A stretch of DNA of 37,987 nt from Chloroflexota bacterium (GTDB taxonomy: Bacteria; Chloroflexota; Anaerolineae; J102). The position numbers and the translations under genes were made by a program. Of this stretch, positions 1 through 37,987 are shown piece after piece. The notes under the pieces were generated by a model. It made no database searches. It saw only the letters and a program-made list of their open reading frames with translations, and was not told the DNA's origin. Each line of letters begins with the position of its first letter. The stretch's first letter is position 1. Location of the stretch: NCBI GenBank assembly GCA_003353825.1, contig PIVW01000003.1, forward strand, positions 1-37,987, read 5' to 3'.

Positions 1-2
1 CT

Positions 3-113
3 GATTGTTTGGACCACACTCACGATACCCACAAAGAAGCTCTCGATTCCTTACTAACCTTAAATTTTCAAACCTTTGATGAGGTCGAAAAAGTTCAATT
101 TGTGACCTTGTGA
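3..113 (+). CDS. 3' end of an unidentified gene, possibly mobile-element encoded
   Basis: An open frame enters from the left edge and ends at TGA 111-113, giving 36 C-terminal residues ending FDEVEKVQFVTL. I do not recognise the family. The stop lies only about five bases before the point where the aldehyde dehydrogenase reading frame on the other strand loses homology (near 118). That position suggests the gene belongs to an element inserted into the dehydrogenase, so a transposase C-terminus is the best guess. No inverted repeat can be confirmed because only one end is present. Confidence 0.35.
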   Translation, partial: DCLDHTHDTHKEALDSLLTLNFQTFDEVEKVQFVTL

Positions 114-117
114 AGTA

Positions 118-915
118 TAATTCCAACGTAAGTCGCTTAAGATTGCCCGCCGATGCCCGGATCACACTGCGTCCTACAGCGGTGGAGCCTGTCACCTGGA
201 TTTTATCGATGCCAGAATGCTCTGCCATAGCCTGGCCGATGACCGATCCCCGCCCGGTGAGAATATTGAAAACGCCCGCTGGTATGCCTGCCTCTAGCGC
301 CAACTCGCCCAATCTCAACAGGGGAAGTGACGCCAGTTGCGCGGGTTTGAGAATGACGGTATTGCCACAAGCCAGGGCGGGGGATACCTTCTGCATGCCA
401 TGGATCAGGGGATAATTCCAAGGAATGATAATACCGGCCACACCGACCGGCTCTCGACGAGTGTAGACAAAATGGTTGGGTATCGACACCGGGGCGGTCG
501 ATCCGGCCATTTTGCTGGGCCAACCTGCGAAATGGTAAACGAGATTAGCCGCAGCTCTGCTATCAATGGCGCGGGTGTGGCTGATAGGCTTGCCATTGTC
601 TAGTGACTCCAATTCGGCCAGTTCTTCGGCATGACTGGCGATGAGATCGGCAAAGCGGCGCAAAAGGCGTTCGCGCTCGCGTGGGAGCATCGTTCCCCAG
701 CCGTTGTCAAACGCTGCTCGGGCCGCGGCAACCGCCCGATCGACATCTTCGACACCGGCCGAGGCCACTTCCGCTATGGCCAAGCCATCTGAGGGATTGA
801 TGCTCTTGTATGTTTGTCCCGCCAAAGCGGGAATCCGTTGACCATCGATCAAGAGATGGTGCGGTGATTTTGAGAGAAATTCTCGGGTCGCAGGACTTAT
901 CGTATGGTTGGGCAT
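118..915 (-). pseudogene. NAD(P)-dependent aldehyde dehydrogenase, truncated at its 3' end
   Basis: The reading frame starts at ATG 915 (MPNHTISPATREF) and gives about 266 residues of a typical aldehyde dehydrogenase, a family that oxidises aldehydes to acids and is usually near 480-500 residues. Visible landmarks in order are the IIIPWNYPL segment, LKPAQLASL with the cofactor-binding lysine, GVFNILTGRG, and GSTAVGR of the Rossmann fold. Homology stops at TLEL, immediately before the GG of the LELGG motif. The general-base glutamate is therefore kept, but the catalytic-cysteine half is lost. The frame stays open into the left edge as unrelated residues. An insertion near 114-120 best explains the break. 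It lies downstream of, and on the same strand as, an alcohol dehydrogenase, so the pair may once have oxidised an alcohol to an acid. Confidence 0.85.
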
Positions 916-924
916 GGTGGTTGC

Positions 925-959
925 TCAATAATCTTCAATCTACAATCTTTAGTCCTCAG
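925..959. repeat. degenerate heptamer array, five units
   Basis: Five consecutive 7-base units each begin with TC (TCAATAA, TCTTCAA, TCTACAA, TCTTTAG, TCCTCAG). They lie in the gap between the alcohol dehydrogenase and the aldehyde dehydrogenase. Similar heptamer-phased tracts occur in other gaps of this window. Confidence 0.55.
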
Positions 960-1058
960 AACATCAATTTGTAACGATGTGGGACGCTGATTCGGAACCG
1001 CACCAGAAATTAAGACAATAAAATTGTCAGACTGAAAGCACGAAACTCTATCAAATGT

Positions 1059-2207
1059 TCACATTCCAGCGATGAGTAACTTGACATCCTGTGCTGTCGC
1101 CTCTCGGGGATTGTTCGGCGTCATGGCCATTTTCAACGCATCTTTAATGAGGGTTTCCAGAATCGCTGGCTGGGAAAGTGCTGTTAGGTCTGCGACTGCC
1201 GAAAGCTGGGTGGGTAGTCCCAAATCGATGACAAAACCTGCGATGGTATCGAAAAGTGCGTCATCGCAAGCCAGGCTGGAGAGACCTACTATCTGTTTGA
1301 GTTGAGCAAAGCGCTCGCCTTTGATCTCAGGGAGATTGAAACGGAGGATGTGGGGTAGGAGGATGGCATTGGTCAGGCCATGATGCAGGTGCAGTTGGCC
1401 GGTTAGCGCTCCCGAAAGGGAATGGATCAGTCCCAATCCGGCATGGTCCATGGCCGTGCCCGCCCACAGCGCTGCCAACATCATAGCCTCACGTGCTTGC
1501 ATATCGTCGCCATCGTTTACAGCTCGTGGCAATGCCCACCAGGTAGTTTTTAATGCAGCCAGACTCAGCATATCTGTGTACGGATTTGAGCGGCGACCTG
1601 TGTACGCTTCCAGAGCATGGATGAAAGTATCCATGCCGGTTGCTGCCGTCATACTTTTTGGAAGAGAGCGAGTCAATTCGGCGTCGATAACAGCACTGTG
1701 GGGGAACATCAGGGAACTGAGCACACCCTTTTTGAAAGGTCTCTCCTGATCGACGATCACGGCGACCTTGCTCACCTCACTGCCGGTTCCGGCGGTGGTA
1801 GGTACAGCCACCAGCGGCAGGCTGCGCTGGGTGATGGCCCTTCCCCTCCACTGGTAGTCGGCGTAGCAGCCGCCATTAGTCATGAGCATCGCAATCCCTT
1901 TTGCCACGTCGATGGGGCTGCCACCGCCTAAGGCTACGATAACCTGCGCTTCCATTTCCCGTGCCAGTGCCAATCCTGCTGCCACCGCAACGGTGTTGGG
2001 ATTCGTGCTGATATCGCTGAAAACCGAGATCTCTCGAACTTGAGTGTTCAACCCGGCCTGAATTTCTTCTACGACGCCAAGCTGAACCAAGCCGGTGTCA
2101 CTGACCAACAACAGGCGTTGCGCCGACAGAGTGGACAACACCTCATTGAGCGCAAAAGCAGCCGGTTTCCCTACGATAATTCGGGTGGGAAGGTGATAGT
2201 TGAACAT
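1059..2207 (-). CDS. iron-containing alcohol dehydrogenase
   Basis: This is a 382-residue group III (Fe-type) alcohol dehydrogenase, a cytosolic NAD(P)-dependent oxidoreductase acting on alcohols or aldehydes. The N-terminal Rossmann-like domain carries GGGSPIDVAKG (94-104). The C-terminal helical domain has metal ligands D193, H197, H262 and H276, with the spacing usual for the family (for example FucO), within MDTFIHALE and LIHSLSGALTG. The frame is open further upstream, but those residues look non-coding and overlap the response regulator. ATG 2207 (MFNYHLPTRI) is the natural start and matches the family N-terminus. It lies 40 bases after the regulator stop and is followed by the broken aldehyde dehydrogenase. 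The substrate cannot be told from sequence. Confidence 0.93.
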   Translation of the reverse strand: MFNYHLPTRIIVGKPAAFALNEVLSTLSAQRLLLVSDTGLVQLGVVEEIQAGLNTQVREISVFSDISTNPNTVAVAAGLALAREMEAQVIVALGGGSPIDVAKGIAMLMTNGGCYADYQWRGRAITQRSLPLVAVPTTAGTGSEVSKVAVIVDQERPFKKGVLSSLMFPHSAVIDAELTRSLPKSMTAATGMDTFIHALEAYTGRRSNPYTDMLSLAALKTTWWALPRAVNDGDDMQAREAMMLAALWAGTAMDHAGLGLIHSLSGALTGQLHLHHGLTNAILLPHILRFNLPEIKGERFAQLKQIVGLSSLACDDALFDTIAGFVIDLGLPTQLSAVADLTALSQPAILETLIKDALKMAMTPNNPREATAQDVKLLIAGM

Positions 2208-2247
2208 AAAGTATTCCCTTATCGCGAACAAGTTATCTGCCCTGCCT

Positions 2248-2895
2248 TCAGAGCAGCCCCAGCTCTCGTGCTCGCAGCGCCGCCTGCGTGCGATCTCTCG
2301 CCCCGATTTTGCCGAGGATGCTGGTAACGTAGTTTTTAACCGTTCCTTCTGCCAGGAACAGGCGCTGGGCGATTTCTTTGTTGGTGAAGCCTTCGGCCAA
2401 TAAGCGCAGCACATCGAGTTCTCGATCGGAAAGCGATTCAACCAACTCTTGTTGTGGGGGGCGGGTTGATGGCGCCATACGGGCGAATTCGGCCACGACC
2501 TTACGCGTGACCGAGGGATCGATCAACGCCCCACCGGCCGCTACAGTACGAATGGCATCGGCGAGTTCGGCGCTGGATACCGCCTTGAGCAGATACCCCT
2601 GCGCTCCCGCTCTCAGGCCTTCGAAAACGTATTCGTCATCGTCGAAAGTGGTGAGGATGATCACCTGTGCCTCGGGCCATTGTTCGTGCAAATGGCGCGT
2701 TGCTTCGACGCCATCCATCAGCGGCATGCGAATATCCATCATGACCACATCGGGTTGCAGACGCTCGTAGAGGTCAAGAGCTTGTTGGCCATTTTCAGCT
2801 TCCCCGACGATCTCGAAATCCTCTTCCAATTCTAACAGTGTGCGCAGACCGTCGCGCATCAGGCGCTGGTCGTCAACTAGCATCAATCGGATCAT
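2248..2895 (-). CDS. NarL/LiaR-family response regulator
   Basis: This 215-residue response regulator has an N-terminal receiver domain (1-120) with acidic pocket D8/D9, phosphoacceptor D54 in MMDIRMP, T82/T83 and K104. A LuxR-type helix-turn-helix (about 153-205) contains SDRELDVLRLLAEG and NKEIAQRLFL. It should be phosphorylated by the HisKA_3-type kinase encoded just upstream (3454-4683). Kinase and regulator genes of this type are normally adjacent; here a DUF4160/DUF2442 cassette lies between them. A probable binding element occurs upstream of the exporter ATPase gene and of the LiaF-like gene, so autoregulation of the operon is likely. Confidence 0.95.
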   Translation of the reverse strand: MIRLMLVDDQRLMRDGLRTLLELEEDFEIVGEAENGQQALDLYERLQPDVVMMDIRMPLMDGVEATRHLHEQWPEAQVIILTTFDDDEYVFEGLRAGAQGYLLKAVSSAELADAIRTVAAGGALIDPSVTRKVVAEFARMAPSTRPPQQELVESLSDRELDVLRLLAEGFTNKEIAQRLFLAEGTVKNYVTSILGKIGARDRTQAALRARELGLL

Positions 2896-2909
2896 TTTTG
2901 ATTTTCCAG

Positions 2910-3185
2910 TCAGGCCGCCAAACGTGAATAATCGGTACTGGATGGTTTCACTGTCAACTCTGCGATTTCATAAAGAAATTCTGGTGCAAAATCAGCACCA
3001 TTCGGCCACTCGATAGTTCTATTGGTAAGGAAGGCTTGTTGAAAGAATGCTCGATCTCGCAGCGGTTCGAAGATCTCACCCGTGAGTTCTGGTTCCAAAT
3101 CGATAATACCTATTGCGCCATTATTGAACGCAATCCTAAGTTTATAGAGTTCCCTGTGTTCGAAGGATGTGATACGTAGAATCAT
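2910..3185 (-). CDS. DUF2442 family protein
   Basis: This 91-residue protein matches the DUF2442 pattern: an N-terminal beta strand (YKLRIAFNNGAIGIIDL), then EPLRDRAFFQQ, then TIEWPNGADFAPEFLYE near residues 58-74. DUF2442 genes often sit beside DUF4160 genes, and the pair has been proposed as a toxin-antitoxin-like module; no activity is established that I can name. Its start lies 9 bases past the end of the broken DUF4160 frame, behind a GGGGG(A/G)-type ribosome site. The protein looks intact although its partner is not. Confidence 0.8.
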   Translation of the reverse strand: MILRITSFEHRELYKLRIAFNNGAIGIIDLEPELTGEIFEPLRDRAFFQQAFLTNRTIEWPNGADFAPEFLYEIAELTVKPSSTDYSRLAA

Positions 3186-3194
3186 AACTCCCCC

Positions 3195-3452
3195 TCAAGG
3201 TAGCGGAGCGATTGATTTGAGTGGTTGCCTATTTCGAGCGCGTTCCCAATTTTCCAGTAGGTCAGTTTGGTTTACATCAAGCCACTGTCAAATTAGATTG
3301 AGAGCTCTTCGAGGCATATTGCCAGTCACCGAACCAGTTTTTATCTCTAAAATGACTTCAAATTCTTGGTATTCAGCGTGGAAATGAGGCGGATTGTGGT
3401 CCTGGTAGTTCATTGTTATTCGAATTCCGTAGAACCCAGATATCGTCGGCAT
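3195..3452 (-). pseudogene. DUF4160 family gene with an internal TGA
   Basis: From ATG 3452 the frame reads MPTISGFYGIRITMNYQDHN and continues with PPHFHAEYQEFEV, the DUF4160 hallmark. It then meets TGA at 3288-3290 inside the stretch LNLI-stop-QWLDVNQTDLLENWERAR, and continues in frame to TGA 3195-3197, a normal length of about 85 residues. The residue replaced corresponds to a hydrophobic or Leu position in relatives, not Cys, so selenocysteine is unlikely and a nonsense mutation or base error is more plausible. The start overlaps the end of the kinase gene region (kinase stop at 3454). It pairs with the intact DUF2442 gene. Confidence 0.8.
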
Positions 3453-3453
3453 A

Positions 3454-4683
3454 TCAATATCCTACATCAATTGGTTCGATATCGCTATCGCGTTTGCCTG
3501 CGGTGGAAAGGGGGATATGAAATGTCGCCTGCGTGCCGCCATCTGGCCTTGGGGCAAGGTGGAAATCTCCGCCCAGCTGAGTGGCGCGTTCTGACAGGCC
3601 CTTGAGACCAAAGCCGCGGGGATGCAGATCGGGGGGAATGCCTATACCATCGTCACTGATAGAGAGAATAAGTGAGTCATTCTGTACCTGCAGTTGCAGC
3701 CAAACATGCTGGGCTCGTGAATGGCGCTGCACATTGGTCAATGTCTCTTGCGCTGCTCGGTACATCGCCTTGCGCTGCTGTTGTTCTAAAGGCGGTAGGT
3801 CATCTGGTAGCTCCAGTTTTACGGTGATACCGGTCCCCTGTTCGAACTGCGTGGTCAATCGTTGCAGAGAGTTGGTCAGCGACAGATCCTCTTCGACCGG
3901 GGCTCGCAGAGCGGCGACGGTCTGTCGAAGCTCGGTCAGTGCTTCTGTAATCTGACCTCGCACTGTCTCTACCATGGTTGACGCTTTCTCGGGGTTTTCT
4001 GTGATCAGGCGTTGGGCGGCTTCTAGTTGTACCGCCGAAACCGTAAGACGGTGTCCGATAGTGTCGTGCATCTCGCGCGCCAGCCGGTTGCGTTCTTCGA
4101 CGATGGTCAGTTCTTCGACCTGATCGGCGTAGCCACGTAACTGATCATGTGCCTGCTGAAGTTCATGGTAGAGCCTTTCGCTCTCGTTTTGTGCCTCAAT
4201 AGCTTCACGAGGCTGGTTGTCGAAAACTGCGAAGAAGGCGTAACCGGCCCAATAGATCGGCAGGATTAGGAGACCCCCAGGCCCACCAAAGCCAATATAT
4301 AGTACGATAGCCGTTATCACAGTGAAGATTCCGAGCCAGATTAAGCCGGTACGCCAGGGGAATAGGGTCGTTACTTGCGAACTTAACATAAAGAACAGGA
4401 TAATGCCTGCACCAACATTTGGGTCCAGAATTGCAAGACTTGTCACCAGTATCGTTGAGATCGCCATATACATATGATTCATCAGGTTTGTGTGCGGCCA
4501 GACTGAACGTTCATCGGCAATGAGCAACACAACCAATGCTGTATATAGGCCGGCGATCAGCCAGCGATTTGGGTCCTCGTTAGCAAAGGCGGCGATCAGC
4601 ATGGGGATGCCTACCGCAAAAACGATCACGTAGGCGGAGATGCTGAGCAAATTGAATGTGCGTTTTGGCATGATGTCTGTCAT
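3454..4683 (-). CDS. sensor histidine kinase, HisKA_3 type (LiaS/DesK-like)
   Basis: This protein has about 409 residues counted from ATG 4683 (MTDIMPKRTF). The longer frame to 4761 would overlap the upstream permease gene by 29 bases. Five or six membrane helices occupy roughly residues 10-155, followed by a coiled linker (about 165-195). Next comes the dimerisation/phosphoacceptor box ERNRLAREMHDTIGHRLT with His206. The C-terminal ATPase domain has N-box ETLTNVQRHS, G1 SDDGIGIP and G2 RGFGLKGLSER. Kinases of this class sense membrane or cell-envelope stress and signal to NarL-type regulators. Its gene follows two ABC permease genes by 50 bases and precedes the DUF4160/DUF2442 insertion and the cognate regulator. 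Confidence 0.93.
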   Translation of the reverse strand: MTDIMPKRTFNLLSISAYVIVFAVGIPMLIAAFANEDPNRWLIAGLYTALVVLLIADERSVWPHTNLMNHMYMAISTILVTSLAILDPNVGAGIILFFMLSSQVTTLFPWRTGLIWLGIFTVITAIVLYIGFGGPGGLLILPIYWAGYAFFAVFDNQPREAIEAQNESERLYHELQQAHDQLRGYADQVEELTIVEERNRLAREMHDTIGHRLTVSAVQLEAAQRLITENPEKASTMVETVRGQITEALTELRQTVAALRAPVEEDLSLTNSLQRLTTQFEQGTGITVKLELPDDLPPLEQQQRKAMYRAAQETLTNVQRHSRAQHVWLQLQVQNDSLILSISDDGIGIPPDLHPRGFGLKGLSERATQLGGDFHLAPRPDGGTQATFHIPLSTAGKRDSDIEPIDVGY

Positions 4684-4732
4684 ATTGGATGCTGACCTGT
4701 GTGTGGTAGCGAGTTCTTGGCCGTGCGGCCGG

Positions 4733-5956
4733 TTATTCGTAGCGAAAGCGCCAGACACCAACGCTGAGAAAAATCACAGCGAATCCAAGCAATATCGTCG
4801 CTTCTGGCAGGATGGCAAAGACGCCCAGGCCACGGGTGATGATATCGTGGAATCCTTGCATAGCCCAATAGGTTGGTGTGATTTTGGCCAGGTTCTGCAT
4901 CCACTGCGGCGTGATCTCAACAGGCCACCAGGCGCCGCCAAGGGCAGCAATGCTGTACATGAGGATGCTGGCGAGTGCATTGGCCTGGGCGTAAGTCTTG
5001 GCGACACCGGCAATCAGCATTCCCAGGCTTGTGATAGAGATGGTAAAGGCGATCACCAGAATCACCAGAGCCAGGGGGGCCTCTCCCCAGTTGACGCCAA
5101 ATAGGTACTGGCCGGCAACGATGAGGACGAAGGCTTGGCCCAAGCCGGCAACAAAGACCGCCAACAGCTTACCGCTGAGGATCCCTACTTTGTGCATGGG
5201 CATGACCAGAAGCCGGCGCAATGTCCCTTGTTCTCTTTCCAGTATTAGTACGATCGCCCCATTGAGCATGAAGACGAGGGCGAAGGTAACGAGCATGCCG
5301 GGTGAACTCTGCTGGAAGCCAACGGGGATTTGGTCACCGTTCTCGAGCCGTGTTAGAGGTTGGGTTCGAATAACCAGTGGTAGGGTGGAGGCCCACAATA
5401 CGTCAGCTCGACCGAGGGCCTGATCGAAGTAAGCGTTAGCTTCGTCTGAACCTGCGCTGAAGAACTCCAGGGCAATTGCAGCATTGACAGATGTCTTGGC
5501 CGCCTGGGCCACCCCCGATACTTGCGAGGCCGCGGCCTGCACTGCCTGCTGGACCGATTGGCCCGGCATCATCTGCGTCGCACTGGTCGCCAATGCCAGT
5601 TCGGCCTCACCGTCATGCAACAGTTGCTCGCTAAATAGTGGGGGGATGGTGAGGATAGCAACCAAATCCTCCTCTTGGATCTGTCTGAGCGCAGCATCTG
5701 GTTCGAGAAACAGCAAATTTAGGTCGGGTCTGGTTTGTAGTTGATCGATGAGCCTCTGACCGAAACCACCCGTATCATGATTGATAACGGCAATCGGCCA
5801 GCGTAGCGGTTCGCCACCACCTGGACTGCCACCAGCGATGATAGTGCCAAGCACGAAAGTAAAGACCAGCGGCATGGCAAGGGCGAAGAGGAGTACGGTG
5901 CGGCTGCGATAGGTGGTTGTGAGGTATTGTCGAGCGATATGATAGATCTGGTACAT
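4733..5956 (-). CDS. ABC-2 type permease, second exporter subunit
   Basis: This 407-residue ABC-2 family membrane protein has one N-terminal helix (about 22-42), a large extracytoplasmic region (about 50-215) and five C-terminal helices (from about 222). The motif ILEREQGTLRRLLVMPM before the second helix is typical of this class of drug, lipid or peptide exporters. The C-terminus ends WRFRYE, as in DrrB-like permeases. It starts 3 bases after the stop of the preceding permease gene, so the two are translated together and probably form a heterodimer with the ATPase at 8261-9217. The exported substrate is unknown. Confidence 0.92.
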   Translation of the reverse strand: MYQIYHIARQYLTTTYRSRTVLLFALAMPLVFTFVLGTIIAGGSPGGGEPLRWPIAVINHDTGGFGQRLIDQLQTRPDLNLLFLEPDAALRQIQEEDLVAILTIPPLFSEQLLHDGEAELALATSATQMMPGQSVQQAVQAAASQVSGVAQAAKTSVNAAIALEFFSAGSDEANAYFDQALGRADVLWASTLPLVIRTQPLTRLENGDQIPVGFQQSSPGMLVTFALVFMLNGAIVLILEREQGTLRRLLVMPMHKVGILSGKLLAVFVAGLGQAFVLIVAGQYLFGVNWGEAPLALVILVIAFTISITSLGMLIAGVAKTYAQANALASILMYSIAALGGAWWPVEITPQWMQNLAKITPTYWAMQGFHDIITRGLGVFAILPEATILLGFAVIFLSVGVWRFRYE

Positions 5957-5959
5957 GGT

Positions 5960-7261
5960 CTACCTCACAAAGTGGCGGGGTAAACGCCAGACCGATAACG
6001 TGAAGAGTACGACACTCATCCCCAGCAAGACGGCCACTTCCAGCAGGATATCTTCTAAGCCGCCACCGCGCAACGAGAGTTCGGTGAAGCCGTCGAGTGC
6101 CCAGCGGTTGATGGTCAACTTGCTGAAGGGTTGTAACCAGGCGGGGTAGGCCTGGGCCGCGAAGAAGTTACCGCCCAAAATGGCGAAGATGAGGGCGATG
6201 GCCGAGCCCATGATATTCGCTTGTGTGGCATCTCGGGCGAAGGCAGTGATAAAGGCACCCAGGCTGGAGGCTGCCGCCACCACGGCTACGATCATGAGTG
6301 TCACCGCCAAAGGGGAACTGCCCCACTTCAGGCCGAACAGCAGAGATGAGGCTCCGACCAATATAGCCAACTGCAAGACACCGGTCACAAATACACCACC
6401 ATTTTTTCCGGCCAATATCTCGCCGAAAGCGGTCGGCGAAGTCATCATGCGTTGCAGCGTGCCCTCCTGTTCCTCACGCAAGATCGAACGAGAAGCATCG
6501 AACAAGGTAAACATGAGGGAAAGGATCGCCATGCTGGGCGCGAAGTAGGCCAAAGGATTGTTGTTGCCGGTATCTGTGCTGCCAGCCACTGTGGTGGCTA
6601 GCTGGATACCGCTACCTGATTGGGCAGCATTGGCATTGAGTGTGTCCGCCATAATGGTGGGAAGGGCGACCCCTTCTGGTCGGGCGACCCCTTCTGGTCG
6701 GGCGACCCCTTCTGGTCGGGCGACCCCTTCTGGCCCCAAAGTGCCTTCCTGCGTCAGCAACTGCTCGACGCTGATCCGACCACCAATGATGCCTGCATTG
6801 AATCCATTGATCACTTCACCGAGAATCGCACGAATGATCACCGGGCTGATGCTGGCTGCTGGATCCGTAAATAGATCGATGGCAGTAGAGGCGACTGTCT
6901 GGCTGCGAACGGTGTCGCTGAAATCGGGTGGGATGTAAATCACAGCGCGGGCATCGCCCAACTCGACCTGCTGTTTGGCCCCGACCAGATCACCCATCTC
7001 GACCGGGTCCAGTAAATCGGCCAACTCTTCAGATATGAAGACATCGGCAACAACCTGACCCAGATCGCCGGCGTCGTGATTGACCACGATGACCGGGATA
7101 TCGCTAATAAAGCTGGGAGCATCGTCCGAAGAGAAGCCACCAAAAGCAGCGCCAATGATGATTGCCAGCACCAAGGGCGCGACCAGCATAAGCAAAATGC
7201 CATTCCGATCTCGAAAACGTATCAATGTGTCTTTATAGGCGATGGACCAAACTTTGCGCAT
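5960..7261 (-). CDS. ABC-2 type permease, first exporter subunit
   Basis: This 433-residue ABC-2 permease has the same plan as its neighbour: MRKVWSIAYKDTLIRFRDRN at the N-terminus, one helix (24-42), an extracytoplasmic domain to about 250, and a helical core with ILREEQEGTLQRMMTSP. The extracytoplasmic domain contains four exact or near-exact copies of Pro-Glu-Gly-Val-Ala-Arg/Leu (about 176-199), encoded by an 18-bp tandem repeat at 6664-6735. The reading frame survives because the unit is a multiple of three. A plus-strand MNT/HEPN pair separates it from the ATPase gene that would normally be directly upstream. Confidence 0.92.
   Translation of the reverse strand: MRKVWSIAYKDTLIRFRDRNGILLMLVAPLVLAIIIGAAFGGFSSDDAPSFISDIPVIVVNHDAGDLGQVVADVFISEELADLLDPVEMGDLVGAKQQVELGDARAVIYIPPDFSDTVRSQTVASTAIDLFTDPAASISPVIIRAILGEVINGFNAGIIGGRISVEQLLTQEGTLGPEGVARPEGVARPEGVARPEGVALPTIMADTLNANAAQSGSGIQLATTVAGSTDTGNNNPLAYFAPSMAILSLMFTLFDASRSILREEQEGTLQRMMTSPTAFGEILAGKNGGVFVTGVLQLAILVGASSLLFGLKWGSSPLAVTLMIVAVVAAASSLGAFITAFARDATQANIMGSAIALIFAILGGNFFAAQAYPAWLQPFSKLTINRWALDGFTELSLRGGGLEDILLEVAVLLGMSVVLFTLSVWRLPRHFVR
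6664..6735. repeat. 18-bp tandem repeat, four copies, inside a permease gene
   Basis: Four abutting 18-bp units start at 6664, 6682, 6700 and 6718. The first three are identical and the last differs by one base. On the minus strand each encodes the hexapeptide PEGVAR, or PEGVAL at one end, in the extracytoplasmic loop of the first permease. The near-identity of the copies points to recent expansion. Confidence 0.95.
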
Positions 7262-7331
7262 TGCAAATCTCTGTACTGTGGCCAGCGGGTGTGATAGAAT
7301 CGGATAAACGTCCCGACGTCAGCTAAGATAA

Positions 7332-7368
7332 TTTTTGCCTTTTGCCTTTTGCCTTTTGCACTTTGCCT
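7332..7368. repeat. TTTTGCC heptamer array
   Basis: About five tandem 7-base units of TTTTGCC or a one-base variant lie directly before the first likely start codon of the nucleotidyltransferase gene, between it and the divergent permease gene. The array also creates a longer open frame upstream of that start, which I regard as non-coding. Confidence 0.75.
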
Positions 7369-7369
7369 G

Positions 7370-7744
7370 ATGTCATCTGATTTGAATGAAGAAACGCTAG
7401 CAACGTATCGAGCCACCGCTCAGAAAAGATGGATGATGCGGGAGGAGGAGAGGAAAGGGCGCCATCAGCGTGCCTGGATGGTCGTGCAACAAGCCGTCTC
7501 TCTACTAAAGCGGGATTTTGGAGCAACAAGAGTGCTGGTGTTCGGATCAATGGTCACCGGACGCAGATTCGGGCTGAGATCAGATGTTGATCTGGCGGTG
7601 TGGGGTGTACAAGGTGAAGATTATTTGGTAGCTGTCGCCAAGTTGCAAGATTTGGATCCTGAGTTCAAAATCGATCTTGTCTCCTCGGTATATTGCAAAC
7701 CGTCGTTAACTGAAGCCATTCTAGCTGAGGGAATAGAACTATGA
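7370..7744 (+). CDS. MNT-type nucleotidyltransferase, putative antitoxin
   Basis: This 124-residue protein is counted from ATG 7370 (MSSDLNEETL), the first start after the heptamer array. It carries the minimal nucleotidyltransferase signature VLVFGSMVTGRRFGLRSDVD, with GS at 59-60, catalytic-type acids D72 and D74, and a third acid D102 in FKIDLVS. In HEPN/MNT modules this partner neutralises the HEPN ribonuclease, in characterised cases by AMPylating it. The stop overlaps the next start (ATGA at 7741-7744), so the two are coupled. The pair runs opposite to the surrounding exporter genes, indicating an inserted cassette. Confidence 0.88.
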   Translation: MSSDLNEETLATYRATAQKRWMMREEERKGRHQRAWMVVQQAVSLLKRDFGATRVLVFGSMVTGRRFGLRSDVDLAVWGVQGEDYLVAVAKLQDLDPEFKIDLVSSVYCKPSLTEAILAEGIEL

Positions 7745-8220
7745 ACGGTGCATACCTGGCCATTGCCGGTCGACTACGTCAAGAGCTCGAAGACCTGGTA
7801 TTTGTAATCCATCGAGTAGAACGAATTTGGGAGCAATCAGCAAGATATCCTGACGACTCATATATCGATGCGACGGCTTTGAATCTTCACGGTTTTTACT
7901 CGGGCATTGAGCGGATGTTCGAAGTGATTGCGGTTGGAGTGGATCAAACTATTCCTGAAGGATCACATTGGCATATCGATCTTCTGCGGCAGATGTCAGT
8001 TGAAATCCCTGGAGTGCGACCGGCGGTCATCGAGCCATCATTGCGCGATAAGTTGGATAAATATCGTGGTTTTCGTTATGTGGTTCGGAATGTCTATACC
8101 TACAATCTCGATGCTGATCTCATCGACCTTCTCGTCAGACAACTGCCGGAGACGGCCCGAGAGGCAGATCAGGCGATGTCAGATTTTGCAGATCTACTAG
8201 AGAAACTGGGACAGGATTAG
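7741..8220 (+). CDS. HepT-like HEPN protein, putative toxin
   Basis: This 159-residue all-helical protein overlaps the nucleotidyltransferase gene by four bases. The central segment YIDATALNLHGFYSGIERMF (41-60) and the later YRGFRYVVRNVYTYNLD (108-124) are the hallmarks of the HepT-like group. The usual HEPN RNase motif is Arg-X4-6-His. Here the arginines R109, R112 and R116 are present, but no histidine follows at that spacing: Y113 and N117 occupy places where relatives, from memory, often have His. The RNase site may thus be altered or inactive. The module identity is clear from gene order and both motifs. Confidence 0.82.
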   Translation: MNGAYLAIAGRLRQELEDLVFVIHRVERIWEQSARYPDDSYIDATALNLHGFYSGIERMFEVIAVGVDQTIPEGSHWHIDLLRQMSVEIPGVRPAVIEPSLRDKLDKYRGFRYVVRNVYTYNLDADLIDLLVRQLPETAREADQAMSDFADLLEKLGQD

Positions 8221-8260
8221 TACAATTCTATCCTGATGGTATCGATAGATAATGGGATGG

Positions 8261-9217
8261 TCAGTCTCTCAATGCTCGACCTGTAAGGTGTAAGAAAACG
8301 CCCTCCAAGTTGGGTTCTTGGATATCCAATTGGCGGATATGGGCTCCTGTCCGACTCACAAAGACAACGATTTCAGCCAACACCGTGTCGGCGTCCTCTA
8401 CCTGCAATAGCAAGGTGCTATCGTCGGCGACGACTTGGCTGACACCCTTGCACATAGCCAGTTGCGCAGTGAGATCAGCGGCATCGGCGCCATTGAATTC
8501 CACCAGCAGGCGTATGTTGTCATGTTCTCCGACCTTTCGCGTAAGCTCGGCCAATGTACCGATGGCTATCAACTTGCCATGGTCGATGATGCCGATGCGA
8601 TCGCTGAGTTCTTCCGCCTCTTCCATGTAATGCGTGGTGTAGAGCACGGTCATGCCATCTTCATTGAGAGCTTTTATGGTATCGAGGATGCGGCGTCGGC
8701 TTTGCGGGTCGATGCCCACTGTGGGTTCATCCAATAGGAGGAGTTTGGGTTCGTGCAGCAGGCCTACAGCAATGTTGAGACGGCGTTTCATACCACCGGA
8801 GTAGGTCTCGATTTTGTCTGTGGATCGATCTGCTAATCCGGCGATCTCCAGACAGATATTGAGGCGCTGTTCGAGCCTCTTGCCTCCCATGCCATACATC
8901 CGCCCCCAAAACTGGAGGTTCTCGCGCGCAGAGATGGTGGGGTACAAGGCGATTTCTTGGGGAACCACGCCGATAGCTTGTTTGACTTTAAGAACATCTT
9001 CCGAGATTGAGTTTCCATCTACAAAAGCATCACCATCGCTCTGGGCTAGAAGGCAGCTGAGCATGGAGAGGGTGGTGGTTTTGCCGGCGCCATTGGGGCC
9101 CAGCAAACTAAATATCTCACCGGTATGAATCTCAAAGGAGATACCATGTACGGCCATGACGCCATCTGGAGGATTGTATTGTTTTGCCAGTTGCCTGACT
9201 TCTACGATATTGGACAT
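8261..9217 (-). CDS. ABC transporter ATP-binding protein of the exporter
   Basis: This 318-residue DrrA/CcmA-type ATPase has Walker A GPNGAGKTT (40-48), Q-loop Q87, signature YSGGMKRR (139-146), Walker B LLLLDEP (159-165) and switch His196 in TTHYMEEAE. The extra 90-residue C-terminal region is usual for ABC-2 exporter ATPases. It should energise the two permeases at 4733-7261. It is the first minus-strand gene of the exporter/two-component unit but is separated from the permeases by the inverted MNT/HEPN cassette. The upstream region holds a regulatory element shared with the LiaF-like gene. Confidence 0.95.
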   Translation of the reverse strand: MSNIVEVRQLAKQYNPPDGVMAVHGISFEIHTGEIFSLLGPNGAGKTTTLSMLSCLLAQSDGDAFVDGNSISEDVLKVKQAIGVVPQEIALYPTISARENLQFWGRMYGMGGKRLEQRLNICLEIAGLADRSTDKIETYSGGMKRRLNIAVGLLHEPKLLLLDEPTVGIDPQSRRRILDTIKALNEDGMTVLYTTHYMEEAEELSDRIGIIDHGKLIAIGTLAELTRKVGEHDNIRLLVEFNGADAADLTAQLAMCKGVSQVVADDSTLLLQVEDADTVLAEIVVFVSRTGAHIRQLDIQEPNLEGVFLHLTGRALRD

Positions 9218-9257
9218 TTATTATTCTCGCTCTCTGCGTCGATTGACCGTCTAACAA

Positions 9258-9302
9258 AGCATACAAGACTGGCGGTCATACGCCATAGTGCCAAAGGTCA
9301 TA
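9258..9302 (-). promoter_or_regulatory. candidate response-regulator site and promoter of the exporter
   Basis: A 28-bp element (9275-9302) bounded by TATGAC half-sites on the minus strand matches an element upstream of the LiaF-like gene at 23 of 28 positions. Eleven bases further on lies a -10-like TATGCT (9263-9258), and the -35 position is poor, as expected of an activator-dependent promoter. It lies 58 bases upstream of the ATPase start. Additional TATGAC-like half-sites follow at 9301-9317. Assignment to the local NarL-type regulator is inference. Confidence 0.6.
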
Positions 9303-9493
9303 ATGTCGCATAATGACGGCGATATCTAACATGGCGCCCCACCCCTGTGCGGCGCTGGTGTGCAGCGCAAGGGCGGGGAGAGATATCCCACCTTTGCCCC
9401 CCCAAAACATGAAACGCCACCCTCAATGTTCCTGCGCTACCCCATTTATCTGGCCCAAAGTTTTGACATCCTCGCCTTTTGAACTCGGCCAGT

Positions 9494-9510
9494 CCACAGA
9501 GGGCCTGTGG
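9494..9510 (-). terminator. hairpin after the CarD gene
   Basis: A perfect 6-bp stem (CCACAG/CTGTGG) with a 5-base loop directly abuts the CarD stop codon. There is no T-run after it on either strand, so it may be a weak terminator or an RNA-stabilising hairpin. I see nothing else in the gap 9321-9493. Confidence 0.35.
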
Positions 9511-10017
9511 TTATGTAACACTCATTTGCTCCAGACTCTTTGCCAACGCCCGGTCGATATTCTGCTGAATCACTGTATCATCGTCACCACTGACAGCAAC
9601 GATCTCCGAACCGAGAATGTCGCGAGCGTTTCTCAAAAGATCAGCATCTGTTTTCGAGAGGCGTTTACGCTGTTGGTGCCAAGCCAAATCTCGGATAGCT
9701 TCAGCCACACTTCGCGCCTGACCGGAATGGATCTTCCCGCGGATAGCTGTCTGTCGTTTTTTAAAGTCCTCGGGTAAATCCTCAGGAGTACTCTGTAACG
9801 TAGCCATTATCTCTGCCAACATCTCTTCGGAAATAGCGGGGCGAATGCCAACCACATCGGTTTTCCGAACGGGCACCTTGATGGTCATATCCTTTGCCGG
9901 GATATCGATGACATAGTAGTGGACGAACCCCTCGACCAATTCCTGGTTCTCCACCGCTGTAATCACCCCGGCGCCGTGATGGGGATGGATGACATGATCA
10001 TTGATGGCATATTTCAT
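9511..10017 (-). CDS. CarD/CdnL-family transcriptional regulator
   Basis: This 168-residue protein has an N-terminal CarD/TRCF RNA-polymerase-interacting domain (about 1-70), beginning MKYAINDHVIHPHHGAGVI, with strands around VHYYVIDIP and MTIKVPV. A helical C-terminal domain (about 75-160) contains ARSVAEAIRDLAWH and LSKTDADLLRNARDIL. Proteins of this family bind the RNA polymerase beta subunit and stabilise open complexes at promoters, including rRNA promoters. It is a single-gene unit, with inverted repeats upstream at 10124-10183. The length is normal for the family. Confidence 0.93.
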   Translation of the reverse strand: MKYAINDHVIHPHHGAGVITAVENQELVEGFVHYYVIDIPAKDMTIKVPVRKTDVVGIRPAISEEMLAEIMATLQSTPEDLPEDFKKRQTAIRGKIHSGQARSVAEAIRDLAWHQQRKRLSKTDADLLRNARDILGSEIVAVSGDDDTVIQQNIDRALAKSLEQMSVT

Positions 10018-10123
10018 TGCTTACTCCTGTACGGCAATATATCCTCGAGGATCAGGGCCAGCGCCATCTGCTCAAAAAACCTTTCCATAATTTACGGTGC
10101 TAGCCACACGGCGCCAAGGGTTC

Positions 10124-10183
10124 AGAACAGAACATAGATAACTGTTCTGTGAAGTGAGAGTGTTCTGTCTATGGACATAGAAC
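10124..10183. promoter_or_regulatory. paired inverted repeats upstream of the CarD gene
   Basis: AGAACA (10129-10134) and TGTTCT (10143-10148) form a perfect inverted repeat with an 8-base spacer, with an extra AGAACA copy starting at 10124. A second imperfect repeat at 10161-10183 centres on CTATG-GA-CATAG and is flanked by GTTCT and AGAAC. Four AGAAC/GTTCT half-sites in 60 bases suggest an operator. The GAAC-N10-GTTC spacing resembles but does not match a Gram-positive LexA box. The rest of the gap 10018-10366 shows no gene. Confidence 0.45.
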
Positions 10184-10366
10184 GGAATTTGCCCTGCATC
10201 ACAAGGCGTGGCGTCCTGGTCGATTTCGTAGTCTCGCTTAATTATACCACACATCTGGGAGTTACATGGGAGTGTGGTTGGCCAAGCGCGTAGGAGTCGT
10301 CACATTCTGATAATTCTGAGGAAAGCGAACACCTGTCGTGTGGTTCGAGGTTGGGAGGGTGATCGA

Positions 10367-10404
10367 GATAGAAAGACCCCACCAGGGAATCAACGCTGGT
10401 GGGG
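10367..10404 (-). terminator. intrinsic terminator of the LiaF-like gene
   Basis: A perfect 9-bp stem CCCCACCAG/CTGGTGGGG (10377-10385 with 10396-10404) encloses a 10-base loop and is followed on the minus strand by TCTTTCT. It lies 35 bases after the stop of the gene at 10439-10963. Confidence 0.8.
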
Positions 10405-10438
10405 CTCAGATGTGGATCGGGATTGTGATCTGTCTGAA

Positions 10439-10963
10439 TCAAGCCTTGTGTCGTTGTAGGAGCAAGTAGATACCGGCGGCCAGCAGTCCTAAGGGCCAGA
10501 TCAGACCGGCGATCTCCAGGAGTCTGATGCCTGCATCGCCGATGAGTAACAATGCGCCAACCGTGGCGAGAATAGCGCCGGGAATCAACGGCCACCACTG
10601 GAATCGCTGTTCGGTGAACACCGACAGTGCGGACATTAGGACCCATCCCGCAGCGAATGCCAGGAGGAAGAGACCACCTTCGGCTGTCTCGCCGTTGGCG
10701 AAGGTGGTCAGTTCGATGAGGATTGCCCCGACGCCGATACCGCTGAGGACTCCACCGGGGATGAGTAGGCCGAAGCTGCGATTAACCAGACCCCAGGCCA
10801 GGAAGATGAGGCCGAGGGCGAGAGGGATGAGCACGCCGAGCTGATCGATATCTGTTAGTTGTGCGCCGAGGGCCAGGGCGCCGATGGCGATGAGGGCGGC
10901 GCCGGCGACGGCGCTTTTGTGGGCGTTACTGCTGGGGGTCGTAGGGTTCATTTGCGTGGACAT
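10439..10963 (-). CDS. LiaF/LiaI-like membrane protein (DUF5668 type)
   Basis: This 174-residue protein is built almost entirely of short hydrophobic helices, about five or six starting near residue 18. Gly-rich turns such as LIPLALGLIFLAWGLVNR, LLIPGGVLSGIGVGAIL and WWPLIPGAILATVGALLL resemble the membrane part of LiaF-like envelope-stress proteins. No catalytic motif is visible. It has a strong ribosome site (GGAGGC, 4 bases before ATG) and its own terminator. The upstream element matches that of the exporter ATPase gene, which ties it to the kinase/regulator pair in the same window. In Lia-type systems a protein of this kind modulates the kinase; that role here is inference. Confidence 0.75.
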   Translation of the reverse strand: MSTQMNPTTPSSNAHKSAVAGAALIAIGALALGAQLTDIDQLGVLIPLALGLIFLAWGLVNRSFGLLIPGGVLSGIGVGAILIELTTFANGETAEGGLFLLAFAAGWVLMSALSVFTEQRFQWWPLIPGAILATVGALLLIGDAGIRLLEIAGLIWPLGLLAAGIYLLLQRHKA

Positions 10964-11029
10964 GATAGCCTCCGTGGTGTGGCTGAAAGTCGCTGATGTC
11001 GAACTGTGTTTGATTTCGATTACAGCCTC

Positions 11030-11074
11030 ATGCTACGCGCTGGATCGTCATATGACGTAGTGCCGGAGGTCATA
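11030..11074 (-). promoter_or_regulatory. second copy of the shared regulatory element, LiaF-like gene promoter
   Basis: The 28-bp element at 11047-11074 is identical to the one before the exporter ATPase at 23 of 28 bases, and the five differences lie between the outer TATGAC half-sites. A -10-like TAGCAT (11035-11030) follows after the same 11-base spacing. A further ATATGACC copy lies 12 bases upstream, giving three half-sites. The element is 84 bases before the start codon. Confidence 0.6.
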
Positions 11075-11333
11075 TCATGGGTCATATCTGCCCAATTTAT
11101 GACAACGGCCATCTATCTTCAATTCGGCGTGCTTTGACAACTCCACATAAAGAACCTACCATAGTCGTTGTGTCTTGGCACTCCTTTTATTCGACAGGCG
11201 CATCGTTATACAGATGTTCAGAAAAAGATTTTGACCTACGGCCTGATCCTCACGCTTGCCAAGAGGCTACTTTGTCCAAAACATTATCTGAAGGTCTATA
11301 GCCCGCTTTCGACGGATTCCCTGCGTGTAACGC

Positions 11334-12800
11334 ATGATCATCCAATCCCCAGGCGCACCCAAACATTTTATCGTTTTTCTGCCCGGCATGTTCGGCAGTA
11401 TGTTGCGCGACCGTAAAACGGGCCGGAATTTGTGGGCTGATTTCAACTCGTTGCCGGTCAAACCTTCGGAATGGGATGAGTGGTTTTTCGAGGTTATGGA
11501 TGCGTTGAAATACCCAAATGATGCTCTGCAAGCTGTAGGGCTGGTCGATGACCTACAATTCCTCTTGCCATGGGTGAAACAGACGCCCTACAGACCCCTG
11601 ATTCAGGCACTGCAGGCGATGGGCTACAAAGTTAATCCCAAGCGCTATCAAGAGAGCGACCGGGATCTCTATACCTTCCCCTATGATTGGCGACAAGATC
11701 ATCGTGTGTCAGCTCGCCAATTGCAGACGGCCATCGAGCGCTGGCGTAGTACTCATCCCGGCGCCGAGGTCTGGTTGATCGGCCATGGCGCCGGTGGGCT
11801 TGTGGCGCGTTGGTATATCGAAAAGTTGGGGGGCAGCCAAGAGGTGGGAAGATTAATCTTGTTTGCCACTCCCTGGGATGGCGCCCCCATGGCCTTGGGC
11901 ATAATCAAATACGGCCTGGACACCCTGTGGCGACGAACCTTTAATGCGGCCGATGCCAAAGGGGAGAGTCAACGACTGCTCCAAACCTTTCCCTCGATTT
12001 ATGCACTGGTACCCCAGCAACAGCCCTTTCTGCTCGATCAGCATAGCGAGGTCATCGATCCTTTCGAAAACGATACCTGGCTTGAATCTGAACGGTCCCG
12101 CACCCTGCTAGCCGACGGCAAGGAATTCAGTCAGGCATTGGCCCTCGAGTCAAGTGTTGAGACTCTTTGCTTTTACGGACGCCAGCGCTTAACTGTGAGT
12201 AATGCCACCGTGCATATCGGTCAGAACAACATTTGGGATGACATCGAGTGGTGGAGCACAGAGATAGGGGATGGCACAGTGCCAGCTGCGAGCGCCACGC
12301 TAGCAGATGCAACCGATCACCTGCCCTTTGTGGCCAGCCATGGTGATATCTATGCCAATGAGAGTGCTCTTGCCGTGCTGCGCTGGGAATTGTTCGACAA
12401 ATATCGTGGCTTAAGCAGGGCGATGTTAGCCACATCACGCCTGGCACTGACTTTTGAGCCCGACAAAGATTTCTACGAGCCAGGTGAATCGATCCAACTC
12501 TGGGCCACTGTGCACAAGGAACACCCTGAGTCCGTGACTGTCCCGGTCACGGACGCCCGAATCGCAGTCGAACTGGCAAGTTATCGATCGCTGCCAGGCG
12601 CAATGGGCCTGGCCAAGCCTCGGGCGATCCCGGGAACCAATATGCGGCCGGACCCTGAGATGGAGGGGCGCTACAGGGGGACGCTCACCGCCCCCCTTGT
12701 CGAGGGCTATTACAAACTCTTCGCCAGAGTGTTCGCCACGGGACAGCGACCCCTGCAAATTGAGGAGTTGATTGCTGTAGAGGCAATGCCCGCAGGATGA
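11334..12800 (+). CDS. lecithin:cholesterol acyltransferase-like alpha/beta hydrolase lacking the nucleophile serine
   Basis: This 488-residue protein has an LCAT-family core (about 10-375) and a C-terminal beta-rich region (about 388-485) of unknown role. Oxyanion-side FLPGMFGSML (15-24) and LYTFPYDWR (112-120) are typical. The acid D313 (IGDGTVPAAS) and the base H336 (SHGDIY) of the catalytic triad are present. The nucleophile elbow, however, reads LIGHGAGGLVARW: residue 152 is Gly (GGC at 11787-11789) where relatives have Ser (GHSMGG). A single A-to-G change of AGC would produce this. Either the protein is a non-catalytic lipid-binding relative, or chemistry uses another residue. There is no clear signal peptide, and the start is the first ATG matching the fold. 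Confidence 0.85.
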   Translation: MIIQSPGAPKHFIVFLPGMFGSMLRDRKTGRNLWADFNSLPVKPSEWDEWFFEVMDALKYPNDALQAVGLVDDLQFLLPWVKQTPYRPLIQALQAMGYKVNPKRYQESDRDLYTFPYDWRQDHRVSARQLQTAIERWRSTHPGAEVWLIGHGAGGLVARWYIEKLGGSQEVGRLILFATPWDGAPMALGIIKYGLDTLWRRTFNAADAKGESQRLLQTFPSIYALVPQQQPFLLDQHSEVIDPFENDTWLESERSRTLLADGKEFSQALALESSVETLCFYGRQRLTVSNATVHIGQNNIWDDIEWWSTEIGDGTVPAASATLADATDHLPFVASHGDIYANESALAVLRWELFDKYRGLSRAMLATSRLALTFEPDKDFYEPGESIQLWATVHKEHPESVTVPVTDARIAVELASYRSLPGAMGLAKPRAIPGTNMRPDPEMEGRYRGTLTAPLVEGYYKLFARVFATGQRPLQIEELIAVEAMPAG

Positions 12801-12987
12801 AAGAGCTTGGGGTTAGTTTTGGCTTGAATGAAATTGCTTTGTTGTAGAGTACGCCAAGAAACCACGACCATTCCAGCAGGGTCTGCAAAATCAACTCGAT
12901 GACGGAACGATCACCAAGTCACCCCTTCACCTTGTCAAATACGCTACCAAGATCGACAAAAACGGTCGTTGTCAACGTAGCAAGCAG

Positions 12988-13893
12988 CTATGATATCCCC
13001 CGTCCTCTGCGCACGTCGGGCGCCAGGATATCTCGTAGTCCATCGCCCAAAAGATTAAATCCTATGACGGTCAAGGTGATAGCCAACCCCGGGAAGAGGG
13101 CCAGCCACCAGGCCGTGTCCATGTAGTCCCGGCCCGCCGCAAGCAGCGCTCCCCACTCAGGCTGTGGCGGTTGTGCCCCCAGACCAATAAAACTAAGCCC
13201 GCCGGCGGCCAGCAACACGGTCCCTAGTCGCAGCGTGATAAGCACGATCAGGGGAGAAACGATGTTGGGCAAGATATGTCGCCAAAGGATGCGGGTATCG
13301 CTGGCGCCGATCGAACGCGCTGATTCGACATAAAGCATTTCCCCTGCCGAGAGGGTGCTGCCCCGAGCCAACCTGTAAAAGGAGGGGACGCCAACAATGC
13401 CGAGAGCGATGATCGTGGTGCTGAGTGAAGGCCCCAGCCGGGCGACCAAGACTATGGCCAGCAGGAGTCCTGGAAACGCCAACCAAATGTCGATGATGCG
13501 CGAAAAAACCTGATCTGTTTGTTCTCGCCTGTAGCCGGCGATGAGACCGCCGCTGAGGCCGGGCAGAACAGACACCAGTACCGTTGCCACACACAGCACG
13601 ATCGCCAAGCGCGCGCCGTAAAGCACCCTACTGAATAGATCCCGGCCAAAATTGTCGGTGCCAAAGGGGTGGGCAGCGCTGGGGGCCTGCAAGCGGTTGG
13701 CCGGTTCCATGAGCTCGGGGGGGCTCGGCGCCAGGATTGGAGCTAACACCGCCGCCAGGATCAGTATCCCCACCAGCAACATGCCCACGATCATGTTTGC
13801 AGATACAGCCCAACGTCGCCTGCGTCCAGGTGGCATGATTGCGGTGGCAGCTGTACCATTTCTAAGCGCGGGTAGGGCGATGCTGCGATTCAT
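12988..13893 (-). CDS. dipeptide/oligopeptide ABC permease, DppC type
   Basis: This 301-residue inner-membrane permease has a cytoplasmic N-tail, a helix at about 31-52 and the DppC-type segment AHPFGTDNFGRDLFSRVLYGAR after it. Four or five further helices and the EAA loop ARSIGASDTRILWRHILPN follow, then SFIGLGAQPPQPEWGALL, diagnostic of the DppC/OppC side. It begins 7 bases after the DppB stop, so it is co-translated with it. Together with the lipoprotein at 14963-16606 it forms an importer for peptides or similar solutes. The ATPase genes usually found beyond DppC are absent from the following gap (12801-12987) and must be elsewhere. Confidence 0.94.
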   Translation of the reverse strand: MNRSIALPALRNGTAATAIMPPGRRRRWAVSANMIVGMLLVGILILAAVLAPILAPSPPELMEPANRLQAPSAAHPFGTDNFGRDLFSRVLYGARLAIVLCVATVLVSVLPGLSGGLIAGYRREQTDQVFSRIIDIWLAFPGLLLAIVLVARLGPSLSTTIIALGIVGVPSFYRLARGSTLSAGEMLYVESARSIGASDTRILWRHILPNIVSPLIVLITLRLGTVLLAAGGLSFIGLGAQPPQPEWGALLAAGRDYMDTAWWLALFPGLAITLTVIGFNLLGDGLRDILAPDVRRGRGIS

Positions 13894-13900
13894 ATGCCGA

Positions 13901-14830
13901 TCACAGTGCCTTGTGCCCTACGCGAGGATCCAAAGCTGCTTGCGCCAGATCGACGCTGAGATTGAGGATCTGGTAGATTACGGCGATGAGGATGACCGCT
14001 CCCAGGACAATGGGGAAATCGGCGTCCAGAATGGCCTGCACGGTGAGGCGTCCCAGTCCGGGCCAGCCAAATATAGTCTCGATAATAAAAGTGCCAGCCA
14101 GTAGATGGCCGGCGTGCAAGCCCAGCACGGTGACGACCGGGATGAGACCGTTACGCAAGATATGGCTACGCCACACGTGGTGTTTGCGCAACCCTTTGGC
14201 TCGGGCAGTACGTACAAAATCAGCCCCCTTGATGTCGAGCAGACTGGAGCGAATCAAGCGGGCGACTACTGCGATCAGGGGCAGGGCCAGACAGATCGTG
14301 GGGAGCACGAGATGGGCGGGTGATCCGGCCCCGACCACCGGCAACCAGCGTAATTTCAGTGAAAAGAGGAGGATCAATAGTAACGCCAGCCAGAAGGTCG
14401 GCACCGATAAGCCCAGAGTCGTGATACTCATCAGTACTGCATCGAGATAACCCCCGGACCGAGATGCTGCCAGCATTCCGATGGCCGTGCCCATCAATAC
14501 TCCTACCAAAAGTGCGGTGACGGCCAACAATAGGGTACTGGGGAAACGTTCCCAGATCAATGTGGTGACAGGCCGGCCGCTGATCAGCGAATCACCCAGG
14601 TCGCCCTGAAAGAGCGCCTGGGTGAAATACTGAACATAACGTTGGGATATCGGTACATCGAGTCCCATCTCTTCGCGTACCTGCGCCAATTGCTCTTCGC
14701 TGGCAAAGTCGCCCACCAGCGTCGAAGCTGCGTCACCCGGCATGAAATCGAGTAGGAAAAAGGTGACGAAGCTGACCACAAAGAGCACCAAGAAGGCGCC
14801 TAGTAGACGGCGGAGGAGGTAGGGTAGCAT
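13901..14830 (-). CDS. dipeptide/oligopeptide ABC permease, DppB type
   Basis: This 309-residue permease starts MLPYLLRRLLGAFLVLFVVS, the standard DppB N-terminal helix, followed by FMPGDAASTLVG and GLDVPISQRYVQYF in the periplasmic region. Five more helices follow, with EAA loop VRTARAKGLRKHHVWRSHIL, and TIFGWPGLGRLTVQAIL near the C-terminus. It pairs with the DppC-type subunit. It is separated from the upstream solute-binding lipoprotein gene by about 130 bases that carry a heptamer repeat array, so some uncoupling of expression is possible. Confidence 0.95.
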   Translation of the reverse strand: MLPYLLRRLLGAFLVLFVVSFVTFFLLDFMPGDAASTLVGDFASEEQLAQVREEMGLDVPISQRYVQYFTQALFQGDLGDSLISGRPVTTLIWERFPSTLLLAVTALLVGVLMGTAIGMLAASRSGGYLDAVLMSITTLGLSVPTFWLALLLILLFSLKLRWLPVVGAGSPAHLVLPTICLALPLIAVVARLIRSSLLDIKGADFVRTARAKGLRKHHVWRSHILRNGLIPVVTVLGLHAGHLLAGTFIIETIFGWPGLGRLTVQAILDADFPIVLGAVILIAVIYQILNLSVDLAQAALDPRVGHKAL

Positions 14831-14880
14831 TTTCGGAGGTTGGATATCTCAGGGTTGGGCTCGCGATTCGTGGCGAACAA

Positions 14881-14957
14881 CTAAACAGTAAACAGCCAAC
14901 AACTAACAGTCAACAACTAACGGCTAACGGCCAACAGCTAACAATCTACGGCTAACG
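14881..14957. repeat. degenerate heptamer array, about eleven units
   Basis: After one 8-base unit, about ten 7-base units follow in strict phase (TAAACAG, CCAACAA, CTAACAG, TCAACAA, CTAACGG, CTAACGG, CCAACAG, CTAACAA, TCTACGG, CTAACGG). The array fills the gap between the solute-binding protein gene and the DppB gene. Confidence 0.8.
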
Positions 14958-14962
14958 GCCAG

Positions 14963-16606
14963 CTACTCTGCGACCCATGCGTCGTTGAGGAGGACGCGGC
15001 CCATTGGACCGATGACGACATCCTGGGCGTGGCCGCTGACAGCAATGACATCCAGCGGTTCGTAGAGTGGTTGCCAAGGGGCATCAGCCATGATCAGTTT
15101 GATCGCTTGTTGATAAAGTTGAGCCCGAGCGTCAGCATCCAGTTCATGAATCGCTTGAGCAAGTAATTCGTCGACGTCGGGATTGCTATAATGGGAACGG
15201 TTGGTGCTGCCGATCCGCTCCGATGCCAGATAAATATTGAGAACATCGGCGTCATTCCAACCGTATCGCCACACCATCATGTCGTAGTCGCCGGCGGTGG
15301 CAGCGCCCATAGCAGCCCTGGCGTCAAGTTGCAGGATATCGATAGGGACGCCGATGGCGCCAAACTGGCTCTGCAGCATGGCGGCAATGTCGCCGTTGGG
15401 AGCGCGAGTCGAGGTGAGGATGGTGGCCGCTAACAGTTCGCCACCTTTTTCCCAATTTCCATCGTCGTTTTTAGCGTAACCTGCCTTGACCAACAGCTCT
15501 TCAGCCCGGACAGGATCGTAGCCCAACTCGTGTTCGCAAAGGCTTTCGTCATAACCTGGTAGCGTAGAGGCCAGGGGCGTGCAGGAAACCTTACCAACAC
15601 CACCCAAGACGGCTTGCAGGATATCATCTTTCTGTACGGCGTGGGAGAGCGCTTGCCGAACGAGAACATCGTCGAAGGGTGCGCTGCCGGCGTTGAACCC
15701 GAGATAGATCACAGCGTTGATTGCCGCTTCGGTTAGCTGTGTGTCCTCAATCCCTTTGAGCTTTGCCAAGTGAGCGGGTTGGTTGACAAAGATGACATCC
15801 GCTTCACCTGCTTGAAAAGCAGCCAACTGCGTCGAGGCGTCGGGGATCACTTTGAACACGGCCTGATCGATGCTGGGCGCTGCTTTGTTTTCGACATCGA
15901 GTGGGCCCCACCGATAGTCAGGATTGCGATCCAGAGTGATGGCAACGCCGGGATCCCAGTCCGCCATCATAAAAGGACCGGTGCCGACAGGTTGCTGGGG
16001 CCAGGTGTCCCCTGCCTCTGCTACGGCTGTGGGACTGACAATACCGGCAAACGGCATGGAGATGGTTCCAAAGAAGACGGCTGACGGTTCTTCGAAAGTG
16101 AACTGTACGGTGTAATCATCGAGCGCCTGCACTGCTGCAATATCCTTGAGACCACCCGCAACCGGTGATTTGGAGCCCAAATCCATAAAGCGTTCGAAGG
16201 TGAAGACGACGGCATCTGCATCCATGGGGGCGCCATCGTGAAAGCTCACATCTTCACGTAATTTGAATGTAATCGCTGTGCCGTCATCGGAGACTTCCCA
16301 GCTTTCCGCCAGAAAAGGATGGTAGTTGCTGCCGGCATCACGATAGACGAGCGTATCGAAAATGTAGGGCAGGAGGATGTTCTGGCCGGATCCAGGAGTA
16401 CCGTGAGGGTCCAGACCTGACGGTTCGGTTGTGATCGCTCTGGAGATGATACCACCTTGTTTTGTCGCTTCTTCGGTTGCAGATTGCTCTTCGGCGGGTT
16501 CTGCCGGGACAGCGTCCTGAGCTGGTAGTTCAACACTAGCAACCGGGGCGCAGGCAGCGACTAATAAGAGCAGGAGGATGGAAAGTTCGGTGAGGTGCGT
16601 TTTCAT
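14963..16606 (-). CDS. extracellular solute-binding lipoprotein, family 5 (Dpp/Opp type)
   Basis: This 547-residue protein has a lipoprotein signal (MKTHLTELSILLLLLVAAC) with lipobox VAAC and lipidated Cys19, then an acidic Glu/Ala-rich linker (to about 50). The family 5 periplasmic-binding fold follows: LPYIFDTLVYRD, LAESWEVSDDGTAITFKLR, VSFHDGAPMDADAVVFTFER and VGTGPFMMADWD are classic. It captures peptides or related solutes outside the membrane for the DppB/DppC permeases. A strong ribosome site (AAGGAGAT) precedes ATG 16606. It is transcribed divergently from the heme operon, sharing the 190-base gap. Confidence 0.95.
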   Translation of the reverse strand: MKTHLTELSILLLLLVAACAPVASVELPAQDAVPAEPAEEQSATEEATKQGGIISRAITTEPSGLDPHGTPGSGQNILLPYIFDTLVYRDAGSNYHPFLAESWEVSDDGTAITFKLREDVSFHDGAPMDADAVVFTFERFMDLGSKSPVAGGLKDIAAVQALDDYTVQFTFEEPSAVFFGTISMPFAGIVSPTAVAEAGDTWPQQPVGTGPFMMADWDPGVAITLDRNPDYRWGPLDVENKAAPSIDQAVFKVIPDASTQLAAFQAGEADVIFVNQPAHLAKLKGIEDTQLTEAAINAVIYLGFNAGSAPFDDVLVRQALSHAVQKDDILQAVLGGVGKVSCTPLASTLPGYDESLCEHELGYDPVRAEELLVKAGYAKNDDGNWEKGGELLAATILTSTRAPNGDIAAMLQSQFGAIGVPIDILQLDARAAMGAATAGDYDMMVWRYGWNDADVLNIYLASERIGSTNRSHYSNPDVDELLAQAIHELDADARAQLYQQAIKLIMADAPWQPLYEPLDVIAVSGHAQDVVIGPMGRVLLNDAWVAE

Positions 16607-16701
16607 GGTAGCCGTTTGATCTCCTTCTTGGTTTGGGTTATGATCTCAAATCCTACAGAAACATGAGTAAAACTATAATATCTTATTAAAGATTACGTGA
16701 A

Positions 16702-16743
16702 TATGATCATTATCATACACAAGTCCAGAAAACTGTCTATGCT
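16702..16743 (+). promoter_or_regulatory. FNR/CRP-type palindrome and candidate promoter of the heme operon
   Basis: TATGAT-CATT-ATCATA (16702-16717) is a perfect 6-bp inverted repeat with a 4-base spacer and contains TGAT-N4-ATCA, the core of FNR-family sites. A -10-like TATGCT occurs at 16738-16743. Transcription starting near 16751 would put the palindrome centre at -41.5, the classic class II activator position. A Fur-type site is an alternative reading of the same AT-rich sequence. The site also lies about 95 bases upstream of the divergent lipoprotein gene. Confidence 0.5.
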
Positions 16744-16797
16744 TTAGATCATATCCTGAACAGATCGTAGTAAACTTTCATTTTTCTGGAGCCATTT

Positions 16798-18003
16798 ATG
16801 CCTTATCCCCCTCCGCGTCTCATATTTTGGGAAACCACTGCCGGCTGTAATCTCGAGTGCATTCATTGTCGCCGCATCACGGTAGCCGATCAATTGCTTC
16901 CTCAGGACCTGAATAGCGCGGAAGCATTTGATCTAATAGACCAGATTACCGCTTTCGCCCGACCGATCTTCATTCTCTCGGGTGGTGAGCCTCTTTTCCG
17001 GCCAGACATTTTCGATATCGCCCGCTATGCCAGTGACGCCGGTCTGATCGTTGCTCTGGCCAGCAATGGTACGCTCATAGATGAATCGATCGCCAAAGAG
17101 ATAAAGAAAGCGGGTATTCGTCGGGTAAGTATTAGCTTTGACGGCGCCGACGCCTCTACCCACGATATTTTCCGAGGACCCGGCAATTTTGATTTGGCCC
17201 TGAAAGGTATGCGCCATCTTGGCAAGGTTGGGGTTCCGTATCAGATCAATACAACCGTCGCCAAACACAATATCCATCAGATGGACGAGACATACGCGCT
17301 GGCTAAGGAACTGGGGTCTTCGGCATTGCATCTGTTTTTGCTGGTGCCAGTGGGTTGCGGTGTCGAAATCGCCGAGGACCAGATGATCGATCCCTATGAG
17401 TATGAAGAAGTGTTGAATTGGATGTACGACCGGGAAATGGAAGGGGAGATCGAGCTCAAGGCGACCTGCGCTCCCCATTATTTCCGCATTTTCAATCAGC
17501 GCCAGACGGAAGAACGCCGCCAGGGCACTTTCCGCAAACGCCCCGATAGCTTGCATCGCCAAAAGCATGCTGGAGGCGGGCATCCCGGTGGCCATTCCAG
17601 CGGACATGGCAAGGGGCATCCCGGCAGCAATGGCCATCCAGGCACGGAACAGGCTCGACAGGCCATGAATGCGATGACAAAAGGTTGTCTTGCCGGCACC
17701 GGTGTGTGCTTTGTCAGCCATCGTGGTGAGATCTTCCCCTGTGGCTATTTGCCGGTCGAAGTGGGCAACATACGAACACAGCCATTTCAAGAGATCTGGG
17801 AGGGCGCGAATGTGTTCAATGATCTGCGGGAATTTCCGGCAGAAGGTGATGGCGGAAAATGCGGCATCTGTGAGTTCCATAATGTTTGTTCCGGTTGCCG
17901 CGCCCGCTCCTATGGTATGATCGGCGATTATCTTGCTGAAGAGCCGTTCTGCTTGTATACACCTCGCCAACTCGAAGAGACCCTAACGCTTAGCAGCGCT
18001 TAA
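16798..18003 (+). CDS. ahbD: AhbD/NirJ-type radical SAM SPASM protein, probable anaerobic coproheme decarboxylase
   Basis: This 401-residue radical SAM enzyme has the cluster motif C17-X3-C21-X2-C24 in TTAGCNLECIHCRR, then LSGGEPLFRP and SFDGADASTHDIFRG. The C-terminal SPASM-type Cys set comprises C297, C304, C315, C355, C358, C364, C367 and C385. PRLIFWETTAGCNL at the N-terminus resembles AhbD (heme synthase of the siroheme route, which oxidatively decarboxylates coproheme) and NirJ. Position at the head of a full heme operon supports a heme role; AhbD over AhbC is chosen because no siroheme decarboxylase genes are nearby. Between the core and SPASM regions lies a His/Gly-rich insert (about 253-282, seven His), which may bind metal. 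The ribosome site TGGAG precedes the start. Confidence 0.75.
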   Translation: MPYPPPRLIFWETTAGCNLECIHCRRITVADQLLPQDLNSAEAFDLIDQITAFARPIFILSGGEPLFRPDIFDIARYASDAGLIVALASNGTLIDESIAKEIKKAGIRRVSISFDGADASTHDIFRGPGNFDLALKGMRHLGKVGVPYQINTTVAKHNIHQMDETYALAKELGSSALHLFLLVPVGCGVEIAEDQMIDPYEYEEVLNWMYDREMEGEIELKATCAPHYFRIFNQRQTEERRQGTFRKRPDSLHRQKHAGGGHPGGHSSGHGKGHPGSNGHPGTEQARQAMNAMTKGCLAGTGVCFVSHRGEIFPCGYLPVEVGNIRTQPFQEIWEGANVFNDLREFPAEGDGGKCGICEFHNVCSGCRARSYGMIGDYLAEEPFCLYTPRQLEETLTLSSA

Positions 18004-18067
18004 TCGCCTCTGCTGCGAACGATAAGCACGGGCACTCATTCCTATACCACTTTTTGCAGGCAGTTTC

Positions 18068-19378
18068 ATGCCACAGTCGCTGATAACGCAATCACATCTC
18101 ATCTGTATTGGATTCAACCACCGATCGTCATCGGTGGCGCTGCGAGAACAACTCAATTGCCCGCTGCAGTCTCTCAAACAGCATGCATTCCACCCATCCT
18201 TTGCCCATAACGACAGCAATGGGACTACGATCCACGAATTGGCATTGCTATCGACATGTAATCGTTGGGAGCTTTATTCCATAGTCAGTGATTCGACAAG
18301 CGATGTTCGGGCATCGATGATTGGCCTGGTGGCAGAAGCCCATCAATTGGATGTCTCTATACTGGCGGAAAAGGCCCATTTTTATCGGGGCGATGAAGCC
18401 ATTCAACACCTTCACAGGGTGGCATGCGGGCTGGAGTCGCAGGTTCTGGGGGAAGATCAGGTGCTGGGACAGGTGTCTGGCGCCTGCCGTGAGGCGGTTG
18501 AAACAGCCTCGGTTGGCATCGTGCTTGATTCCGTGTTTCGTAGTGCCATCTCCGCAGGCAGGAGCGCGCGCACACAAACCGCTATCGCCAATCATCCTGC
18601 CAGCATTAGTTCCGTAGCATTGGCAGCGGCCCAGGCTGCTGTTGGGGACTTGAGCGGACGGCGAGTCTTGGTGGTCGGTTTGGGGGAGATGGCCGAGCTA
18701 GCACTAAAATCCCTGCGCGCACGTGGCGTCAACACAATTGGTTTGGTCAACCGTACCTATGCCCGTGCCCTGGCTGAAGCTAAAGGTGGGGGGTATCGAG
18801 TCTGGCCATGGCAAGCACTCGCTGAAGCGCTGACCTGGGCGGATGTGGTGATCACGGCTACCGGTGCGAGCACATCCGTCATCTCTGCAAAGACACTGCA
18901 TGCGGCCGTGGCGGACCGCAGAAAACCACCTCTGGTGATCGTGGATATAGCCGTCCCCAGAGATGTTGCCCCCGATGCAAGATCGCTGCCCGGTGTACGT
19001 CTGATCGGTATAGAGGATCTAGAGATGACACTCGACGAAAACCTGGCGGCACGCCGCCGGGCCATTCCTCATGTCGAAGCCATTATCAGTCAGGAAATGG
19101 CCTGTCTAGATGCCAGGCTACAGGAATTGGCTGTCCGTCCCCTCATCACCAACTTGAGGCACAAGGCAGAAGCCATACGCAGCCAGGAATTGCAGCGAAC
19201 GCTTAAGTATCTGGGTGATGTCGAACCTGAGACATTGTCCCATATCCAGCACTTATCTCACTCGCTGGTAAACAAGCTACTCCATGAGCCGACAGTTCGG
19301 TTACGGGCAAAAGCCAATCAGGGAGAAGCAGAACTGTACATTGATACAGTGCGCGATCTCTTTGACCTGGAGGTATAG
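18068..19378 (+). CDS. hemA: glutamyl-tRNA reductase
   Basis: This 436-residue enzyme makes the first committed step of C5 tetrapyrrole synthesis, reducing glutamyl-tRNA to glutamate-1-semialdehyde with NADPH. The catalytic Cys64 lies in LLSTCNRWELY. GLESQVLGEDQVLGQV is the conserved substrate-site helix, and GRRVLVVGLGEMAELALKSL (about 198-217) is the NADPH fold. The C-terminal dimerisation domain contains HLSHSLVNKLLHEPTVRL. It follows the radical SAM gene after 64 bases and precedes hemC by 7 bases. Its product is used by HemL at the far end of the same operon. The protein has full length and all expected motifs. Confidence 0.97.
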   Translation: MPQSLITQSHLICIGFNHRSSSVALREQLNCPLQSLKQHAFHPSFAHNDSNGTTIHELALLSTCNRWELYSIVSDSTSDVRASMIGLVAEAHQLDVSILAEKAHFYRGDEAIQHLHRVACGLESQVLGEDQVLGQVSGACREAVETASVGIVLDSVFRSAISAGRSARTQTAIANHPASISSVALAAAQAAVGDLSGRRVLVVGLGEMAELALKSLRARGVNTIGLVNRTYARALAEAKGGGYRVWPWQALAEALTWADVVITATGASTSVISAKTLHAAVADRRKPPLVIVDIAVPRDVAPDARSLPGVRLIGIEDLEMTLDENLAARRRAIPHVEAIISQEMACLDARLQELAVRPLITNLRHKAEAIRSQELQRTLKYLGDVEPETLSHIQHLSHSLVNKLLHEPTVRLRAKANQGEAELYIDTVRDLFDLEV

Positions 19379-19385
19379 GTAGCCT

Positions 19386-20309
19386 ATGTCGGCATCAAGT
19401 AAGCAGATCTGGGCCATCGGCACGCGTAAGTCAGCCCTGGCGCAATGGCAGACACAATTTGTGAGCTCGTTGCTTATGGCTGCCTGGCCGCAGTCGCACT
19501 TCAGTATTAAGTTTTTCAGCACCCAGGGTGATGTGATCTTGGAGAAACCTCTCCCGCAGATTGGGGGCAAGGGGCTATTTACACAGGAATTGGAGAACGC
19601 CTTGCGAGAGGGTGAAATTGATTTTGCCGTACATTCCTTAAAAGACCTGCCGGTCGAACATGCACCAGGTCTGACCCTGGGAGCCATCTTTGGCCGCAAC
19701 GAAGTACGGGATGTACTTATCGCCAGACATGACTGGACGCTGGAAACACTGCCAGAATCTGCCATCGTCGGTACCAGTAGCCTCAGACGTCAGGCGCAGT
19801 TGCTGGATCAGCGATCTGATCTCAGGGTGCGTTCAATTCGGGGCAATGTGGGCACTCGCATCGAGAAAGTGGTTGCCGGTGATTTCGATGCTATTGTCTT
19901 GGCGGGAACAGGCGTCGAGAGATTGTCGTTGTCTGGTCATATCAGCCAGTGGCTACCACTCGATGTCATGCTGCCGGCGCCAGGACAAGGAGCTTTGGCA
20001 GTGCAATGTCGAGAAGATGATACAGAAACGCTGAATTTACTGGCCGAGATCGATGCGGCTGAGCTGCGTATGTGTACGCACACTGAACGCACCTTTCTTC
20101 ATGCGCTGGGTGCTGGCTGCTCGACGCCGGTTGCCGCTTACGCCACGCTTGAGTCAGGTGTGCTGGCGATGTCGGTGTTGGCCGCAGCCCCCGATGGTAG
20201 CGAGATCGTTCGGGCCGAGGGGGTAGATAGTGATCCAGTTGGGCTTGGCAATATTCTAGCTGAACGAGTACTGTCACTCGGCGGCGGGGAGATTCTGGCT
20301 CGTGTCTGA
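19386..20309 (+). CDS. hemC: hydroxymethylbilane synthase (porphobilinogen deaminase)
   Basis: This 307-residue enzyme polymerises four porphobilinogens into hydroxymethylbilane. The N-terminal IGTRKSALAQWQT, the basic segment TSSLRRQAQLLDQR and RSIRGNVGTRIEK, and the dipyrromethane-cofactor attachment Cys245 in LGAGCSTPVAAY are all present. LPAPGQGALAVQCRED is also typical. The gene is 7 bases behind hemA, and its last 8 bases overlap hemD. Confidence 0.97.
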   Translation: MSASSKQIWAIGTRKSALAQWQTQFVSSLLMAAWPQSHFSIKFFSTQGDVILEKPLPQIGGKGLFTQELENALREGEIDFAVHSLKDLPVEHAPGLTLGAIFGRNEVRDVLIARHDWTLETLPESAIVGTSSLRRQAQLLDQRSDLRVRSIRGNVGTRIEKVVAGDFDAIVLAGTGVERLSLSGHISQWLPLDVMLPAPGQGALAVQCREDDTETLNLLAEIDAAELRMCTHTERTFLHALGAGCSTPVAAYATLESGVLAMSVLAAAPDGSEIVRAEGVDSDPVGLGNILAERVLSLGGGEILARV

Positions 20310-21075
20310 AGCCCTGCAAAATCGCCGTGTGGTTGTGACACGTAGTGTAGATCAGGCTCTGGCGTTGGTTGCCGACTTGGAGCGTTTGGGTGCTATCCCG
20401 CTGGTGGTTCCCGCCATCCAATTCGTATCACTGCCGGCCGATCAGTTGGACGATGCCCTGTGCCGGATCACGACCTACGATTGGCTGATATTCACCAGTG
20501 CCAACGCCGTAAGGTTTTTTTTCGACTATGTCGATACCTTGGCAATGGCCACTTCCTTGCCAAAACTCGCTGCTATCGGCGACGCCACCGCCGATCTGCT
20601 AAGATCGAGAAATGTGGAACCCGATTTTGTGCCCTCTCAATTTATGGGCGAACAGTTGGTGCAGGGTCTTGGTGAACTACGAGATGCTCGAGTACTGCTG
20701 CCCCGTTCACGCATAGGCCGGCCTGAAGTCGTAGAGTCGTTGCAGGCATGCGGCGCGCAGGTCGACGATATCGCTTTATACGATACGATTACAGCGCCAG
20801 CGCACCCCGCCATGTTGGCAGAACTTGGCCAAGGTTTCGATGCCATAATCTTTACCAGTCCCTCCAGCGTGCGGAATTTTCTGAAGATAATCGAGGATAT
20901 GCCTGATCTGAGGGAACAGCTCGACCAAGCCGCCATCGCCTGTATTGGCCCTACGACGGCTGCAACTGCACAAGAAAATGACCTGGTCGTATCCGTTATG
21001 CCGGAGGTTTATACTATCGCCGCTCTGACCCAGGCGCTCGCCAGTTATTACGATTTACAACCCATATTAACATGA
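20302..21075 (+). CDS. hemD: uroporphyrinogen-III synthase
   Basis: This 257-residue enzyme cyclises hydroxymethylbilane with inversion of ring D. The family is poorly conserved, but [50 protein letters not shown] and [13 protein letters not shown] fit the two-domain fold. Start is GTG at 20302, overlapping the hemC stop by 8 bases; no other start would give the full N-terminal strand. The stop overlaps the hemB start (ATGA). Operon position between hemC and hemB fixes the assignment. Confidence 0.93.
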
Positions 21076-22067
21076 ATTCATATCCATCTGCTTCATATCC
21101 GACAAAACGCCATAGACGCTTGCGCCGTACGCCATCGCTCAGACGAATGGTTAGGGAGACGCATCTCTCGCCTGCGGACTTTATCTATCCATTGTTCGTA
21201 CAACATGGCCAGAATGTCTGCCAACCCATTGCCTCGATGCCGGGACAGTTTCGCCTGCCGCTCGACCAACTATCAGCAGAGGCGAACGAGATCATGAGCC
21301 TGGGTATCCCGGCCGTGATCCTTTTTGGCATTCCTGCTGAAAAAGATGCGGTTGGGCTGGAGAATTTCGCAGATAATGGCATCGTGCAGCAGGCGATTCG
21401 CTTGCTCAAAGAGGCTGAGCCCGACTTGGTCGTGATCAGCGATGTCTGTTTGTGCGAGTACACCGATCATGGCCACTGTGGACTACTGAACCCTGCCGGC
21501 GAGATCCTCAATGATGAAACTCTCGATATCCTGGCAACAGTGGCGATTTCCCACACCAGAGCAGGGGCAGATATTGTTGCCCCAAGTGGCATGATGGATG
21601 GTATGGTACAAGCAATCCGTTTGGGTCTCGACGCACATGGTTTTCACCAGACGCCGATTATGTCGTATGCCGTCAAGTATGCCTCTGCGTTTTACGGACC
21701 CTTCCGCGAAGCTGCCGATGGTGCGCCGAAATTTGGTGATCGTCGCAGCCATCAGATGGATGCTGCCAATGTGAAGGAAGCGCTACGTGAAGCTGGTGCA
21801 GACGTGTCTGAAGGCGCCGATTTTCTCATGGTAAAACCGGCATTGGCGTACCTCGATGTGATTGCGCGCGTCAAGGACCGCTATCCCCATATCCCTCTGG
21901 CAGCATACAATGTCAGCGGCGAGTATGCGATGCTCAAAGCCGCTGCGGCCAACGGCTGGCTCAACGAACAGGAGGTCGTCTTGGAGACACTTCTAAGCAT
22001 AAAAAGAGCCGGTGCTGATCTTATAATAACCTATCACGCCAAAGAAGCGGCTCGTTGGCTGACGTAA
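21072..22067 (+). CDS. hemB: delta-aminolevulinic acid dehydratase (porphobilinogen synthase)
   Basis: This 331-residue enzyme condenses two 5-aminolevulinates to porphobilinogen. Schiff-base lysines are K202 ([14 protein letters not shown]) and K255 ([13 protein letters not shown]). The metal-binding cysteine set C126, C128 and C136 in [15 protein letters not shown] indicates a zinc-dependent form. The N-terminus [16 protein letters not shown] is normal. It overlaps hemD by four bases. A 177-base gap without a recognisable gene follows before hemQ, so a second promoter may lie there, but I cannot define one. Confidence 0.98.
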
Positions 22068-22244
22068 CAGATTACCCTGAGATGAGATAGGCCACAAAGT
22101 ACATAGCCTTAAACTCGATTAGCTCTTATAGAATCTGCGTACCTCCAACAAAATAGGCATGCCTCGTTAGCACCACGCACCACGTGTTTTCCAGAACCAC
22201 GCGAAACCCTAATGAATCAAGCTATTCATATTTGAGAAAAAGTC

Positions 22245-22973
22245 ATGGCAAATACGACAATTGAGACTATCGATATATCTGAAAAAGGACGAAACCAGAT
22301 CGGTGAGGCCATCTCACTGGACCGGCGCCTGTTCATGCAACTGCTTGCCTTTGGTGGCGTTAGCAACGTCGCTTCCTTGATAGAGGCACTGGCTGAGGCG
22401 AATCTTCCTGGCGCGCTCTATGCGGATGTCAATGATCCCCAGGGTGTGGCGCTTTTATCCTTTACCGAGGATCCAGATTTCTTTATTGATGTGGCTCGAC
22501 CCTTTGTCAAAGCCCCACCATTCAATTTGTTGAGCCCCAAACCTGAGTATACGATGCTGGGCCGAACCTACGCAATTGGCTATGAAAATGATCTGGAACA
22601 GGCCTTGATCACGCGGCCGCGGCAGAAGGTATGTAATACGGCTATGCCCTGGGCCATCTGGTATCCGCTGCGTCGCTCCGGCAGTTTTGAACAGTTGTCT
22701 GCGCAAGAGCAACGTCAGATTTTGGCAGAACATGGGGGCATTGGTCGAGCTTACGGGCGGGCGGGGTACGGCACCGATATCCGACTGGCCTCACATGGTC
22801 TTGACAAGAATGACAATGATTTTACCGTCGCCCTGCTGGGTCCTGAACTTTACCCCCTTTCGAGTATTGTCCAACGTATGCGTAAAACAAAACAGACCTC
22901 TTTGTATCTGGAACATTTGGGGCCATTCTTTATTGGAAAAGCGATTTGGCAAAACGAGGGGCACGGCAAATGA
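22245..22973 (+). CDS. hemQ: HemQ/ChdC coproheme decarboxylase, chlorite dismutase family
   Basis: This 242-residue protein belongs to the chlorite dismutase fold. In the coproporphyrin-dependent route it uses peroxide to decarboxylate iron-coproporphyrin III twice, giving heme b. Probable proximal heme ligand H163 lies in AEHGGIGRAYG. The candidate catalytic Tyr140 is in IWYPLRRSGSFEQLS, and GLDKNDNDFTVALLG is the conserved C-terminal strand. The true chlorite-splitting enzymes have a distal Arg environment that I cannot confirm here. Operon context with hemE, hemH and hemY, and absence of hemN/hemF, supports the heme role. The stop overlaps the hemE start. Confidence 0.88.
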   Translation: MANTTIETIDISEKGRNQIGEAISLDRRLFMQLLAFGGVSNVASLIEALAEANLPGALYADVNDPQGVALLSFTEDPDFFIDVARPFVKAPPFNLLSPKPEYTMLGRTYAIGYENDLEQALITRPRQKVCNTAMPWAIWYPLRRSGSFEQLSAQEQRQILAEHGGIGRAYGRAGYGTDIRLASHGLDKNDNDFTVALLGPELYPLSSIVQRMRKTKQTSLYLEHLGPFFIGKAIWQNEGHGK

Positions 22974-24061
22974 ATCACCCTCAACCTGCTCGTCTAACTG
23001 AAGAGTCGCAACTTGTAACGAGCTCGCGCTTTCTGCGAGCCTGCCGAGGCCTGCCCGTGGACCATACCCCAATCTGGCTGATGCGTCAGGCCGGCAGGTA
23101 TATGCCGGAGTACCGTGCTGTGCGCGCCCAACACAGCATGTTAGATGTAATAAGCACGCCTGAGCTAGCAGCCGAAGTGACCCTCCAACCTATCGATGCC
23201 TTCGGCTTTGATGCCGCCATCATCTTTGCCGATATCTTGCCCTCCCTCATCGGCATGGGGCTGAAACTGGACTTCGTTTCCGGAAAGGGACCGGTCATCG
23301 ACAATGCACTTGACAGCACTTACAAGATCGATCTTTTGGCCACGCCACCGGCTGAAGATACGATTCTGGCAGGGACCTTGCAAGCGATCCGGCTTGTTGC
23401 GGCGCAATTGAATCCTCGCGGTATTCCCTTGATCGGCTTTGCCGGCGCTCCCTTCACACTTGCCAGCTATGCCATCGAGGGGGGCGGCTCGAAGAACTAC
23501 AGTAAAGTCAAGGCACTGCTGTACAGCGAACCGGCGGCGTGGAAACGCCTGATGAACAAACTGGTGACCGTTCAGGCTGATTACCTGCTCAAACAGGTCG
23601 AAGCAGGCGCGTCCGCTCTACAACTTTTCGATTCCTGGGTAGGGAGCGCTTTAGGGCGTGATGACTATCTGCGCTACGTGCAACCCTATAATACGGCTCT
23701 GTACAGACAATTACAGCGCGCCCAGGTTCCGGTTATCAATTTCAGTGCCGGGACTGCTCCATATATCAAAGATGTGATCGCCTGTGGTGGTGATGTCGCC
23801 GGCGTTGACTGGCGTATGCCGCTGGACTGGTATTGGCAGAAGATCGGATACGAGCATCCTATTCAGGGAAATCTGGACCCCACCCTTTTGCTGGCACCCT
23901 GGCGGGAGTTGGCATACCATGCCGACGCCCTTCTCGGCAGTGCCGCAGATCGCCCCGGCCACATCTTTAATCTCGGACATGGCATTTTGCCTAACACCCC
24001 AATCGAAAATGTACAACGTCTCGCCGATCTCGTGCGAGAACGCACGACAGCTCCCATTTGA
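22970..24061 (+). CDS. hemE: uroporphyrinogen decarboxylase
   Basis: This 363-residue enzyme converts uroporphyrinogen III to coproporphyrinogen III. The family signature WLMRQAGRYMPEYRAVR holds the substrate arginines. FADILPSLIGMG contains the catalytic Asp, and LIGFAGAPFTLASYAIEGG and GHGILPNTPIENV are present. ATG 22970 overlaps the hemQ stop as ATGA and gives the normal N-terminus; an in-frame upstream start at 22946 would run inside hemQ and is less likely. The product feeds HemY, HemH and HemQ encoded around it. Confidence 0.98.
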   Translation: MNHPQPARLTEESQLVTSSRFLRACRGLPVDHTPIWLMRQAGRYMPEYRAVRAQHSMLDVISTPELAAEVTLQPIDAFGFDAAIIFADILPSLIGMGLKLDFVSGKGPVIDNALDSTYKIDLLATPPAEDTILAGTLQAIRLVAAQLNPRGIPLIGFAGAPFTLASYAIEGGGSKNYSKVKALLYSEPAAWKRLMNKLVTVQADYLLKQVEAGASALQLFDSWVGSALGRDDYLRYVQPYNTALYRQLQRAQVPVINFSAGTAPYIKDVIACGGDVAGVDWRMPLDWYWQKIGYEHPIQGNLDPTLLLAPWRELAYHADALLGSAADRPGHIFNLGHGILPNTPIENVQRLADLVRERTTAPI

Positions 24062-24086
24062 TCGATATATAAAATCGATATATAAA
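24061..24086. repeat. 13-bp direct tandem repeat before hemH
   Basis: Two adjoining copies of ATCGATATATAAA occupy most of the 29-base hemE-hemH gap. Each copy contains a short ATCGAT palindrome. No role is evident, and the hemH gene lacks a strong ribosome site there. Confidence 0.7.
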
Positions 24087-24090
24087 CCTG

Positions 24091-25089
24091 ATGGCTATTA
24101 ACTCAATGAACCCAATTCGATATCCTATCGGTGTGCTGGTAATGGCCTACGGCGGGCCGAATTCGCTTGACGAACTGCCCGGCTATCTGTCAGATATCCG
24201 TAGTGGTCGGCCCACCACACCTGCTGTACTAGAAGAGATAACTTATAACTACCAACAGATTGGCGGGCGATCACCACTGCTTGGAATCAGCACAAAACAG
24301 GTCGCAGCCGTTGAACGACTGCTGAACCCAAGCGTCTATCGCTGTTACCTGGGTATGCGTCACTGGTCCCCCTGGATCGAAGATGTGGTTGAACAGATGA
24401 TAGTCGATGGTATTACACACGCCGTGAGTATTGTGTTGACGCCGCATTTCAGCAAACTCAGTGTGGCCAAGTACCAGGCCAAGGTCACTGACGGCCTGGA
24501 TATGTATCGTGGGCAGATAAGATTCGAACATATCGCCAGCTACCATGATGCCCCAAAACTTATTCAGGCCTTTGCCAATCGCGTGCAGCTGGCTCTTGAT
24601 TGCTGGCCGGTAGATGAGCAGGACGACGTCCATGTGGTATTCAGTGCGCACAGTTTGCCAGTGCGTATTGTCAAAATGGGTGATCCTTATGACGATCAGC
24701 TGCGCGAAACGGCTGGCTTGGTCGCAGCTTGCGCCGGTCTTAGTGAGAGACAATGGTCGTGGAGCTACCAATCGGCAGGTCGTAGCCCCGAACCCTGGTT
24801 GGGTCCGCAATTGGGAGAACACCTGCACGATCTCGCCCGTCGTGGTATCAAGAACATCGCCAGTATCCCGGTCGGTTTTGTCTCGAATCACGTCGAGATA
24901 CTCTATGATATCGACATCCAGGCGCGAGAATTGGGACGAGAACTGGGGCTTAGGTTAGAACGCCCGCCGGCACTGAATCTCGATCCTCTGTACATCGAGA
25001 CCCTGGTCGACTTGATACAAACCCGTGCTGCGCCCTGGCTGCCACTCGCCGAATCTGCCGAACCTGTAACAACTATTCCAGGAGTATAA
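24091..25089 (+). CDS. hemH: ferrochelatase (coproporphyrin ferrochelatase in this pathway)
   Basis: This 332-residue enzyme inserts ferrous iron into a porphyrin. Metal-site residues H187 (FSAHSLPVR) and E269 (SNHVEILYDID) are present, as are VLVMAYGGPNSLDELPGYL and LGMRHWSPWIEDVV. Because hemQ and a HemY-type oxidase are in the same operon and no HemN/HemF is seen, the likely substrate is coproporphyrin III rather than protoporphyrin IX. It sits 29 bases after hemE and 6 before hemL. Cys pairs for a [2Fe-2S] cluster, known in some family members, are not obvious. Confidence 0.95.
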   Translation: MAINSMNPIRYPIGVLVMAYGGPNSLDELPGYLSDIRSGRPTTPAVLEEITYNYQQIGGRSPLLGISTKQVAAVERLLNPSVYRCYLGMRHWSPWIEDVVEQMIVDGITHAVSIVLTPHFSKLSVAKYQAKVTDGLDMYRGQIRFEHIASYHDAPKLIQAFANRVQLALDCWPVDEQDDVHVVFSAHSLPVRIVKMGDPYDDQLRETAGLVAACAGLSERQWSWSYQSAGRSPEPWLGPQLGEHLHDLARRGIKNIASIPVGFVSNHVEILYDIDIQARELGRELGLRLERPPALNLDPLYIETLVDLIQTRAAPWLPLAESAEPVTTIPGV

Positions 25090-25095
25090 CCTCTG

Positions 25096-26382
25096 ATGCT
25101 AGATCATTCGCAATCCAATGAGCTTTTTGCCTGGGCACAAAACTTGATGCCGGGCGGTGTAAGTTCTCCAGTGCGTGCGTTTCGTGCCGTGGGCGGCCAG
25201 CCCCTCTTCATCGAACGGGGTGAAGGGGCCACTATTTACGATGTGGATGGGAATCGCTATATCGATTACGTGTTGTCTTGGGGGCCATTGATATTGGGAC
25301 ACGCGCACCCAGATATTGTGTCGGCGCTGCAACAAACGGTGGCAAAGGGAAGCAGCTTTGGCGCCCCCAGTCCTTTGGAGATCGAACTGGCTGAACTGAT
25401 CATGTCGTTCATATCCTCTATTGAGATGCTGCGTTTCGTCAATTCGGGCACAGAAGCAACCATGAGCGCCTTACGTCTCGCCCGAGCATTTACAGGACGG
25501 TCGAAGATCATCAAGTTTATCGGCAACTATCACGGACATGCAGATATGCTGCTGGTGCAAGCTGGTTCAGGCGTGGCCACGCTGGGATTGCCCGATTCGC
25601 CGGGCGTACCCGCAGCCACTGTCTCCGATACGTTGTCAGCGGTTTATAATGACGCCGATTCGGTTGCCCGCTTGTTCGAGCGCTTCCCAGATCAGATCGC
25701 CGCTGTCATCGTCGAACCGGTGGCGGGGAATATGGGCTTGGTTCCTTCTGTCGATGGTTTTCTGCAAAGTCTTCGTGATCTGACCGAGTCATACGGTGCG
25801 CTGCTCATCTTCGATGAGGTGATGACCGGTTTCCGAGTGCATTCTGGTGGTGCTCAGACATTGTACGGGATCCAACCCGATCTCACAGCACTAGGCAAAG
25901 TAATAGGTGGTGGCCTACCGGTCGGCGCCTACGGAGGGCGACGAGAGATCATGGAAATGGTGGCGCCACTCGGGTCCATGTATCAGGCCGGGACATTGTC
26001 AGGTAATCCTTTAGCGATGGCTGCCGGCATTGCCACGCTAAAGGGTCTGCAGACGCCGGGAATTTGGGAAGGGTTTGAAACGCATGGCGATCAATTGCTA
26101 AATGGATTGAACGATATCGCCGCCTCCGCCAAAATCCCGCTTGTGAGTAATCGAATCGGATCGATGTTTGGCATGTTTTTCAGCAAACAAGTGGCCACAG
26201 ACTGGGACTCGGCTAAATTGGCGAACATAGAGAGGTTTAGCCGCTATTTCAATCTGATGCTAGATAGTGGTATCTACCTGGCCCCTTCGCAATTCGAAGC
26301 CGGTTTTCTCTCGACACGACATGGCAGTGACGAAATCGCAACCACCCTCGCCGCTGCCGAGTACGCTTTTAGCAGGATATGA
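25096..26382 (+). CDS. hemL: glutamate-1-semialdehyde 2,1-aminomutase
   Basis: This 428-residue PLP enzyme converts glutamate-1-semialdehyde to 5-aminolevulinate, the second step of the C5 route started by HemA. PLP lysine K268 lies in [50 protein letters not shown] and [10 protein letters not shown] are family signatures. It has normal length. The gene is 6 bases after hemH and 7 bases before hemY. Placing an early-pathway gene this late in the operon is unusual in order but not in content. Confidence 0.97.
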
Positions 26383-26389
26383 GTTAGCC

Positions 26390-27838
26390 ATGGTTACAAT
26401 AGACGCCGGTGCGGAAACAAAAGAGGCTCCCCACGTTGTCATTGTCGGTGGTGGGATCGCCGGCTTGAGCACAGCTTACTACATGCAAAAAGAGGCGGAT
26501 AACAGCGGCAGAGCATTGCGCTACACGCTGGTGGAATCGGCGTCGCGCCTGGGTGGCAAACTTTTAACCGAACACATCGATGGCTTCACCGTCGAAGGTG
26601 GTCCCGACAGTTTCATTACCCAAAAGCCGGCAGGGCTGAAACTGGTGTCTGAACTAGGTATCGAGGATGAATTGATCGCCACGCAGGATAAGAACAAAGG
26701 GGTGTTTGTCTATCAAGGCGGCAAGCTTAAATCTTTGCCAGATGGCGTGATGTTAATTGTGCCCACCGAGATTATGCCTTTTGCCTTGAGCACATTGTTC
26801 ACACCCTGGGGCAAACTACGTATGGGCATGGATCTGCTCCTGCCTGGACGCCAGGACGATGGCGACGAGACCTTGGCCGACTTCATTCTCCGGCGCCTGG
26901 GCAACGAAGCCTTGGACCGTCTGGCCGAGCCCCTGATGGCCGGGATATACAATGCCGAGGCTGATGCTCAGAGCATTATGGCGACTTTTCCACGCTTTCG
27001 AGCGATCGAGAAAAAGCATGGTAGCCTGATCCGTGGCATGTTGGCCGCCCGACGCAATCGCCCGGCGCCAGCCCCCAGCAACGGTGCTAGACCGCGCACA
27101 GTATTCATGTCCTTACGACCAGGCATCAGCGCCCTCTCTGAGGCGATTGCAGATACTTTGAACGGAGAGATTCGCACCGGGATCGGCGTGCAGACAATCG
27201 AAGCGCTAGAGCAGGGCTATCGACTACATCTATCGGATGGCGACCAGTTGTTCGCTGATGCCGCGGTGCTGGCGACACCGGCCTATGTGACAGCCGATAT
27301 TGTTGAGGCTATGCGTCCCGATCTGGCGGACTCGTTGCGGCGCATTCGCTATGTCAGCACGGGGACACTTTCTTTGGCCTATCGCCGTGACGATGTTCCT
27401 CAGGCGATGAACAGTTTCGGCCTCGTCATTCCTCGCAGCGAGGGCAGGCAGATAAACGCCATCACCTGGACTTCCAGCAAGTGGCCGTATCGGGCCCCGG
27501 ATGATGCGGTGTTATTCAGAGTGTTTTTTGGCGGTTCTCGCCATCCCGAAGTCTTTGCCCTACCCGATGATGAGCTACTGGCTGTTGTGAAAGGGGAAGT
27601 CGTCTCTATTATGGGTGTAACCGCCGAGCCAATGTTTAGCCGCATCTACCGTTGGCAAGACGCATCTCCGCAATACGACGTCGGCCACCTGGATCGGGTA
27701 TCGGCTCTGGAAGCAGCTTGCCCGCCAGGGTTTTTTCTTAGCGGTAGCGCTTACCGCGGGGTGGGCATTCCCGACTGTATTGCCCAGGGTGAGGCGAGCG
27801 CTCGCACCGTGCTTCAACGATTGTTTTCCGTTTCTTAA
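26390..27838 (+). CDS. hemY: HemY/CgoX porphyrinogen oxidase (oxygen-dependent)
   Basis: This 482-residue FAD enzyme has dinucleotide motif VVIVGGGIAGLSTAYYM (about 16-32), ESASRLGGKLLTE, VEGGPDSFITQKPAGL and the C-terminal FAD loop SAYRGVGIPDCIAQGE. Together with HemQ it indicates the coproporphyrin route, where it oxidises coproporphyrinogen III to coproporphyrin III using oxygen. ATG 26390 is chosen because the longer frame lies inside hemL. It is the last gene of the operon, followed at 27945 by an intrinsic terminator. The use of oxygen contrasts with the radical SAM enzyme at the head of the operon. Confidence 0.94.
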   Translation: MVTIDAGAETKEAPHVVIVGGGIAGLSTAYYMQKEADNSGRALRYTLVESASRLGGKLLTEHIDGFTVEGGPDSFITQKPAGLKLVSELGIEDELIATQDKNKGVFVYQGGKLKSLPDGVMLIVPTEIMPFALSTLFTPWGKLRMGMDLLLPGRQDDGDETLADFILRRLGNEALDRLAEPLMAGIYNAEADAQSIMATFPRFRAIEKKHGSLIRGMLAARRNRPAPAPSNGARPRTVFMSLRPGISALSEAIADTLNGEIRTGIGVQTIEALEQGYRLHLSDGDQLFADAAVLATPAYVTADIVEAMRPDLADSLRRIRYVSTGTLSLAYRRDDVPQAMNSFGLVIPRSEGRQINAITWTSSKWPYRAPDDAVLFRVFFGGSRHPEVFALPDDELLAVVKGEVVSIMGVTAEPMFSRIYRWQDASPQYDVGHLDRVSALEAACPPGFFLSGSAYRGVGIPDCIAQGEASARTVLQRLFSVS

Positions 27839-27944
27839 TCGAGCATCCGTTAGGGCTACGATTATTCCAGACTTCGATGGCAACCAATGAATTCATAGGC
27901 TGCTACAGAAAACGTGCTAAAATACGTTCAAAAGGTGACAATTC

Positions 27945-27965
27945 AACCAGCTTGAGCTGGTTTTT
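27945..27965 (+). terminator. intrinsic terminator of the heme operon
   Basis: AACCAGC-TTGA-GCTGGTT forms a perfect 7-bp stem with a tetraloop, followed by TTT. It lies 107 bases after the hemY stop. A second weaker hairpin around CCGACGATTTCAATCGG follows within 25 bases. The gap to 28077 otherwise shows nothing clear. Confidence 0.8.
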
Positions 27966-28077
27966 CATGGCAGCCGACGATTTCAATCGGCGGATTGGAC
28001 GGATCCACAGAATCCGGTAGAATCAGAGTTTTTTATGGGTGTTCAGAAAACAGGCCAGTGGGCGATGCTTCTAGTCG

Positions 28078-28320
28078 TCATGGGGCTATCGCTTCAAAAT
28101 CGCATTCGACCGCACAAATACCGCAGCCGTTGCATAACTCGGTATCGATCTGTGATAGGTAACCGTATCCGATTGTGGCGGCATTGACCTCGCAATAGGC
28201 CACGCAGACACCGCAACCAATGCAGCGTGCGTTGTCAACTTGAGCGACGTATCGGAAAGAAGAACTGAATGGAATCGTTATAGTTCTTTTGTCTAGCACT
28301 GCATGTGTGTTTTCAAACAT
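28078..28320 (-). CDS. 2[4Fe-4S] ferredoxin domain, probably the detached C-terminus of the upstream Fe-S protein
   Basis: About 80 residues from ATG 28320 contain two cluster motifs, CIGCGVCVAYCEVNAA and CNGCGICAVECDFEAIAP, in a bacterial ferredoxin arrangement. The segment before them, SSSFRYVAQVDNARCIGC, resembles the point where, in related longer proteins, the ferredoxin domain continues from the cysteine-rich protein encoded just upstream (28519-29073). Both pieces are in the same reading frame, but several stops fall in the 150 bases between them. It may be read separately as a small ferredoxin, or be a remnant. A TTG start at 28362 is possible but has no ribosome site. Confidence 0.7.
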   Translation of the reverse strand: MFENTHAVLDKRTITIPFSSSFRYVAQVDNARCIGCGVCVAYCEVNAATIGYGYLSQIDTELCNGCGICAVECDFEAIAP

Positions 28321-28518
28321 CGAGGATGGCTCCAATGTGTGGCATATATGGACAAATCTCAACTATTATGCACCACAACCCACTCACCTGTTATGATATG
28401 TATCATACTCGTGAAAGAATCTGCAAGGAAATTATCGAAGTCATGGACCCTGCCGATCCGATTTCATTGTGCAATCGCTACCATCGACGACGCTGGATGG
28501 AAGCAAGCTTTCAGGCGA

Positions 28519-29073
28519 TCACAAAACCCTTAGTTCGTGGAGTATGGTTCGAGCCCGTTTGGGATGATGCTCGGCCACGAAACCGGCAAAGGGTTCGCCG
28601 ACAATAAGACATACATCCACAGGTAGGCAGGGATCGGCACGCGAGCTGCGACACGGGCACTCGAGCACAGCGATATGGTCGGAGTCCTTGAGCACGATGT
28701 CCCGAGCCTTTTCGAAGGGGACTATGTGTTCGAGATCAGTGAGAGAGATGTCTTGCTCGATTGAAACCAACTGTGTCGCCGTATCCAAGGTTACGACTTT
28801 TCCGTGGTAAGAATCGGCTAAAGTTCCGGTTTTGCCGTGAATGTTCTGAGGTGGACGAGAGGGTAGGAACGCCGCCAGGTGCTTGATGACAGGACCTACC
28901 ATCCGGGCCAGGCGCGTAGTGTCAAGACCAGTACCGATGTATAAATAGATCCAACGACCATAGGCATAGCCATGGAGTGTTTCGATCAGCGAAACTTTTT
29001 CGGCACGGCGGCCTTCCCGGAACAGCGCCAAAGTAGATGAACTAAATAGTTTAGGTACAAGCCTGCGAGCCAT
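28519..29073 (-). pseudogene. cysteine-motif Fe-S protein, apparently cut short
   Basis: About 184 residues are read from ATG 29073 (MARRLVPKLFSSS), which has a GGAG ribosome site; the open frame extends to 29226 but that part overlaps azlD. It contains LIETLHGYAYGRWIYLYIG, SYHGKVVTLDTATQLVSI, LEHIVPFEKARDIVLKDSDH and LECPCRSSRADPCLPVDVC. This is the pattern of a family of roughly 350-400 residue (4Fe-4S) proteins that, from memory, continue with a CNCCxCCC cluster and a ferredoxin domain. Here the frame stops soon after AEHHPKRARTI, the CNCCxCCC part is missing, and a ferredoxin domain resumes in the same frame at 28320. Function is unknown. Confidence 0.65.
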
Positions 29074-29189
29074 GTCACGCTCCAACAAAAGTGATAACGG
29101 ATCGAGTTTACTTTCACCTGTTCGGATTCTGATACCCAAAGTGTAGCGGACACCCACCAACCCGCTATGAGCTAGATCATGTAAATCAT

Positions 29190-29525
29190 CTACATGCTCC
29201 CCCAAAAAAACGACTGTAACAGCCACAGAACGATCATCCCTGTTGCCACTGTAAGAAGGACATTCTTCGTGCGCCAGGCTACAATGACAGCTACTAGTGC
29301 CGCCAGCAACCTGGCATTCCCCGGTGATACATTGAACTCTCCCCCCGGAATGATCACTTCAGGAACGATAATAGCCGTGAGCACGGCAATAGGTACGTAG
29401 CGCATCGACTGCAAAGCCCAGGTCGGGATATTGATGCGACTGAAAAACTCGATGGGCAGCAAGCGGATCAGGTAAGTCACCACGCCCATGGCTACGATGG
29501 TAAGGAAGGCGGTGGTCATCGTCAT
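29190..29525 (-). CDS. azlD: AzlD-type branched-chain amino acid exporter subunit
   Basis: This is a 111-residue membrane protein with about four helices. FLTIVAMGVVTYLIRLLPI at the N-terminus, and YVPIAVLTAIIVPEVI, LLAALVAVIVAWRTKNVLLT and VATGMIVLW, match AzlD. Start ATG 29525 overlaps the azlC stop as ATGA, so the pair is coupled. AzlD works with AzlC in export of branched-chain amino acids or related compounds; in this locus the exported molecule may differ. Confidence 0.92.
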   Translation of the reverse strand: MTMTTAFLTIVAMGVVTYLIRLLPIEFFSRINIPTWALQSMRYVPIAVLTAIIVPEVIIPGGEFNVSPGNARLLAALVAVIVAWRTKNVLLTVATGMIVLWLLQSFFWGSM

Positions 29526-30235
29526 GGCCGGCGCTCCAACCACACGCCAACCAGGATGCCTGCCAAACTAGCCAGCATTAAACCGATCTTGTATGGGAAG
29601 TTAAAAGTCAGGGCGGCCACTACCCCGGCCACCAGCGCCGCTGCCACACTGGGATGGTCACGCAGCGTGGGGATCACCAAACCGATAAAAGTCAACGCTA
29701 AGGTAAAATCAAGGGACCATGAGGCAGGAACTTGAGTCCCCAGGAACACACCAATCACAGTGCTGATCTGCCAGACGACCCACAGTGTCAGGCCACTGCC
29801 CAAAAAGAACCAGTGCTTTTTCGCCAGGGACACACTGCTATCACGATAATGTAAGATCGTCATGGCATAGGCTTCGTCGGTTAGTAGATAGGCCAGCAGC
29901 CAATGCCATCTTCGGCTGAGATGCTTAACATGGGGCGCCAGTGAAAAACCATAAAGCGCGTGTCGAAGATTGACCACAAAAGTGGTAATCACGACGACAA
30001 AGGCCGGCGTGCTAAGCCCGATCAACTGTGCGCCGATAAATTGCGCCGATCCGGCAAATACCACCGATGACATCGCAATCGCGAGTACTGGAGGCAGACC
30101 CGCCCCCAAAGCGATGACACCAAAGATCAAGCCGAAAGGAACCACACTGAAAGCCACGGGGATTTCAGCGCGGATACCGGCCAGCAATTCAGCGCGCGCA
30201 GTTAATGCGCCGGGTTCTTCAACATCTTGACTCAT
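29522..30235 (-). CDS. azlC: AzlC-type branched-chain amino acid exporter subunit
   Basis: This is a 237-residue membrane protein with about six helices. FSVVPFGLIFGVIALGAGL, SSVVFAGSAQFIGAQLIG, VVNLRHALYGFSLAPHV and LLTDEAYAM are characteristic AzlC motifs. ATG 30235 overlaps the stop of the DUF89 gene (ATGA), and the azlC stop overlaps azlD. The three genes therefore form one translationally coupled set, implying that the exporter serves the same metabolic task as the DUF89 protein. Confidence 0.93.
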   Translation of the reverse strand: MSQDVEEPGALTARAELLAGIRAEIPVAFSVVPFGLIFGVIALGAGLPPVLAIAMSSVVFAGSAQFIGAQLIGLSTPAFVVVITTFVVNLRHALYGFSLAPHVKHLSRRWHWLLAYLLTDEAYAMTILHYRDSSVSLAKKHWFFLGSGLTLWVVWQISTVIGVFLGTQVPASWSLDFTLALTFIGLVIPTLRDHPSVAAALVAGVVAALTFNFPYKIGLMLASLAGILVGVWLERRP

Positions 30236-31449
30236 GAGGGCAAGCAGCTCTGGATGACACCCCTGCGACCGATGACCATCCACTCGCTGTCTTCGTCGCT
30301 TAAACGCTCGATCTGCTCGGCCTGTAGACCCAGCACATGCTGCCCCTTGAGTGTACGCAGTGCCACCATCGGCGCCGGGAAATAGGCCAAAACCTGAGCG
30401 AATGGCGTTGTGAAGGGCCAGTGCGCGTCACCATGCAAGCGCCTATAATTGGCGTCACCTTTTACCAGTACCAAATCCATGGTGGCTAAGAGGTCGTGTA
30501 GGTCTGCCGGTAATTGATAGTAGAACAGGCTGGTGGTGTAGAACCAGTGACTGAACAAACACAAGCGACCTGATCCGATGTGCTCGCTCAATCTACGTGC
30601 CAGGTCGATGGCTGCTTCACCACCCGACTCAAGGGCAATGATGCCGTCGAAAACATCCTTGGGCATGGCATCAGACACAAAATAGGGCTGGTCTTTGAGA
30701 TGGAGGGTGACCTTGTCCGCCAGCCCTTCATCCAACATGAACGCAGCCAGGGCCAGGTCCATGAGCAACTCGGTGCCGGCATTGTCGCAGAGAATGACAA
30801 CTTGGGGCCCGCTCAAACTCTGCACGTGCTCCCAGAGCTGGGGTGTGTCGTCGACCAGTAGGTTTTCCCGCTCGGCATCCTTGCTCGCCTGGTTACCTAA
30901 ATGCCCACCAACATTGTAGCTGAGATCGACACGGTTGCCCCAGAGATTGGCGTGAATCAGCCTCTCAAAACGATCCTCGATGCCTTCCGGTAGATCGCTG
31001 AGAATGGCATCGACGGTGGTGGGTGCGGCTGGCGCCGCCCACTCCTGCTGTTTAATACTGGTATTCGGATCGTAGTTCCACATCGGACCCGGCTGGAAGT
31101 AGTGCGATTCCTGCAAAATCCGCCGATAAAAATAGGCCTCCGCCCAAAACCAGGGCACATCCAACCAGGAGCGTCCGAGATAGGGTCTGTTGGTCGGATC
31201 CCAAAATGCGCGGTCGGGTGTATCTTCACGTAAGTTTTGGACAACACCTTGGGTCAATTCTTCATAGAAATCCTCCATATCCCGGTGCACATCCGCTGGA
31301 AAAGGGCTGTCGTCGATGAGCTTCCGTAAAATCCTCGGTACCCGGTTTTTCAGCGTCCTGTGCGCAAAAGAATCAGATTCAGAGGTGAGCAAAAGCTCTG
31401 GGAATGTATCGAGATCGATTCGTGGTGATGGGATGTGGTAATTTGTCAT
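30232..31449 (-). CDS. DUF89/ARMT1-family metal-dependent phosphatase-like protein
   Basis: This protein has about 405 residues from ATG 31449 (MTNYHIPSPRIDLDTFP); the longer frame to 31533 has no support. The DUF89 fold is recognised by VVILCDNAGTELLMDLALAA, with its metal-site Asp-Asn, and by LVLVKGDANYRRLHGDAHW. An N-terminal helical domain (about 10-180) includes SWLDVPWFWAEAYFYRRI. Members hydrolyse phosphate from damaged or intermediate sugar phosphates and related metabolites; the human relative ARMT1 is in this group. The substrate is unknown here. The gene is coupled to azlCD downstream and is divergent from the ATP-grasp gene. Confidence 0.88.
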   Translation of the reverse strand: MTNYHIPSPRIDLDTFPELLLTSESDSFAHRTLKNRVPRILRKLIDDSPFPADVHRDMEDFYEELTQGVVQNLREDTPDRAFWDPTNRPYLGRSWLDVPWFWAEAYFYRRILQESHYFQPGPMWNYDPNTSIKQQEWAAPAAPTTVDAILSDLPEGIEDRFERLIHANLWGNRVDLSYNVGGHLGNQASKDAERENLLVDDTPQLWEHVQSLSGPQVVILCDNAGTELLMDLALAAFMLDEGLADKVTLHLKDQPYFVSDAMPKDVFDGIIALESGGEAAIDLARRLSEHIGSGRLCLFSHWFYTTSLFYYQLPADLHDLLATMDLVLVKGDANYRRLHGDAHWPFTTPFAQVLAYFPAPMVALRTLKGQHVLGLQAEQIERLSDEDSEWMVIGRRGVIQSCLPS

Positions 31450-31526
31450 TGCAGTTTGATGGATTATCAGCCAAGGTTGAATCTGTATGAGTGAAACGCA
31501 GAAAGTGATCGGCAGAAACGTCAGGT

Positions 31527-31547
31527 TCTTCAATCTTTAATCTTCTG
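31527..31547. repeat. short heptamer array, three units
   Basis: TCTTCAA, TCTTTAA and TCTTCTG follow each other in 7-base phase in the gap between the divergent DUF89 and ATP-grasp genes. The first unit is identical to a unit of the array at 925-959. Confidence 0.45.
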
Positions 31548-31562
31548 CCAACCGCCATTATA

Positions 31563-32834
31563 ATGCCTACCATGTCAAACGCCATTTTGAACCCCTCTCT
31601 ACCTAGACGTGTGATCCTGCTCGCTGCTGCTAACTCATATCGTATGCAGGCCTTTGCCGACGCCGCTGAAAACCTGGGTATCGAAGTCATCCAGGGCTCC
31701 GATGTACCCCCACCCCTTTTAAATACGGCCGCTGCGGCCTTGCCCATCGATTATCGGGATATCCCCAAGTCAGCTGAGATCATCGTCGATTACGCCAATG
31801 ATCAGAGGGTCGACGCTATCCTGGGCCTGGATGATTCAGGCATTTTGTTGGCTGCTGCGGCAAGCGATATCCTTGGCTTAGTTCATAACGCCCCCGAGGC
31901 CGCTCGTGCAGCGCACAGCAAATACCTCATGCGCCGACATTTCGCAGATGCTGAGGTCTTATCCCCAGGTTTTCGCCGATACCATTTGCATGATGATCCC
32001 GAGGAGATGTTGGAAGAGGTAAGCTACCCATGCGTGATAAAACCCACAGCATTGGCCGGCAGCCAGGGGGTGATGCGCGCTGATTCTCCTGAGGAACTGC
32101 TTGCGTGTTATTATGATCTACGCCCGATTCTACTCGCCCAAGGCTGCGATGAGCTGCTGGTCGAGGATTATATTCCAGGGGTGGAGGTAGCGCTGGAGGG
32201 GTTGTTGGATGAGGGGGAACTGCACATCCTGGCCCTGTTCGATAAACCTGATCCGCTAGAGGGTCCGTTTTTTGAAGAAACCATTTACGTCACTCCCTCC
32301 CGACTTTTTGAAACCGACCAACAGGCGATTCGCTCCTCTGCTGCAGCCGCAGCCGCAGCGTTGGGTTTGCGCTCGGGACCAGTTCACGCTGAACTACGCT
32401 TGAATGAACAAGGGGCATGGCTGGTAGAACTGGCAGCTCGCTCCATCGGCGGTCTCTGCGCCCAGACCTTACGATTCGGCGACGACATCTCTCTGGAAGA
32501 GCTGATTTTGCGCCAGGCGCTCGGTCTGGACCTAAAGGTCGATGATCTGTCCGCTCAAGCGCGTGGTGTCATGATGATCCCCATTCCCACAGCCGGCGTC
32601 TTGCGCGCCGTATCCGGTATCGAACTCGCCATGACCACACCCTGTATCGACGAGATTGAGATCACTGCCCAGCTCAGCTATCCCGTTACTCCGCCCCCCA
32701 AGGGCAACAGCTACCTCGGCTTCATCTTCGCTACCGGCGACACCCCCGATGCTGTCGAAGCAGCACTACGAGAATCACACAGTAAGCTCCATTTCGAGAT
32801 CGAGCAAGAGATCGTGTTGCGAAGTGGCAGTTAG
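31563..32834 (+). CDS. ATP-grasp carboxylate-amine ligase family protein
   Basis: This 423-residue protein has the three ATP-grasp parts: an N-terminal Rossmann-like domain (about 15-105, RRVILLAAANSYRMQAFADA), the ATP-binding lobe with YPCVIKPTALAGSQGVMRA (about 154-172) and LLVEDYIPGVEVALEGLLDE, and the metal-binding core with HAELRLNEQGAWLVELAARS. It resembles L-amino-acid ligases and related enzymes that join a carboxylate to an amine through an acyl phosphate. Two starts, ATG 31563 and ATG 31572, are possible. It converges on the radical SAM selenoprotein gene, with 84 bases between the two true ends. The substrate is not predictable from sequence. Confidence 0.85.
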   Translation: MPTMSNAILNPSLPRRVILLAAANSYRMQAFADAAENLGIEVIQGSDVPPPLLNTAAAALPIDYRDIPKSAEIIVDYANDQRVDAILGLDDSGILLAAAASDILGLVHNAPEAARAAHSKYLMRRHFADAEVLSPGFRRYHLHDDPEEMLEEVSYPCVIKPTALAGSQGVMRADSPEELLACYYDLRPILLAQGCDELLVEDYIPGVEVALEGLLDEGELHILALFDKPDPLEGPFFEETIYVTPSRLFETDQQAIRSSAAAAAAALGLRSGPVHAELRLNEQGAWLVELAARSIGGLCAQTLRFGDDISLEELILRQALGLDLKVDDLSAQARGVMMIPIPTAGVLRAVSGIELAMTTPCIDEIEITAQLSYPVTPPPKGNSYLGFIFATGDTPDAVEAALRESHSKLHFEIEQEIVLRSGS

Positions 32835-32878
32835 CAGATGGCGGGCTAATAGCGCCTCTGAGATAGCTTTAAAGGAAC

Positions 32879-32918
32879 CCCCCGCTCTCCCGCTCTCCCG
32901 CTCGACCGCTCTCCCGCC
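32879..32918. repeat. CCCGCTCTC imperfect tandem repeat
   Basis: About four imperfect 8-9 base copies of CCCGCTCTC lie in the gap between the ATP-grasp stop and the true TAA stop of the selenoprotein gene. No T-run or clean hairpin is associated, so it is not an obvious terminator. Confidence 0.6.
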
Positions 32919-34364
32919 TTACATCAATATCCGACCCAACTGGTCGGTGCTGGGCTCTGCTCAGCAGAACCAATCTTCGCTGAGACGAGGGGGGGGATAG
33001 GTTCTCTGTTTAGGTGCTGAATGTGAGGGGCGCGTTAACCCGGCAAAGCTATAAGCCATTGTCTCGATCGTGTTGAAGACTGTTTCGTTAGCAGAGGTCG
33101 GATCTCCACCTTTCTGCGCTACGAGGTTGGCGATCTCTCGTTGCAAGCTGTCCATGCGGGGATCTCGATGCTGCCACGCATGCACGAAATTGGGCGCATC
33201 CAGGTCGCCGACCCACGTTTCACGGTCTGGGTGCTCGAGTATGGCACTGCCGGGCGGGACAAGTAAACGGATCGAGAGTTGAACCGGCGGCGTGTTAGGT
33301 ACCAGATCTCGGCTGCGGATCCAGGCCAGAAGGTCGAGATAGTCTTGCAGGGTGGCCCATGGCGTAAAGGGCATCCAGGTAGGTTGCACAGGCAGGCCGG
33401 CGTCGGCAAGGATGGTGAGAGCCTCGTCCATGTCAGATACGGTATGGCCCTTGTTCAATCTTGCAAGTACAGTGTCGCTGGTTGCCTCAAAAGCGGAGAC
33501 AACGAAACTTGCGCCCAGCGATTTGAGCTTTGGCATGAGTCCACGATGTTCAAGGAGGTGTTCGACCTTCGTGGTGAAGTCGAACGTAATACCACTGTGG
33601 ATTTCGTGTAGCCATCTGGCTATCTGTCTGACGTAGCCGGGGCCATTCAGAAAATCAGGGTCACCAAAGGTGATGTGGCGAGCACCGGAAGCGATCTGTT
33701 GTTCGATATCAGCCTTGACAACTTCTGCCGGTACCACAAAAAAACGTCCCTCATAAATCGGTGTAATGGGGCAGTGTCGACAGGTGTGCAAACAACCCCG
33801 GCTGGCTTCGACGTAGCCAGCGCGCGTGCGCCTGCCGTTTTCAATATAGTGCGCGTAGTGATCAAGTGCAGGTAAGACTTCACGATGTGGGACGGGAAAA
33901 CCCTGGCGTTCGAGATTGGGCTGCCGACAACCTGCTGAGGTTGATACCCCACGAACCGAATCGACATCTCCATCGTTTTCCAGGGTACGCACTAAGTTGA
34001 GCAGCGGCGCTTCATATTCACCGGCGATCACGGAATCCGCCAGCGGTAAGACTCCATTCACTCGCTGGAACAAGTAGCTTGCGTTTAGCTGGGCATAGAG
34101 CCCGTAAAAACAAATGTGTGCGTCCGGGTTGATCGTTCGCACTTGTTCCGCTACCTGCACGGCCAGGCGCATGGCGGTGTGCATGGGCGCCGCCATGCCC
34201 ACCACATCGGCTCCCCTTACAGCCTCGATCGATAGGGTTTCGAGCGAAAGATCTTGGGCCAACACATCGAACCCGGCTCCGTTTAACGTTGCCAGGGGCC
34301 AGGCCAGACTTAAGGGCTGATGTCCCAGTTCGTAGGAGGCCAGCAACAGAACCTTCAACTTCAT
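32919..34364 (-). CDS. CUAEP-tail radical SAM selenoprotein with B12-binding-type N-terminal domain
   Basis: The frame from ATG 34364 meets TGA at 32961-32963 after 467 residues in the context SEDWF-Cys-TGA-Ala-Glu-Pro. It then continues in frame for 13 more residues (AEPSTDQLGRILM) to TAA 32919-32921. Cys-Sec-Ala-Glu-Pro is the defining tail of the CUAEP/CCAEP-tail radical SAM family, in which U is selenocysteine or Cys. Decoding TGA as Sec468 gives 481 residues. A SECIS-like hairpin follows the TGA. The N-terminal cobalamin-binding-like domain (about 1-140) includes LAWPLATLNGAGFDV. The radical SAM motif is C191-X3-C195-X2-C198 in ASRGCLHTCRHC. The start overlaps the YggX-like stop (ATGA). 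The reaction is unknown; the Cys-Sec pair suggests redox chemistry at the tail. Confidence 0.93.
32931..32963 (-). promoter_or_regulatory. selenocysteine TGA and SECIS-like hairpin
   Basis: The UGA (32961-32963) is followed by a 6-bp stem CCGACC/GGTCGG (32947-32942 with 32936-32931) with loop AGTTG. The apical loop begins 20 nt after the UGA, within the window described for bacterial SECIS elements, and has G at its second position as that consensus requires. The stem can be extended downward by further pairs with one mismatch. The element lies in the coding region, as expected for bacteria. SelB recognition is inferred. Confidence 0.8.
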
Positions 34365-34678
34365 TTACTCTGTGGTGCGGGTGCACCTTTACCGCCACCT
34401 TTGCCGCCCTGGCTTGGTGGCGTCCATCCCTCGGGCATCTGTGCATCATCGTCGAAGAAGAACTCTTCCATCTGTTCCATCATAAAGGCATTTGCCTGGG
34501 GGTCCAGGAGATTGAGCCCATAATGATTGATCAGAATCGTGGCCTGCTGCAACCACATATTCCATGCTTCTTGTGAAACGTTCTCGTAAATTCGCTGCCC
34601 CAGGTCACTCGAAGCGGGAGGTGCGGCCAGACCGGGCAATTCCTGCCCCAGTTTCACGCATTGAACCATTCGTGTCAT
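34361..34678 (-). CDS. YggX-like Fe(2+)-trafficking / oxidative damage protection protein
   Basis: This protein has about 105 residues from ATG 34678 (MTRMVQCVKLGQELPG); an alternative ATG at 34693 adds five residues. It matches the YggX family: the N-terminal Cys7 in VQCVKL, LGQRIYENVSQEAWNMWLQQ, TILINHYGLNLLDPQANAFM and the acidic C-terminal stretch before PEGWTPP. The last 17 residues are a Gly/Lys/Pro-rich tail beyond the usual end. YggX proteins help keep Fe-S clusters intact under oxidative stress. Its stop overlaps the start of the radical SAM selenoprotein (ATGA), implying joint production, perhaps to protect or supply that enzyme's cluster. Confidence 0.88.
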   Translation of the reverse strand: MTRMVQCVKLGQELPGLAAPPASSDLGQRIYENVSQEAWNMWLQQATILINHYGLNLLDPQANAFMMEQMEEFFFDDDAQMPEGWTPPSQGGKGGGKGAPAPQSK

Positions 34679-34753
34679 AATGTAGACATCCATTTGTAAG
34701 ATTAACCAGGCCAAGGAGCCCAGCGTCCTCCGATGATACAAGGTTTTGCGTGA

Positions 34754-35662
34754 ATGTCAACTGTTTCGCGACGTATACTCTATTTGGGGAGGGGTGGGAT
34801 TCTCTCGTTACTGCCGTTGCGAGCACTTTTGGATGCAGGTGCACACGTTGTTGGCATCGTAGTGCCTGGGCCAAACGTCGAACCAGCTATGCAGACGCTC
34901 ACAGCGGATCCCCCCCTCGAGTCCGACCTCCCCCTTGCCCTAAGCGCGGTCGTGCCCGATATCCGGCATGAGGCCTGGCGGCATGATATTCCAGTGTTTC
35001 AAGTCGGAAACATGCGGGCTACTGAGGCGATTTCGGTAATGCGTGCCTTGCAAGCCGATGTCATTTGCGTCAGTTGTTTTCCACGCATCTTGCCAAAAGA
35101 GTGGTTGGATAGCCCAGCAGTTGGTGCGTTCAATCTTCATCCTTCACTCCTGCCGGCCTATCGTGGGCCAAACCCCATATTCTGGCAGTTTCGGGCCGGT
35201 GAAGGGCGTTTCGGCATGACGCTGCACTTCATGGACGAGGGCATCGACAGTGGCGATATCGTCGATCAAGGTGTGGTCTCCATGCCTGATGGTGTGACGA
35301 CTGTCGAAGCAACCGAGAGATTGGCGAAGCTCGGCGCCCGGCTGTTGGTCGATGCTCTGGCAAAACCCACACTGCCACGCCGGCCTCAATCCGAAACCGC
35401 TGCCAGCTATCAGAGCTTCCCCGCACCTGATCAATGGATTATCCCGACCACATGGTCAGCGAAGCGAGCGTACAACTTTATACGCGGCGCCGACTCGTGG
35501 GGGCCCTTCTTCATCGAGACATCTTCTGGTACTCTGCATGTTCATCGGGCAGTGGCGTTTGATGACAATAAGTCGCAAAAGGCCGCATACATTGTCGATT
35601 GCTCCACCCTCCAAGTCCGGTTCGCAAAAGGGACACTCACCGTCGCAGGTAGCCTAGTTTAG
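34754..35662 (+). CDS. formyltransferase family protein (Fmt/ArnA/PurN-like)
   Basis: This 302-residue protein has the formyltransferase catalytic set: NLHPSLLPAYRGPNPIFWQF with Asn and His, and HFMDEGIDSGDIVDQG with the catalytic Asp. The N-terminus RRILYLGRGGILSLLPLRAL is a Rossmann-type start. A smaller C-terminal domain (about 215-302) resembles the Fmt C-terminal fold but is short. Enzymes of this fold move a formyl group from 10-formyl-tetrahydrofolate to an amine. The divergent neighbour is the YggX/selenoprotein pair, so it may belong to a dedicated pathway rather than to initiator tRNA formylation. True fmt cannot be ruled out. Confidence 0.85.
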   Translation: MSTVSRRILYLGRGGILSLLPLRALLDAGAHVVGIVVPGPNVEPAMQTLTADPPLESDLPLALSAVVPDIRHEAWRHDIPVFQVGNMRATEAISVMRALQADVICVSCFPRILPKEWLDSPAVGAFNLHPSLLPAYRGPNPIFWQFRAGEGRFGMTLHFMDEGIDSGDIVDQGVVSMPDGVTTVEATERLAKLGARLLVDALAKPTLPRRPQSETAASYQSFPAPDQWIIPTTWSAKRAYNFIRGADSWGPFFIETSSGTLHVHRAVAFDDNKSQKAAYIVDCSTLQVRFAKGTLTVAGSLV

Positions 35663-35742
35663 TGATATTGAACTACGTGCTTCGAGTTCCGTAACTTATG
35701 TTGAAGTTAACTGACTGCAGAAGCGCTCCTCGATACGACTAG

Positions 35743-35777
35743 ACGCAACATGCAACATGCAACACGCAGTACGCTAC
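35743..35777. repeat. heptamer array, five units, beside a promoter
   Basis: ACGCAAC, ATGCAAC, ATGCAAC, ACGCAGT and ACGCTAC follow one another in 7-base phase and end 6 bases before the -35 box of the glycerate kinase promoter. The rest of the gap 35663-35742 shows nothing recognisable. Confidence 0.75.
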
Positions 35778-35783
35778 AGACCG

Positions 35784-35812
35784 TTGACCTGTGCCATCGA
35801 ACAGAGTATAAT
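35784..35812 (+). promoter_or_regulatory. strong sigma-70 type promoter of the glycerate kinase gene
   Basis: TTGACC (35784-35789) and TATAAT (35807-35812) are separated by exactly 17 bases. This is the best consensus promoter in the window. Transcription should start near 35819, giving a leader of about 107 bases. Confidence 0.85.
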
Positions 35813-35822
35813 ACTGCTTAAC

Positions 35823-35911
35823 GAACAGCCCCTGTTCGCGCTGGGCAGCCCCGCCCGGTGCCCTCCCCGATGGGCGAGAGAATTAATTTTTGTCGGGGAG
35901 GGATTTTTTTT
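35823..35911 (+). promoter_or_regulatory. attenuator-like leader with intrinsic terminator before the glycerate kinase gene
   Basis: The leader has a first hairpin GAACAG-CCC-CTGTTC (35823-35837). It then has a perfect 10-bp terminator stem CCCTCCCCGA/TCGGGGAGGG (35861-35870 with 35893-35902), followed by A and eight T (35904-35911). Sequences CGCCC (35852-35856) and GGGCG (35872-35876) can pair around the terminator's left arm as a competing structure. The ribosome site TGGAG lies directly after the T-run and 15 bases after it is ATG. A terminator placed between promoter and start codon implies conditional read-through. I do not recognise a known riboswitch class. Confidence 0.7.
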
Positions 35912-35925
35912 GGAGTTTGCGTACA

Positions 35926-37311
35926 ATGAACCAGAGCCGATTTAATGCAAACATCCTGAATAATGATCCGCAGCGTCGCGCTCGCATCCTCCCTATTTTG
36001 GAGGCCGCGCTCGATGCGGTTGACCCTGCCGAATCCATCTTGGGCGTAGTGCGGCGTGAAGGGGATGTCTTGCATGTGCGCGAGCACAGCTATGATCTGA
36101 ACGACTACCGCAGCATCTATGTCGTTGGATTTGGCAAGGCTGCGACGCCGATGGCAACGGCGGTAAGAGCATTGCTTGCGAACAGGCTGTCTGGGGGTGT
36201 TCTGGCGACCAAATATGGGCACGGTCCCGGCCACCCAGATGATTTTCGACCTATCAACCTGTTACAAGCCGGCCACCCCGTACCCGATGAGGCAGGGCTT
36301 GATGCCGCTCATCAGATCGTCGCCGTACTGCGCAAGGCGGGTGCACAAGATCTCATTTTCTGTCTCGTGTCCGGCGGTGGCTCCGCCTTGTTGACACTTC
36401 CTGCAGAAGGCATTGGCCTGGCGGATATTCAAGCGACAACACAGGCGTTGCTAAATTGCGGCGCCACCATCCATGAGATCAATGCCGTGCGCAAGCATCT
36501 TTCTCAGGTCAAGGGGGGGCAACTGGCCCGGCTAGCGGCCCCGGCAACGCTTGTCAGCCTGCTGGTGTCAGATGTCGTGGGTAGCTCACTCGATGTCATT
36601 GCTTCTGGCCCGACCGTCCCTGATGGCTCGACCTGGGCTGACGCCTGGGCCGTGATCAGTAGTTATGATATCGAGGAAGTATTGCCTGAAGCGGTGCGCT
36701 CACGTTTACAGGCAGGGCTGAAGGGCATGTTGGAGGACACACCTGAAGCCGGAGATTCGGTATTCGCTCGTTGCCAGACTGTCATCGTCGCCGATAACGC
36801 CATTGCTGCTGGGGCCGCGGCCGAGAAAGCAACCGAGTCCGGTTTCAATGCGGCTGTCCTCTCCACATTTGTCGAAGGCGAGGCAAAAGAAGTAGCCAAG
36901 ATCGCCGTGGCGCTGGGACGTGAAGTGATCGCCCATGGCCGCCCTCTCCCTGCGCCCACCTGCCTGATTTTCGGCGGCGAGACCACCGTGACCATTCGCG
37001 GTAGAGGTAAGGGGGGGAGAAATCAGGAACTGGCTCTGGCAGCCTCGCTGTTGCTCAACATTCTACCTGAACGAGAACGGCTGGTACTGGTCTCGCTGGC
37101 GAGCGATGGTACAGATGGCCCCACCGACTCAGCGGGCGGCATCGTAGATGCTAGGACTGTCGAGCGAGGGCAACGACTCGGCCTGAGTGCCGCAGATCAT
37201 CTGGCGAACAATGATAGCTATTCTTATTTACAAGAAGTCGGAGATATGCTGCTGACCGGCCCTACACGTACCAATGTCAATGATTTGATATTTGTATTTG
37301 TTTTTGAGTGA
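35926..37311 (+). CDS. glycerate 2-kinase, GckA/MOFRL family
   Basis: This protein has about 461 residues from ATG 35926 ([16 protein letters not shown]), placed after a TGGAG ribosome site; the frame upstream runs into the terminator. The N-terminal DUF4147 domain contains [20 protein letters not shown] and [12 protein letters not shown] with the phosphate-binding glycines. The C-terminal MOFRL domain contains [20 protein letters not shown] and [15 protein letters not shown]. The family phosphorylates glycerate to 2-phosphoglycerate in serine, glyoxylate or sugar-acid catabolism. It is followed after 53 bases by a broken short-chain dehydrogenase gene, a common partner as an oxidoreductase of the same catabolic route. 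Expression is probably controlled by the leader element. Confidence 0.93.
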
Positions 37312-37364
37312 CTGATCATCACTGTAAATTTGAGAGTTGCAGCAAAGATCACAGAGGTAGTTCT

Positions 37365-37871
37365 ATGCGTTTACAAGGTAAAGTTGCCGTGATTACCGGT
37401 TCTGCGTGCGGGATCGGGCAGGCTATTGCCCAGCGATTCGCGCGTGAGGGCGCCAAAGGTTGCCGTTGTCGATATCCGTGACAAGGAAGGTGCTACCACC
37501 GCCAGGGCGTTGGCTGACGCCGGCCATGATGCATTCTACGTCCACACAGATGTGTCCGATGCCGCTCAGGTCGAGGCGATGGTATGGGCGGTGATGGGGC
37601 GTTGGGGTCACATCGATACCCTTGTCAATGTCGCCGGTATCTGCCCCTTCGAGACTTTCTTGGATATGCCGGAGACGCTGTGGGATCAGGTGCTTGATGT
37701 CAATCTCAAGGGCTATTTTTTGGTGTCGCAGGCGGTTGCTAAGGCAATGGTCGAGCAAGGCACCAAGGGCCGGATCATCGCCGTCAGTTCGATATCAGCC
37801 GAGTTTGGCGGCAGCATGCAGGCGCACTATTGTGCTTCCAAGGCGGGTATCAATTTGTTGGTCAAATCAAT
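37365..37871 (+). pseudogene. short-chain dehydrogenase/reductase, frameshifted and truncated
   Basis: From ATG 37365 the frame gives [20 protein letters not shown], the glycine-rich NAD(P) motif, but it shifts after REGAK. One extra A in the run at 37455-37457 moves the reading to another frame that stops within 30 bases. The other frame resumes [29 protein letters not shown], the catalytic Ser region AVSSISAEFGG and YCASKAG. Homology ends at INLLVKS (about 37870), roughly 80 residues short, where sequence belonging to a mobile element begins. The single-base shift could be a sequencing error; the truncation is more convincing. Confidence 0.88.
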
Positions 37872-37886
37872 AGACGTTATAAGGAT

Positions 37887-37985
37887 TTAGATAAGAAGCT
37901 CGTTCGGGAGTTCATAATGCCAAGGGCGGAACTGTAGGCGGAAATTGTGAAGACCGCAACAGGTTTCGATAACGGCGTCACGAAA
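37887..37985 (-). mobile_element. C-terminus of a DDE transposase (IS5-like, DDE_Tnp_4 type)
   Basis: Reading in from the right edge on the minus strand gives 32 residues, AVIETCCGLHNFRLQFRPWH and then a short tail, ending at TAA 37887-37889. The CC-x-LHN-x-R pattern is characteristic of the last helix of DDE_Tnp_4 (DDE superfamily endonuclease) transposases. The element end should lie at about 37871-37886, abutting the truncated dehydrogenase. The rest of the element is outside the window. The termini at the left and right edges do not match each other, so two different elements are involved. Confidence 0.75.
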
Positions 37986-37987
37986 AC

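Follow-up and report, generated by a model that had tools for sequence, protein, structure and literature searches.

A radical SAM gene of a Chloroflexota bacterium with a predicted selenocysteine in its Cys-Sec-Ala-Glu-Pro tail and possible ArsL-like chemistry

The window, that is, the whole stretch of 37,987 nucleotides analyzed here, encodes a radical SAM protein of the CUAEP/CCAEP-tail family in which an in-frame UGA is, in our judgment, almost surely read as selenocysteine (Sec). We propose that this UGA gives rise to a Cys-Sec tail and that the resulting enzyme carries out ArsL-like chemistry on an acceptor held by that tail; we assign this explanation as a whole a probability of about 0.5. 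Sec decoding across the CUAEP/CCAEP family is close to certain, and for the source organism itself we infer it.

The radical SAM gene, its UGA codon, and its family

The radical SAM open reading frame (ORF) on the minus strand (34364..32961) comprises 467 codons and ends with RLSEDWFC, the next codon being TGA. This TGA (32963-32961) is flanked by TGC (Cys-467) on one side and by GCA-GAG-CCC (Ala-Glu-Pro) on the other, and it is followed by 13 sense codons and a TAA at 32921-32919, resulting in a read-through product of 481 residues. Read in frame, the end of the minus-strand gene (34364-32919) is thus DWFC-UGA-AEPSTDQLGRILM-UAA. The initial annotation had located the ORF end at TGA 32961 within Cys-TGA-Ala-Glu-Pro and had counted 13 further codons to a TAA and 481 residues, and the sequence bears out both statements. 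The features of this gene and its neighbors are as follows.

32919..34364, minus strand: gene for a predicted selenoprotein of the CUAEP-tail radical SAM family, with 481 residues, Sec-468, and CX3CX2C motif C191/C195/C198 (NF040546, 649.1 bits)
32961..32963, minus strand: in-frame UGA, predicted Sec codon (of 163 distinct loci, 118 have TGA here and 45 have TGC/TGT)
32922..32960, minus strand: 13-residue tail AEPSTDQLGRILM, dropped by standard annotation (Glu-Pro in 163/163; the Thermomicrobium roseum RefSeq protein ends WFC)
32931..32947, minus strand: SECIS-like hairpin of the bacterial type, 6 bp, loop AGUUG (same register in 89/116 UGA genes and 5/45 Cys genes)
31563..32834, plus strand: ligase of the ATP-grasp type whose C-terminal domain is that of L-amino-acid ligases (PF13535, PF18603); convergent with the radical SAM gene
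34361..34678, minus strand: YggX-like Fe(2+)-trafficking protein (PF04362), sharing 4 bases with the start of the radical SAM gene; its listed ORF extends to 34741
34754..35662, plus strand: formyltransferase (PF00551), divergent; its score is under the cut-off for Met-tRNA formyltransferase

When compared with NF040546, the model for CUAEP/CCAEP-tail radical SAM (seleno)proteins, the 481-residue protein scored well above the cut-off of 500 bits and still reached 628.8 bits without the tail. NF040546 ranked first among the NCBIfam models, followed by ArsL with 284 bits and a third family with 48 bits. This score and the Cys-Sec-Ala-Glu-Pro tail in frame substantiate the family membership that had been claimed initially. 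The family has already been named by NCBI, and the window gene joins it as a UGA-form member, in which the CX3CX2C motif and the tail are alike and no difference was found. The protein contains the radical SAM domain PF04055, and the B12-binding domain PF02310 scored 28.4 bits, below its cut-off of 32.1. In the alignment, CX3CX2C and the tail Cys-Cys/Sec are invariant in 51/51 CUAEP rows, and there is no other family-invariant Cys outside these two motifs. The nearest relatives are Chloroflexota bacteria, the closest (L001) having a protein that is 87% identical, and the NF040546 cut-off was passed in 93 of the 400 genomes sampled from the phylum of the nearest relative. Two other types of radical SAM protein, TIGR04167 and TrsS (NF045646), are tabled as selenoproteins in PMC13188914; the window protein has 16 NCBIfam matches, which include neither of these two, and assignment to the TIGR04167 type was rejected.

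To compile the codons found at the UGA site, two sets of loci were retrieved. (i) A scan of one genome per species provided 72 loci, 69 of which span the tail; 68 of these have TGA at the site and 1 has TGT. (ii) A search of the 400 phylum genomes provided 99 loci, including 6 whose genomes scored under the cut-off; 97 of the 99 span the tail, with 53 TGA and 44 TGC/TGT codons. The two sets and the window amount to 167 loci, or 163 once duplicates were removed. These 163 distinct loci contain 118 TGA codons, 45 Cys codons, and no other codon at the site. The UGA is followed by Ala in 116 and by Ser in 2 of the 118 UGA genes, and then by Glu and Pro in all of them; in the total set, Ala or Ser followed by Glu-Pro is found downstream of the site in 163/163 loci. 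The UGA genes vary synonymously in this segment, using four codons for Ala, two for Glu, and four for Pro. The exchange of Sec and Cys, together with the near-exclusively synonymous variation after the UGA, is the pattern of translated sequence. The census excludes the case, raised in the initial annotation, that all homologs end at this codon with no Cys/Sec alignment beyond it. Genome-wide recoding of UGA to another residue was rejected, because the site alternates only with Cys and the upstream YggX-like gene ends with TGA.

The initial annotation had also stated that standard gene calling removes the tail. This applies to Thermomicrobium roseum DSM 5159, where the gene is located on a complete plasmid (NC_011961.1, L190:6935-8371): the annotated RefSeq protein ends WFC, whereas the DNA continues TGA-AEP, and downstream of the TGA a GGACCC can pair with GGGTCC. 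The terms CUAEP and CCAEP were not found in the literature searched, in agreement with the initial statement that the reaction is undescribed; since coverage of this search was incomplete, we do not claim that the family is unreported. Likewise, term searches detected neither CUAEP nor NF040546 in the main text of a 2026 review of prokaryotic selenoproteins, and searches on the mercuric reductase tail and on Sec in T. roseum retrieved nothing usable.

The downstream hairpin and the Sec-decoding machinery

The hairpin CCGACC[AGTTG]GGTCGG (32947-32931) has a stem of 6 bp and a loop that begins at the 20th base after the UGA and has G as its second base, which corroborates the stem length, UGA-to-loop distance, and loop G described initially. 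We searched for hairpins in a fixed register, with the loop at the 20th or 21st base after the codon and a stem of at least 5 bp. The UGA counts refer to 116 of the 118 UGA genes, the other 2 having too little downstream DNA. Such a hairpin was present in 89/116 UGA genes versus 5/45 Cys genes. When the register was displaced by -8 to +19, the number of hits was 0 to 27 of the 116 UGA genes and up to 15 of the 45 Cys genes. Using one gene per 65% cluster, the hairpin was found in 40/43 UGA clusters versus 1/11 Cys clusters, whereas over 5,000 permutations of the 3' half the UGA count averaged 12 and never exceeded 22. Two stem positions pair far more often than expected, namely, +15/+29 (102 seen versus 48.6 expected) and +18/+26 (86 versus 48.3), in both cases with several standard pair types; the remaining stem pairs have less excess or none. 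A looser test, which accepted at least 5 bp and a loop G anywhere in the scanned range, was passed by 104/116 UGA genes and 25/45 Cys genes, with 30% and 39% of the respective shuffles passing, a weaker contrast than that obtained in the fixed register.

Codon usage within the loop follows the same division. Gln at +7, the source of the loop AG, is encoded by CAG in 108 and by CAA in 0 of the 116 UGA genes, compared with 25 CAG and 16 CAA in the 45 Cys genes, as would be expected if UGA genes maintained the loop AG at the RNA level. The 27 of 116 UGA genes without a fixed-register hairpin belong mostly to a small number of clusters, above all the L006 and L042 clusters. Four Cys-form genes of one clade (L101, L102, L104, and L105) still carry a hairpin at the SECIS position, and these look like remnants of a recent change from Sec to Cys. 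No Rfam family matched anywhere in the window.

A FastTree phylogeny of 161 family members and 5 ArsL rows implies at least 10 changes between Sec and Cys, or 7 if only starred branches are considered, counts that do not give the direction of change. The window protein is placed beside L001, within an all-Sec set of 44 rows. The decoding machinery was inspected in 17 family-bearing genomes, of which 17 contain selA over the cut-off, 17 tRNA-Sec, 16 selB, and 16 selD. All tRNA-Sec matches had E values of 9.3e-13 or better, a level reached among 14 controls only by E. coli and M. jannaschii. All four genes were found in 16/17 genomes, the exception being the nearest metagenome-assembled genome (MAG), that of L001 (G001), which consists of at least 604 contigs. 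This MAG contains selA and a tRNA-Sec, the latter confirmed by ARAGORN; selB and selD were not detected in it, and a related SelB protein used as the query did not retrieve a full-length selB. A candidate selB fragment (G001:C416) reads by eye like the start of EF-Tu and was not counted. In addition, all 16 genomes with a selD match contain a selD copy with one in-frame TGA (e.g., G015:C287:21201-22124), and one of them (G016) has a second copy without TGA; judged from these in-frame codons, SelD is therefore likely to be a selenoprotein in those genomes as well.

In the phylum set, selA was listed for 322/400 genomes. Matches with E values of 1e-40 or better, read by eye, were found in 51/53 UGA-form and in 42/44 Cys-form genomes, so that the Cys forms are not accounted for by a loss of the Sec machinery, and this origin is not supported. 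Four genomes lack a selA match, two of each form. A tRNA-Sec was nevertheless detected in the UGA-form genome G229 and the Cys-form genome G255, but not in the UGA-form genome G234 or the Cys-form genome G408.

Kinship with ArsL and gene neighborhood

According to PMC8552651 and PMC12159101, ArsL transfers the 3-amino-3-carboxypropyl (ACP) group of SAM onto As(III). The window protein scored below the cut-off of 450 bits for the ArsL model NF040542. In an hhalign comparison, CUAEP and ArsL aligned with a probability of 100 over 405 columns at 32% identity, the alignment stopping before the tail. In a joint alignment of 51 CUAEP and 35 ArsL rows, in which Sec was written as Cys, the only Cys columns invariant in both families were the three cluster Cys and the two tail Cys; given a long alignment gap and the choice of ArsL rows, which were every third among those ending in Cys, this equivalence of the tails is a reading and not a proof. 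Both families share the terminal vicinal Cys-Cys, but several differences are evident. (i) The tail is R-C-C-L-K-C in ArsL and C-U-A-E-P here, so that the third tail Cys of ArsL corresponds to Pro in CUAEP; 119 of the 120 ArsL relatives listed (the best 120 of 414) end RCCLKC, a C terminus that the window protein does not have. (ii) The window protein has Sec in its tail. (iii) The invariant Tyr/Ser beside the ArsL cluster are His-197/Pro-199 in CUAEP, so that the substrate or acceptor may differ too. (iv) Genes of ars clusters are rare near CUAEP genes.

The last point was assessed with 17 ars-cluster protein queries besides radical SAM and ATP-grasp, ArsH being represented only in part. Two ArsM queries retrieved one common gene, located 3 kb from a single CUAEP locus, and the ArsB query retrieved a transporter family in 10 loci, all of one cluster; the other 14 queries had no match around CUAEP loci. 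With so little found by these queries, an arsenic-operon setting for CUAEP genes was rejected.

Neighbors were counted in the 118 of 163 loci that have 3 kb on both sides. An ATP-grasp/L-amino-acid-ligase-like gene was found within 3 kb in 39/118 loci and 19/42 clusters, and it recurs in Chloroflexota, Nitrospirota, Latescibacterota, Calditrichota, and Planctomycetota. Other recurrent neighbors were the formyltransferase (35/118), the YggX-like protein (27/118), a DUF169 protein (22/118), and a protein that by eye resembles an Nfu/IscA fusion (20/118). At least one of these five was present in 76/118 loci, and none was found in 42/118. In a tblastn control, a recurrent neighbor was detected in 35/40 CUAEP neighborhoods of 6 kb versus 1/40 arbitrary places of 7.5 kb in the same genomes, which had been chosen for their long contigs.

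Six plasmids with an RCCLKC-tail gene were inspected, and in five of them an ATP-grasp gene is located no more than 4 kb from it. These five represent three lineages, namely, Priestia (2), Pantoea (2), and Alicyclobacillus (L191, L192, L194, L195, and L196); in the Pseudomonas plasmid cluster of the ArsL type, no ATP-grasp gene was found near the radical SAM gene. Of these ATP-grasp proteins, that of Alicyclobacillus was scanned, and it and the window ligase have the same best NCBIfam model, PRK02186, both scoring below the cut-off. The presence of this gene suggests that the RCCLKC-tail plasmid clusters could possibly make a peptide form of arsinothricin; no paper combining arsinothricin and ATP-grasp was found in the literature searched. 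Neither the relationship to ArsL nor the repeated occurrence of a ligase gene nearby was mentioned in the initial annotation; both points are added here.

Several other genes of the window were noted. A gene for an ARMT1-like damage-control phosphatase (PF01937, 209.8 bits; 30232-31533, minus strand) adjoins the ATP-grasp gene, and its family is not among the most recurrent neighbor families listed. Positions 16798-27838 (plus strand) contain what by eye is a run of heme biosynthesis genes (HemA, HemC, HemD, HemB, HemE, HemH, HemL, and HemY/HemG, with a possible HemQ). Upstream of it, a radical SAM/SPASM protein scored 444.8 bits against AhbD heme b synthase (cut-off 500), so the window possibly holds two heme-finishing routes side by side.

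Proposed chemistry and alternatives

ArsL is the nearest other family, its members end in Cys-Cys, and ATP-grasp genes occur near both; for these reasons, we tentatively propose, at somewhat less than even odds, that the CUAEP protein transfers the ACP group in an ArsL-like manner to a soft acceptor held by Cys-Sec. The UGA would be decoded as Sec with the aid of the downstream hairpin, yielding the 481-residue enzyme, and the Cys-Sec tail would catch a soft, thiol-seeking acceptor, for which arsenite, another metalloid, or a sulfur or selenium species are candidates. SAM would be cleaved in the ArsL way, and the resulting ACP radical would attack the tail-held acceptor to form a new amino acid, which the neighboring ligase or formyltransferase could join or cap. 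In a comparable way, mercuric reductase captures Hg(II) with a Cys-Cys tail, and thioredoxin reductase has a Cys-Sec tail that moves from one site to another.

The structure model of the CUAEP protein has a mean pLDDT of 93, which decreases to 78 and 69 in the tail blocks 461-470 and 471-480; the last two blocks of the ArsL model have values of 55 and 49 and are loose. The closest solved folds are those of AprD4 (PDB 6fd2) and of the B12-type radical SAM enzymes OxsB, TsrM, and MgmA, all of which share only 13 to 17% identity with the CUAEP protein. The fold is equally close to AprD4 and to the cobalamin-dependent members, the PF02310 match being subthreshold. A solved close relative was sought, and only AprD4 (E value of 0.0023) was retrieved. 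AprD4 and the B12-type radical SAM enzymes use deoxyadenosyl chemistry. These best-matching folds are in line with a different function of the tail, in which Cys-Sec is a redox or hydrogen-atom-donor device that resolves a substrate radical or keeps a thiol/selenol couple, while the usual 5'-deoxyadenosyl radical acts on an organic substrate. Also consistent with this alternative are the repeated swaps of Cys and Sec on the tree and the view, expressed in PMC9312934, that most prokaryotic selenoproteins serve redox reactions. However, ArsL, by far the closest other family, ends in Cys-Cys and, according to the sources cited above, performs ACP chemistry on arsenite, and we consider the redox alternative a serious but rather unlikely contender.

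Alternatively, the tail Cys and Sec might serve as ligands, either for an auxiliary Fe-S cluster or for the open iron in the SAM cluster. The neighborhood contains YggX-like and, by eye, Nfu/IscA-like proteins. To our knowledge, it would be uncommon for Sec to take the place of a Cys that ligates a cluster, and the tail offers two ligands only, with no more family-invariant Cys beyond CX3CX2C. We thus regard this role as distinctly improbable, even though, according to PMC11048331, the ACP-radical enzyme Dph1-Dph2 has tandem Cys that are candidates for Fe-S ligation. Finally, a plain stop at the UGA, with a functional 467-residue enzyme and a merely residual downstream match, agrees with the truncated forms carried by databases (P0001, P0002; T. 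roseum), but we give it next to no credence in view of the almost exclusively synonymous variation in Ala-Glu-Pro, the Cys codons that replace UGA in 45/163 loci, and the hairpin that is largely limited to UGA genes.

The preferred reading supplies a concrete proposal of mechanism for a common enzyme, namely, chemistry of the ArsL type carried out with a Cys-Sec tail. If this proves correct, the making of carbon-metalloid bonds would come to include a selenoenzyme, and an unknown class of metabolites would be indicated. Automatic annotation cuts off a likely active-site residue in many such genes, T. roseum included. More speculatively, and as an outcome that we hold to be unlikely, CUAEP proteins could be Sec-dependent makers of carbon-metalloid bonds for an undiscovered organoelement peptide, widespread in Chloroflexota and made by Poribacteria as well; the tail would load arsenic, selenium, or another soft element, to which the amino-acid arm of SAM would be added, and the ligase and formyltransferase encoded nearby would convert the amino acid so formed into the peptide.
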